DNA from: Entophlyctis helioformis
Lineage: Eukaryota; Chytridiomycota; Chytridiomycetes; Chytridiales; Chytriomycetaceae
NCBI GenBank assembly: GCA_025526915.1
Contig: JAHLKH010000112.1
Location: 1-64,000, forward strand
Length of the DNA stretch: 64,000 nt
Direction: 5' to 3'
The number at the start of each line of letters is the position of its first letter. The first letter of the stretch is position 1. Positions 1-64,000 of the stretch are shown here, in pieces. The position numbers and the translations under genes are program-made. The notes below the pieces were generated by a model. The model did not search any database. It was not told where the DNA came from and worked only from the letters and a program-made list of their open reading frames with translations.

Positions 1-2
1 GT

Positions 3-832
3 CCATCAGTGTCTACGCCGCTAGTGCCTGGTTTGATTCCGACTCCCCGCGGCGACAAGGCCATGGTGATCGATCCGGTCACGAAACGCCAGGCTGTGGA
101 TCCATCGACTGGCGAGCTGATCGGAACGCAGGAGCCGGGTGCGGGCACGTTTGCATACGCTGAAGCTGTAGGAGTGCTCATGTACATTGCGTCGAACACT
201 CGGCCGGACATTGCAGCAGCAACTGGCTTCTGTAGTCGCTTCTCATCTGATCCCGCGGCACGCCATGTGTCAATGGTCACACATCTGCTCGGGTACATCA
301 GGACCACGAAAGACTTGGAGCTGGAACTGGGTGGCTCGTCAGTGGTGTTGTCAGGCTATGTGGATGCCAACTTTGGGGGCTATGGCGGCAAGTCGACACA
401 GGGATCTGCGATTCAACTGGGCACGGCCTGGTGCACTGGTCGAGCAAACGGCAAACGACAGTGTCGCAGCACACGACTGAGGCGGAGCTCGTGGCGGCGA
501 ACTGGGCGTCAAAGGATGTCGTGTGGCTGCGCAACCTGCTGAAGGAGCTGGGATACGAGCAGAAGGAGCCAACGCGACTGTTCAGCGACAACTACGGTGC
601 GGTGCAGATCGGAAACAACTCGGCATCGCGACGGACGGTTCGTCACTTGGACGTGGCACACTTCCACATTTGCGACATTACCAAGGAAATGGTGACGGCT
701 GGCAAGCGGGTCAGAGGGCCACTCATCAAGATGGTGCAGATTGGCGGGGAAAAGATGCTGGCTGATATGATGACAAAGAGCGTGACACCGGGAGTGCTGA
801 AGGAGGGTCGACGATTGTGCAGGATTGTGTGA
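3..832 (+). mobile_element. Ty1/copia retrotransposon, 3' end of pol (RT tail and RNase H), frameshifted
   Basis: This is the end of a copia-type polyprotein whose 5' part lies outside the window. The stretch YAEAVGVLMYIASNTRPDI is the typical junction after the reverse transcriptase. RNase H acidic motifs follow in order: VDANF (about 360), TEAEL (about 480) and SDNYGA (about 590). Then come RRTVRHLDVAHFH and the C-terminal MLADMMTK, matching the usual HIDV and LAD.LTK motifs of copia RNase H. The frame changes once near 425-430, within GGCC; both halves are otherwise open and the stop is at 830-832. The enzyme would copy element RNA into DNA and degrade the template. One indel breaks it, which could be decay or consensus error. 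Confidence 0.9.
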
Positions 833-869
833 TTTTTCTTTAGTGTGTTCTGCTGGAACATGGGGAGGG

Positions 870-1000
870 TGTTGGAACTGGAGGTTTCATGGTTTACTGA
901 ATTAAGATATTCTGGTGTGATCAGCGAGGCCGTGGAGCACGACAATATCATCACCACAAGCGTCCCATCCAGCCATTCAGCGCCTGATTCTCAAGGATCA
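870..1000 (+). repeat. Putative copia 3' LTR (start only)
   Basis: Thirty-odd bases after the pol stop is a purine-rich tract (GGGGAGGG, 862-869), a plausible polypurine tract. It is followed directly by TGTTGGAACTGG, a typical LTR start. The right end is not defined: a CA dinucleotide near 1000 is only a candidate, and no second LTR is in the window for comparison. Confidence 0.45.
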
Positions 1001-1284
1001 AAATGCCAACTTTTTTGTTTTTGGATCGCTGTCCAATGAAGAGGGGTGGGCAATAGGGCGAGGGAATGCCGGCAAACTGCCGGCAAATGGCCCGATATTC
1101 AAACAATTACCAAGAATTTGGAATTGGATTCGACCCGAGAGGCAACGGATGCAAGCAAGCACATCACACGATGCAAGGTTCGAGTCAGCAACAAGCATGC
1201 GACGACAAGCGGGCGAGGCACATCCACATGCATGAGGGTCTCACCTTGCACCATTGTTTGAACAATGATGTGAGAAGTGACCCG
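1001..1284. other. Intergenic, no gene recognised
   Basis: No convincing coding sequence. At 1106-1130 the text CAAGAATTTGGAATTGGATTC resembles a stretch at about 10889-10910, on the far side of the nuclease locus. The match is short and imperfect. Confidence 0.4.
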
Positions 1285-3395
1285 TTAGGTCGATCGGGAG
1301 GTGCCCCGATTCAAAGTGTTGGTGGTTGTGCTGGGAGTCAGAGCATGTGGAGTGGCACTTGACTTGCTGGCACGCTGTCTGCGTGTTGGACGCTGCTGGT
1401 CAACAGGCGGATCCGGTGCTAGAGGCAGCTGGACGACTGGCGGATCCGGTGCTGGACGCCGCTTGATGGCACGTCTTGGGCGCTGCTGGTCGACCATCGG
1501 ATCTGGTTCTAGACGTCGCTTGATGGCGTGTCTAGAACGCTGCTGGATGACAGGCGGATCTGGTGCTGGAGACTGCTGGACGACAGGCGGATCGACTGGC
1601 GTGTGCGTCAAGTAGAGCGGCCGTTGCCCAAAAGCAGATGCTCCAGTGCGACCATTCCGATGTTGGTGGCTCCAAGCACATCGCGGTGGTAGACGGTCTG
1701 CATGGTATGCACTCGTAGCGTCGCAGGTTGGTGCGGTTCTCGTATGGGATCCGCTGCTTGCACTGCGGGCACATCTGGCTGGTCAGGTTCTCGTTGCAGC
1801 GGTAGATCTGTGTGTGTGGTGCATGATCGTGTGTCAGTTGGTGCACAGATGGATGGATGGATCGACAGTGTGGCATCAGACGCACATAGGCATATCCAGA
1901 CGACCGCAGATGCCTGATGAGAAACTTCTCAAACACAGCATGCCTGCCACCTTGGCCTGTAAAGTCGATGCCAAATGCCCACACAACGGGAATGTCCTTC
2001 TCTGGGTTGCTGACAGGGAGGCCTTGAGATGCATCGGATGCGCGATATCTAGTCTTCGATCCTGCCAGCTTCATGATGCCCTCAAGAGCCTGTCCGCGAT
2101 CAGACATGCGCTTGCAGCGCATGGCAAACCGCTTGTCCTTGACCTTCTGTGGAATGCCATGTCATGCCATGCCGTCCAGTGTGATCAGCAGGCGATCAAG
2201 CAGTATGGCGGTCATGCAATGGACATCCAGAAACAGGGAAAACGTACCCGTGCATTCAGGAATGGCGTGCAGTACGCATGGCAGCGCAGATCCCAAAAGG
2301 CTCTCTCGCCTGCTGTGGCGTTTGGATCGGCATGCTTTGCTGTCTTGAATGCAATGGCCTCGTGGACGTCGGTCGCCTTGGCATATCGATTGTTGAGCCT
2401 GGCACAGGAGGCAGGCACTGTGAGTTGATCAGGTCAAGAGTGCGTGTGGCAGAGTCATTGCATGCATACCACCGCTGAAGGCTGTGCTCGGCTCGTGCCA
2501 TGCCAGAGGAGAGCACGTAGTTGGCCTCGAGTGTGTATGTCTCCTCCTTGACATTGACCAGCATGCTGGACGCGCCATACAGGTACCTTTCGCCCCAATC
2601 AAAGCTGACAACACGAACAGTCTCATAGCCCTTGTCGGCGAGCAGCTTGTTGGCATCAGCAACATCGGGCAGTCGCTGCGAGGCGTAAAAGTTGCACTTG
2701 ACCTGCCATGCCATGGCATGAGTGAGGAATGTGCAATGCATGTGCACCAATGCGCGAGGTTGGCATGCAAGTGACTTACAGGATTGGGTGTGTATGGCTT
2801 GGTGGCTGATGGGTCGCCTGGATTGGCGGCTGTGGATGGCATGTCAGTTGGTGTGGACAACAAGTACGCGTCTGGATTGGCACAGCAACTCACATTCGCC
2901 ATCAAGGCCATCGTCCAAGTCATCATCCAAGTCATCGTCATCCAAGTCATCGTCATCATCAGAGTCATCAGCATCCTCAACCTGACTGAACTGCTCGTCT
3001 GAAGTCGCCGCGTTGGGACCTGTAGAGCAAGGCAGTGGTCAGAATCAATGTGTACACCAAAGCATCCAAGCACGCCACATACTGCGAGGTGACTCTGGAC
3101 GGTTTGTGCGAAACTCCAGAACAGTTTGAAAGACACTCTTCCCGTCGGTCTTGATGCTGCCAAATCTGACCGACTTGGTTGGTAGCACTTGAGGAAGAGC
3201 ATCAACCTTCGCCTTGATCATGTCCGCCGACTGCTTGTCGTCCAGTTGAAGATCGTCAGCCTTGGCTTCTTGTGTCACATCAGGAGTTGCTCTGGCCTCT
3301 TCCACGGTGTCGGCTGGGTCAATCTGCAACTTGGCCTGCGCTGGCGTTTGATAGCGCCGTGTATCGGAGGCAAGACCCGGAAGCAGGAGATCCAT
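1285..3395 (-). CDS. Fanzor/TnpB-type RuvC nuclease domain with zinc ribbon, multi-exon, three apparent frameshifts
   Basis: Reading leftward, SIKTDGKSVFQTVLEF (about 3130) resembles the conserved N-terminal TDG motif of Fanzor proteins. VVSFDWGERYLYGAS (about 2600) carries the RuvC-I aspartate. PVVWAFGIDFTGQGG (about 1960) and NENLTSQMCPQC (about 1770) give the RuvC-II region and first zinc-ribbon pair. RRYECIPC gives the second Cys pair and YHRDVLGATNIG (about 1670) the RuvC-III aspartate. Introns include about 1806-1885 and 2160-2250. One-base frame breaks occur near 2408, 1695 and 1628. Past the last break the frame runs QRPLYL into a basic Pro-rich tail ending at 1285. ATG at 3395 is possible, but coding sequence continues upstream. 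Known Fanzors are RNA-guided DNA endonucleases; guide use here is untested. Confidence 0.8.
1290..1600 (-). repeat. Degenerate tandem repeat coding a Pro-rich, basic C-terminal tail
   Basis: The plus strand repeats the theme GGCGGATCNGGTGCT about six times at 30-60 bp spacing. Read on the minus strand it encodes repeated PDPPV.Q units alternating with basic clusters RHAIKRR and RRAIKRR, which look like nuclear localisation signals. It lies directly after the zinc ribbon and RuvC-III motif, where guide-RNA scaffolds overlap the 3' end in known Fanzor/TnpB loci. It could therefore be protein tail, RNA, or both. Confidence 0.6.
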
Positions 3396-3433
3396 GACGC
3401 ACAGCTCGTCACTTGAACTGAACGCCTTCTCGA

Positions 3434-3640
3434 TCTTTGTAACGGATGCTCGGTCGCGGTCACGTGATCCACGTGACCACGTGACCGACAGACATTGTCG
3501 GCCGCACTGGCCGCTCTGGTTTCCCCGTTCTTGCAGTCGTCTGCCCCCTTCCTGCGTGCACACATACTGACCGAGGACCAGGTCTGTGCTGCTCCAATGA
3601 AGAGTCGTCTGCCCGCCTTCTCGCGTGCACATACTGACCG
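3434..3640 (-). repeat. 68-bp direct repeats and triple CACGTG cluster between the two nuclease parts
   Basis: Two direct copies (about 3538-3578 and 3606-3645) each begin on the minus strand with GTCAGTATGTG, a splice-donor-like sequence. CACGTG occurs at 3461, 3470 and 3478. If the nuclease parts form one gene, this is an intron ending in ACAAAG near 3435, though the simplest splice is out of frame. If the Fanzor part is separate (ATG at 3395), this is its promoter, with E-boxes 66-100 bases upstream. Confidence 0.55.
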
Positions 3641-3644
3641 AGAC

Positions 3645-6600
3645 AGCGGCAGTGTTGGGCCAGTACTAATTTGTATTGCAACGCGCTCCAAGTCTTTCCA
3701 TTTAAGCTTTTTTAGAAGCCAGCCAGGCTCTTTGAGAAGAGTGGATTGTTAGCATCAAATCATAAAAAGATGGCATAGACAGGCAGTGTGACTGACTTAT
3801 GGCAGCAAGAAGCTCCAGTCTCAATGCTTGCAAGACAGGATCTTGTGACTTGCTGATGCGATCCCTTTTCAGCCCCATAACCGCCCAGAAGAGGATGGTT
3901 TCGGTGATCAGAACAAAGGGATCACGACTTGCCGCTTGAGGACAGAGCTTGATGTCTCTCTTCCAGCGAGATTGCGCAGCTGCTTGAAGTGTCCAACAGT
4001 CGACAGCGACATGTTGCGTATGATGGCCACGAGCTTGTGCAATGCTGGCGGTATCACGACAGCGCTCTTGTTCCCTGCGGCGTCCTTGGCGGCCGGCTTC
4101 TTGCCACATGCCTTCTTGGTCGCGCCGCTCTTGTCAGTGGCCGACGATGAGCCTGACCGGCCTTTCTTGTTGCTTGGCGCAGGAAGGGTGGTGTCAAGAT
4201 CGGCCGATGATGGGTTTGGCGCTGCACTCTTGCGCCTTGCTCTCTTGGGTTTCGTCGGGCTTGACGCGGCGTCCTCAGTGCTTGACGCCACACTCGATTG
4301 TCTCCCTCTCTTGGCGGCCGATGGTCTTGGCGCGGTGGCTTTGGCAGCAGCAGCCTTGGCGGCATCGGCTTCCTTGAACAGGGATTGAACCAACTCTTTC
4401 GCCTGCTCGCGAGACATTCCGGGAGCAAGCTTGATGGCTGCACCAACCGCCAGGTCGACCTGACTTGCAATGTAGTGCCGCGCGAGAATGGTGCTCACCT
4501 CTCTGGCGAGGTTGCTGAAGATGTCATTCGTCGCGCTCCCACAGAGAGTGTCGTCCAGGAGGTATGGTAGAGCTGCCTGATATGCGACGGCCTGCTGCAT
4601 GTCCGTCTGGATCGTGTCGGCCTGCTGCGCGCCATTCTTGTCCGCGTACATCTTGTCCGCACTGGCCTGCACCATCCCGCGCGTCCATGCGCGGTGGATC
4701 ATCAACTGCATGACAGTGACGACCCACGCGTTGGTCGTCTCCATGTCATGCTGCGGCTTGGCCATCTCCTTGCCGGTGAAAATGTTTGAAAGGTGGCGAA
4801 AGATGCAGGCCACAGTTGTCTCGCCGCCCGAGGTGCTGTTGATGAGTGCCGTGAACAGCTGGTTGGATGTCGGCACTGCTGGTGCTGCTGCTGCAGGCTG
4901 ATCAGGCTGCTGAGGCTCGTCAGGTTGCTCGTGATCGTCAGGCTGCTCGTGAATGTCGGCATCCTCGGCGTCCTCGGCATCCTCGTGCTGCTCGGCGTCC
5001 TTTGACTCCTCGGCTGTCTTGGGCTTCTTGACCTTCTCAAACATAACACGCTCAAGTCTTGTACCCGTCGCCAGTTGCACCGGATGCCCATACCGAGGCT
5101 CCTTGCTCTTGTGATTGTACAAACTCGAGCCGTACATGAGGCGGGCGGTGATGTCCTTTCCGAGGGTAAATCGTCCTGACAAGAGCTCCGCCTTGGTCAC
5201 GCCGCCGAGGCCGTCGATGCTGGCATGGTCGCCGAGGTCGTCGATGCCCTTGAAGTCCAGGTCCAAGAAACAATACCGCGTCGTCTTGCCATCGATCCAC
5301 TTGTACACGTGGTACTTGGGCGGGAGCAGGGCATCCGGGACAAGATCGAGTAGCTCTTCGACGATGGCGCCAATCACGACGAACCCAGCATGCCGAAGAC
5401 CGACGATGAACGAGTACACCTTTGCGAATGTGTCCTCGATGATCAGACGCCGCGTCCATATCTTTGGTGTCTTCCTGGCTTCAATGCCATAGACCTTGGC
5501 GCTTCCTGGATTGCCCGACAACATTTTCTGCGCACCACGCCAACCTCTGAGTCAGTACATGCAAAGCCATGCATGCAGGCAGAATGGCGATCCTAAATCG
5601 TACCTCCAGCAGCACTCTCGCGCCACGATGATCAGGCTCGTCCACGGCAGGCTGATCTGGCGCATCCACAGCAGGTTGATTGGTTGCTTGCTCTGCCGTT
5701 TGTTGATCATTGTTGCCGATGGCCGCAGAGAGCGACATGAGTGGCCCTGTAACAGTGCGACCCAGCTTTCGAATCAGCAGATGTAGTGCCCATCGTGAGC
5801 GAAGCACGATTCTGCCAAACACGCATGTCAGTAAGAGTACTCAAGGCAAATGGCACAGCATACATCACTTACCCATGTCTTGTGCCAGCAGGCAAACTAC
5901 TACGGGCAAACCGGCTCGACTTTCCCTTGTTGGCCTTGATGGCCTTCAGTGTCGCGGCCTTTGCAGCTTGCAATGTGCTTCTCTTCATGAGCGCGGCCTC
6001 CTGCTTCTTTGTGAATTGAAGTCGTGGCTGTGGAGGTTGGATGCAGCATGAGCAATGCATCCGAGTGCACACAATGCGTACGCAAGCGCCAATGGTACAT
6101 CAGAACTAACCGTCGTCTTGGTGTCTAAATGTCGATTGAGAGAAAAGACCACGGGTTGTACTTCTTCCACCTGAGCGTCAACAGATGGCTGTGGTCGCTT
6201 ACGCCGCTTGTGCCGCTTTCTAGATGGAGCCGCCTGCCAATTGGAGAAATGAGTGATCGGACAAGTCAGTACATGCACACACAGACAGTCAAGATGAAGA
6301 CGCACCGAGGGTTGATTGATGATCAAAAATAGCATCTCGGTGGCCTCTTTCAGCTGCTTGACAAGCGTCACTGATTGGTCATCCATGATGCGTCCCAGGG
6401 CCTTGAGCTTTTTTCTGGCCTTTTTGCGGTTCTTGGCCGAGAATTCATGGAGATCAGCTTGGTTGATGACCTTGCCTTGCTGCTTGGGCTTTTGCTTGAC
6501 TTGCTGCATGCCTGGCTGCGGTTTTGGTTCTGGAATAGCACATTCGGCAAAAAGGCTGCTGTCAGTACATGGCGTCGAGTCATTCCAATGCAAGCCAAAC

Positions 6601-8727
6601 GTACGTGGAGTTGACAGATTCTGGAAGGATGAACCTTTAGGATCCAGAATCTTGCCCAACTGATTCGTCATCCTCCGAGCGGCGCCCTGTCCAATGCACA
6701 GTGGATTGAGTTAGACACTTCAAGGTGAGAAATGCACATGCATCCAAGTCATGCCAAACGTACATGTGTGTCCCAAACAAGCCGATCAAGTCGACCAAGC
6801 TCTGCGCGCACTACCGCTACTTGAGACTTCTCGCGGGCAATCTCTAAAAGTTGCAAACTTGCCGTCCTGCTGATCGTCGCCAGAATGTCACGGCCGCGAC
6901 TCCATCGGGGTTGCGAGCGAGGTAACCTGGCACGTGCTTGACAATGCAGTCAAATGCAATCGGACATCGCTTGACATTGAGAAAGGTAGCATCCATTTGC
7001 CTTGTCTTGACAATCTTCTTGATGTGCCAGTCGATATCCTTCTGCGTCAGGTGCACAATGTTGGGATTGGGGTTGCCTTGCTGCGACTTGGGGTGGATCA
7101 GGAGGCATCCAGCGTGTAGCTGGCAGCTGCATCGTGATCCAACAATGACATCAAAGACAGGAATGATGAATCAGTCATGCGAGATACACCAAGAGATCAC
7201 ATGCGTGCATGCATACCTTGCTTGAGGCGTGGCAGTCGCGTCAACAGCCGTGCTGTTGTCATTGCCATGTGGAAATGGATGGTCAGTATGGCGCTATGCA
7301 TGCAAACGCATCCATGCCACCATCCCATAGCCAGTCACGCAATAACTTGCCTATGCACTGGCACGTTGCCAGATGGGCTGCTGGAGCCAGTTGGAGGTTT
7401 GAACGCATTGGCCAATGCCCCCGACTCGTCGTGGTACACGAAAACGGAGAAGGCGTTAAGGAACGACTTTGCAAGGTCCTCGCCTCCGATTGTCCACATC
7501 TCCTCGGCGTAAGCATTTCGAACGTATTTCTTGAAATTCTTTGCAATCCTTGGTTTGTGCAGTAGGATGCAGAACTCCTCCGGCGAGATATTCCGCTTGC
7601 TTGCCGCCTCCTCGACGTACTTGTTGGTGGTGTTGACGGCCGTGCGATGGCCTTCCAGGCAATGTGAATGGCAACGTGAGTTAGTCGGCATTGCAGCATG
7701 GATGGCAATACAGAGCATCAAGACAGGAATCGCACGCACCACGGCCGTAACAATCATGATAGTCGGTCTTGCCAAACGAAGCCACAAACTGGCAAACATC
7801 AGGGAAGACATAGACGTCAAGGGCCGACGCAACGGACGCGATACCTGGATGGTTAAAAGACCGCAGGCTTTTGGCCTCCCCCTTCCGCTTAGACGTCATG
7901 ATGACCGGGCAGCGTCCAGCGCAGTGCGCAATGAGATCCGAGTCGTTACAAATGACGGCCATGGGAATGTCGCTGATGCGAGACAAAGACTGTTAGACGT
8001 CAATCATAGCAGACAGATGTCATGGCAATCTATACCTTGGCTCGCTTGCATGGAGGGCTGCGCGGCGGGCAATACAGACGTCGGCCTCATGATTACACCA
8101 ACAGACCTTGTGTCGAGACCCAGAGCCGAGGATCTCCGCGATCGCCTCTTTGATGAGCCTCTTGTCATCGTGTGTGATGGTGAACGAAAGTCGCAGTGCA
8201 CGCTTCTCTTTCCTGGATCGTCAACCAAATGTTAGAATCGCCACATGGAGGCACAAAGAAGTGTACGTACCGCTTCAAGTGCCAAGATCCCTTGCCTATG
8301 CACCGTCTGTAAAGGCAGCGCAGAATAGTGCCCACTGAACGCAGGACTTGCAGGGCACGGCCCTTGTGAGCGGACTTGATACCGGTATCGCCGTACTTGC
8401 CGTCGACGTGAAAGATATAGGCGTGCTCAGCACCGTACTCGGCAATGAACGATGTGATGACGGGCTTGAGGATCGGTATCCACCCAGCTGTGGATACTGG
8501 GTAATCGGGCCCTGCTGCCCCCGAGAAGTGCGGAAAGAACACGCTCATCACATCGACATGAAGAATGCCAGGGTTGCTTGGTGTGGCCGTGTTGGCGTCG
8601 CTTGGATCTCGTGACGGCCATGCGCTGTCTAGCACAAGCCTCACGAACGTGGACACAAGCATACCGATCAAGAGTACACAGCTGCCGCCATGCTTCCCCA
8701 ACCACGAAACAAGCATGGGAGCCCCAT
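3645..8727 (-). CDS. XPG/FEN1-type structure-specific nuclease with long C-terminal extension, many introns
   Basis: A likely start is ATG at 8727 (MGLPCLFRGWGSM, as XPG proteins begin MG). XPG-N motifs are GILHVDVMSVFFPHF (about 8550) and FHVDGKYGDTG. XPG-I motifs are CNHEADVCIA (about 8075) and AVICNDSDLIAHC (about 7950). The H3TH-like segment is FVASFGKTDYHDC (about 7760). Acidic residues equivalent to the FEN1 catalytic set are therefore present. Clear introns are 8213-8270, 7991-8035, 7652-7739 and 6687-6763. The rest (7650 to 3650) gives contiguous exon-like frames of no family I know, including a Lys-rich segment near 6400 and an acidic-to-basic low-complexity stretch at 4200-5000. Frame breaks sit near 6888 and 3960. 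Family members cut branched DNA. Confidence 0.75.
3908..5524 (-). other. Largest exon of the nuclease locus (about 530 codons), function unknown
   Basis: The longest uninterrupted frame of the locus. It opens after an acceptor near 5530 with MLSGNPGSAKVYGIEARK and includes KYHVYKWIDGKTTRYCFLDL. It then enters an acidic repeat (EDAEDAEDADIHEQ, QPDEPQQPDQP) and ends in an Ala/Lys/Ser-rich segment resembling a disordered nuclear linker. The frame then appears to shift by one base near 3960 into RDPFVLITETILFWAVMGLK. I recognise no domain. Confidence 0.6.
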
Positions 8728-9300
8728 GTCGTGCAATTGTGTCTGCGATCGTGCGGTCTCGCCTGCGTGCCCGTGCCTGCGTATCCGTGTGTGACCGTTT
8801 GTTTGTTTGTTTGTGCGATTGTGCGATTGTGCGTGCTCGTGCGATCGTGCCTGCGAGCGACTGTGTGTGCGGTCGTGGCCGTGCCTGTGTGCCTACGATC
8901 TTGCGCTCGTGCCTGTGTGCCTGCGATCCTGCGAGCGATCCTGCGTGTCCGTGCAGTCTTGCCTGCAATCCTGCGTCCTGCCCTGCGATCCTGCGATCCT
9001 GCGATCCTGCGATCCCTGCGATCCTGCCTGCGTGTCCGTGCGTGTCCGTGCGTGTCCGTGCGTGTCCGTGCGTGTCCGTGCGTGTCCGTGCGTGTCCGTG
9101 CGTCGAGTGATCGGGTGGTGCTTGTTCCCTACCTTTAGTAACCTGAGCAGAACAGTCAACACAAGTTTGCTTTGATTTTCCACCAAACAGCCAACCAATC
9201 AGAAGTCTATGAAAAGGTCCACAATGCCGCCTCTTCCACCAGTACAGCCATGTTTGTTGTGGATCTGGTGGCATGGATCTGTCACGAGGCGTGTGTTCTC
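8728..9300. repeat. Minisatellite block upstream of the XPG-type gene
   Basis: GTGCGATT, CCTGCGATCCTGCGAT and CGTGCGTGTC motifs repeat in tandem. The cleanest array is about eight copies of the 10-mer CGTGCGTGTC at 9027-9104, preceded by GCGATCCT repeats at 8985-9025. Long frames crossing it on both strands are low-complexity translations of the repeat and are not taken as genes. The array sits within 300 bp upstream of the likely ATG at 8727. Confidence 0.75.
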
Positions 9301-10292
9301 GTCCACGACCGTGCACGTGCCGCTGACTGGCTGGCTGGCTCGCATTGACTTTTGTTCAGGTTGACGCCTGGTTGATTCAATTCATTCTCTTGGCTGGATT
9401 GCCATGCCACTCTGAGCAGCGATGCTGTTGATGCAGATCGTCTCCACATTGAGGCTGGCACGCAGCCCGTCTTGGAGGTGGTGGCTTGATGGCCACTGGG
9501 CGGCACACCAAGGGCACTCCTTCCTGTGGCAGTCTCAGCTGGCACCTGTTTGCATCCAGCCGGCACTCTTTTGCGTGCTGCAGAGACAACCGCGCCACAG
9601 CAGACCTGGACACCTTGGTTGAATCTGCAACCAAAGGCTTGCTTGATGCTCAACGGCGGTTGGATGCTGGCATGACAGCCACAGCACTGGTTGCCCATCC
9701 AGCCTTGTTCATAGGGTCCATGCCGCAGTTGGAATCACCAAGTGCGCATGGAATTGCTAGATCTCATCCGTGTGAATACCTCCAACCTGATGCCCAGCCC
9801 TCCTTTGTGCTCTGAGCAGTGCTGAGATGCGCCATATCACTATCTGGCTCCTTGGAACAGAGATTGCCAACCAACACCATGACAATCCTCCAATCTTTGA
9901 CCGAGTAGTCATCCCAGATCTCACAAATGTGTCGCACTTTCTTGTGATGATGGTGCAAGGCGAGTTTCTCCTTGGGCACAGTGTCTTCATTGCCGACTTT
10001 GGATGCTGTTGACTTCAGTCGCCAGCAGGTCTGGGACGACTTGTTCTTTGCAGCCTGCAGTCGATCAGCCCTTTGTTGTTGACCGAGACTGTGCATGCTG
10101 CTTGTCATTGCATTCGTGGGCATGCTGACAAGCCAGGTGGGTATGGCTGTTGGCTGTGGATGACGGGGTGCGACGGCATCGTGCCTTGAATGCAAGACTT
10201 GCTGATCATCTGCGCTGCTGGCTGTTGCAAAGACACTCGTCGCTGTGACCTTGCTGTCTACACCAAGGCAGCCAGGACAGAGGTTGACATGA
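9301..10292. other. Unresolved stretch with short protein-like frames on both strands
   Basis: No family recognised. A plus-strand frame near 9600-9815 gives LDTLVESATKGLLDAQRRLD. A minus-strand frame near 9960-9830 gives KKVRHICEIWDDYSVKDWRI. Both look more protein-like than random, but neither can be joined into a model. Possibly a decayed element next to the nuclease locus. Confidence 0.35.
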
Positions 10293-10877
10293 GTGGGCAG
10301 AATTGCTGCAGGCATTCTGTGTGTATCGCCTCGACAGTTCTCAAAGTCAGACCAAGCCAAGCGCGAGGCCTTACAGCAGCTTGATGATACGCGGCAGCTC
10401 GACGATGCGCCGAGTGATCCATCCATGTCCTCGTTGGTGAGCTCGCCTGCCTCTTGTGCGATGGCTGTCAACAGTTGCGACTCTGTTGACACTGTGTGCC
10501 TTGACAATCTCGACGACGACAAGGACGTTGCAGACGAGCATGGACAGCCAGCCGTTGATGCAGCTGCCACGCCAACAGCCAGCCGCCAAAGAGCGACAAG
10601 CAAGCGGAAGAGAGCAGCAGCAGCAGATGCCAGTGCGTCTGTGTCGGCTGTGACGTCGGTCGTTCGGACATTGCAGCAGGCAGCCTCAGCAGCACGCACA
10701 AGTGCGCCGACTGGACGCAGAAGGCCAACAGCCGCAACAGGCAGTGGCAGGACAGTTCTTCGTGACACTACCAACACGCAACCAACTTCTGCCCCTGGGA
10801 CAGGCTCAGCAGTCCACAAGCCAGCGCCAAAGCGACCACGACTTGAGAAGGCATCGCCTGCAGGCTGCTCAGAGTGA
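10293..10877 (+). CDS. Hypothetical basic, low-complexity nuclear-type protein (possible 3' exon)
   Basis: About 195 codons, probably not starting at this ATG because protein-like sequence may continue upstream. The order is an acidic segment (LDNLDDDKDVADEHGQ), a basic segment (RQRATSKRKRAAAADAS), a Ser/Thr/Ala-rich part and a C-terminal nuclear-localisation-like KPAPKRPRLEK. No domain is recognised. A longer frame exists on the opposite strand, but its composition looks like an antisense shadow. It ends 156 bp before ACL4. Confidence 0.35.
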   Translation: MGRIAAGILCVSPRQFSKSDQAKREALQQLDDTRQLDDAPSDPSMSSLVSSPASCAMAVNSCDSVDTVCLDNLDDDKDVADEHGQPAVDAAATPTASRQRATSKRKRAAAADASASVSAVTSVVRTLQQAASAARTSAPTGRRRPTAATGSGRTVLRDTTNTQPTSAPGTGSAVHKPAPKRPRLEKASPAGCSE

Positions 10878-11033
10878 CTGGGGAATTCGGACAAGAATAT
10901 GAAATTGGATTCAAAAAGATTGGAAATTGGATGCCAAATTGAACAAAATTCGAGGCAAACCAGCCGGCCAATCAGGTGCCGGCGCAAGGTTTTCTATGGG
11001 AACGAAATCAATTTTGGATCGCTTGCCACCAAC

Positions 11034-12392
11034 ATGAAATTCGAGGCAGCAGCGCTGGTCGAGCGTGCAGAGCGTGCGCTCGAGTCGTGCGAGCCGCAGC
11101 TGGCAGTCAAGTTCCTAGAGCGTGCGCTGCAGCAGGTGGACGACCACAAAAAGTCGCTCGGCAAAGGCCACACGTCGGGCGCCAGCGCCAATGCAGACAA
11201 GTCCGCGGAGCCTGCAGAAGAGGCCCGCATCTGGCAGCTGCTCGGCTGGTCGCACATGGAGACGGTCAACGGCCAGTCCGCAGGCGACGCCATGTTTTCT
11301 GCGACCTCGGCTGCCGAGGTCGACCCTGCCCAAGCCATGCAGTCTGCCCGCCACGCCTTCCAAAAGTCGATCGAGCTTGCTCCGGGCGACAACCATGAAA
11401 AGTACCTGTACCTCGGGCAGCTGACACTGGCAAGGAATCGCTTGGTTACTACGAGACGGGTGTGCGGCTGCTCATGTCCGAGATCCAAGCCATTCCGATC
11501 GGTCCTCAGGCGGACTTGGTAAGGCCGGCCCTCCTCATGCACTCATGCCCCCCATGCTCGCTCTGACGGCTTGCAATCGTCGCAGGCACAAGCTTACCGC
11601 AACAAGCTCGGATCGGCACTGTGCTCCATGACCGAGATCTACATGACCGACTGCTGGTAAGATACTCCTGCTTTACTCGCACATGTCATCGTGCCCGCAG
11701 CCGGCCAGAGTTTGTGGGCTGATCTGACGGGCATTCCGCTTGACAGCGACGAGCCCGAGGCCGAGTCCAAGTGCGAAGAGTACATGCAGCACGCGCTCGA
11801 GCAGAACCCATCCAACCCCGAGGTGCACCAGACGCTCGCGTCTGTGAGGCTCTCGCAGTCCCGCCCAGAGGACGCAAGCAAGAGCCTTCAGACAAGCATG
11901 GATCTCTGGTACCGCGAGCCGGGCCAAGGCAACGCAGACGGCGACGGCGACGCGGACATGGACGGCATGGATGCCGACGCGGATGCACCGCTGGTTGTCG
12001 ATCCGAACTGGCCCGTATACCCTGTGCGGATAGCACTCTCCAAGCTGCTGATGGAGGTGGCGCTGCATGAGCGCGCGCTGGCTGTGCTGCAGACGTGCCA
12101 AGCAGAGAACGACGAGGATCCTGAGATGTGGTACCTGTTTGGATGGTGCTACCTGCAGCTTGCACAGGTTCCCGGCGACGACAATGCCGACTACATGGAC
12201 GACGCCAAGGAGTGTTTCGAGTCTGTCTTGAACGTGAGTGACATGTGCCATGGTTGGCATCATTGGGCTGGAAAATGACTGACCCTCCAACGTCGGGCTT
12301 TGAATGGACGACAGATTGAGAAGAAGGAGCCGGGCTCTGCAGACCCCGAGATTTTGCAGCACATCCAGCAGCTCCTGACACAGGCCCAGTAA
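11034..12392 (+). CDS. ACL4: Acl4-type TPR chaperone of ribosomal protein L4
   Basis: TPR-like helical repeats are seen at the N-terminus (AERALESCEPQLAVKFLERA), middle (ARHAFQKSIELAPGDNHEKY) and C-terminus (WYLFGWCYLQLAQVPGDDN). The segment EPEAESKCEEYMQHALEQN is typical of the Acl4 family. In yeast Acl4 binds nascent Rpl4 and escorts it to pre-60S particles. Exons are about 11034-11518, 11586-11656, 11711-12233 and 12315-12392. The first exon needs one extra base near 11429 to join QLT to GKESLGYYETGVRLLM; this indel in a conserved single-copy gene suggests sequencing error. ATG at 11034 is chosen because the family begins just before the first TPR. Transcribed convergently with the next gene, 118 bp apart. 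Confidence 0.8.
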
Positions 12393-12510
12393 ACTTACAG
12401 CACCAACTGCCCATCCTCCATTTCATCGTCTCTTCATTCATATTCGTCATCAGAGATCTATGCGTCAACACTTTATCCGCCTTCATCAGTTCGCCCAACG
12501 CTTGCAGATG

Positions 12511-14664
12511 CTAAACTGCAATGCTGCCCGATACTGCCCATCGTTTCTGCTTTGCAGCGAGCGCTTGATCTGCATTTGTTTTGTCGCCCAACGCCACGGC
12601 CTTGTCCTTTCCGGCCGTGTCCATCGTGTCCATCGTGTCCGTCAGGTCCATGTTGATGGTTGGGCTATTCTTGGCATCGACCTTGCGATATGTCTGCACG
12701 GCAGCAGCAGCAGCAGCAGCATCCTGGCTTGTGACATTGGCATCCACGCCGACCGTCGCACGACCAAAGAACTCGTCTTCCATGCGTGCGCGTCGCTTGT
12801 CAATCCAGTCGACAAAGTCGGTCTGCTCAAGCGTCTTGATCTTGCGCGCCATGAAATGGTTGGGCCGGAACACGTGCGCGTCCTTCATCGTCAGCCAGTC
12901 CGGGTTCGGGTTGCTGCCCGTGAACCGGAGGTACCGCTTGGCGTCGTTGGTGACGTGGTCGGCCATGCCACCGCCCGGCGCCAACGCCCATGTGGCAAAC
13001 ACCATTTCATCAGGGATGAATGTGTGCTCCATCCATGCGAGCAGGTTGAAAAAGTCGAGGCTTGAACGGAGCTTGGACACAAACGAGTGCGACAGGATCA
13101 TCCATTGGCTTTGCTGGTACGGCGGGAAGTCGTCGCGCATCTGGTACGCGCGGTTGGTGTACCAGAATCCAAAGGGCCGCTCGCTGTGCGTCGACTCGAA
13201 GGCGACGGCTGCAAGACGGTCTTCGCGGTAGATGGACGGCTCGTAGTCCATGTAGCTCATGTCGGGCTCCAGCGAGCCGTGGATGACGGGAAGAGACGCG
13301 AGTGGGTAGTCGTACGCGCTGAGGTTGATGACATAGTCCCAGCTGGCAATGTCCTGGAGCTGGAAGAATGTCTCTAGATGAGAAAACACAATCGACACGT
13401 GTCCCCAATGCACGCGGAATGGATTGCTGAGCAGAAGCACGTTGCAGTCTTTCTTGAGCTCCTTGTTGCCCAGTAGCCAGGCACGCATCTTGAGGTAGAG
13501 CTCCTGTCTTCGCTGGTCGACATGGTAGATGATGAGGGCGTCTGGATGCTTGAGACGCGAGTATTGGAACTTGATGGTGTTGATGTCGTCGTGGACAAAG
13601 ACGGCGTACACGATCTTGTAGTGTGGCTTGATTGAGCACTTTTTGGTCGCGATGCTGGAGAGTGTCGCAAGGACTTCGGCACTCTGCGCGTCTTCTTTGA
13701 CGTTGAGCATGCTGTAGTAGTTGGCAGGATCAATGTGACGGAGGAGGGGTGCGTCTGGATTGTCGACAATGGTGTTGTGTCCCTGTGCAGCCATGAGGCA
13801 GCTGAAGCGAAGAGCTGCATCTGTGTGCGGCCGAAAGTGCGGATAGCGGCCCGTGATATTGGAGAACAGATGTTGTGCGTCGCTGTCGATCCGGTCGCGC
13901 AAGCCGTCTGGGTCTTTGTTGTGTGAGTTGCAATGAGTTTGCGATGGGGGTCAGTTGGAGAGTGAGTGTGTGCAGATCCCCACGGGCCGAAGCGGACATG
14001 GGTACACGCGTTATCCACGACCAGAGTCAGTCCGATGTTTGAGATGCGTGTATCACGCAACAACAAAGGCAGCCGCGTCAACAAGCAGGGACAGGGCTGT
14101 GCTGTGCGGATTGCTGACCACATGCCGCAAGTAGGAAGCAGACACGAGGCTTGGGACTTACTTGACGTCAGCTGGAAGGCTGCCTTGTTGAGAGGCCGAC
14201 AGAACTTGAACGAGTCGATGCGCACCTCGTCGCTTGCTTGCGTGCTGTCGAGCAGCTCTTGACGCTCCTTTGTGCTGAGCCGCCACCACGACGCGAATGC
14301 AGCCGATGTATTGGTGTTTGGCGCATTCTGTATACTCGCAGCCCATTGCATGTTGCATCAAGTCGCAGACGGACAGCACGACGGACAGCATGAATGCAGC
14401 GCGTTCAAGTGCTGTGAGCGTGGCATCCGGATGTGTGCCGAGAGTGCGCAGAATGCAAGTGCAAGGGCAGGCACGCAAGCAACGTACGGTGCTGGCCAGT
14501 TGCACGTCGACGCGTAGGGGCGTGTTGCCATGGAGCGACCTGAACGTGATGCCCGTCAGGACGCCAACGCCGATGGCGAGTGAGAGGAGAATGAGCATGC
14601 GACGAGGACGGAGGTGTCTGTTGTGCTGCAGCATTGCAGCCTGAGGCTTCAATGGAGTTGACAT
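12511..14664 (-). CDS. Type II membrane glycosyltransferase, GT14 (core-2/xylosyltransferase) like
   Basis: Exons 14664-14488, 14327-14162 and 13913-12511 give 581 codons in frame. Residues 20-40 form one membrane anchor (RRMLILLSLAIGVGVLTGI) after a short basic tail, the type II Golgi topology. The catalytic region shows VHDDINTIKFQYSRL, IIYHVDQR, VHWGHVSIVFSHLETFFQL, WDYVINLSAYDYPL and a late PDEMVFATWAL, in the order found in GT14 'Branch' domain enzymes. The acceptor sugar cannot be predicted. Its start is 532 bp from the divergent ITC1 start, so the two may share a promoter region. The C-terminus holds short TMDTMDT repeats. Confidence 0.8.
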
Positions 14665-15196
14665 TGCGCCTGTCTGTAGAGGGTCTGAGGGCTGCTGTTG
14701 CAGATGCAGATGCAGTTGTTGTGCAATGGCGGGACAGGATGCAGAAAGGCGAGACGGGGCAAAAACGTGCAAGACAGGCTTTGGTGTCGTGTTGCCGCCC
14801 GTCAGAGATCCCCGATCCGACGTGTTGCGTGTCGTGTGGGCTGTGCCGTGACTCAATGTGAGGTCCGTCGGGTGTGGCATTGCACGGGGGGTGATGGTGG
14901 TGCCGTGTGGACGTGGAAGTATGTGTATGTGTGGATGTGGACGTTGGCGTGTTGCTATGGCGTCGTGTGCAAGAGAGTGTCTTGTGCTGTGGTGGTGGGA
15001 TCTGCTGGATCTGGTGGGTCTGTGGGATGTGTGGGACCACGATGGATGGGGTCGGACGGGATGCAAACGAAAGCGCCCGTTGCGACGAGAGCGGGTTGCC
15101 GGCGATCTGATCAAGTGTTTGTCTGACCGACCGGCAGGACGAGAACTCTCGCACCCACGCATACGCTCGCACGCAACAGCCGGGCCCGGTTCTCCT
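14665..15196. promoter_or_regulatory. Divergent intergenic region between GT14-like gene and ITC1
   Basis: Contains GTGGATGTGG-type repeats at 14905-14950. No TATA box stands out. Frames crossing it are short and unsupported. Confidence 0.4.
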
Positions 15197-17589
15197 ATGC
15201 CGCTGCTTCGGCGTTCGCACTTTGAGGTCGCACCGCCGCTGCAGCCCGATGCCGAGCCGGACAGGCACACGCCCGTGTACTACATCGAGTACACCGGCGA
15301 GATATTCCTGGACTACGAGTGCGTGCTTCCCCGTCTCCTCGTCCCCGTCCCCTTCCCCGTCCTCGTCCTCGTCCCCGTTCTCGTCCCCGCCCCTCGCTGG
15401 TCGATGTGCTGTCGCTGCCTGCTTGTCCAGTCGTTTCTCTTTCGGCGCCTGTCGCGTTGCTCCCGTTGGATTTGGCGGGCTGATGGCGGGCTGATGGGCT
15501 GATGGTGGGCTGGCTGGGGACGACAGATGCCGGCCAGGCTCCGAGCGCCATCAGTCTGCAGGGCGAGTGGCCGCTTGGACGGCCGAGTATATGCACGCAC
15601 GCACACTGGGAACAGGGCTTGCTGCGTCTTCTGCTGCGTCTTCTGCTGCGTGTGTCTGTTGCTGCCTGTTGCTGGCTGCCAGCGTCGCTTGGACTTGCTC
15701 CGAAGCATGTCCTGCCCACCGGCACTGGATCAGCAGACACATCACGCCGCATCTCCAATCCTCCACTCCACTCCACTCCACTCCATCCCACTCCATCCCA
15801 TCCCGTCTTATCCCACTCCATTCGCTCGTCTGCCTTTTCGCATCGCGATCTCAGCTGTGCTGCCTCATCCACACAGACTGATGCCGACACCGTGCCATCC
15901 AACACACAATGCACATCCACAGAGAGTACGTCGAGCGTGTCTCGCTGTATCGCAAAAAGATCTGGTCCTGCGAGTCGACCGGCAAGATCAACCTGACATA
16001 CCTCGAGGCGCTTGACTCGGAGCGCAAGGCCCGCCAAAAGGTCGAAGAGCGCTTCCCGCGCGTCTGGCACAAGCCTGCCCTCGAGCACATCCACTTCAGT
16101 ACGTGTCTGCTCACTGCGCGTTTCCCTCTCCTTGCTCCCCTCTCTGCTCTCAATGTGCAGAACCCTTTGTGCACAGCCCACCGGCACTCTCCATCGACTG
16201 ACCCTCTCTCACCGGCTTGCTTGCAACACCAACAGATCAGCTTGCACTGCACGATCTGATCGACGTGCTCTACGAATACTTCAGAGTCAACCACTTTGTT
16301 GGCGAGCACGCCTTTATCGAGGGATTCAGCTCCACCCAAGACAAGGTCTTTGAAAAGGTGGTCATCCTCGAGCAACTGCCTGCACCACAACAGCCAGACA
16401 CAGACGTGGCCGGCTCGTCATCTTCCACCGTATCCTCTGCAACCCCTCAGCCGCGGCAGCATCAGCGCGCACAAACGGGCGAGCCTCAGTCTGAGCCAGA
16501 CCTGTCTGGCGACAAACCCGCTGTCGACGAGCGTCTCTACCGCATCCGATACGTGAACAGTGCCCGCAAAGAGGCGATCATCCCTGGTGCTAAGCTTCGG
16601 CGTGACCGGCAAGCTCTGTCCAAGCAGACGTTCAAAAAGTACATTCGCGATGTTGCCTTCAAGGACAAGTGGATCGGCGCTCCATGGATTGTCAAGCCTG
16701 ACCTCGTTGCCAAGTACAACCTGGCCACCGAGGCTCCTGAGGATCTCCAACTCATCATGGACAAGCGCAGCGGAAAGGTGTGTGGTTCAGAATGCCTGGT
16801 GTGGTGGTGCGTTTTCATGCGTGCTTCTTGGCGACAATCTGACCAATGCACCGACTGGAATGCGTCGCATATGCATCAGTTTGTTGAGCCCAAGAAGAAG
16901 CAGACTGCCCCAAGCGCCGAGTCTGTCGATCCTCTTGCGGCCTCTGGCGCATCTGGCTCTGCATCCGCTGTGGCCGCACAGGATTCCGCCATGTTTGCAA
17001 AGCCACCCGTAAAGATCGCCAAGGATGAACCTGTAACGTTCCCGATCGAAGATCTGCGTCTCTACCAGCCACGCTTCGTCAGGCCATTGCCCGCATATCT
17101 CTCCATAGCATCCAGTCGCCCAGTCCCGATCCGGTCGTTTGGGTCCGTACCATCGACCCACGTTGGCAAGCTTATCATGGTGTGGAACTTTGCGCTCGTG
17201 CACGGGCCTCTCTTGCGACTCTACCCGTTTACTCTCGACGAGTTGGTTGCGGCACTCGGCCACAAGAGCTCCAACCGTATCCCAGTACTGCTGGACGAGC
17301 TGTTTGGCAGTCTTCTGGCACTGGCTTGCTCCGAGTGGATACGAGGCTATGATGCCAGCAAGGGCTCGCATCCGCAAGCCACGCCGATTCCCTCGATGGA
17401 AATGCTCAGTGAGATGCAAGTCGACGAGCCACAGCAGGCGACAAAGCCTGAGAATGGCCTTGTCCTCCACGCTGCACAGCCCTCGGACTCGCTCATGGCC
17501 GCATCCGTCAAGGCGTATCACTCGCTCAGTGCCGAAGAGCGCGTTGCCATTGACCAATGGTTCAAGTGGCAGCCAGGCAGGTGGATTGC

Positions 17590-17623
<34 letters not shown>

Positions 17624-20295
17624 GAGAAGCGTGGCAAGAAAGGCGCTGGAAAAGCCAGCCGCGATGTCTCTCCACGCAAGCGCCAGCGTGGCAATACCCC
17701 CCGCTCGTCCGTCTCTTCTGGCGCAACGGCGATCGATGGACAGGCTGATTCGGTGGCCAGGCCGCCTTCAAGCCCGGCGTCGCGACTCAAGGCTTGGGAG
17801 GTTGCACTCGCCGGCCTTGTCAAGGACTGGCTGCCGACCCATCCCTCTGACGATGGACTCAAGTGGCGCGTGCTTTCATCCTTGCTGACTGGAGAGCAGT
17901 CCACGCCTGCGTCCCCTGCGGCTGCTGTCGAGCCTGACGAGATGGTCACCGACGGAGCCCCACTGTCCACCTCACCTCGCGGCCAAGACGGCGAAGACAG
18001 CGGCGACAGCCAGAACGGTGATGCAGGCCACGCTGAAGAAGATGTCCGTCCGAGGACCGCGCACCGCAAGCGTCGCAAGATCGAGCAGTCGGATGAAGAC
18101 GAGGACGAGGACGAGGACGAGGACGACAAGGAAGATTCTCAAGACGATGCCATCAAGGGCAAAAGAGGCAAGAAGCACGATGCCGAGTGGGAGCCGGACG
18201 AGTTAGTGTCCAGCATGGCCACAAGATCGACCCGGTCGGGCCGCAAGTTCAGCGGAAGCGGCACCAGCGATGCCTTGCCGACGCGCTCTGGTCGTCTCTC
18301 AGGCACCAAAACGCGGAGCGCCGGTCGCGACTCCACTGGCACAAGCGTCTCTGCTGCTGCGGGAACCAGACGGTCGTCGCGGCGTCGCGGCGTCCAGGAT
18401 GATGACGAAGACGAGAATGGCAGCCTGCAGGGCAATGCAGATGGCGGCAGCAGTAAGAACAGCAACGACAACAGCGATGATGGCGAAGACGATGATGCCG
18501 ATATGGGCAGCAGCCGCCGGTCGTCCAGCACGCGTGGCAAGCGAGGTGCAGGCAGGGGATCGGGCCGCGTCAGTGGCACAAGGGGCCGTCCGGCACGGCG
18601 GGGGACTGCAAAGCGAGGCAGAGGACGCGGCCGGCCCTCGAAAACTGTGGAAAGCGATGGCGATAACGATAACTTCGAGGAGGATGCCGCCGTCGAGGTC
18701 GACGACCTGGTCGCACTTCCAGCTGCCACCGTGACGGTCCCGTTTGAAGACCTGTGCACATCCGCTCGGGCAGGATTTGGCCGCTTGTCAGCGGCAGACC
18801 GTCTGTCTCTCCTTGCGTTCCTGGTCGAGGACTGTCTCTTTGACAACGAGGCCTTGCGTCAGTTCCGCGACATCGCATCGGAGGACGCACTCGAGCTGCG
18901 CAAGAAGCGGCGAGACATTGTTCGAGACCAGAAGAGTGTGGCTCTTAGCATCCGCGACTTTGACCAGCCCACTCTTGCCGTGGGCGGCTCCAGCGGCAAT
19001 GGCGATTCGGCCAGCGCTTCTGGATCTGGAGCTGCTGGAAGCGCTCAGTCCAAGGCGGACGACGTGGACGAGACAGGCACGGAGCAGAGTGACACAGACT
19101 CCGAGGTGGCTCTGCAGAACCTGTCCCGTGCACAAAAGATCCGCCTGGAGCATCAGCGTCGCGAGGCTGAAGACAAGCGGCGCCAAGAGGAGCTCCAGCG
19201 CCAGAAGGAGATCAGCAAGGAGCTCAAGCAGCGCATCGACGTGGGTGGTATCGCCATGCTGTTGCCGTGGCAGCGTATGCAAACTGTGTGTGCGTGCGTA
19301 GCTGCAAACTGACTTGCTTTGACTGTGGACTGCAGGAGCGGCGCAAGCTGGAAGAGAAGGAGATGCAGCTGTTTATGCAAGAGCGGGTGGTTGACCACCT
19401 GCTGCGGATCCAGAACGCCGTTCTCCGTCTCAGACCTCTTGGACGCGACCGCTTCTACAACCGCTACTGGTGGTTTGACGGTGGCTTTGGCGCGTATCCG
19501 TTCTCGACCGTGACAACAGGCGTGGACATGAAGGCGCTTGGATCGTCGATCACGGGAGCCAAAGCCAAGGCATCTGCAACGGCCTTGGCGGCTGAGCTTG
19601 CAGTCTCACTGATGGAGCCGCTGCCGTCGACGACGATCCCCGAGGCAAGCAGGACTGCTGAGCGACAGCCCAGCCTCATGACTCTGCAGTCGGTCGAGTC
19701 AAATCCGCTGGACTGGTCGTCTGGCATGCTGTTTGTGGAAGAGTCGGGTGTGGAGGCTCTGCCAGACGTTGCGACCAAGGCTGGCCTATCCACTGGCAGA
19801 CACGGGCTGGGCATCAAGGCCGAACCGAGCAACGGTGCTGTCAAGTTGGATTCCAACATGCCGACCCAGCCATCCGCGTCTGACTACGCGGCCCTTGTTG
19901 ACGATCCCGCTCACTACCACGACGTGCAGGTCGGGCTGTTCGAGGGCCGGTGGGGCTACTACACGCGGCCCGAAGAGATTGCACAGCTGCTCAACTGGCT
20001 GGATGGCCGAGGCATCCGCGAGCAGTCTCTGTCTGCCACCATCGAGGCTCTTCGCGAGTTTATTGAGCGCGGCATGGACCAGCGATCGGCGTATCTGGCA
20101 CACATCCAGCCGCAGGCATCGTCGACACCAGCGCCATCAAGCGCAGAGGCTGGCGTGGCAGGCATCTCGACGCTGCCAGCAGTGCTGCAGACGCAGACGC
20201 AGACACAGACGCAGACACAGATGCAGCTGCAGCTGCCAACGGGGCCGTTGCTGAGTCCGCGGCAGTACATCAACCGATGGAGTGCGGCGATCTGA
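15197..20295 (+). CDS. ITC1: Itc1/ACF1-type subunit of ISWI chromatin remodeller (WAC, DDT, WHIM)
   Basis: Exons 15197-15318, 15923-16098, 16236-16777, 16880-19240 and 19336-20295 give 1386 codons with matching phases. WAC domain at about 26-125: YYIEYTGEIFLDY, then YVERVSLYRKKIWSCESTG. DDT at about 375-435: GKLIMVWNFALVHGPLLRLY and PFTLDELVAALGH. WHIM1 at about 897-965: LSAADRLSLLAFLVEDCLF. WHIM2 near 1100: LGRDRFYNRYWWFDG. WHIM3 near 1272: RWGYYTRPEEIAQLLNWLD. In this family DDT/WHIM binds the ISWI ATPase and WAC contacts DNA; together they space nucleosomes. It has a 13-Ala tract (about 516), an acidic run (about 685), AT-hook-like RGRGRPSK and a coiled coil near 1030-1085. The last 63 codons are copied at 32696. 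Confidence 0.92.
15755..15835 (+). repeat. CTCCA/CATCC microsatellite in ITC1 intron 1
   Basis: Repeated CTCCACTCCACTCCA followed by CTCCATCCCACTCC lies within the 604-bp first intron (15319-15922). Confidence 0.8.
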
Positions 20296-20388
20296 ATGAA
20301 CGAGTCTGTCACGTGACTGGCGAGCGAGTTTATGCGCATTCGGCCGAAACCGGCTTGCACACCGACCGACACACAAACACGCCCGAGC

Positions 20389-21571
20389 ATGACGCCGCTG
20401 CCCAACTGGTACTATCGCAACGCCTACTCGCCCGACAAGGACATGCCGAGCCTGGCCGGCAAGGTCGCCATTGTCACGGGCGGCAACACGGGCCTCGGCT
20501 TCGAGACGTGCCTTGCGCTGGCCCGCAACGGCGCGCACGTCTTCATGGCCAGCCGCTCCGAAGACCGTGCCCGCGAGGCCATTGCCAAGCTCAAGGAGAC
20601 GGTGCCGTCGGCCAAGATCGAGTTTCTCAGGCTGGATCTGCAGGACATGAAGCAGACGCAGGATGCGGCCAAGTCGTTCCTTGCCAAGGGTCTGCCGCTG
20701 CACATTCTGGTCAACAACGCTGGCAAGTTGGTGCTGTTGTTGCTGCTGTTGTTGCTGCTGTTGCTGCTGCTGTTGCGGATGGCCGATCGTGCCTGTGTGG
20801 CGGCTGTTTCCGATGCCTGTGTGGCATTGGATGCATTGGATCGTGCGGATGGATGGAGGCACGGCTGACACGCTGCCATCGCGCGCTGTCATCGCACGCT
20901 GCATCGCACGCTGCGTCACCCTGGCGGGTCCGGCGGCAGGCATCATGGCATGCCCCTTTGCGCTCACCAAGGACGGCATCGAGACGCAGATCGGCACCAA
21001 CCACGTCGGCCACTTTGTCTTCACCACCACGCTCCTGCCCGCGCTGCAGAAGCAGACGCCGTCGCGTGTCGTCAACGTCAGCTCATACGGCCACACGTTC
21101 ACTCCCAAGGAAGGTATCAACTTTGACAGGATCAACGACGAGACGTTCCTGTCGGCGTGGGCCCGCTACGGCCAGTCCAAGCTGGCCAACATCCTGTTCT
21201 CGCGCGGCCTCGACAAGCGCTTTGGCGACAGCGGCATCTACGTCAACTCGCTGCACCCGGGCGTTGTGCACACGGAGCTGATGCGCGGACCCAAGGATCT
21301 CTACAGCATGTCCAGCGGCATCCTGTCCGTGTTTGGATACATCACGGACACGCTGTCGTACCTGACATCGCTGACGGCCAAGCAGGGAGCGCTCACGCAG
21401 ATCTACCTCGCGACGTCGCCAGACGTGGTCGAGAAGGGCATCCGCGGCAAGTACTTTGTGCCGTTTGCGACCGAGGCGACCACCTCTGCGCAGGCCAACG
21501 ACGATGCACTGGCAGACAAGCTGTGGGAGTGGAGCGAGAAGATGGTTGCCGAGAAGCTGGGCAAGGCGTGA
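20389..21571 (+). CDS. Short-chain dehydrogenase/reductase, retinol-dehydrogenase-like (intact copy)
   Basis: Two exons, 20389-20722 and 20940-21571, give 321 codons. Rossmann motif TGGNTGLG (TGxxxGxG) near residue 28, NNAG after beta-4, catalytic Ser in VVNVSSYGH and YGQSK as the YxxxK active site. The late ASN/HPGVV segment is typical of classical SDRs of the RDH/WWOX-like group that use NAD(P)H on hydrophobic alcohols and ketones. Substrate unknown. The intron begins GCAAGT and ends CAG, a GC-AG intron that restores NNAG-IMACP exactly. The intron contains a CTG/TTG repeat at about 20731-20775. It starts 93 bp after the ITC1 stop. Confidence 0.9.
20728..20778 (+). repeat. CTG/TTG trinucleotide repeat in SDR intron
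   Basis: About 15 triplets of CTG interspersed with TTG inside the GC-AG intron. The duplicated locus carries the same repeat at about 33317-33367. Confidence 0.9.
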
Positions 21572-22265
21572 GCACAGGGAGGAATGTGTGAGATGGTGCT
21601 GGACAGCATGGCTGTCGAATGAACAAGAGCTGCCAGAGGGTTGGTGGCGAATGCGATCACAGGGATGGACAGGAGGCAGCGTGAATGGCACTGTGCACAG
21701 ATGCATGCACAGATGCATGCACAGCGAGGCGATGGTGAGGGAGGGAGCGAGAGTAGCACCAGCGACGATCGCACTGCGCAAGCAACTGCTGGCACACAGA
21801 CAACCCCGCCGGATGCAGCCGTGCATTCAGCCGCAAGCCCGCCAGCCAGCACGCCAGCCAACCACTCGCGCACGCACGATCCCGTGCCGCTGTGTGCGTC
21901 GAGTCAGCCAGCCAAGCGAGAGCCAGCAGTGCACACTCGGCGAGTTCCCATTGGCCGCAGCTGCCCGCACAGCACCGGCAGAATCCCGTCGAACGCCGAA
22001 ACACAGCACCAAACAACACAGCCGCACACAGCACCACTCAGCACCACTCCGCACCGCACGAATTCAGCATCAACATTCATCCCAGCGGCGCCGTGTGTCA
22101 GCCTGCCCGACGGCTCCGCTGCAGCCAATCAGCGCCTGCCAGCCCGCCACTGGCCGCCCTCCCGTCACCGCACGTCACTCGCCTGACTCGCCTGACTGGA
22201 CCCGCCGCCCGCCCGTCTGCCGCAAAGTGAAAGAAAAGTGCCGCCGTGCACACCGCCGTGCTGCG

Positions 22266-22273
22266 TATAAAAG
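22266..22273 (+). promoter_or_regulatory. TATA box of the small Ser/Ala gene (copy 1)
   Basis: TATAAAAG, 137 bp upstream of ATG 22410. The same element precedes the second copy at 34853. Confidence 0.7.
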
Positions 22274-22409
22274 CGACCACGCGGTCGCCCTCCATGCGGT
22301 CGTCACCAACTCCAAGCACTCCAAGCCTCTGCCCGCCCTCACGCCTCCCGGCCCCGCACATACCACAACCCGCACTCGCAGCCACAGCACACTCGCCCCG
22401 CCAGCCAAC

Positions 22410-22676
22410 ATGATCGCCTACAACGCCAACGCCTTTGCCCTCTACTCTGGCTTCCCGCCCGTCACGGCCCGCACCGTTGCTGCCAAGCCGTCGTCGTCGT
22501 CTGCGTCGATTGCCTCGTCGGCCGCCGGCTCGACCACTGGCGCCTCGTCGTCTGCCTCGTCGTCGTCGGCCTCGTCGTCGTCGTCGATCAAGAGCAGCAG
22601 CAAGCGCCTGAGCACCCTTGAGCTCGCGCAGACCAACATTGCTCCGTCTGTCGTCATGTCCGGCCGTCTCTACTGA
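22410..22676 (+). CDS. Small Ser/Ala-rich protein of 88 residues (copy 1)
   Basis: Begins MIAYNANAFALYSGFPPV, followed by about 45 residues of almost only Ser and Ala, then KRLSTLELAQTNIAPSV and SGRLY at the end. No signal peptide or membrane segment. A good TATA box, a clear stop and an identical second copy at 34997-35263 support it as a real gene. The conserved-looking ends around a Ser tract suggest a small cytosolic or nuclear protein with a disordered centre. Function unknown. Confidence 0.65.
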   Translation: MIAYNANAFALYSGFPPVTARTVAAKPSSSSASIASSAAGSTTGASSSASSSSASSSSSIKSSSKRLSTLELAQTNIAPSVVMSGRLY

Positions 22677-22990
22677 GCGTTCTCCTGCGGTCTCTTCTCT
22701 CTCGCTTCTCTCCTGCTGAGCGTGTGATCGTCTCCAGCATCCAAGCCGCCGTCCCTCCACTCATGCCACCAGCGCATTCCCACTCCACTCCACACCAACT
22801 CCCATATCATAACTTATCCTATCATTATGTCCCGCCTCGCACTATCATTATGTCCGTCCATCCCTATCTATCCCATCCAACTCTCTCGTCTGCCATCCAT
22901 CTTTACAAGCCATCAATAACAACCAGCATTGCGACTTGTGACTCTGTTGTCTTGCTTGCAAGTTCCTTTATTGTTCTATATTACTGTGCG

Positions 22991-23606
22991 CTACTGTGCA
23001 TTCCTGGTCATGACAACAGCGCTGTCGCCCAGTGCGATGGACTCGTGTGCACCAAAGCTGTGCACAGGCGGCGGCATCGGCAGCACAAACGACGGCCAGA
23101 TGGACGACCAGTTGGTGATGGCAGGTGCAGCTGCCGCTGCCGCTGCATAGTCCATAGCAGCGTCAATGCCGTTGCCGCTGTGCGTGCCTGGCACCGATCC
23201 CACAAGGTATGTGAGCACGGGAGGCGGACCCGACTCGGTGCCGTCGACTGGCACGCGCGTCTGCACCTGAGCCTGCATTGCTGGCGGTGCCAGGCCGCCA
23301 TTGTGGTCGTTGCCCGACGGCGCGAACTGGAACGCGCGCCAGAATGCAGACCCAAGGGGAGCAGGCACGTGTACATCGCCGCCGCGACCACCACCGTTGC
23401 GAGAGTCGTATCCTGGGCGTGCGGCTGCTGATCCCTGCGATGCGTGCCGTCTGCGCGGCTGGACTGTCGAGCCAGGGTACATCCGCTCGACAACCTGGCG
23501 CAGCGACTCGACAATGGAAAAGGTCACGACGGCGGAGCAGCTGGCCAGGATCGTGAGCGTGAGACCCGACAGCTGCGATGGCTGCCATGGATTCGTCTGC
23601 GGCTCG
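22991..23606 (-). pseudogene. 3' fragment of polytopic membrane-protein gene (copy 1)
   Basis: Matches the C-terminal part of the intact gene at 35577-37097 up to the duplication edge. Identity stops after the codons for EPQTNPWQPSQ at 23606; the upstream exon sequence with the first six membrane segments is missing. It retains the seventh segment and the Pro/Ala-rich tail. A fragment created by the duplication break. Confidence 0.85.
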
Positions 23607-23958
23607 GTAAACATTGCCAAACGGCGGCTTGATCCATGACCAGATCACCCTTGCGAGATCCAGCTGAAACATGCGCAGCTGTGGCGTTCTCGGTGGCAGC
23701 GGCAGGTAGCGCACTCGTCAACCAACGAAATGAGGCCGCCAAGGAACGTGGTGAAAAATTCGCAGAATCCGCGAGCAGCCAAATTTGCTTCCGCCACCAA
23801 ACACGCTCGTGGTCGCATCGCGACGATTGATTGGCCAACGTGCGCGACGACTCGATGGGGCTGCATCTGCTCAGATGCGAATGCGGCGCTGTGAGCCGGT
23901 GTGAATTTAAACAGGCGAGGACCCCCGTATCTGTTCCTGCCAGCCCCTTAGAACTACA
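23607..23958. promoter_or_regulatory. Spacer and promoter region of alkaline phosphatase copy 1
   Basis: Starts at the duplication edge. The last 20 bases before the ATG (CCAGCCCCTTAGAACTACA) are the same as before copy 2, but the TATATAAA box of copy 2 is absent; GAATTTAAAC near 23902 is a weak substitute. No gene seen. Confidence 0.5.
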
Positions 23959-26110
23959 ATGCTCTTCAAGACGTTCCTTGCTGCTGCTGCTGCGGCTCTC
24001 GTGTCGGCTCAGTCGGCCCCCTTTGCCGGCCAGTCGGCTAGATACCGCGGTGCCCAGGGCAACTCGCTCCTCTCTGTCATCGTATGTCTTTCATGCGTGC
24101 AGCTGATGCTGCACTGTGCAGTCCTTGTGGACGGCAACGAGGCTGACTGTCTTGCTCCTGCTCCTGCTCGTGCTTCTGCTTCTGCTCGTGTGCACCACCC
24201 ATCGCCCACCCAACAGCCCGTCGACGGCGCCGAGTTCATCCCCGAGCAGTACTTTGACATCTCTGTCGAGCTCCACAACGACAACTCGACCGCCTTCCCC
24301 GACATCTCGGCCATCACCGCCACCATCAACGGTGCTCCCCTCGACAAGTTCTTCGGCAAGGCCTACAACCCCACCGAGACCTGGACCTTCAACTACTTCC
24401 AGTCGGCCGCTGCCCGCGACGCCAAGAAGCCCACTCCCGTCGGCGTGTCCCGCATTGCCCTCCGCTCCATCAAGATCGCCAAGCCCGGCGTCTACAAGGT
24501 CGAGGTCAAGGTCGGCTCCAACATCGCCACCGCCAACTGGGTCGTCCGCTCGATCGGCCAGCGCAAGGTCAAGAACATGGTCCTCTTCATTGGTGACGGC
24601 ATGGCCCCGCCATGATCTCTGCTGCCCGCTACATCTCCAAGAAGACCACCTTCGGCAAGTTCGGTGACAACATGCTCGAGATGGAGAAGCTCGGCACCAT
24701 CGGCAAGGTCGCCACCAACGGTCTTGAGTCGATGCTCACCGACTCTGCCAACTCGGCTGCCACCTACGCCTCTGGCCACAAGAGCTGGGCCAACGCGCTC
24801 AACGTCTACTCGGACACCTCGGACGACACCCTCGACGACCCCAAGGTCGAGACCATCACCGAGTACATCCGCCGCACCCGCAACAACATGTGCATTGGTG
24901 TCGTGTCGACTGCCGAGATCCAGGACGCCACTCCCGCCGCGTTCTACTCGCACACTCGCCGCCGCTCTGACTACGGCCCGATCACCGACCAGATGTTCAA
25001 CCAGTTCAAGCCCACGACCGGCAACATGACCTGGGACCCCAAGCCCGTCCGCCCCGATGTCGTCCTTGGTGGTGGTGCTGCCACGTTCTGTGTCAAGACC
25101 AACTCGACCCCCGCTTGCAACAACAAGGTTGACTACTTTGATCTCTTCGCCAAGGCTGGCTACCAGGTTGTCAAGAGCAAGGACCAGCTCGCGGCTGTCA
25201 AGGACAACGCTCCCATCCTCGGTCTGTTCCACACCAAGAACATGGACACCTGGCTCGACCGCAACGTCTTCACCGACAACCTCCCCAAGAACAAGGGCTC
25301 GCCCGACGGTACTGAGGCTGGTGCCACCGCTCAGCCCGGTCTGCGCGAGATGACCATGACTGCCATCGAGGTCATGTCCAAGAAGTGCTCTGACGGTTTC
25401 TTCCTGATGTCCGAGGCCGCCTCCGTCGACAAGGCCATGCACCCCATGGACTACGACCGTGGTCTCGCTGATCTCCTCGAGCTTGACCGCACCGTTGCTG
25501 CTGCCAACGCGTGGGCCAAGAAGAACGGCGACAACACCGGCATCATTGTCACTGCCGACCACGCTCAGGCTTTCGATGTTTACGCGTCGGTCGACACCCA
25601 GTACTTCAACTCGCTCCCCAACGACGACAAGTCGATCCTCGGTGATGCCGATGCCGGTCTCCAGGCTCTCCAGCGCCGCGCCATTGCCGAGTACGGTGAT
25701 GCTGGCTGGCCCGACCTCGTTGTTGACGAGAACGGTGTCCCCAACAAGTGGGATGGCCGTTTCCGCCTCGTTGCCGGCAAGGTTGACGGTCCCCAGTCTC
25801 GCGAGAACTGGCAGGTGCGCAAGACCTACCGCACCCGCTGTGACCGATCTGCTCTCTCTGCCAAGCTCGGCTTCTCGGTTGCCGTTGCCAACCCCGCCGA
25901 GCCCGCCGGTATCAAGAAGAACGGCATGCTCTCGCCCGGTTCGTCGTCGTCTGTCCACTCGCTCCAGGCCGTCGACATCTACTGCTCTGGCCCCTGGTAC
26001 TTCCGCCGCAACTGCGCTCGCGTCATGGACAACACCGAGCTCTTCTTCATCATGGCCGACGCTCTTGGCCTTGGCTACTCCCCTCCAACCCCAAGACCCG
26101 CGACTGCTAA
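23959..26110 (+). CDS. Secreted alkaline phosphatase, tandem copy 1 (two apparent frameshifts)
   Basis: Exon 1 (23959-24081) encodes a signal peptide, MLFKTFLAAAAAALVSAQ. The intron is 24082-24216. Exon 2 carries alkaline phosphatase motifs: VLFIGDGM (metal-binding Asp), TDSANSAATYASG (nucleophile Ser), MSEAASVDKAMHP (metal ligands) and IIVTADHAQ. A secreted, metal-dependent phosphomonoesterase releasing phosphate is expected. Compared with copy 2, one base is missing near 24607 (GGCCCC-GCC) and one near 26081, which moves the stop from 26108-26110 to 26123. Around 25827-25850 (KTYRTRCDRSALS against KSMRVPAVTDAALS) the copies differ strongly in an otherwise near-identical gene. Confidence 0.85.
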
Positions 26111-26310
26111 GCGGCCCGTCTGAGTCTGGCTCCTAACTTTACATCCACCTTTGCATCATCAAATGAACAGTCTTGCTCATATGACCAGCATCCAACGCGT
26201 CCACTTGCACTCTTGTCAGTCGAAGATGGCAGTCGTGGTGTCCTCTTGGCCACGTTGCGAAGAGACCAATGGCCAGCTGACTGCGTATGGTGCATCCAAT
26301 ATCACTGTCT

Positions 26311-26699
26311 AACTGGTCTCTGCCACTACTGGTGCGTCGTACAATGAGAGCACTTGGAATAGAGCATGCTTGTCGACAAAAACAAAGTATCGGCGCCCGG
26401 TTTCCCTCGCCGGACTGCCTGCCCCACGAAAGGGCTTGCCGTTGTGCCCGTTGCATTTGCCGCCAATGCCTGTCGCACGTGCCGACGGCCTGCCGTCATT
26501 GGCGGCGCCATCTCGCGATAATCCCTGCAAGCCAACAACGATTGGTCCGAAAAACGAAATTTTCATCTCAAATTTTGCCCCTGAAACGGTCACTATTTTC
26601 AGACCTGGGTTTGGCCGACATCAGAAGGGTGCGGCCAGCAGCGTATATAAATGGCCGGGTTCCCCCGGTGCAAGTCCTCGCCAGCCCCTTAGAACTACA
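26311..26699. promoter_or_regulatory. Intergenic region and promoter of alkaline phosphatase copy 2
   Basis: The 3' flank of copy 1 (26111-26310) is repeated after copy 2. The unique part then contains a TATATAAA box at 26644-26651, 49 bp before ATG 26700, and the shared leader CCAGCCCCTTAGAACTACA. Confidence 0.7.
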
Positions 26700-29005
26700 A
26701 TGCTCTTCAAGACGTTCCTTGCTGCTGCTGCTGCGGCTCTCGTGTCGGCCCAGTCGACTCCCTTTGCTGGCCAGACGGCCAGATACCGCGGTGCCCAGGG
26801 CAACTCGCTCCTCTCTGTCATCGTACGTGCTCTGTCTTGCCTGCCTGTTGACTGTTGGACGAGCTGCTCCACCTTGCTGCTCCACCTTGCTGCTCCTCTC
26901 GTCTTGCTTGCCTGGGCTGCAAAAATCTTTTGTGCCTGTGCCGCCTGCGCCATCGAGTGACAAACACGCTGTGGATGAAGACCATGCGTGCGGTTGATGC
27001 TGCACTGTGCAGTCCTTGTGGACGGCAACGAGGCTGACTGTCTTGCTCCTGCTCCTGCTCGTGCTTCTGCTTCTGCTCGTGTGCACCACCCATCGCCCAC
27101 CCAACAGCCCGTCGACGGCGCCGAGTTCATCCCCGAGCAGTACTTTGACATCTCTGTCGAGCTCCACAACGACAACTCGACCGCCTTCCCCGACATCTCG
27201 GCCATCACCGCCACCATCAACGGTGCTCCCCTCGACAAGTTCTTCGGCAAGGCCTACAACCCCACCGAGACCTGGACCTTCAACTACTTCCAGTCGGCCG
27301 CTGCCCGCGACGCCAAGAAGCCCACTCCCGTCGGCGTGTCCCGCATTGCCCTCCGCTCCATCAAGATCGCCAAGCCCGGCGTCTACAAGGTCGAGGTCAA
27401 GGTCGGCTCCAACATCGCCACCGCCAACTGGGTCGTCCGCTCGATCGGCCAGCGCAAGGTCAAGAACATGGTCCTCTTCATTGGTGACGGCATGGCCCCT
27501 GCCATGATCTCTGCTGCCCGCTACATCTCCAAGAAGACCACCTTCGGCAAGTTCGGTGACAACTTCCTCGACATGAGAAGCTCGGCACCATCGGCAAGAT
27601 TGCCACCAACGGTCTTGAGTCGATGCTCACCGACTCTGCCAACTCGGCTGCCACCTACGCCTCTGGCCAGAAGGGCTGGGCCAACTCGCTCAACGTCTAC
27701 TCGGACACCTCGGACGACACCCTCGACGACCCCAAGGTCGAGACCATCACCGAGTACATCCGCCGCACCCGCAACAACATGTGCATTGGTGTTGTGTCGA
27801 CTGCCGAGATCCAGGACGCCACTCCCGCCGCGTTCTACTCGCACACTCGCCGCCGCTCTGACTACGGCCCGATCACCGACCAGATGTTCAACCAGTTCAA
27901 GCCCACGACCGGCAACATGACCTGGGACCCCAAGCCCGTCCGCCCCGATGTCGTCCTTGGTGGTGGTGCTGCCACGTTCTGTGTCAAGACCAACTCGACC
28001 CCCGCTTGCAACAACAAGGTTGACTACTTTGATCTCTTCGCCAAGGCTGGCTACCAGGTTGTCAAGAGCAAGGACCAGCTCGCGGCTGTCAAGGACAACG
28101 CTCCCATCCTCGGTCTGTTCCACGCCAAGACCATGGACACCTGGCTCGACCGCAACGTCTTCACCGACAACCTCCCCAAGAACAAGGGCTCGCCCGACGG
28201 TACTGAGGCTGGTGCCACCGCTCAGCCCGGTCTGCGCGAGATGACCATGACTGCCATCGAGGTCATGTCCAAGAAGTGCTCTGACGGTTTCTTCCTGATG
28301 TCCGAGGCCGCCTCCGTCGACAAGGCCATGCACCCCATGGACTATGACCGTGGTCTCGCTGATCTCCTCGAGCTTGACCGCACCGTTGCTGCTGCCAACG
28401 CGTGGGCCAAGAAGAACGGCGACAACACCGGCATCATTGTCACTGCCGACCACGCTCAGGCTTTCGATGTTTACGCGTCGGTCGACACCCAGTACTTCAA
28501 CTCGCTCCCCAACGACGACAAGTCGATCCTCGGTGATGCCGATGCCGGTCTCCAGGCTCTCCAGCGCCGCGCCATTGCCGAGTACGGTGATGCTGGCTGG
28601 CCCGACCTCGTTGTTGACGAGAACGGTGTCCCCAACAAGTGGGATGGCCGTTTCCGCCTCGTTGCCGGCAAGGTTGACGGTCCCCAGTCTCGCGAGAACT
28701 GGCAGGTGCGCAAGTCCATGCGCGTTCCCGCCGTGACCGATGCTGCTCTCTCTGCCAAGCTCGGTTTCTCGGTTGCCACTGCCAACCCCGCCGAGCCCGC
28801 CGGTATCAAGAAGAACGGCATGCTCTCGCCCGGTTCGTCGTCGTCTGTCCACTCGCTCCAGGCCGTCGACATCTACTGCTCTGGCCCCTGGTACTTCCGC
28901 CGCAACTGCGCTCGCGTCATGGACAACACCGAGCTCTTCTTCATCATGGCCGACGCTCTTGGCCTTGGCTACTCTCCCTCCAACCCCAAGACCCGCGACT
29001 GCTAA
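26700..29005 (+). CDS. Secreted alkaline phosphatase, tandem copy 2 (one apparent frameshift)
   Basis: Same layout as copy 1: signal peptide exon 26700-26822, intron 26823-27107, exon 2 to the stop at 29003-29005. The catalytic motifs VLFIGDGMAPAM, TDSANSAATYASG, MSEAASVDKAMHP and TADHAQ and the late His (SSSVHSLQ) are all present. It differs from copy 1 by an intron about 150 bp longer containing GCTGCTCCACCTT repeats, and by one missing base near 27577 (CATGAG where copy 1 has GATGGAG). The C-terminus NPKTRDC is intact here. The two copies break at different places, so between them the full frame is seen. Confidence 0.88.
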
Positions 29006-29277
29006 GCGGCCCGTCTGAGTCTGGCTCATAACTTTACATCCACCTTTGCATCATCAAATGAACAGTCTTGCTCATATGACCAGCATCCAACGCGTCCACT
29101 TGCACTCTTGTCAGTCGAAGATGGCAGTCGTGGTGTCCTCTTGGCCACGTTGCGAAGAGACCAATGGCCAGCTGACTGCGTATGGTGCATCCAATATCAC
29201 TGTCCATAATGGCTTTCACAGCCTTCCAGATCAAGAAGCCCAGTCACAGAGGTGTTTCATTCAGCAGCAGCAACATC

Positions 29278-31437
29278 TCACGGACTCTGAGGCGGACTGG
29301 ACATGCCGTTCGTTCGTAAGCGGCCCGTGTCCAAGAACCTTCGTCCAAGGTTCATGAGCACATTCGATCGTTTGCTGCCGCTTGCCAGGGCCGTTTTGGT
29401 CGGAGATCCCGACCCAACAACGATGCCAGGCGGTGTTGCAACGGCCACGACGCCTGACGGTGCCGGGGACGAGCGGGTGGCGCGAGAAGATGGCCGCGTG
29501 TCGTCCATGTCACTGTCGGGTGTTGGACGGTCAAGACTGCCGTGCAAGCGAGCGTGCTGGTGCACAGGTAGATGCGACTGCGGTCTCGCCGTGTCACGCC
29601 TCAGCATCTCGTCGCGTGCAGAGTTGAGCAGCGACAGCGTCAAGTTGCCTGTGCCCGTCACGATGGGAGGCAGCTCGATGGACGCTCGCGGCATGGTGAC
29701 GATGGCCGGTAGTGGCGCCAGTGACTCTGGCTGTTGCTGCGGCAGAGATGCCGATGCTTGAGACTGCAGGTGGAGAAGGTGCCACGTCGAGCGTCGATTG
29801 CCGCTGCGACCGCCCGAGTCGGTCTTGAAGCCCATTCCCCAAGCCGATCCAGACGGTGGCGACGACGGCAATGCAGATGTCGAAGAGGCCTTGGACAGTC
29901 CAGTCGCAGCACCAGCGGCGCCGCCAAATGGCATGGTGTTTGAGCCGTCGAGCTCATCGAACGCCGTTGCATCGGTGGAGTCGGACTTGCCCGACGTCTT
30001 GCGCTCAATGTACAGATCGGTGGCCCGAGGCACATCGTGCGACGACCGTTTGGCTCCACTCGAGGACCCACGTTCAAGCAACAGCGAATGGAAAGGCTTG
30101 TATGTGGACGACAGCGACGACGAGTGTGCGTGGTGGTACGGCTGGTATGGCTGGTCAGAAGCAGCCGAAGAAGCGGCGCCGAGTGGCGGTCGCGAGGAGC
30201 CAGCAGACGCAGACGCAGCTCTTGCTCGGGCACCGCGTGTGGCTCCAGCAGGCAGCAGTATGGAGGACACGGCCGATGTGGCCGGCACGGACATGGACGG
30301 CTGTGGCGAAGCAGACAGAGACAGCGGGCGAGTGAGCAGCAGTTGGCTGGTTGCCAGCAGGCTGTGTGGCTCGACAGGCGTGGGCGGTGACGGAAGCTGC
30401 GAGGGCGAGGCGGGCGGCGAAGCGACCAAAGACGCCAAAGTACACGGGGACACGAGGGCCGACACAGATCCAGACCGCGACCCCGACACACAAGCAGGCG
30501 TTGCCACGGCAGGTATCGCCGTTTCTCGCGGCAGCCGCAGCTTCAGGTCCGCAACGTGTGCCTGGAGCTGCACGACCCGCTGTTCGAGAAACTGGACCGT
30601 CTGGCAGTGGTTTTCGAGGGAGAGGCAGCGTGCCTGCAGCGTCGTGAATCTCGCCTTGAGTCCCAGATACGCCTGTGCCAGGCGGGTCTCGCAGTTGGCG
30701 CCAAGAAGAGCCGCCGACTGGTCACGCAGAGCCATATCAAGATCCTCTTGGAGGGATTCCCGCAGCCGGCGCTCGAGGGCAAGATGCGCACGCAAGTCGG
30801 TGTTCTCGGCCTGCAGGATGGCTACGAGCGTGTCGGTCTGCGACGGCATTGACAGAGGGTCGAGGTCGGGCTGTGGCGGCATTGCAGGCGATGCGGCGTC
30901 TGGCTGTGGTGGGGGGTATGTGGGAGTGTAGACTTGCGCAGACGAGGAGGGCGGGCTGGTCGTGGCGGTTTGCACGGTCGACGACGTGCACGGGATTGAG
31001 GGCGTAGATGCGTCCATGGTCGGTGGCGTAGATGCCGTTGGTGGTATCGGTGTTGGGGTGCAGGTCGAGGATGTGGACAAAGTCGGGGATCCAGAGGCAG
31101 CCAGATATAAAGGAGATGCCAAACAGGGTGGCGAAGAGGGTGCTTCCCCAGCCATGCGCAGGTGCTGCTGTTGCTGTCGATGATCATCACGATGCGAACA
31201 GTCGACGCTCGTTGGCGATGGTGGCGATGCAGCAGCAGCAGCAGCAACAGATGCAGGGCGGGCCGGCGAAAAATCGGGTGCGTGTGGGCGGGATGGTGAT
31301 GCCGAGGCCGTCGATGCGAGCGGCACGGCAGGGATGTCTGGCTGAGCAGCTGCCGACTCGGCCGCACGTGGCGAGTCTAGTAGCGACTGTGCGGAGGTCG
31401 GAATGAGCGAAGCCGACGACAGCTGGCGGTGATGCAT
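29278..31437 (-). CDS. Low-complexity protein with central coiled coil, unknown function
   Basis: Continuous 719 codons if ATG 31437 is the start; ATG 31155 (MAGEAPSSP) is an alternative. The N-terminal half is Ser/Pro/Thr-rich. A coiled coil follows (DTLVAILQAENTDLRAHLA, then RRLRESLQEDLDMALRDQ and CLSLENHCQTVQFLEQRV). The second half is again Ser-rich and disordered, ending near RSNVLMNLGRRFLDTGRLR. Such layouts occur in polarity and cytoskeletal scaffold proteins, but no family is recognised. Convergent with alkaline phosphatase copy 2. Upstream coding sequence at 31774-32637 may be an additional exon. Confidence 0.6.
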   Translation of the reverse strand: MHHRQLSSASLIPTSAQSLLDSPRAAESAAAQPDIPAVPLASTASASPSRPHAPDFSPARPASVAAAAAASPPSPTSVDCSHRDDHRQQQQHLRMAGEAPSSPPCLASPLYLAASGSPTLSTSSTCTPTPIPPTASTPPTMDASTPSIPCTSSTVQTATTSPPSSSAQVYTPTYPPPQPDAASPAMPPQPDLDPLSMPSQTDTLVAILQAENTDLRAHLALERRLRESLQEDLDMALRDQSAALLGANCETRLAQAYLGLKARFTTLQARCLSLENHCQTVQFLEQRVVQLQAHVADLKLRLPRETAIPAVATPACVSGSRSGSVSALVSPCTLASLVASPPASPSQLPSPPTPVEPHSLLATSQLLLTRPLSLSASPQPSMSVPATSAVSSILLPAGATRGARARAASASAGSSRPPLGAASSAASDQPYQPYHHAHSSSLSSTYKPFHSLLLERGSSSGAKRSSHDVPRATDLYIERKTSGKSDSTDATAFDELDGSNTMPFGGAAGAATGLSKASSTSALPSSPPSGSAWGMGFKTDSGGRSGNRRSTWHLLHLQSQASASLPQQQPESLAPLPAIVTMPRASIELPPIVTGTGNLTLSLLNSARDEMLRRDTARPQSHLPVHQHARLHGSLDRPTPDSDMDDTRPSSRATRSSPAPSGVVAVATPPGIVVGSGSPTKTALASGSKRSNVLMNLGRRFLDTGRLRTNGMSSPPQSP

Positions 31438-31773
31438 CTGCAGAAGCTGCTGAGAGCGACGGCGGAATCCTTGCGACAGCACAGGCGATGTCCGAGGACG
31501 CGAACCAGACGGGAGGAGAGTGCGGCCAGAGGCGATGGAGAGAGTCGCCGTGCGCTCCAGATGCTGGCAATGCTGGCCATCTGCGAGATCCAGCGGCAGG
31601 AGTCGGTCAGTCAGCCGGTCAGCCAGCAGGTCAGTCAGCCGGTCGGGAGTGCGGAGAGACGGCAGTGCAGCGCATCGCAGGGCCAGCCAGCCAGCCAGCC
31701 ATCCACGCAGGCGACAGCCAGATGTCACAGGAGTGAGATCATCATCCAGCCCTCATCCAACGCCATCCGGCCT

Positions 31774-32637
31774 TCATCCAGCATCATCCAGCGCCATTGG
31801 TGGAATCCAAACGTTGGCGCGTCGTGCTGGATGTGCACGAAGAGCCACATTCGACGCGTGGTGCCGAATCATCGCCAGCCAGCCAGCCAGCAAGGGGGAC
31901 TCACCCAGTCTGTGTGCACTACTCAGCCGTGGCTGTGACGGCGACTGTGACGGCGACGGCGGCTGCGGCTGCCGGTTGGTGGCTGGCGCAAACGCTGGCC
32001 GGGAACACCATCCCAACGGGGGAGGCTCGCTGGGCATGGATGGCTCCCTGCCACGGCTCGCTTCGTCGCTCTGCATGTCTATGGAGTCTCTTCGGCTGAG
32101 CCAGTCGTCGGTCGGCTCGGCAGACTCGCGAATCTCTGCAACGATGAATGGTGGCGATGCAAGCGTGCGCGGGTATGTGCAGGTCGAGTGGCTGGCAGAT
32201 GACCGACGGGCGTTGGGTGCAGAGACCGAGGCGGTTGCGGAGACAGAGGCGGTTGCCAGTTGTCGAGAAACCCCCATGACAAAGGATCGGGCCTTGGCAA
32301 GCTGTGAAGTCCGCTGTCGGAGAAGGTGGCAGCAGTGGCAGCAGTCAGTCATGGCAGTGACAGGTTGTGCGAGCGAGCGTGCCAAGTGCATACCCTGCGG
32401 GGACGCCGTTCGAGCGACCGATGAAGAGAACTGCAGGCTCGGTGGTCGCCGCCAGCGCCATACTCGACGCACTCGCTCTCGCAGTCGCTGCCAGTCTCTC
32501 TCCCATGGCATGCCTGTGACGGCGAGACTGCAAAGCAACCGTCGCAGTGTATCTCTAATTGCATCTGTATCGGCTGCTGGTTGATGCTGGCGCTGTGAAG
32601 GTTTAAGATGCACCGCATCGCCACATCTCGCAGACAT
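31774..32637 (-). CDS. Hypothetical Ser-rich frame, possible 5' exon of the coiled-coil gene
   Basis: An ATG-started frame of about 287 codons with protein-like segments RRDSIDMQSDEASRGREPSM and SPPFIVAEIRESAEPTDDWL. It ends 46 bp before the open frame that leads into the coiled-coil gene. No domain. A longer plus-strand frame overlaps but looks like its antisense. Its 5' end lies in three tandem copies of CGCAGACATCT, right beside the start of duplication copy 2. Confidence 0.35.
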   Translation of the reverse strand: MSARCGDAVHLKPSQRQHQPAADTDAIRDTLRRLLCSLAVTGMPWERDWQRLRERVRRVWRWRRPPSLQFSSSVARTASPQGMHLARSLAQPVTAMTDCCHCCHLLRQRTSQLAKARSFVMGVSRQLATASVSATASVSAPNARRSSASHSTCTYPRTLASPPFIVAEIRESAEPTDDWLSRRDSIDMQSDEASRGREPSMPSEPPPLGWCSRPAFAPATNRQPQPPSPSQSPSQPRLSSAHRLGESPLLAGWLAMIRHHASNVALRAHPARRANVWIPPMALDDAG

Positions 32638-32695
32638 CTCGCAGACATCTCGCAGACATTACGCCTCATCGCCACGACGATGACTGGCACACAAC

Positions 32696-32884
32696 CAGCC
32701 GCAGGCATCGTCGACACCAGCGCCATCAAGCGCAGAGGCTGGCGTGGCAGGCATCTCGACGCTGCCAGCAGTGCTGCAGACGCAGACGCAGACACAGACG
32801 CAGACACAGATGCAGCTGCAGCTGCCAACGGGGCCGTTGCTGAGTCCGCGGCAGTACATCAACCGATGGAGTGCGGCGATCTGA
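32696..32884 (+). pseudogene. Orphan 3' fragment of ITC1
   Basis: The last 63 codons of ITC1 (QPQASSTPAPSSAEAG through QYINRWSAAI and the stop) are repeated here without the rest of the gene. Confidence 0.9.
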
Positions 32885-32977
32885 ATGAACGAGTCTGTCA
32901 CGTGACTGGCGAGCGAGTTTATGCGCATTCGGCCGAAACCGGCTTGCACACCGACCGACACACAAACACGCCCGAGC

Positions 32978-34158
32978 ATGACGCCGCTGCCCAACTGGTA
33001 CTATCGCAACGCCTACTCGCCCGACAAGGACATGCCGAGCCTGGCCGGCAAGGTCGCCATTGTCACGGGCGGCAACACGGGCCTCGGCTTCGAGACGTGC
33101 CTTGCGCTGGCCCGCAACGGCGCGCACGTCTTCATGGCCAGCCGCTCCGAAGACCGTGCCCGCGAGGCCATTGCCAAGCTCAAGGAGACGGTGCCGTCGG
33201 CCAAGATCGAGTTTCTCAGGCTGGATCTGCAGGACATGAAGCAGACGCAGGATGCGGCCAAGTCGTTCCTTGCCAAGGGTCTGCCGCTGCACATTCTGGT
33301 CAACAACGCTGGCAAGTTGGTGCTGTTGTTGCTGCTGTTGTTGCTGCTGTTGCTGCTGCTGTTGCGGATGGCCGATCGTGCCTGTGTGGCGGCTGTTTCC
33401 GATGCCTGTGTGGCATTGGATGCATTGGATCGTGCGGATGGATGGAGGCACGGCTGACACGCTGCCATCGCGCGCTGCATCGCACGCTGCATCGCACGCT
33501 GCGTCACCCTGGCGGGTCCGGCGGCAGGCATCATGGCATGCCCCTTTGCGCTCACCAAGGACGGCATCGAGACGCAGATCGGCACCAACCACGTCGGCCA
33601 CTTTGTCTTCACCACCACGCTCCTGCCCGCGCTGCAGAAGCAGACGCCGTCGCGTGTCGTCAACGTCAGCTCATACGGCCACACGTTCACTCCCAAGGAA
33701 GGTATCAACTTTGACAGGATCAACGACGAGACGTTCCTGTCGGCGTGGGCCCGCTACGGCCAGTCCAAGCTGGCCAACATCCTGTTCTCGCGCGGCCTCG
33801 ACAGCGCTTTGGCGACAGCGGCATCTACGTCAACTCGCTGCACCCGGGCGTTGTGCACACGGAGCTGATGCGCGGACCCAAGGATCTCTACAGCATGTCC
33901 AGCGGCATCCTGTCCGTGTTTGGATACATCACGGACACGCTGTCGTACCTGACATCGCTGACGGCCAAGCAGGGAGCGCTCACGCAGATCTACCTCGCGA
34001 CGTCGCCAGACGTGGTCGAGAAGGGCATCCGCGGCAAGTACTTTGTGCCGTTTGCGACCGAGGCGACCACCTCTGCGCAGGCCAACGACGATGCACTGGC
34101 AGACAAGCTGTGGGAGTGGAGCGAGAAGATGGTTGCCGAGAAGCTGGGCAAGGCGTGA
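32978..34158 (+). pseudogene. SDR gene, copy 2, frameshifted
   Basis: Exons 32978-33311 and 33528-34158 match the intact SDR at 20389-21571, including the GC-AG intron and CTG repeat. One A is missing near 33802 (GACAGCGC for GACAAGCGC), shifting frame after YGQSKLANILFSRGLD. The active-site residues precede the break, but about 115 C-terminal residues are lost. The single-base nature leaves consensus error possible. Confidence 0.8.
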
Positions 34159-34852
34159 GCACAGGGAGGAATGTGTGAGATGGTGCTGGACAGCATGGCT
34201 GTCGAATGAACAAGAGCTGCCAGAGGGTTGGTGGCGAATGCGATCACAGGGATGGACAGGAGGCAGCGTGAATGGCACTGTGCACAGATGCATGCACAGA
34301 TGCATGCACAGCGAGGCGATGGTGAGGGAGGGAGCGAGAGTAGCACCAGCGACGATCGCACTGCGCAAGCAACTGCTGGCACACAGACAACCCCGCCGGA
34401 TGCAGCCGTGCATTCAGCCGCAAGCCCGCCAGCCAGCACGCCAGCCAACCACTCGCGCACGCACGATCCCGTGCCGCTGTGTGCGTCGAGTCAGCCAGCC
34501 AAGCGAGAGCCAGCAGTGCACACTCGGCGAGTTCCCATTGGCCGCAGCTGCCCGCACAGCACCGGCAGAATCCCGTCGAACGCCGAAACACAGCACCAAA
34601 CAACACAGCCGCACACAGCACCACTCAGCACCACTCCGCACCGCACGAATTCAGCATCAACATTCATCCCAGCGGCGCCGTGTGTCAGCCTGCCCGACGG
34701 CTCCGCTGCAGCCAATCAGCGCCTGCCAGCCCGCCACTGGCCGCCCTCCCGTCACCGCACGTCACTCGCCTGACTCGCCTGACTGGACCCGCCGCCCGCC
34801 CGTCTGCCGCAAAGTGAAAGAAAAGTGCCGCCGTGCACACCGCCGTGCTGCG

Positions 34853-34860
34853 TATAAAAG
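34853..34860 (+). promoter_or_regulatory. TATA box of the small Ser/Ala gene (copy 2)
   Basis: TATAAAAG, 137 bp before ATG 34997, identical to copy 1. Confidence 0.7.
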
Positions 34861-34996
34861 CGACCACGCGGTCGCCCTCCATGCGGTCGTCACCAACTCC
34901 AAGCACTCCAAGCCTCTGCCCGCCCTCACGCCTCCCGGCCCCGCACATACCACAACCCGCACTCGCAGCCACAGCACACTCGCCCCGCCAGCCAAC

Positions 34997-35263
34997 ATGA
35001 TCGCCTACAACGCCAACGCCTTTGCCCTCTACTCTGGCTTCCCGCCCGTCACGGCCCGCACCGTTGCTGCCAAGCCGTCGTCGTCGTCTGCGTCGATTGC
35101 CTCGTCGGCCGCCGGCTCGACCACTGGCGCCTCGTCGTCTGCCTCGTCGTCGTCGGCCTCGTCGTCGTCGTCGATCAAGAGCAGCAGCAAGCGCCTGAGC
35201 ACCCTTGAGCTCGCGCAGACCAACATTGCTCCGTCTGTCGTCATGTCCGGCCGTCTCTACTGA
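34997..35263 (+). CDS. Small Ser/Ala-rich protein of 88 residues (copy 2)
   Basis: Identical in translation to the gene at 22410-22676, with the same TATA box, leader and 3' flank. Both copies appear intact, so the dosage may be doubled. It is convergent with the membrane-protein gene that ends at 35577. Function unknown. Confidence 0.65.
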   Translation: MIAYNANAFALYSGFPPVTARTVAAKPSSSSASIASSAAGSTTGASSSASSSSASSSSSIKSSSKRLSTLELAQTNIAPSVVMSGRLY

Positions 35264-35576
35264 GCGTTCTCCTGCGGTCTCTTCTCTCTCGCTTCTCTCC
35301 TGCTGAGCGTGTGATCGTCTCCAGCATCCAAGCCGCCGTCCCTCCACTCATGCCACCAGCGCATTCCCACTCCACTCCACACCAACTCCCATATCATAAC
35401 TTATCCTATCATTATGTCCCGCCTCGCACTATCATTATGTCCGTCCATCCCTATCTATCCCATCCAACTCTCTCGTCTGCCATCCATCTTTACAGCCATC
35501 AATAACAACCAGCATTGCGACTTGTGACTCTGTTGTCTTGCTTGCAAGTTCCTTTATTGTTCTATATTACTGTGCG

Positions 35577-37097
35577 CTACTGTGCATTCCTGGTCATGAC
35601 AACAGCGCTGTCGCCCAGTGCGATGGACTCGTGTGCACCAAAGCTGTGCACAGGCGGCGGCATCGGCAGCACAAACGACGGCCAGATGGACGACCAGTTG
35701 GTGATGGCAGGTGCAGCTGCCGCTGCCGCTGCATAGTCCATAGCAGCGTCAATGCCGTTGCCGCTGTGCGTGCCTGGCACCGATCCCACAAGGTATGTGA
35801 GCACGGGAGGCGGACCCGACTCGGTGCCGTCGACTGGCACGCGCGTCTGCACCTGAGCCTGCATTGCTGGCGGTGCCAGGCCGCCATTGTGGTCGTTGCC
35901 CGACGGCGCGAACTGGAACGCGCGCCAGAATGCAGACCCAAGGGGAGCAGGCACGTGTACATCGCCGCCGCGACCACCACCGTTGCGAGAGTCGTATCCT
36001 GAGCGTGCGGCTGCTGATCCCTGCAATGCGTGCCGTCTGCGTGGCTGGACTGTCGAGCCAGGATACATCCGCTCGACAACCTGGCGCAGCGACTCGACAA
36101 TCGAAAAGGTCACGACGGCAGAGCAGCTGGCCAGGATCGTGAGCGTGAGACCCGACAGCTGCGATGGCTGCCATGGATTCGTCTGCGGCTCGACAAACGA
36201 CGATGACTCTGGCTCGAGATGGAAGAGGCAGAGGAGCAGCGTGTATGCGATCGCAAAGACGGATGCGAGGATCATCAATACTCTGAAGCCCCGACGCAGC
36301 TGTGGTGTTTCCCGGTGCAGCGACCGGTTGCCCTCAATGAGCATGATGTTGACAAACGCCGACGACAGCGCGAGAACCGATGATCCAAAGACTCGGCCCG
36401 ACGTCAGAAGCGTGTGTGGATTTGACAGGTTGGCGACGACGTCTGCTGCATGGAGGACGTTCTGTGGAGCAGGCAGCAGCATGCCAAACGCACACACGAT
36501 CGTTGCAAGCGTGCCTACAGAAACGAGCAGCTGAACAGTAGCGATCAGGGACGGCGATGGCTGCTTGGGGAACCCGGACATCAGGGACGCTGTTGTGTTT
36601 GTCAATGTGGATTCGCCAGCGTGGGTGGATCGACTGGTCGTTGCTGTTGATGCAGTGGTTGCAAACGAAGCGCCAGCAGCGACCGTCGAGGTGTGTGGCA
36701 CTGCCTGCTGCGGTTGCTGCGGTTGCTGCGGTTGCTGCGGTTGTTGTCGTTGCCGTTGTTGCTGCATCTGCAGTGCGGCGTTGAGGAATGGGCAGCTGAG
36801 CACCACGACTGTCTCCAGTTGTACCAGAACGACCAGGCCAAGCAGCAGGTCGACACAGGCCAGTCGAACGACGTCGAGCGCTGGTGCACCATCATCAAGG
36901 CTTGGCAGCAGGCCTGCGACGGATGAGGTGACGATGGCCGGCAGCACCGTGACGCAGGCCGCAACGAGGAGCAGCGAGTGCCGGCCGGTGTGTGTGCCGA
37001 GGCTGCGAGACAGGAGGAGGCGCACCAGGAACAGCGCAGCCACAGCGGCAACGAGGACCGCTGCTTCGAGGTGCAGCAGGTCTGGAATCGACAACAT
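35577..37097 (-). CDS. Polytopic membrane protein, about seven segments (intact copy)
   Basis: 506 codons from ATG 37097. Hydrophobic segments: LEAAVLVAAVAALFLVRLLL, LLLVAACVTVLPAIVTSSVA, VDLLLGLVVLVQLETVVVL, LIATVQLLVSVGTLATIVCA, VFGSSVLALSSAFVNIML, VLMILASVFAIAYTLLLCLF and LTLTILASCSAVVTFSIV. A Gln/Pro run (QQQRQRQQPQQPQQP) lies in the loop after segment 3. The C-terminal tail is long, Pro/Ala-rich and probably cytosolic. Seven segments with a long tail suggest a receptor-like topology, but I recognise no family. Its 3' 620 bp lie in duplication copy 2. The same-strand FUSC-like gene ends 100 bp upstream. Confidence 0.75.
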   Translation of the reverse strand: MLSIPDLLHLEAAVLVAAVAALFLVRLLLSRSLGTHTGRHSLLLVAACVTVLPAIVTSSVAGLLPSLDDGAPALDVVRLACVDLLLGLVVLVQLETVVVLSCPFLNAALQMQQQRQRQQPQQPQQPQQPQQAVPHTSTVAAGASFATTASTATTSRSTHAGESTLTNTTASLMSGFPKQPSPSLIATVQLLVSVGTLATIVCAFGMLLPAPQNVLHAADVVANLSNPHTLLTSGRVFGSSVLALSSAFVNIMLIEGNRSLHRETPQLRRGFRVLMILASVFAIAYTLLLCLFHLEPESSSFVEPQTNPWQPSQLSGLTLTILASCSAVVTFSIVESLRQVVERMYPGSTVQPRRRHALQGSAAARSGYDSRNGGGRGGDVHVPAPLGSAFWRAFQFAPSGNDHNGGLAPPAMQAQVQTRVPVDGTESGPPPVLTYLVGSVPGTHSGNGIDAAMDYAAAAAAAPAITNWSSIWPSFVLPMPPPVHSFGAHESIALGDSAVVMTRNAQ

Positions 37098-37196
37098 GTG
37101 TTTGCGGGTTGAAATTTTACGTTGGGACCGATCCATGAAGACCGAGCCCATGAGGCGCCAAAAAAGGGGCCGGCGCGCCGAGTGGCAGCATCCCCC

Positions 37197-39814
37197 TTAC
37201 GACATGTTCATTCCAGACTCGATGACGGCCGCGAGGTTGACGAGACACTGCAGGAACGACAGCGCAAAGTGGTTCCAGTTGGCCCAGTCCTTCTCCGAGT
37301 ACGCTGCAGACTGCATCGCGGCGACATGCAGCCGCGCCTGCTCTTTGCGAAACACCTCGATCGTCATGTACGTGGCATCGCGCAGCAGCGGCAGGATGTC
37401 GGGACTCAGCAGCTGTGGGTCTTGGTCGTGGATCTCTGGCGCAATGAGCCGTCGCTGGAACACCCTTGCTGTCGTGCGCATGATGGTGTCGAGCATGTCA
37501 ATCAGGACATGGAGCCGGTCCTCAAGCGCGAGGTGCAGGGCACAGCTGTCGGTCGTCCACATGCGGCCGTACACCATCGTGACCGTCAGGTAAAAGATGC
37601 GCTCGATGCCCTGCAGACACGCGGCTGCATGCGCCGTTACCTTCTTCTCGCCCGGCGACAAGAAGATCTCGTCCAGTGCATTCTCAACCAGCACGCGCAG
37701 CTTCTCAATCTCGCGCGAGATGAGGTCAGCTTGCATGAGCGCATGATCGCGAAAGAGCGACATTGAAAAAGGAGGCTGTGCAGTGCTGCTGCTGTTGCTA
37801 CCGCTGTTGCTGCCGTTTGTATCCTGCGTCTGTGGCAATCCATTGCTACCTGGCTCGCAATCCTGGCCATGGCTGCCGTTGTGGTCTCCATCCATGTACG
37901 ATGCATGCACATACGCCTGCAGGTCGGCAATCTGCATCATCACAATGCCAAACTTTTCCGGCAGCCGAGTCGATGCACGCTCTGGAAGCACAAACGTCGA
38001 GACAACAAAGGATATCGCCACGCCCGTGATGACAAGCCCGATGCGGTACATGGCCGAGTCGTAGAACGGCCGCAGGTAAAACGGGACATCAGGGTCCCAG
38101 TCCTCACGATGCACAGGATCCGCATACTCGCCCAGCACGACAATCAGAATGGTCATGCCCATGATCAGGTACACGTACGCCTCGCGTGGGTTGTGGATTT
38201 TTCTGTAGTTGAGAATGAAGATCCCCACGAATATGCTCGATGCGAGAAAGTACGGCTTGTAGTCGCACTGCAGACAGGGCGGCGGGAGTGCAAATGCCGA
38301 TGCAACAAACACTAGGCCGATGAAACCGCCAATGAGCGTGCCGAGGATCCGCTGCATGGCTTTGCGCAGGAACCCGCCATAGGTCGACTCGTACGTCATG
38401 GCAACTGTGATGGCCGCCCACCCTTTGCCTTTGATGGGTTTGCGCAGCACATCGACAAACGTCAGCAGCGTGGCAAGCGTGATGGCGACTGAGATCTGGA
38501 ACGCGTGGCGGAATGCGCGGTTGCGTGCAAACTCGAACCGCACGCGTCGCCGCAGTCGAGCGAGCGGACCAAGTCTGGCTGGCTTTGGCCCTGCTGCTGC
38601 CTTTGCTGCTGCTGTTACTGCTGATGATGAATGTGTTGTCTGCGGTGCTTCAAATCCAGGCAATGATGGCTGCCCTTCGTCGTCAGTCGAGCTGAGCAAC
38701 GGACGCCCCTCCTCCTCGTCACCGCTGCGGCTTGCTGTGTCATGACGTGTGTCAAGACCCATGGCACGTCCGGCGCGTTTCTTGAGCCGCTCGTTGAGAT
38801 CCGAAAGCGTTGCAAGCATGGTCTGGTATTCGTCTTCGAGTTCTGTTGCCGTTGCAGCAGCAGGCTCGCACGCTTCTGTCTGCGGTCTGGTATTGGCATC
38901 AGCCTGTGCGAGTCCTTGCGCAGCATTGCCAGCCGACGATACCGACGACGACGAGCTGACACCCGCTGGAATCGATATGGACGAGAATGACGACCCGCGG
39001 GCTGCTCGGCTTGGCGAGAGGATCTCTGTCCATTGCCGTGCAAGTCCTCGCAACAGTTTGCTGCCACGGCGATCGTTGGAGTCAAACCCAGATCCAGCAG
39101 CCGATCCAGCCGGCTGCGCAGTGCCAGATGCAAAGTGCGCCTGGAGTTGCTTGACAGATGCTTGGAACTCTTGGCGACGCTCGAGCACTTCCGAGACGAG
39201 TGCCATGAGCGGGTCGTCCTGGCGCAAAGGCTGCGGTTGTCGATCCGGATCTGCTGGCCGCCGTGGCGTCTGGTCTTGATCGGATGAATCCCACGCTGGT
39301 CGCCCTCGAACGACCAGCTCTGGACACTCTGCGGACTCGGCGATCTCCAGTGCTCATCAGGATGCATCATCACTGCTGGCATGCTCTGTCTGTTGGAGCG
39401 ATGCCGGCTGAAGTTGCCGTGTATCCTGGCCATGGGCAGCGGAGGCACAGCGGGGGGCGGGCCGGCCATGCGGACAGCGTTGGACCGCATCGGCTCTCGA
39501 CCAGGCACCAAGCCAGACAACGTCCCAGGACTCGTTCCAATGTCGTTCATGACAGGCGGTGTCCGCATCGGCTCTGGGCTGGACATGACAGGCCGTGTGC
39601 TCGGTTGGATGCCGTCGCTGCCCGAACTACCTGCACTGCTCGAGAGGGGACGAGTGCTTGTCACATTCAACGACGGCTGCTGCTGCTGCTGTGGTCGTGG
39701 TGGCGACGTATTGGAAGCCCAGATATTCAGGGCAGACACCGTTGGCGTTGATGTCGCAAGGACCTCGGCATTGCTACCTGTGCTACTGCTGCTGCGTCTG
39801 TTCTGAGCACGCTG

Positions 39815-39853
<39 letters not shown>

Positions 39854-39889
39854 CTTCTCGGCAGTCGGGATGGTGCGCGGTCGCGACAT
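37197..39889 (-). CDS. FUSC/ALMT-like membrane transporter with long Q- and S-rich N-terminus (one apparent frameshift)
   Basis: From ATG 39889 a Gln tract (about 18 Q with few breaks) and Ser/Pro-rich tail lead to a membrane block: HAFQISVAITLATLLTFVDV, GKGWAAITVAMTYESTYGG, RILGTLIGGFIGLVFVASAF, YFLASSIFVGIFILNYRKI, AYVYLIMGMTILIVVLGEYA and RIGLVITGVAISFVVSTFVL. A second cytosolic helical domain runs to the stop. This six-helix block plus helical tail is typical of the fusaric acid resistance/aluminium-activated malate transporter superfamily, which moves organic anions. The N-terminal exon and the body are in different frames; the switch lies near 39245, where one base is missing or a small intron exists. 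Confidence 0.8.
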
Positions 39890-40261
39890 GGAGCACGTCG
39901 AGGAAACCTGCGCGAGGATGACGTCCTGCGATGTCTTGCGATACGCATTCGGGATATCGGGACACACCCAGGAAATGCTGTCGCTCTGTTTCCCTGCAGC
40001 TGTACTTTTCCCCTGTCTCAATCGTTCGTTTATTGACCCCAACACTCTCTTGTGCGAGTCATTGAGGCCTGCTGTCGCGCCAGCCCTTCAGCCCTGCAGC
40101 CCACCTTATCTCTCCAGCTTGCCATCTCTCCAGCTCGCCAGTCAATCTGTACGTGTCCAAAATCGGCCCGTCATCGACAGAGTCATTTGGCCCGATATTC
40201 AGTAAAGCCGCACCAGCTTCTGTACCAAAGCGCTGCATTTTGATCCGCCAGCATTGCAGCG
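39890..40261. promoter_or_regulatory. Divergent promoter region, FUSC-like and 7TM-RGS gene 1
   Basis: 372 bp between two divergent ATGs. Contains a few CAGCTTGCCATCTCTCCAGC-like repeats near 40110-40140 and no clear TATA box. Confidence 0.4.
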
Positions 40262-42063
40262 ATGTCTTCATGGATAGTGCCCAAGGGCGTCGCATTTGCG
40301 GTCCAGGCAACGCTGCTGCTACTCGGAGTCCCCGCCATGGCCTACTTTCGCCATGAGACCGCCATTGCTTCGAGAACATGGACACTCCGCATTGTGTCGT
40401 TTGCGCTGCAGATCTCGGCTGCTATTCTTGACCTGGCCGTGACGGTCAATAGAACGATGGATGCGGCGACGTATCGGCGCATCTTCATGATCCGGTTTGC
40501 CCTGGGTGAGTTACTCATTCTGCGCATCTACCGTCTCTCTTCTACAAACGCAGCCGCCTGTCCACTGTTGGTATCTGTGCCTCTATCTCTCCCCCTCTGT
40601 CTTTGTGTTCCGCGTCTCCCTGGCGCATTTTCTTGCATCGCCATCACCGCGACCGAAATGGCAAGCATCTGACGCCTGCCCACTGTACGCTCAGCACCGA
40701 TCATTCTCGCGACATACCTGCCGCTGTTTGTCCGCCACTACTCTGTCCTTCGAACAACGCGGCTCCAAGCAGAGCTGTCCAAGCAGGTTGGCGACACGGG
40801 CTTCTTGGATGAGCAAAAGGCCGTCTCTCTGCGCAAGCAAGTCTCGTTGTCGCGCCAGCTGTCAAGCGAACGCGCGTCGTGGCTGGTGTTTGCCACTCTG
40901 GCCGCAGTGGTGATCGCTATCACAGCGTCCATCGACTCGACATTCAGCATGGCCAACTTTGACGCGAATGTGCATACCGGATACGAGGTCATTGTCAATA
41001 TCCTTGGCGTTGTGATTTTAGGCGTCACCACCTTGTTCCTCGCATCGTACATTTTCAGGTACGTTCCGCTGTTGAAGTGCATGGAATCTAACCAGCGACT
41101 GACAGTGCCACCATGCACGATACATGGATCGCATTGATATAGTGCCCCAAACGACAACTACCACATGAAGTCCATGATCATTGCGCTGATTGTTATCCGT
41201 GATGCGAGCATGATTGTGCAGTTTGCTGCCAACAACGCTCCAAGCGACGTGTTCGTGGTTGTTGACTATTGGTAAGTCAATCTATTCTCGACACGTACAA
41301 AGACCCAGTGCGCTGACATGCGCCTGCCTGCATCACGCATGGATGCAAACATACCAGTGAGGTGTTCATCTTGCCCATCCTGGTGTACATTGTCGAGATT
41401 GTGCTTCCGCTGCTGGTCGTGGTGCGCAACAAGCGAATCAAGGTTGAAGTGTCAGTGCCGTCCAAGGAACGTCTCGCCCAACGCCGCATGTCGATCGTGC
41501 CACCTCCCTCGCAGCGCCTGTCGTCATCAAGCGCCGGTGCGGGCGGCGGCAATGGAGAAATCACGGCAGCGCATATCCTGCAGATCATTCTGACCACTGC
41601 GGACTTGAATGAGGCGTTTGAAAAGTTCATGGCCAAGGAGTACTGTCTCGAGAACCTGCTGTTCCTGCGCACCATCGAAAAGTACAACCGTGTCGTGGCC
41701 ATTGGCAGCGTGCAGGAAGCTGCACAGTTGCGCAACTACATTGCGAACGAGTTTATCGCAACAAAATCGCCCAACGAGGTGGGTCGCTTTGCACAGGATC
41801 GCTGCGAGATCGCCTGCATGCTCAAACGCACAGACTGACTTGGGTGTCTATGCGCATAGCTCAACATTCCGTCGATGCTGCGCAAAGAGTGTCTCGAGGA
41901 GATCGAGCAGGCCAACAAGGCCAGAGACATTGGCCGGACCGTGTTCTATGACGCAGAAGAGCATGTTCGCCACATTGTGATTGCGAACAGCCTGGCCCGG
42001 TTCCAAAAGACGGACGTGTACAAGCAGCTGTACAAGGATCCCACGCAGCAGACCCAACAGTAG
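40262..42063 (+). CDS. Seven-transmembrane RGS protein 1
   Basis: Exons 40262-40505, 40695-41058, 41143-41271, 41358-41778 and 41860-42063 give 453 codons in phase. Membrane segments include VPKGVAFAVQATLLLLGVPA, LVFATLAAVVIAITASI, VIVNILGVVILGVTTLFLAS, MIIALIVIRDASMIVQFA and VFILPILVYIVEIVLPLLVV. The C-terminal RGS domain begins ILTTADLNEAFEKFMAKEYC, continues ENLLFLRTIEKY and ends FYDAEEHVRHIVIANSLARF. RGS domains speed GTP hydrolysis by G-alpha; the 7TM-RGS fusion (as in plant RGS1 and fungal GprK-type proteins) suggests a ligand-regulated brake on G-protein signalling. Paralogous to the gene at 47841. Confidence 0.85.
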
Positions 42064-42318
42064 AATATCCCTTCATCTCTGACACAATAACAACCGCCCT
42101 TCTTCCTTCCTTGTTCGTCTTGACCGATCCAGCGTGCAGTCACGTGATGTGACACGTGACACGTCGTCCATTCCACATCGATTTGTCGACAAAGGCCGAC
42201 CTCCGACACACCAAACGGGCCACATAGCTGCAGGTTGGTGACGAAGCGCACTTGTGGGTGTGCGTCGTGTGCTGGTGATCCGTGCAGGCTGCTGACCCTC
42301 CCGTTGCCCCACAGTGCC

Positions 42319-44379
42319 ATGGACGGTGAACCCACTTCCCTGTTTCCGGATATCAATGCTGGGCTGGATGCCTCGGCCACATCTGCCGCAGCAGTGTCGG
42401 CGCTGGCAGCCGCCTCTCAAGACCCGTCGCACGACCTTGTGCAGGTGTGTGTTTGCTGCGGGCGTATTGTCGAGGCCGTGCCATGTTGGCGGGTGCGCAG
42501 CTGCTGGCTCGGCGGCCGGCTGAGGCTGCAGGGCTTGCAGCGGCCATCCGTCGGGCCAGAGACAGCGGCTCTGCCGACTCTGCCAGTTGACTGACTGGCT
42601 CATGAACTGCGGCGATGGCGGCGGCGGCGGATGTCGGCTGGTCGGCTGGTCGGCTGGTCGGTCGGCTGGTCGGTGACAACGAGCAGCTCGTCCACAAGCT
42701 TGTTGCAGACAATATGACGATGCAGGCGGCTCTCACCGAGTCGACCGGCAAGTACCAGGACCTGGAGCATCGCATGGGCAAGCTGCAGCTCGAGGTTGCG
42801 CAGCTGTATGCGCTGCTGACCCCGACTCAGCTCAAGGTGCTGCAACGCTTCCAGCAGTTCCACCACCAGCAGCAGCACCAGCACCAGCAGCATCAACAGC
42901 AGCAGCAGTCGGGACAGCAGGCAATGGACGATCCTGCGCATCAACTGCAGCATCACAGCCAAGACCAGATGGATGTGGGCATCAAGAAGGACGACGCTGC
43001 CGACTTTCTGAACAATGGGGGGCTCGTTGATCCGACAGGCATGTGAGTCAGCCCCTGCCCCTCAGCACATCTAGGCGCTGGCTTGCCGCATCCTCCTCCG
43101 TCAAGCAAAGCTAATCCGCTCCTGCCGGCGATCCAACCCGTCCAGGTTGCTGTCGGGCGACGGCGATGGCAACGACGAGTGGCCGGCAATCGTGCTGGGC
43201 GGCCACCCGGCGTCCGCCATGTACTCGCACCTGACGTCCAAGGACATTGGCCGAGAGCCAATAGACAAGCGGACAGGCATCCAGCCGATCCTGGACACGT
43301 TTGACAGCAAGCTCATCAACAAGCTCGTGTCCGACCTCACCGATGAGGAGCGGACGATCATTCTCAACCAGCTGCGCTCCAATGTCACGACGGGAACGGC
43401 ACGAAAGATTGCGACCAAGGGTCTGCCAAAGGTCATGGTCACAGAGCTCAAGCTTCTCAAGATGCGGCTGGCCGAACAAGGGCTCGATGCCGTGCTTCGC
43501 TCAGTTGTCATGGAAGAGTCTGCGTGAGTCTGTGCTTGCATGCAGTCCCATCTACACTGCGAGCCTCGCAGGCTGACTCGTGTGTGCATTGACGGTCCTG
43601 TGGGCTGGGCATGCAGCCACGGTCTGGACTTGCAGCAGGACAGCGTGCTTTGCAAGGTGCTGGACGCCCAAGGCGAGCCCATGGACAGCGACTCGATCAA
43701 AATCTCGCATCGTGTGCGCACCATTTCTTGGTCGTACATTCGCGGATGGCTGACCGACTTTATCAACTTTGGCAACATGCCCGTTGGCGAGTTTATCCTT
43801 TGCTACACGCGGTAAGACATGCGACCCCTGTGTTCTTGACAATGCTGCTGGCGTGCTGGCGTTCTGCGTGCTGACAGGACCCTTTAGATTCTTTGTCGGC
43901 GTCAAGAACTTCCTGTACAACAAGAACGCACTGATGTACATCGGCAAGGGCAAGAGCAAATCTGACGAGGCCGTTGGTGCGTAGATGCACACGCATGCAT
44001 TCATGCGGCTGGACACTCGCCAAGACGCGTTGCCGATGGGTGCTGACGTTGCACTGGCCAAACGACAGATGAGGATTTCGAGGAGCAAGACATTGCAGAA
44101 GGCGATGCCATGCCTGGATCGTCGGCCATCACGCCAAGGAGACGCGGCCGTCCCAGCAAGGCAAGCATGGCGCCAGCAGTCGGGATAGACATGCACGCCA
44201 ACACTCTGATGGGCGGCATCAGCAATCTGCCAAGTGAGGTCACAGGGGCCGCAGCAGCTGCCATGGCTGCGGCGGCGGCTGCTGCTGCCGTTGCAGCGTC
44301 TGCCGAAGAGCAGATGCCCAAGAACAAGCGCCGTCGGGCCGTCAAGGTCGAAGGAGTCGATCAGTCTGGCAGCGAGTGA
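42319..44379 (+). CDS. Q-rich, AT-hook nuclear-type protein, unknown function
   Basis: Six exons (42319-42444, 42687-43042, 43146-43523, 43617-43811, 43888-43976, 44069-44379) give 484 codons in phase. The order is an acidic N-terminus; a coiled-coil/leucine-zipper-like stretch (DLEHRMGKLQLEVAQLYALL); a Gln/His tract; a central helical region with LVSDLTDEERTIILNQL and GLPKVMVTELKLLKMRL; a compact segment RTISWSYIRGWLTDFINFGN and RFFVGVKNFLYNKNALMYIG; then an acidic patch, an AT-hook (PRRRGRPSK), poly-Ala and a basic KNKRRRAVK. A DNA-associated regulator is plausible; no family is recognised. Intron 1 holds GGTCGGCT repeats. Confidence 0.75.
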
Positions 44380-44488
44380 GCGGCCCTGCCATTGCAGCAC
44401 GCTGGCGGCCAAGCCGCACAACACACCGAAATGAACAGCCATTCACATTGATCGACCTTCCGCTGGATCTGCACACTTGACCACTTGG

Positions 44489-45955
44489 ATGGGCGACGCA
44501 GGCGGCCTTGCGCAAGGCTGCAGGCGCATCGACTCGCTGCTGGAGGAGCGCGGCCTGCGGCTGGTCCCGAGCGCAGCAAAGCACCGCAGCATCGTCGCCG
44601 CCCGCCACATCCCTCGTGGCAGCACCCTCCTCGTCGAGCCGTCGCTCGCGACTGTCTGGCTCAGCGACACCGACGACCAGTCCGGCGACCCAGTCTGCTC
44701 CCGCTGCCGCCGCACCTCGACAGCCCTCAAACGCTGCTCGTCCTGCAAGTCCGTCGCATACTGCAGCACCGCATGTCAGCGCTCCGACTGGACAGATGCC
44801 GGCCACCGGCTTGTGTGCACCGTCCTTCGCACACACCCCAGCCTCCACCCGTCCTCGCCGGCATCCCTCGACCTGGTCATGCTCGCCCGCGTGCATGCGG
44901 CTGTAAGCCGGCTCCCGGAAACCGATCCGCAGGTCGCATCGCTGGCCAGCCTCCTCGGCCACGCCGACGATCCAACAACTGCTGCTGCTGCTGCTGCCCA
45001 CTCGCACGACGCAGCTGATCTCTTTGCCGTCGCGCTGCACCCGTCGCCGTCAACCGACCCTGACGCGCGGTCGCGCTCCAAGACCGCGGCCGCCCACCGC
45101 CTGCGACAGTTTCGCTGCAACAACTTCACGGCCACCAACAACGAGCTGTTTGCGCTGGGCGAGTGTCTGCAGCCGCTCGGCTCGCTGTTCAACCACTCGT
45201 GCTGCCCGAACGCGGTGGCCGTGTACGATGTGGGCGATGGGCGGTGCGTGCTGGTTGTGCGGTCGATACGCGACGTGGCCGTTGGCGAAGAGGTGTGCAT
45301 CTCGTACGTGGACACGATCGCGGGGCTCGCTGATCGGCGTCGGCATCTGCAGAGGTACGGCTTCGTGTGCGAGTGTGAGCGGTGCCTTTCGGAAGCGGAG
45401 AGTGCGGCTGGTCAGGATGGCCAAGATGGTGAAAGTCGTCAGAGTGGTCAAGGTGGCCAACATGGTCAGGACACAACAAAGAGTGGGATTAAGAGCCATG
45501 AACAGATGATCCGCGTTGGCTGGCAGGTGGTCGATTGGCATGTCCAGCACAAGGACGATGCAGATGATGGATACGATCGAGCCAAGATGGAGTGGATGGA
45601 CACACTGAGCAAGAGCGATCGGGCTTTGCTCTCTGTCGGGATGCTGCACGAAGCCGGCAATGCCTTCTCAGACCACCTGTCCAGTGGCGACGGCCAGCAC
45701 GGGCTGGAGCAAGCGATGCCGTGGGGACTGTTGATACTGGCCATCCATCTGATGGGATACCCGAGGTTCCATCCGATGCCGTGCGTGCAGGCAACAGCCA
45801 TGGCCAGACTGGTGCTGAGTCTGAATGACTGCAAAAACGCAGTCAAGCTCGGCCGGCTTGCGCAAGACTTTATCCTTGTCGCATATGGACCCGACATGCC
45901 GTGCCCAATGCGCGACTCTGTAAAAGCGCTGCTACGCGAAGCATTGAGACAATAA
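44489..45955 (+). CDS. MYND-SET (SMYD-type) lysine methyltransferase
   Basis: Single exon, 488 codons from ATG 44489. The SET core is split by a MYND finger: CSRCRRTSTALKRC, then SCKSVAYCSTACQRSDW and HRLVC (about 65-110). SET motifs follow: FNHSCCPNA for the S-adenosylmethionine pocket and GEEVCISYVD. The post-SET cysteines are CECERC. The N-terminal SET segment is AARHIPRGSTLLVEP. The order matches SMYD/Set5-Set6 proteins, which methylate histone or other lysines. After post-SET there is a low-complexity SGQGGQHGQD patch and a helical C-terminus. Convergent with NDUFA8. Confidence 0.88.
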   Translation: MGDAGGLAQGCRRIDSLLEERGLRLVPSAAKHRSIVAARHIPRGSTLLVEPSLATVWLSDTDDQSGDPVCSRCRRTSTALKRCSSCKSVAYCSTACQRSDWTDAGHRLVCTVLRTHPSLHPSSPASLDLVMLARVHAAVSRLPETDPQVASLASLLGHADDPTTAAAAAAHSHDAADLFAVALHPSPSTDPDARSRSKTAAAHRLRQFRCNNFTATNNELFALGECLQPLGSLFNHSCCPNAVAVYDVGDGRCVLVVRSIRDVAVGEEVCISYVDTIAGLADRRRHLQRYGFVCECERCLSEAESAAGQDGQDGESRQSGQGGQHGQDTTKSGIKSHEQMIRVGWQVVDWHVQHKDDADDGYDRAKMEWMDTLSKSDRALLSVGMLHEAGNAFSDHLSSGDGQHGLEQAMPWGLLILAIHLMGYPRFHPMPCVQATAMARLVLSLNDCKNAVKLGRLAQDFILVAYGPDMPCPMRDSVKALLREALRQ

Positions 45956-46230
45956 ACGTGCTTCATCCGAAGCGTTAGAGTTGGTGCATGCCTATGCTTC
46001 ATTGTCGCTGACAGAGAAACAACGAGGCGAGCAGAAAGCGGCACCAAAAACCACGGAATCGATAGACGTGCCGTGATCCTTGGCAGTGTGTTGTTGAATA
46101 AGCGGATCGAGTGTTGGGAGAGGGTGGGACGCTGGATGGGAATAGAAGACTGTCGGATGACCGAGCAGGGCTGGGCAGGGCTGGAGTGGGCAAGGATGTG
46201 AACGCGCGCCATGCTGCGGCAAGACCCCCT

Positions 46231-47358
46231 TTACTTGTACATGGGGTTCTCCTTGAGGTGAACGGGCACCTTGTCCTCTGGGGTATCCGGGATAGTCTTG
46301 GTCAGACCCTGACCGCGGCAAATGCAAAGAAATCGAGTGTTAGACCAAGTATTACAGCAGCCGATCGTACAGAGTGCCATGCGCTGGCTTAGTTGCCCTC
46401 CAGCCTCTGCCTCTGCCTATGCCTCTGCCAGCAACATCATGCAGCCGTCTGGCGCGGATTGTCCAAGGCCGTCTGTGGAAGCGTTCGACGGCACGTGTCG
46501 TGGCTCCATGTGCCAGTCTTGAAAGCAAACACATAGAGATCCAGCCGCGATAGCACTTACGAGCTTGGTAAAGACACAGTCGTTGAACGCGCGTTCCTGC
46601 GGGCGGCACTTTTGGAAGCGCTGGTTGTTCATGTCGAGACACTCCCAGTGGGTCTTCCACGTCTCCTCGCAGTTTGCCTTTAGCTTGGCGACGCTGTAAG
46701 CGAGCAAGTCGAGTGTCAGCCGCCAAGATCTGTGCTTCTGTCGATGGAGGGATGATGATGCAGTTCAAGCCACAGCAAAGCCGTAGGATGGCGTGCTGGC
46801 TGCGCAGATGGGCTGGCCGCGCAGATGGGTTTGTGGCCGATGGCTGCTGCTGCTGCTGGATGGACGGACGGGTGGCATTCGGGCGGCAAGGAGCCTTGGT
46901 GGTTGATGCCGCCCAGCGTTGTAGAGGCGGCCAGCCAGCAGCCATCTGCGCCAAACAGCCCATTCAGCGCAACCAGACTGTCCGTCGAGCCCGGCCAGAC
47001 AGGCCGACAGGCTGGCATGTTGCCGGGCAGACAGAGTGTAGCGCAGCCGCACGCTTTGTTGGCACCGCACTGCTCGCTGTGGCCAGCGTCGACCCCGCAC
47101 AACGGCCACTCACAGATCCAGGCCGCAGCGGGTGACTTTCCGGCCTTCCTTGAGACAGTGCGCGGGGTCGCCCGACTCCTTCTTGCAGAGCACAAAGTCC
47201 TCGGCGTAGTCCTTGCAGGCCGAGTTGAAGAAGAAGGCCATGGACGTGAGCGGCGCCGAGGTGCACCCAATCTCGGGCACGCTGGGGACGTCGGCGGGCA
47301 GCGGGTCCTTCTCGACCCACAGCTTCTCGACAAAGATGCCTTCTCGGTGCGTCGTCAT
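46231..47358 (-). CDS. NDUFA8: Mitochondrial complex I subunit NDUFA8 (CHCH protein)
   Basis: Exons 47358-47114, 46693-46561 and 46308-46231 give 151 codons in phase. The twin CX9C pattern is clear: CKDYAEDFVLC and CLKEGRKVTRC in the first CHCH, then CEETWKTHWEC and CRPQERAFNDC in the second. The stretch ending PVHLKENPMYK resembles the family's C-terminal PLPENPY. NDUFA8 is an intermembrane-space subunit of the proximal membrane arm, imported and oxidised by Mia40. Length fits the family (about 170). Intron 1 is 420 bp. Confidence 0.9.
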
Positions 47359-47840
47359 CCTGTGCGTTGCGGAGGTCGATGCTGGCCGTCAGTGCGTTGT
47401 CTGGCGGTTGGAGCGGCGTGTTGCCGTGCGGTGCGGTGCGGTGGTGCGGTGCGGTGCGCTGGCAGCAGGTGCGGTGGGAGGGCCACGTCTGCGACTGCGC
47501 TCGACGCTGCGGCCACGACCCCCCACGACCGCACGCCCCCCGCTGCCGCACGCCGCACCGATACTCGCCCTGCACGCAACCACTTTGCCCGCACGAAACG
47601 CCTGGCCAACTCACGCAGCAGAATCGTGGGCAAACCCGCCAAACATCCAACCGCGCCGTGGTGACTTGGTGCGGCTTCGGGTCCAGATGCTCGTCACGCC
47701 GCAGCGGCTGCTGCCATTGTTGCATGCTCTGCGATTGTGCTCTTGGCAGGCCTCTCTCACTGACGTAATTGCACACCTGGCCCAGATCTGATCTATTCTG
47801 ACCGCCATTGTCGAGAACACACTCGCACAGATCTCGCCAG
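47359..47840. promoter_or_regulatory. Divergent promoter region, NDUFA8 and 7TM-RGS gene 2
   Basis: 482 bp, with a (GTGCG)n-like array at about 47425-47462. No TATA box noted. Confidence 0.5.
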
Positions 47841-49735
47841 ATGCTCAAGCCGGCTCTGCCCCTGTCGCACTCTGAGTCGCAGTCGCAACCTCCCTCCCCG
47901 TCATGGTCGTCGCTGTCGTCGTCGCTGTCGCCGTCACTGTCTCTGCCAACCGCGTACAGCCGCGAGATCAATCTCAAAGTCGCCGTTTTGTGCATTGAGC
48001 TCATTCTGTATGTGGTTCTGGTGCCGCTGTTCGTTGCTCGACGTCGCCACCCAGTGATCAAGTTTCGGACGTGGTCGCTGGATCTGTACGTCGTGACGCT
48101 GCTGGTGCTGTACAAGTCGGTGGATACGAGTCTGGCGTTCTGGCAGGCCAGCGACAAGCGGCATCTGCGGACTGCGCTGACCATGGACAATCTGCTGTGT
48201 GAGTGCAGACATGCTGTTCCGCCTCATTGTGCATCGCTGAGCGCTTGCCTGCACAATCTGCCATGCAATCTGCACAATGCCCCGGATTGGTCACTGAGTC
48301 GCAATCTTCTATTAGCATTCCTGATCTTCCCCGTGTACCACGCCATCTTTATCCGCCACTACATCCTGCTGCAGATCGAGACCATCAGGCACAAGATGGT
48401 CGTCAAGCCGGTTGCGCCAGAGTCACGCAGACACGATCGCCGCAAGCGGCGTCTTGCTTGGTACCGCATGTTTGACTCGCATGCGGCTGCATGGGCCATG
48501 TACTCGGTGCACGCCATTCTACTTGCCGCGCTCTGTCTGTGGTATGGATCCAGCATGAATGTCGATGACGAGTTGATGGGCCGCCCCACGCCGTTCTCTG
48601 GCATCCGTGCAACCATTCTGCTCATCGAGCCAGCATCGGCAACCATCTTTCTGTTCTGGAATCTGTCGTCAAAGTGAGTGCTCGTCGCTGCTCGCTTGTC
48701 TAGAATATGCGTTGGTGTCATTAACGACTACATGCCAGGGCTATCGACGACCACTACGGTATCAAGAACCAGTTCTTTATCCTCATCGGGCTGACCAATG
48801 CCATTGTGTTTACCGCAACCTGCGCGACCGTCTTTCCAGAAAGCAAAGCGACTGTCATGGCCAACGACTGGGCGTCGGCCGTGCTGCCTCTGATGATCAT
48901 TCTGGTACATCTGCTCTGGCCATTGCACAGATCCATGTCGTGGAAAGTCGCCTCTCGCAGCCAGTCCAGCGACAGTGGAAGCGGCAAAAGCCGCCAGCAG
49001 CAGCAGCGTCAGCAGCGTCAGCAACAAAGCATTGACGTGCCATCGCCATCGCCATCCGCGTCGTCTCTGGATCGCGATCTGTCCCAAGACCATGTTGTCG
49101 TGGACTACATGTCGGAGAAGCCGGCCTATGAAGACGACAGCGATGATCAGAGCGATGCGACCAGCATGTCGGCCAGCTCCATGGTCAGCAGCATGGGCAC
49201 CGATATCACTGGGATGGTTTACACGGGCCAGTGCGGCTCGGCAGCAGCAGCAGGAATACGAGGCAAGCGCATCGGCCGCATGGAGTACCTGGATTACATC
49301 CTCAGCCAGCCAGCGCTGCGGTTCGCGTTTGCGCACTTTGTGCAGCGCGACCTGTGCTCCAACGAGCTGCTGTTTGTCATGGCGATCCAGCGATTCAAGG
49401 CAGCGGCAGCCAAGTCCGAACGCGAGCGGGCGGGCGAGGCAGACAACAAGGTGCAGGCCATGGCCAACGAGATTGCGTTTGACTTTTGCCGGCCAGGGGC
49501 TCCCAACGACGTTGGGCTGCCGCGGCTTGTTGCCGAGACGATGTGGCTGCGGGTGATGCATTTTGCTGGACGGCCAGCGCGCGAGGGGCTGGTGCTGTTT
49601 GACGGCAGCGAGGAGGCGGCCGTCGGCACGGTGATGGACATGTTGCGGCGGTTCGAGGGCTCGGCGGTGCATGCGCACGCGCTGGTGGCGGCAGCAACGG
49701 CAGGCGTGTCGGCCGACCGTCTGCATGGGCGATAG
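47841..49735 (+). CDS. Seven-transmembrane RGS protein 2
   Basis: Exons 47841-48198, 48316-48673 and 48739-49735 give 570 codons in phase. Membrane segments include VAVLCIELILYVVLVPLFVA, WSLDLYVVTLLVLYKSVD, SFLIFPVYHAIFIRHYILL, AAWAMYSVHAILLAALCLWY, ATILLIEPASATIFLFWNL, FFILIGLTNAIVFTATCA and AVLPLMIILVHLLWPL. After a Ser/Gln-rich linker the RGS-like domain runs LDYILSQPALRFAFAHFVQR, CSNELLFVMAIQRFKAAA and FDGSEEAAVGTVMDMLRRF. Intron positions and phases match those of gene 1 at two membrane-region sites, indicating common descent. Confidence 0.82.
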
Positions 49736-49883
49736 CCCGTCGGCAGGCGAAATAAATGCGATCTTGCCATCTTGCCACGCTTCGCAACAGCATCCTACCG
49801 CTGGACCACGCCCACCACCACCACACCGTCCGCCTCCGCACCACCCACCTCCGCACCCTCATCCGCATCCAGCTCCAGCACGC

Positions 49884-52214
49884 ATGGCACCCAACGTTCT
49901 GGTCTTGGGCGGCGTCGGCTTCATTGGCCGCACGCTCGTCTGCCATCTGATCGACAACAACCTCGCCGGCCACATCCGGGTCGTCGACAAGGCGCTGCCA
50001 GCCACCTCGTACCTCTCTGAAGCCCAGAAGAAGGTGTTCGCTGACCCAAAGGTGGAGTTTAAACAGGCCAACTTGGTCAATGCTGGTAAGGCAGCCCGCC
50101 CCATGCTGGCATGCCTGTGGTGCCCTGCTGGGCCTCTCTGCACGGCGCTCCCTGCAACAACACCACCGCACTGCACTGTACCGCACCGCATCGCACCCCA
50201 CGGAACGGCACCGCACCACCCTGTGTGGTCTGTCTGCGTGCGGCAGGCAGGCTCACTCTGGCTCGTTTTGCTGACACGCTTGCATCTCGGTTTTGCGTGC
50301 CGTGTTGCGGCTTCTTCGCCGTTACTGTGGTGGCTGGCTGGCGGGCTGGCTCACTGCCCGGCCGCACCACTCCTTTCTGTGCTTTCTCGCCCCTTGTGTT
50401 CCCTGTGGCTTGCGCCTCATTCCTTTCCAACGAACCGATGCGACGACACGATAACGGACGACCAACCCCAACACACTCCTGAACAGCTTCTGCTGAAAAG
50501 GCCTTTACCAGAGACGATGGGTCGCAGTACGACTACGTCTTCAATTGCGCGGCAGAGACCAAGTACGGCCAGGCCGAAGAGGTGTGTGCGGCTGCCACCC
50601 GTCTGCTTGTGGCTGTCTGCTGCTTGTGACTATCTGCTTGTGACTGTCTGCTCCCCTGTTTGCGGTGATTGCTTTTGCATGCCCCTGCCTTCATTGAGCC
50701 AGCACGGCGGATCTAACACAATGGACTGTCGGGCAACGTACGGCTGTCGCTGATGGAAACGTACTGGATAGGTCTACGACGAGAAGGTGTTCCAGCTCTC
50801 GACGACAGTCGGCAAGGAGGCTGCCAAGCGCGGCATCAAGGTCTTTGTCGAGCTGAGCACGGCACAGATCTACGAAGCTGGCAAGGTATCCCCGACTCTC
50901 TTGGCCACCACGATCGTCCAGCGACTCTCTCCTTGCTTGCTTGGCGATCGCTACTGACATGGTGGCTTGCAATGGCTTGCAACGGCCCGCAACGGATCTT
51001 GCTTGACAGAAACCGTCGTCTGAAGACTCCAAAGCGAAGCCGTGGACATCCATTGCCAAGGCAAAGCTCAAGGCCGAAGACGAGCTGAAGAAGATCAGTG
51101 GGTGAGTGGCTGTCTGTCTGGCTGGTTGACTGCCTGGCTGATTGACGGGCTGACGCAATGGAATGTTGCCCAATGCCTGTTGATGTACGGCAGCCTGAAC
51201 CTCATCATTGTGCGTCCAGCGATCGTGTACGGCCCCAGCGACATTCTTGGCATCAGTGAGTGCCGCACCGTGTCCCAAGTCTGCCCACGGTCCCATATGC
51301 TAATCGAAACCATCCACCTATCCGTCCACCTATCCGTCCATCCATCCATCTGTCTGCCTGTGCCGTGCTGTATAGCCCCTCGCCTCATCATCGGAGCTGT
51401 CTACAGACAACTCAAGGAGGAGATGACGCTGCTGTGGACCAAGGATCTCCGAATCAACACGGTCCACGTCCGCGATGTTGTACGTTTCCGAGACCGCCTG
51501 CACAGCCAGCTGCCATGGACTAACCGCCATGCCCTGTTGCACCGACTGGCCAGGCCCGCGCTCTGTGGCACATTGCCGCCACCAAGGAGGACGGTGGCGC
51601 AAGGACTGGACCTGTTGTGTCTGGCACAGTCTACAACCTTGCCGACAAGACCGACACGGGCAAGTCTCGTATTGGCATTGTGGCGGCACACTCGCGTCCA
51701 ATGTGGCAGGGCCACTGACACCAGGCCGGCTTGTTGTGCCGCATGGTGCCGTGTGTTGTACAGACCAAGGCGAGATCAACAAGCATATCGAAGCCATCTT
51801 TGATATCAAGACTGGATTCCAAGGCACCATGATCAGCCAGTTTGCCAAGGTGAGGCAGACTGCCCCGTCGCCAGCATGTGTTCGTGTTCGTGCATGCATG
51901 CGGTATGGCCCAGACAGTCTCACCAACGTGCATCCGTACAGCTCAACCTGGAGTCTGTGACGGAGGATGTCAACGACAAGCACCTGCAGCCGTGGTCCGA
52001 GCTCTGCAAGGCCGGCGGTGTTGCAAATACCCCTCTGACGCCGTACCTCGACCGCGAGCTGCTCAAGGACAATGCGCTCAGCATCGACGGGTCCAAGGTC
52101 GAGACGGAGCTTGGATTCGTGTACAAGCACCCGCAGGTCACTGAGGCGCTGTTGCGCGAAGTCATTGACGAGTTTGTGGCCTCGGGAATATGGCCAAAGG
52201 GCACGACGAAATAG
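49884..52214 (+). CDS. Extended SDR / NAD-dependent epimerase-dehydratase-like, nine exons
   Basis: Exons 49884-50085, 50487-50581, 50772-50885, 51010-51101, 51194-51255, 51376-51479, 51554-51659, 51764-51849 and 51942-52214 give 377 codons with all phases matching. N-terminal VLVLGGVGFIGRTLV is the GxxGxxG nucleotide-binding motif of extended SDRs. Then come YDYVFNCAAETKYG, VFVELSTAQIYEAGK (active-site Ser/Thr region), LNLIIVRPAIVYGPSD and a C-terminal substrate domain. The usual YxxxK is replaced by a KAKLKAEDEL-type segment, so catalysis may be atypical. Intron 7 starts GCAAGT, a second GC-AG intron. Substrate unknown. Confidence 0.85.
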
Positions 52215-52559
52215 TGGTGGCGACTCGGATCTGGATCTGTGTCTGGCCCTCTCGCTCTCGCTCTCGCTCTTTGTTTTGTCTCTTGTTTTGTCTGCTCCTT
52301 CCCCCACCCTTACACACGTCTGCTTCTTCTTGATCGTCGACTCCCTGACCCATACACCCACCCCGATCGCTCCTGTCATTTCATCCGCTTGAGCCTTCTT
52401 CGTCCTTCACCTCGAGCCACAATAACAAACCCCCTCACCCCCCACGCGTTACTCAGTGCCCGACAGCACAGATGGCCACCAAACCAACCAAACAAGCAAC
52501 GGACGGTGCAAGTACAATCGACAACCGAAACAACCTCTTTATTACCGGCCCCTCTCTAC

Positions 52560-53984
52560 TCAGACGACAGCAGGAGCGTTGTGAAGGTCGTCCTGCTGCA
52601 GCAGGTTCTCGGACTGGTTGCCAATGGAGATGGACACGTACACGTCCGTGCCATAGCCCTCCATAGTGTACAGCGACACATCACCGCCCCAGTAGTTGGC
52701 ATACACGCGCGACATGGGCAGTCCGAGCCCGAGATGCAGCGACGGCGGCACGGGCTCGCCGATCTTGGCAGCCAGCCGCTGGACGCGGTCGAGCGGATGT
52801 TGATCGGCCAACAAGGCCGAAGCTGAGGATGCGGATGCGGATTCGGATGCAGATGCCGATGACGATTCCGATGAGGGCAGCGAGCTAGACGAGTGTGTGG
52901 AGCGGCGTTTGGACGAATGAGAGTACGACCAGATGTGGTCGAGAACCGCCTTGTCAATGCCGCCGCCCTGGTCCGACACGCGGAACGTGATCTGGGTATC
53001 AGCCTGGCCGATGGTGACGCGGATGGCAGGCAAAAAGAGGGGCGGCAAGACCTGGGGAGCATTAGATGGAGCAGACGAGTATGGGGCCGATGACGATGAT
53101 GAGGACGATGACGATGACGAGGATGAGGACGAGGATGAGGATGGCGGTGCGTGCTTCTCGTACGTGAAGCGCATGCTGTTCTTTAGCAGCTCAAAGAGAA
53201 TGTACTCGATGTGGTCAGGGATGTATGTGAATGTGGCGCCGCGGAAACCGTCAATGACAACGTCGGGCGGGTCGATGCCATAGGCGTCGCGGAACGAAGC
53301 GCCGGCAAGACGTGTGCACTTTTCGATAATGTCGAGCGCACGGCAGCGCGTGTTGATGATGCCGATCCAGTCCTCGCGGCCCTTCTCTTTGCCAGCAAAC
53401 ACGCTCGACAGGGCGAGATGCTGTTCAGCAAGGACGCGGCGGCCGATGCGCGAGCGGAGCGTTTCGTTCATAAACTTGTCGGCGGCATGGCGCGAGAGAT
53501 GAGGCTCGGACTCGGCAATGCCAATAGCGAGCTGGGGAATGACGACCAGGTGCACGTCGAGCATCTGTTGGATGAGGGCACAAAACTGGTTGTTTTCTTC
53601 GAGGGTCGTGATGGGCTTGACGGCGCGGAATCGCTCGAATGCGTCCCAGTACAGGCCGTAGATGAGCTGGATGTGGGGGTTCATGCCCACGACAAAGGGC
53701 AGCTGCTGGAAGACGCTGTGCAGATGGAGTCGGGTTGAGTTGGATGGAGTTGGATGATGTCAGATGACAGAGGCAATGCAGATGTGCGTTGGATGACACG
53801 ACGGGATGGCGCGAGACACGGCGTGAGACACGCCGTGAGACACGATGCGACGGCCAACCGATCCGGCAGCAGATGCACTTACGAGATGCGGTGGGCAAGA
53901 CGCACGGGCAGCTCGGAGCGGATGTAGTTGGCTGCGGGATCGGGTGCAGCAGAGGAGGGCAGACGAGGCAGACGGCAGACGGCA

Positions 53985-54031
<47 letters not shown>

Positions 54032-54494
54032 CGGCAAGGCGGGCAGGCAAGAGTTGCGGGTTGGCGAGGGTGTGAGACGAGAGCACGTGCGTTAGTAGCG
54101 AGGCAATGTTGGCGCATGCACCGATGGCATCCGATGGCAGGCAGAACGGCCGGAAGGCTTGCTGGTGGCAGCGCAGAGCAGTGCAGAGCAGAGCAGCGCA
54201 CAGCAGAGCAGCGCACAGCACTTGGATCTGCAACAAGCCAGCCAGCCAGATACAGCCTGACAGACAGACAGCCAGCCAGCGAACCAGCCAGCCAGATACA
54301 GACAGACAGCCTGGCAGACGGCCGGATGAACCTTCAGGCTTACCGGACCGCAGCAGCTTCTCGAGCGTCAGATTCCGGCCAAAGACGGTGAGCTGGCGCA
54401 GAGTGACCCGCTTGGTCTCCTGCTCCAGGTAGCTCTCGAGCACCCGGTTGTTGTAAAAGTTGGCATAGGCCGGCGTCGGCGAGGCCGCCACCAT
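52560..54494 (-). CDS. Mitochondrial protein kinase, PDK/BCKDK family
   Basis: Exons 54494-54344, 53931-53883 and 53715-52560 give 451 codons in phase. The N-terminal helical domain has RVTLRQLTVFGRNLTLEKLL and RSELPVRLAHRIS, typical of pyruvate/branched-chain dehydrogenase kinases. The GHKL ATP site shows the N-box ILFELLKNSMRFT, G1 SDQGGGI and G2 GLGLPMSRVYANYWGG. These kinases phosphorylate the E1 subunit of the matching dehydrogenase in the matrix. About 20 consecutive Ser sit between N-box and G1, with another Ser/Ala insert before G2. Upstream in-frame sequence could extend the N-terminus as a targeting peptide. PDK and BCKDK cannot be told apart here. Confidence 0.88.
53986..54031 (+). 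repeat. (GGCA)n tetranucleotide repeat in kinase intron 1
   Basis: About eleven perfect GGCA units inside the first intron of the PDK/BCKDK-type gene. Related CAGCCAGC and CAGACAGA repeats follow at 54240-54310. Confidence 0.95.
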
Positions 54495-55624
54495 TGTCCG
54501 GCTCTGGCCAACAGAGCCGAGTCGTGACGACGAGGGCGGCGCGGGAGGCGGGGTGAGTGTGGGGTTCGCGGGCTGGCTGTACAGATGCCGGTGCTGGTGG
54601 TGGATGTGAGGCTGGTGCCTTTGGCTGGCTGGTGTGCTGGTTGCTGTGCTGCTGTTGCCGCAGTGGGCGGTTGCTGTTGCATGATGAGCATGGACGCTGT
54701 CCGTTGCCGCCTGGCGCCTGCTGCAATCATGAGCCGGCTCATCTGTTGGATGAGATCGCTGGAAAGCCAAAACGGAAAGGCGGTGGCAAGACGGCAGTGC
54801 AACTGCAGATGCAGGCTCTGGGCGTCGGCCAACCACGACACGGCCGATGCCACTTGCTGGACGCCTCGAGCCGCACATTGGCAGACTGAGGCTGGACGTC
54901 ACTGAGCCGCAGCGGCATCAGATCGCCGGGGGAGCAAGGCTGCCCAGCAGCGTCCAAGGCCGTCTGTTCATGCGTCGCACGGTTGCGCAGACGGCTGCTG
55001 CCGGCACAACAACGGCACAGTGGCATCAGCCCCAAACACATACAGCAGCATCAGCAGACCCACGATCGTTCCCGCTGCGTCTGCGGCCAGCCTGTCTGTG
55101 GGTGATCACTTCTGCTGCGATCCCAGGCGAGCCAGCCAATGCAGCCACAGTCTGTTGTGTTGTTGGGCTCGTTGCGACACCGGCCGCAGAGAGACCATCG
55201 ACTGGCCGCAGAGAGACCACAGAAAGGCCGCAGAGAGACACTCGTGGCGGGTGTCTGCTACACAAGTGGCCCGCGGCACGTAAGCTCAACCGTCGGTCTT
55301 TTCGAATGCCCACACGGGCACACGGGCTCACGCGCAAACACGCCGGTCGGGGAGCCACCCGATCCGCCGCACATGACGCGCGTGCAGGTGGCCAGCCGTG
55401 CAAGCGTGCAGGCGTGCAGGCGTGCAAGCGGCCAACGAGCCCCGCCTGCGCTCCGTCTCCGCCTGCAAACAACGCCAGGCGTTCCAAGCCTCATTGTCCG
55501 CTATATAAAACGCCGCTGTCCCCACCTGAAACACCCGCCGACCGCCCGACGACCGCCCGACGACCGCCCGACGACCGCCCGCCAGCCGACCAATCGCCCG
55601 CCATCCCGCCCCGCTTGTTTCATA
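54495..55624. promoter_or_regulatory. Divergent intergenic region, kinase and C2H2 gene
   Basis: Contains GGCCGCAGAGAGACC three times (about 55189-55238), GCAGGCGTGCAAGC repeats (about 55400-55430) and GACCGCCCGAC four times (about 55543-55582). A TATATAAA box at 55502-55509 lies 116 bp before the ATG of the C2H2 gene. Long frames on both strands here look compositional. Confidence 0.6.
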
Positions 55625-58600
55625 ATGTCGCACGTCGTCTCGTCGCTGCCCGCGTCGCTCTTGCCGCACTTGCCCATTCACTCGCTCCCGTCTCGCTCCG
55701 CCTCGCTGTCCGCCTCTGCCGCCGGACACCGCAGCCTGGACGACCTCGACTACCGCTCCGTCTCGCACTCTGCGTCCTCCTCGTTCCCGTCGTACGACTA
55801 CAGCCTCCCCATCGCCAGCTACTCGATGAGCAGCTCGACCATTGGCAGCACCTCCACCAACAGCAACAGCGCCAACAGCACCAACACCACCACCAGCAAC
55901 ACAGCCATTTCAGCGTCGCTGTTGAACAACTCGCCCAACAACTCGAGCACTGCCGCAATTGCACACATGGACGCCATCAACGCCTTGACGCTCGACCCGC
56001 TGCACGCAGACATGGGCGAGCTCCCGTCGTGGGCCGAGTACATGCAGCTGGCCGCGGCGTCGGGCTACGACCCGTCCACAGGCACCATGGCCGACGCCAT
56101 GGCCGCAACCCCGAGCGATTCCTTCATGGGCGGCCAGGCCGGACACGGGACTGTTTCAGGTGCGCCGTCGCCCGCGCAGTCGCTGTCGTCCATGTCGTCG
56201 ACGTCGAAGCCTGTGCCTGCGATGGACGTGCTCGGGAGCCTGCAAATGCGCTCGCTGTCCATGTGCGCATCCACGTCCATGTCGGCGATGGCCATGGCGC
56301 CGCCCTCTGCGGCTGCCCACCTCATGTCGGCGTCGGCATCCTCGGCGGGCATGGCCCTGTCCGCGGCTGCGTCGCTGACCCCGTCGCACACGCCCTCGCC
56401 CATGATGGCTGCTGGCAGCCACAGCGCGGTGGCATCGGACCATCACCAGCAGCAAACGGCCGCCACGCCCACACACGCATCTGCATCCGCACCGGCACCC
56501 GCACTCGCACCCGCACCCACGCCAGCCACGCCGGCCAGAGACGTCAAGCTTGCGGCGCACGATCGCAGAAACACTCTGCCCCTGCTGGCCCCGAAGCCGC
56601 TTGCCCCGCTGGCAGCGGCGCCTTCCGCCACAGCCTCGGCGTCTGCGTCGTTCAGGGCTCTGCTTACGCCTTCGACCGTGACTTCAGGTGTGTTTGTGTC
56701 TGTGCGACTGTGCCTGTGTGTCTGTGTGTCTGTGTGTCTGTGTGTCTGTGTGCGATTGCCTGCCCTCGTGGCCCCGTGGCCCCGTGGCTTGGGATGCCTG
56801 CTGGCCGCCTGCCCCCGTTGCGCCTTGCATCCGCCTCCTGCCGCCCCCCTCCGCACACACGTCCTTGTCCCTCCTTTGCTTGTGTGCGCGGCCCGTGTGC
56901 GGCCAGCCTGCGGCCCGTGTGCAACCGGCGCCGATTGCGTGCTGCGTCTGCCTGCGCCCGTCTGTGTCACGCGGGGCTCATTCAGTCTGCGGGGGGCCGA
57001 TCCCGACGAGCTGAGCCCGCTTGCGTCGCCTGAGCCCCACGTCGCTTGAGCCCCGCGCCGGAAGAGCCCGTCTGCCGGCTGCTCTGTTCTGCCAGCGCCG
57101 TGTGCGGCCAACGCTGCACTCTGCGGCCAACGCTCTGTGCGGCCAACGCTCTGAGCTCGCCATCGCAACCACGCACACACGGCACCGGCTTCGCTGCCGT
57201 CGATGCCTGCCGCATCCCCTAACCACACCACCGCCCCGCCCTTTCCATCCATCCATCCATACCGACCGTCGCTGACCAACTCCTCCGTGCCGTCCGTGCC
57301 GTCCGTGCGATGCTTTCTGTGCGGTGCTTTCTGAATGGTGCTCCTCGCCGTCGCTCGCTCGCTCGCTCGCCCGCCCGCCATCCACCCAACTCCGCCACGA
57401 CGCGCTCGCGTGTTGCCACCTCATCTGCTGCACCACCATTCTCGTCATCAGACCTGAACGCGACTGCCGCTGTTGCTCACGCGTCGACTCCGCCCCCGCT
57501 CCAATCTGGCAACAGTGCAGGCGCTGTTTCGGTTGGTGCAACAAGCTCCGCCCCCGCCCCCGCCGCCACTGCTGAATCTGCTGCTGCGAATGCAACGGCG
57601 AATGCAACGGCAAACGCGGCTGCTCTCGACCACATCCGCCGCACCTCGTTCCCTCTCCTGTTTGACATGTCGCAGCTTTCCCTCGTTTCTGCAACAGACC
57701 CAAACTCGCCCTTCTCGTCGTCGCTCATGTCGTCGCTCCCTCAGCCGCTGTCGTTTGGTCCCGGCACGCTCTCGCTCATGGACATGCCGAACGGCCCGTC
57801 CTCGTCTGGCATCCCCACGCCCTCGCACCACATGCCCGTGTCAACGCCTGTGACCGCATCGCCTGCCTCGGCCGTTTCCGCTTCCGCGCACGACCCGTTC
57901 AACTATGCAAACTCGTACTTTGCCTCTACCCTGCCCCCCCTTGGCAGCTTCTCGACCGGCACCGAGGCCGGTGCCCATAGCATCGGCGCTTTCAACCACC
58001 GCTCCATCCCGGGCCTGATGACCATGGGCCCCAACGGAAAGCGCCGCTACTCGTCGCTGCCCGGCCTCAACACGTTGAAGGCTCCGACCATGAGCCCCTT
58101 CCCATACCCGCATGCGACGCACTACGAGCACTTTGAGCCCCTGCTGGAGCACCACTCGCAGCAGAGCCACCAGCAGCAGCAGATGCAACAGCAGCACCAG
58201 GCGCAGGCTCAAGCGCACATGCAGATGCAGATGCAGCAAGGCGCCCCGATGGGCGGCCAGCTCAGCTCATCCGCCACGCATGGCGACGGCAAGGTCGGCA
58301 AGACGCGTCCGAGATCAAAGTCGCACAACTCGCACTCGTCCCGCCCCAATGCGCTGATCGATGCTTTGAACATCCCCGCGCCGCTCGTTGAGCTCACGTC
58401 GCCGTTTGACCATGATTACTCGCCCATGCCTGCCTCGGCGCCCGACCACTCGCAGAGCGCCGACCGCTTTGTCAGCGACGACGCCGCCGCCATGGCTGGC
58501 CACGGCTTCGCAAAGAAGCCCATGCCCGTGTTCTCCTCGGCCGGCGACAACGTCTTCCTCATGACTCCCCCCGCCATGCACGACATGCCCCACTTTGGCC

Positions 58601-59427
58601 TGCTCCCGCACTCGGTCATCCCGCACCCGCAGTCGCACCACATGATGTACACCCCGCACTCGCTCCAGCTGTCTCAAACGCACTCCAACCAGCAGGTCTC
58701 GATCCAGCAGCTGCAGCAGATCCAGGTGCAGCAGATGAACCACAACCAGCAACAGCAGCAGCAGCAGCAGCACATGGTCCAGGCCCACCATATGCAGCTC
58801 CCACCGCACTTGCAGCAGGCATCATCTGAGCAACTTATGGCGGCCGATCACCACATGGCCATGGCGCAATCCATGGAAAAGGAGCAGCAGATGCACATGC
58901 AGATCCAGATGCAGCAACACCAGCAGGCACAAGCCCAGTCCGCGCAACAAGCAGCCGAGCCCAAGCCCAAGACATCGCCCAAGCCCAGACAACGGAGAAA
59001 GTCGTCCGTGTCCAAGCCCATGCTCTCGTCGATTGCCCCTGCATCCAGCGCCGGCGTGATGGCCGGAAACCCGTTCCCGCCCATGCAGGTGCCGTCCCTG
59101 ACGGACACGGAGCTGTCGTCGTCCAGCCTGTCCGCTGCGGTCGAGATCCCGCCGTGCCCGGCCGGCGAGACGTCCTGGAAATGCTCGTGCGGCCAAGTGT
59201 TTGAAGACTGGCCGCTGTTCTACGTGCACAACAACACGCACAAGGCCGAGGAGAAGACGCATATTTGCGAGCACTGCAACCGCGGCTTCACCCGTCGCCA
59301 GGACCTCAAGCGCCACAAGCTCACGCACTTTCAGCTGTTCAAGCCGTTCGAGTGCAAGAACTGCGGCACGACTTTTACGCGCAACGATGCCCTTCACCGC
59401 CATATCAAGGCTCGTCGCTGCGGCTAA
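55625..59427 (+). CDS. C2H2 zinc-finger transcription factor with Q-rich region
   Basis: Exons 55625-56687 and 57452-59427 give 1012 codons. A long Ser/Ala-rich N-terminal half is followed by a Gln/Met/His-rich region (58140-58960) that looks like an activation domain, a basic stretch KPRQRRKSS, then three C-terminal fingers. The first is degenerate (CSCGQVFEDWPLFYVHNNTH), the second canonical (CEHCNRGFTRRQDLKRHKLTH without its last residues), the third a C2HC type (CKNCGTTFTRNDALHRHIKA then RRC). Two adjacent fingers with RRQDLKRH and RNDALHRH resemble fungal stress regulators of the Msn2/Crz1 style, but orthology is not established. The 764-bp intron carries TGTGTCTG repeats; other splice choices are possible. 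Confidence 0.85.
56703..56752 (+). repeat. TGTGTCTG repeat in C2H2 gene intron
   Basis: About five copies of TGTGTCTG directly after the donor site at 56688. Confidence 0.85.
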
Positions 59428-59652
59428 TGCAAAAAGCAACAACACAACATGCACACACCCCATTACTGCCTATGATTCTTTCAGTGTCTCTCTCCCCCTC
59501 AACCCTCCCTTTGTTGTACCTCTCTTTTGTTGTCACTTGCAACGCACACAGACACTCGCCGCCCCTTCGCCCTCACATTATTCGTATCTCTGTTTCTTTC
59601 GCAATACACTTTCCCCCTCCTTTCTTTATATATTGGGTGGTTGCTCACAGCG

Positions 59653-61218
59653 CTATTGGCCCGGCTTGGTCGGACGGACTTCTGCCGAGACTTTGAAGCT
59701 GATGACGTTGTTCTCGAGAGACAAGAGATCGCCTTCGCCCAGCTGGGTTTGTGAATGCGAGGGCATTGCGCATCAGCAAGAGTCGTCCCCACGCGAATCG
59801 AGCAGAAGCGATTGGGATGGGCATACACACGCAAGTCTGCAACCGCTTACCCTGACACTGCCGACTGTCTCTGCATACTGGTAGTAGTTGTCGAGATCCG
59901 GATGCACCATGTGCGCAAACTGGCGCACCGTCGTGCCTGGCCGCACCAGCAGGCAGTCGCGGAACACGCCGCCCGACCGCGTGCCACTGGGGGGAGGCGA
60001 TTGCCCACAATCCGCAGTCCACGAGTCAGTTTCGCCGTGTGAAGCATGGACAGCCATAGAGGCAGGCATGCACGCGCTCGCGCAGGAGGAGGTACAGAAG
60101 GGAGACGGAGGCTTACGTGGAGCTGGAAAAGTTGTTAATGTTGCGCACAGGGAAGACGGGGATGAGACCAAGAACCTCGACAACGCGTTTGAGCGTCTCT
60201 TGCACGCCCGTGTGGCCATAGCGAAACAGCACCAGGTCCTGCACACGTTCTAACCGGCTGTTTGCGTCCATGTCCGTATCCACTGGCGTCAGCACTCTCG
60301 GCACACGTGTACACATATAGACACACACAGGACGCCACGACTCACGTGCGCGTCTTGTCGTCCATGGGCTTGAGTTTGCGATCGTCGGGCGTATCCGCCG
60401 GCTGGTCCTCGGCGACAGTGAAAAACTCGGTGCCTTCTTCATAGGCAATGAAGCCCTGCTTGTGGAGCTTGCGGAGAAACGTCTCGGCGAGAGCGCTGGT
60501 GAGGACCGTGGCCTCCTGGCCGTACTTGCGCGTGATGCGGTCAATGTTCTTGTCGGAGCCCGGCAGGTCGATCTTGTTGAGGGCGATGACGGTCGGGAAG
60601 CGCTCGGCGAGGAAGCCGGCCACGAGCGTGTGGATGGTCTCGTCTGTCCATGTTTCGATTGGTTCTTTGGAGCAGGGCAGTTTGTCCAGGAAGCGGTTGA
60701 CGAGCGCCAGATTGGTGCCGTAGCCGCTTAGTTGTGCCTGGATCGTCTCGTTGAGCTGGCCCTCTGTCACTGTCTGTTAGAAGAGCATGTATGCGTGTGC
60801 ATGTGCTGGTCGGTGCATGCGATGCGCTTACTTGTGGCCAGATGCCGTCTCACGATGTTCGGCCACCGCTTCTTGAGGTTGTTGAACACCCAGCTGCATC
60901 TCGGTGCGTCAGCCGTCGGATGCACGCACAGGACAGCCGGCAGCCGCCGCACAGCACACACCTGTGGATCTCAAACTGCAGCCAGTCAATGTCGTTGATG
61001 GGATCGTAGCCCACCGTCTCCTTGCCGCCCTCGTCGGTCGTGCCCGACACATCAACGACATGGATCAGCGCATCGGCCGTCCGCAGATCGTCGAGGAACT
61101 GGTTGCCCAGGCCCTGACCCTCGGATGCACCAGGCACCAGCCCAGCGACATCGAGGATGCGTATCGGCACATGCCGGGTCCCTTGCACACACTTGCCTGC
61201 CATCCGCACACACACACA

Positions 61219-61253
<35 letters not shown>

Positions 61254-61500
61254 CAGCGACGCAACGACGCAACGACGCAAGCCATCGACGGCGCTCACCA
61301 TACCGAGGCCGGCATTGTGCCTCTTTGCCAAACCGCTTGCATGGACAGTCGGTGGTGACGTAGGCAACGCCTTGGTTGGGCTTGATGGTGGTGAACGGAA
61401 AGTTGCCGACCTTGGCCACAGCGTCCGAGATGGCGTTGAGGAACGACGACTTGCCCGCCGACGGCTTGCCCACACACGCAATCAGCACGTCCTGACCCAT
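59653..61500 (-). CDS. Ygr210/YchF-related GTPase with TGS domain
   Basis: Exons 61500-61299, 61196-60962, 60893-60832, 60769-60346, 60257-60117, 59986-59851 and 59742-59653 give 429 codons in phase. G1 is GKPSAGKSS, the G2 region [11 protein letters not shown]3 [16 protein letters not shown] and G4 [18 protein letters not shown] is the Cys-containing insert of the archaeal/eukaryotic Ygr210 branch of OBG-type GTPases. The C-terminal TGS domain is [20 protein letters not shown] onward. The family is ribosome- or RNA-associated, with no precise role known. Intron 1 carries a (CA)n repeat. Convergent with the C2H2 gene. Confidence 0.9.
61207..61250 (+). repeat. (CA)n microsatellite in GTPase intron 1
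   Basis: Nearly uninterrupted CA dinucleotides, about 22 units with one GA break. Confidence 0.95.
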
Positions 61501-61609
61501 CGTGCTCGTTATTCAAAAACGCAAAATGATAGCGGTTCAGTGGTCCAAAACACACAAAAACATGATTTATTGGGATGACACTGGGGAATGCGGATCTGTC
61601 GGGCTGCTC

Positions 61610-63521
61610 TCAGTCGCTCTTGACATGGGTCATGGAGACGGCAGTCGACTCGCGGCCCTTGGGCTTGCTCGACAGCTTGAACAGCTTGGAAAAGTCGCCC
61701 ATGCGCACAGGCGTCGACCAAACCGTCGGCGTGAACTCGACCGGACGGTCAATCATCTGCACAAGCTCCTTCTTGAGATCGTCGCAAAAGTCGTCAATGT
61801 CCAGATCGTCTGTTCAAGTGTATGCATGTGTGAGTGTGTGTGCAAGTGTGAGTAGACACGCACAGTGTGCGCAAGAGCAAGCAGCGGCAAGACGGCAAAA
61901 CAACGCACTTCGGTCGTAGCCGAACGGGTTCTCAATCTCGCCACCAATGGCCTCGATACCCTGGAGCGTGAACGCGGCGAGGAAGACGACGGGGATGGTG
62001 GCCCAGCCCATGAGGCCGACAAGCTGGAACGGCAGCGACAGGATGTACAGGAACAGCGTCTGCTTGAGATGCACGGCGTACGGCTTGGGGATCGGCGTCA
62101 TCTTGATGCGCTCCATGTTGGACAGACAGTCGACGAGGGCCAGGATGGCGGCGTTGATGGCGCCAAACGTGTTGAGGTCGACCATTTCTGTGCCGTAGTT
62201 AGATGGTGGTGCGGGAGGGGCGTGTCAGACACGAAGGGGTGATCTCTGCACACGGCACAGAGGCAAGACGCGACGCGACGCGACGCGATGGAACTTACCA
62301 GAGCGACGGAGGAACGTGGTGTAGCCAGTCAGGTGCAGCGAGATGTCGACGGGCATGTTGTCCGTTTCAGGGTGCAGCGCGCCGGGACGGTAGTCGGGCA
62401 GGTGGATCAGCAGGTTGTGGATGTCTTGGTACTTGTGCGACTTTTCGCCGCGCAGGTGGTGCTTGATGGCAAGCGGGAAGGCGATGACGAGGTTGAGGGC
62501 CGCGTGCTTCTCGGCCAGGAGCAGCTGGCGCATGGACTCGGCCTCCTCGGGGGTGGGCTTGACAGGCGCGGCGCCGACGGGCGTGCCCTTGAAGGCGTTG
62601 AAGCGGAAGTCGATGGCCTTGGGCTCGGTCACGTTGGCCGACACCCAGATGATGCGGGCGATGGCGCGAACCTGCGTGGTGACGGTGCCCCACAGACGGC
62701 GAGCCTCCCAGTAGCTGTGGCGTGGCGTCGACAGGAGGGTTGTGTCCGTTGTGTCGTGCGATTGGGCAGTGTCAGTGGATGGTGCAGGCGGGCAGTGGCA
62801 GTTGTGTGCAATGTGGCAATGTACGGCATTGAGCGAGGCAATGCAAGTGCGGATGGCTGTGAAAATTTGGCGGTGGCTGCCGCTCGGGGGTGCCGCAACG
62901 CCAACACAGAGATGGCCAGAGATGGACGGTGCACCACCCAGCAGACAGCCACACAGTGCAGACAGCGGACAGCAGACAGCAGACAGCAGACATAGCGACA
63001 GAGAGCACCCACCGATCATAGGCCGTGTTGGTGCGGAACACCAGGAGCAGACCCATGACGACACCGAGAATACCAATGAGCTGGTTCGGGATGGCGATCC
63101 ACTTCCACCCAACGGACAGATAGGCGACCGTCCAGAAAGCGCCCCAGAGCGTCGTGACGAGCACGGGCAGCCAAATCTTGGGGATGACCGACGCACGGAA
63201 GGCGTACAGGTCCGTGGCCGAGCTGTTGTACGAGTGCGAGTTGGTGATGGGCGTCGGGGTCTCGACAAACGTGGTGTTGGAGCGCTCGAGCTGGTACGGC
63301 AGGCTGACGTCGGCCGCCGAGACGTGGGAGGCGTTCTCGCCGTGGTGCGTGCCTGGCTGGAGAGTGACCGCGGCGTTGTCCAGCGTCTCGTCGCCCACAG
63401 TGATGGCCATCGAGTCCTTGTGGTCGTCGTGGTGGTGCTTGTCGTGGTGCTTGCCGTGGTGGTGCTCCTTGTGGGAGCTGGCCTTGCTGCTCACGCTGCG
63501 GATGCTACTGGGGCCTGCCAT
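61610..63521 (-). CDS. Bestrophin-family (UPF0187) anion channel
   Basis: Exons 63521-63013, 62714-62299, 62187-61909 and 61809-61610 give 467 codons in phase. Bestrophin features: WLPVLVTTLWGAFWTVAYL, IPNQLIGILGVVMGLLLVFR, the conserved NTAYDRYWEARRLWG, then FPLAIKHHLRG and late membrane helices FQLVGLMGWATIPVVFLAAF. The family signature GGEIENPFGYDRNDLDIDDF spans the last intron. Members form pentameric chloride/anion channels in plasma or organelle membranes. The N-terminal cytosolic tail contains a striking His run (HKEHHHGKHHDKHHHDDHKD, about residues 16-35) that could bind metal ions. Same strand as, and 110 bp upstream of, the GTPase start. Confidence 0.9.
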
Positions 63522-63710
63522 TGCGTTGAACTTGTTGGATCCTGCGGTAAATTGTGCACCACCACGCACCTCCCAATTCAACACGGACGGAGGAGCATCA
63601 AAAATCTCGCCGCAGTCTGTCGGCAAACAACAAGAAGGCGTTGGAAGAACGGCGTAGAATGTATTGTAAAAGAGGGAAACGGCAATAAAACAACCACACA
63701 AAACAAGGAA

Positions 63711-63999
63711 TCACTCCTGGTCAACAACGGCTTGCTGGGCACCGGCATCGACCGGCTGGCCAGCAGCCGCAGCACCAACAACAGACTCGACAGTGATCAC
63801 CTCCTGCATCCTCTGCGTCTGGTGCACAGCCATCAGCTGCGACTGCATCTGCGCCATCTGTGCCTTGCGCACCTTCTTGTCCTCCATGGCCTGGACAAGC
63901 TTGCGGTGCGCGACACGGGCGAGCTGCTCGAAGCGTGCCTCGGCCGCCTCCTTCATGATGCGCATCTGCTCGCTCTTGGAGCGCTCGGTCGTGAGCGCG
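63711..63999 (-). CDS. C-terminal part of a helical/coiled-coil protein (partial)
   Basis: The frame enters from the window edge with ALTTERSKSEQMRIMKEAAE. It continues as a charged helix through KKVRKAQMAQMQSQLMAV and ends in an Ala/Gly/Gln tail, AGQPVDAGAQQAVVDQE. About 95 residues visible. No family recognised from this part. Confidence 0.7.
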   Translation of the reverse strand, partial: ALTTERSKSEQMRIMKEAAEARFEQLARVAHRKLVQAMEDKKVRKAQMAQMQSQLMAVHQTQRMQEVITVESVVGAAAAGQPVDAGAQQAVVDQE

Positions 64000-64000
64000 A

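Follow-up and report, generated by a model that had tools for sequence, protein, structure and literature searches.

A spliced gene with XPG-like and Fanzor ends

On the minus strand of the window, the whole 64,000-nucleotide stretch of DNA that we analyzed, a spliced gene of ~17 exons extends from 8727 to 1285 and, from its exon lengths, would encode a protein of ~1,970-2,000 residues. An XPG/FEN-like N-terminus is followed by a middle region of ~1,000 residues and by a Fanzor1/TnpB RuvC domain with its zinc ribbon. The original prediction had placed coding-like exons and about 1000 intervening residues between two nuclease parts, and it named the motifs HVDVMSV, HEADVCIA, NDSDLIAH, KTDYHDC, FDWGER, CPQC...CIPC and HRDVLGATNI; the length of the middle region agrees, and all of the motifs are present in stop-free spliced frames once the frame breaks of the window copy are bridged. 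The predicted interval, 1285..8727, holds for the gene but not for the whole unit, which is a larger, ~10-kb transposon (~1041-11013).

Exon 1 (8271..8727, start codon at 8727) carries HVDVMSV and FHVDGKYG and resembles the XPG N-region, exon 2 (8036..8212) carries the acidic motif HEADVCIA, and exon 3 (7740..7972) carries NDSDLIAH and KTDYHDCYGRG, resembling the XPG I-region and H3TH. Exon 4 (7351..7651) is followed by a GC-AG intron, after which exons 5 to 10 (7252-7217, 7126-6764, 6686-6306, 6233-6111, 6027-5873 and 5811-5604) encode middle region. Exon 11 (3083..5527) contains further middle region and the junction into the Fanzor half, and is interrupted by a ~230-bp insert and probably by a 78-nt intron near 3802-3725. 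Exons 12 to 14 (3019-2894, 2829-2780 and 2702-2470) encode an acidic linker and the RuvC-I motif FDWGER, exons 15 and 16 (2398-2248 and 2146-1886) the RuvC core, and exon 17 (1285..1807) a Glu of catalytic type within CNENLTSQMC, the C4 zinc ribbon, the HRD motif, a Pro-rich tail and the stop.

That this locus is one gene is well supported by sequence comparison among its copies. Splice pairs are canonical in all 176 intron/copy pairs (16 introns, 11 copies) and at 16 of 16 introns of C53, a divergent copy with 50% identity in its XPG part, so that lineages with XPG parts this dissimilar have the same 16 introns in common over the full XPG-to-Fanzor length. The intron between exons 11 and 12 is itself canonical in 11/11 copies and in C53. 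In paralogue C103 a single ORF links the middle region to the Fanzor half without interruption at the suspected break, and a codon signature between C103 and C53 continues on either side of the junction. Among the TNB matches listed, at least 34 of 74 XPG-like loci have such a match within 12 kb. For at least 30 of 74 the TNB zinc ribbon lies downstream at a distance of 4.5-7 kb, on the XPG strand, against 0 for controls, and wherever the two are paired they share a strand and follow a single order. The continuous XPG-to-Fanzor locus of the original prediction is thus upheld by the C103 ORF, the shared introns and the one-strand pairing, and we infer a single transcript for the whole gene.

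Doubt had attached to a gap at 3.7-3.4 kb, which is now accounted for by the ~230-bp repeat inserted on the minus strand at ~3438-3671. It has no counterpart at the same place in the other 10 aligned copies, and the C103 ORF crosses the position. Relatives of the repeat have the form TGTAG...TTACA. An introner was considered and rejected in favor of a MITE-like, non-genic repeat, because copies in C264 and C108 have TGTA...TACA ends and 5-bp duplications (AGTGG, TGCAT).

The window copy is missing five single coding bases, each of which 9 or 10 of the ten others in the alignment have. One of these is lost directly after the start codon and another between CIPC and HRD, which breaks the zinc-ribbon/RuvC frame. 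Frame breaks also occur in the other copies inspected, and an adjoining host ORF shifts frame mid-gene, so the breaks in the window are possibly assembly errors.

Upstream of the gene and within the element lie tandem repeats (8874..9103) and, near the 5' end, a divergent plus-strand ORF of 194 residues (10293..10877), basic, disordered-looking and with 120 matches in the genome. Codon phases, together with stop codons present in other copies, did not decide between a divergent gene on the plus strand at 9.2-10.9 kb and a minus-strand ORF at 9764-10993; the 194-residue ORF is the most plausible of the upstream coding candidates.

The two nuclease-like parts

The spliced Fanzor half, taken from the window model and read through a frame break, passes the TNB profile PF07282 with 40.4 bits against a cut-off of 26.3 (E 3.4e-10), one family for which 150 matches were scored in the genome; its match to NF038281 (TnpB; E 6.2e-05) lies under that family's cut-off. 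The window model fits the Fanzor motif D-X(125,275)-[TS][TS]XX-C4 zinc finger-X(5,50)-RD given by Bao and Jurka (2013; PMC3627910), with 188 residues from the D of FDWGER to TSQMC, then the C4 ribbon, 5 residues and RD. At 8/8 other loci ribbon and HRD share one ORF. FDWG, CNENLTS and HRD, invariant in three lineages, correspond to the RuvC D, the E before the TNB domain and the third D.

The N-terminal part contains ordered acidic, putatively metal-binding residues (D, D, E-x-E/D, D-x-D, D) at a spacing close to that of cellular XPG, and all seven positions are kept in three lineages that are 50-67% identical. The predicted retention of acidic catalytic residues in both halves holds for these seven positions and for the RuvC D/E/D across the three lineages; in the window copy itself HRD is out of the ribbon's frame. 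A single acidic pattern, chosen post hoc, fits 3/3 lineages of the element as well as the 4 XPG proteins of cellular origin that were compared, and 0/300,000 shuffles. Searches of Pfam, NCBIfam and PHROGs, of PDB sequences and by hhalign profile-profile comparison gave no significant XPG similarity, and XPG HMM scores fall inside the shuffle range. With a shallow query profile (Neff 1.57), the best local alignments were in the right register against 16 XPG proteins (E 0.15) and against 4 (E 0.18), and off register against all 40 (E 0.33). For a low-confidence structural model of this part, the 17 best rows, obtained by re-ranking Foldseek's own list with VIA-align, are FEN1/EXO1/XRN/T5/T4 5' nucleases. 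Of the two nucleases originally proposed, then, the Fanzor half is confirmed by its family profile, and the other is supported by its acidic motif order but not by any XPG profile; we call the N-terminal part XPG-like on the basis of motif order and the low-confidence model, and it may be a true XPG family member.

Compared with C103, the XPG exons show an excess of third-position mismatches (121/243, P 8.7e-08). This count took XPG and Fanzor in the correct reading frame; exon 6 (6a, 6b) and the left side of the junction are not in the open frame, which blurs the shares for middle and junction.

The middle region matched no Pfam or NCBIfam family above cut-off, and its poor, low-confidence structural model returned seven weak, unrelated rows with no clear match. 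No relevant PDB match was found for the XPG-like or the Fanzor half by sequence or by shallow profile, the Fanzor profile being drawn from a lineage alignment in which the C103 and C53 rows have out-of-frame stretches in exon 15. The large fungal proteins with an XPG-like N-terminus and a zinc-ribbon HRD end mentioned in the original prediction did not appear in protein database searches, which find relatives only if they share short exact words: the full-length 1,876-residue spliced model had no relative at E 0.001 among the best 7,999 candidates, and words from residues 1600-1876 alone yielded 475 candidates, none at E 0.01. Fungal proteins are represented in the database: a search with RAD2 of this genome retrieves them. 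No report of an XPG-like and Fanzor pairing was found in the literature searched.

The transposon and its mosaic copies

The gene lies in a DNA transposon copy of ~10 kb (1041..11013, minus strand), whose homology to other copies begins at 11013 (or 11000); the mobile nature of the locus had been missed earlier. At its 3' end, the terminal inverted repeat ATTGCCCACCCCTC (1041..1054, minus strand) is matched perfectly over 14 bp by GAGGGGTGGGCAAT, which stands at the 5' end of copy C169 (L046). The inverted ends are of GAGGGG type, with the 5' end of the window copy lacking the GAGGGG run. With as many as 3 mismatches allowed, the 3' terminal 33-mer has 76 copies in the genome, and its reversed control has 0. 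Some copies have probable 9-bp target duplications; among nine elements the shared flank words measure 9 (C264), 10 (C108), 12 and 11 (C22 and C169, one site), 7 (C95) and 5 in the other four. Between the gene's stop and the element end, a conserved untranslated stretch (1041..1284, minus strand; 17-copy alignment) folds with a z-score of -2.61, none of 200 shuffles being equally stable, and shows covariation at 0/57 predicted pairs; it is a candidate guide-RNA source.

The copies are mosaics, in which nearly identical Fanzor 3' parts stand under divergent XPG-bearing 5' parts. Group A and C53 differ by 34% over 3970-3083 and by 9.6% over 3082-1640, a sharp change which indicates that the halves have partly separate histories. 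Within groups, divergence outside the 3' stretch is 2-6%, indicating recent spread.

Such unequal divergence might be expected of two neighboring transposon genes, an XPG-like one and a separately translated Fanzor served by a promoter of its own near 3.4-3.1 kb, and Mucor MCi-2 likewise combines variable 5' regions with a near-identical Fanzor 3' region (PMC3627910). We regard this arrangement as unlikely, given that the mosaic break coincides with the boundary between an exon and an intron, within a reading frame that stays open across it in C103, that the exon 11-12 intron is conserved even in C53, and that the codon signature is unbroken across the junction. The N-terminal half could instead be some other Rossmann-like or inactive domain with acidic residues placed by chance, as the silence of family profiles, PDB sequences and profile-profile comparison and the shuffle-range HMM scores would allow; the seven acidic positions kept across lineages, their near-XPG spacing, the right-register alignments and the 5' nucleases heading the predicted-structure comparison make this improbable too. 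Least probable is that the element is dead throughout the family, a repeat of decayed, functionless remnants. Frame breaks in the copies inspected, with five in the coding sequence of the window copy, would agree with decay, but the third-position excess in the XPG exons, the splice pairs kept in 11 copies, the recent spread and the likewise frame-broken host ORF, which points to assembly error, speak against it.

A proposed guided-cut and flap-trimming model

We favor, with a probability of roughly 0.6, the reading that this element is a large DNA transposon present in many copies and bounded by MuDR-like ends, and that its main gene encodes one ~2,000-residue XPG/FEN-like and Fanzor1 protein, most likely working by guided cutting and flap trimming. 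Gene structure, element, copies, domain order and mosaicism are observed; both nuclease activities, the RNA guidance and the division of labor between the halves are what the model would add. Fanzors are known as programmable nucleases, and what they do for the transposons that carry them is still under discussion; in the TnpB/Fanzor model a guide RNA from the element's 3' end directs cutting of element-free sites. Here, the Fanzor part, guided by RNA from the conserved 3' end, would cut sites without the element, repair from another copy would then restore or spread it, and the XPG-like part may trim or cut flaps, displaced strands or branched repair intermediates of the same event.

Quite unlikely is that the mobility machinery of this transposon family is the fused protein, making staggered breaks and processing ends, with swappable XPG modules fitting one Fanzor core to different uses. 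This idea arises because no MULE, IS1595 or hAT domain was found in the genome: the MULE transposase PF10551 gave 0 matches genome-wide, with a control positive in 3/14 genomes and short exons able to hide a transposase, and the hAT control was silent. If true, it would define a class of eukaryotic transposons for which an RNA-guided nuclease, rather than a DDE transposase, does the moving or copying.

Under the favored guided-cut model, joining a Fanzor to a flap/branch-type nuclease names a candidate partner activity and therefore a testable mechanism, a guide-RNA cut followed by processing of the intermediate, and suggests a way in which such elements move or persist. The XPG-like/Fanzor protein would be a new fusion architecture for study, and the family, with its many copies, its recent spread and XPG modules that can be exchanged, offers a natural experiment on how eukaryotic RNA-guided nucleases aid transposon persistence.

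The fungal MuDr-like elements ROr-4, PBl-3 and MCi-4 carry Fanzor1 and, like the present element, are DNA transposons with the same Fanzor motif; they have no MuDR transposase, and their MuDr-like inverted ends and 9-bp target duplications are features that the present element may share (PMC3627910). Unlike in these, the Fanzor of the present gene is preceded by an XPG/FEN-like part and by another ~1,000 residues; the word XPG is absent from the main text of that paper. MCi-2, the Mucor family with similarly mosaic copies, differs in its lack of recognizable inverted ends, its 11-12-bp duplications and the partial Crypton transposase of one subfamily, and no XPG description accompanies it in that text. 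SpuFz1, GtFz1 and PpFz1 share the RuvC arrangement of D, E before the TNB domain and third D (or N), as well as the TNB itself; they are characterized proteins, with no XPG-like domain described in the passages of PMC11423790 consulted, whereas the present Fanzor is known from sequence. With XPG/RAD2, FEN1, EXO1, XRN and the T5/T4 5' nucleases, the N-terminal part shares the order and spacing of the seven acidic residues, an MG(V/L/I) start and, in its low-confidence model, strand/helix order; unlike them, it stays under significance in all sequence profiles tried, sits in a transposon and is fused to a RuvC domain. Compared with TnpB of IS200/IS605 and IS607, with no TnpA partner seen, the present protein is eukaryotic, spliced and ~5 times longer, and has the C-terminal RuvC/zinc ribbon in common.

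Gene structure and the two putative nuclease halves

Many paralogues of the 7.4-kb locus, 83-97% identical at the DNA level, occur in the genome searched (29.6 Mb, 482 contigs), making its gene structure testable by comparison. Alignment of the window with ten paralogues, with splice sites placed by frame, gave a minus-strand model of 17 exons running from an ATG at 8727 to a stop at 1285, in keeping with the original prediction of a continuous coding unit at 1285..8727, and every XPG and Fanzor motif named in that prediction is present in the minus-strand translation. GT-AG or GC-AG ends were found in 176/176 intron/copy pairs (16 introns in 11 copies), and all 16 introns are canonical in the copy on contig C53, which shares 50% identity with the window over the XPG part. 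With the window's frame breaks bridged, 6, 6, and 7 joined exon pieces yield open blocks of 476, 859, and 428 residues, respectively; a further probable 78-nt intron lies near 3802-3725, beside the 17-exon model. The organism is probably fungal, as the best named relatives of the genome's RAD2 are chytrid proteins (47-50% identity).

By sequence, we file the C-terminal half as a Fanzor1-type protein. It matches the zinc-ribbon domain PF07282 (TNB; 40.4 bits, cut-off 26.3) and a PHROG transposase family (7.8e-08), matches TnpB models weakly, and fits the motif that Bao and Jurka defined for Fanzor. Its acidic catalytic residues had been predicted to be kept, and its D/E/D agree with the Fanzor catalytic site described in PMC11423790. 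The genome holds at least 150 TNB matches (150 scored among 205 candidates), and ribbon and HRD lie within one ORF in all eight TNB loci fetched first.

One protein or two

The suggestion that both putative nucleases form a single protein is supported by the gene structure, but the frame of the window copy is broken. Single coding bases present in 9 or 10 of ten other copies are missing near 8716, 6897, 3960, 1697, and 1630, and the reading frame does not continue from CIPC to HRD, so this copy as assembled cannot encode the full protein. The 5' end of the element and the start of a plus-strand host ORF (11034-11600) lie ~20 bp apart, with the element in the 5' flank of that ORF. The ORF itself shifts frame mid-gene, through either an assembly error or a broken gene; some of the window's base losses may therefore be assembly errors. 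The stretch at ~3438-3671, once taken as part of the gene locus, proved to be an inserted repeat that the ten other aligned copies lack at this position. It belongs to a ~230-bp MITE-like family (TGTAG...TTACA; at least 42 matches, 40 of 144 candidates scored) that is also seen in the fetched loci L020, L021, L025, and L038 and has inserted at several differing places of the transposon family, with 5-bp duplications AGTGG at C264 and TGCAT at C108.

One ORF of C103 (4353-5622 of the aligned piece) reaches from the end of the middle region across the junction into the start of the Fanzor half. Mismatches between C103 and C53 are in excess at third positions both left (41/82, P 1.3e-03) and right (37/80, P 0.011) of the junction, while close copies have too few mismatches for this test to add much. 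We condensed by hand 74 XPG-like loci from the matches listed, among 219 in the genome; within this set, 34 are followed on their own strand by a listed TNB no more than 12 kb away, at 4.5-7 kb in 30 of the 34, and none of the 74 pairs with a listed TNB on the wrong strand or upstream. Among the 40 unpaired loci, the window, C95, C169, and C327 have the Fanzor half by DNA alignment, and in C98, C121 (19 kb), C162, C240, and C312 the 3' end of the element follows in the same orientation at a distance of 6.1-7.6 kb downstream.

A transposon family with mosaic copies

The gene, XPG/FEN-like part first and Fanzor part last, is carried by one copy (~1041-11013, minus strand) of a ~10-kb transposon. 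In most aligned copies, homology begins at 11013 or 11000 and ends sharply at 1041 or a few bases off. Of 17 other copies compared, 16 finish their 3' end with ...ACCCCT; GAGGGG stands at the border in 10 of 13 fetched 5' ends, and the inverted repeat of C169 is perfect over 14 bp. The 33-nt 3' end occurs 76 times in the genome when no more than 3 mismatches are allowed, against 0 for its reversed control, with a TNB 395-772 bp upstream in 58 of the 76 and on the wrong strand in none. Several copies (C149, C186, C255, C164, and C17) lie at or near contig ends, so the family interrupts the assembly and the copy numbers given here are minimum values.

For nine elements, both ends could be compared: the longest word shared by the flanks has 9 letters in C264, 10 in C108, 12 in C22, 11 in C169 (the same site as C22), 7 in C95, and 5 in C16, C116, C18, and C103. 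When flanks are paired between different elements, the shared word does not exceed 6 letters in 67 of 72 pairs and has 7 letters in three and 11-12 in two, presumably the C22/C169 pairs. The borders of C264, C108, and C22 are consistent with 9-bp duplications. Genome-wide searches, which intron-split transposases may escape, gave no matches to MULE PF10551 (control positive in 3 of 14 genomes), IS1595-type PF12762 (control positive in 1 of 14), or the hAT domain, but the hAT control was silent.

Divergence between group A (window, C16, C264, C108) and the seven copies of group B is 25% in the XPG exons, falls to 19% at 7350-6310 and to 4-6%, near the within-group level, from 6230 to 1640, and is 7.7% in the 3' stretch. 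Measured against C53, divergence in either group is 29-38% as far as 3083, 9.6% over 3082-1640, and 15-16% in the 3' stretch; the Fanzor-half introns of the window and C53 are 423/451 identical. The Fanzor half is common to all eight TNB loci fetched first (85-94% in the main aligned piece), shared only from ~1989 down in L006 and L007, while XPG-bearing 5' parts among the matches listed fall as low as 44% identity to the window. Differing XPG-bearing 5' parts are thus joined to a single, homogenised Fanzor 3' part. Nuclease-driven gene conversion would explain such mosaics, as would ordinary recombination.

Related elements, possible working, and neighbours

As described in PMC3627910, the closest known relatives are Fanzor1 proteins of fungal MuDr-like elements, which lack a transposase and have 9-bp duplications, and the MCi-2 family of Mucor, whose variable 5' parts and constant Fanzor 3' part resemble the mosaic copies here; the word XPG is absent from the main text of that paper. 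Fanzor and XPG occur together in no paper of the non-subscription literature searched, and titles and abstract openings gave no fungal or eukaryotic protein combining TnpB with XPG or a flap endonuclease.

Fanzor and TnpB, both found in transposons, are RNA-guided DNA nucleases, and the known substrates of XPG/FEN enzymes are 5' flaps and branched DNA. We propose that the Fanzor part, guided by RNA from the conserved 3' stretch (1041-1284), would cut empty sites and that the XPG-like part would process the resulting intermediate. The 3' stretch has a fold z of -2.61, with no covariation found in this fold.

By the element's 5' end lies a candidate 194-aa ORF (10293-10877, plus strand), basic and disordered-looking, with 120 matches genome-wide; a Ty1/copia-like fragment (1-850), recognised by eye from ORF translations, lies beside the element. 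Ordinary neighbours encode a Branch glycosyltransferase (12511-13950, minus), a FUSC-type transporter (37197-39353, minus), and a SET/MYND protein (44435-45955, plus). Direct repeats occur at 12.6-kb (20095-23207/32684-35793) and 2.7-2.9-kb (23922-26309/26663-29204) spacing, 91-100% identical in the compared 166-300-nt pieces, and both copies of the 12.6-kb pair contain 433-aa ORFs (21375-22676, 33962-35263).
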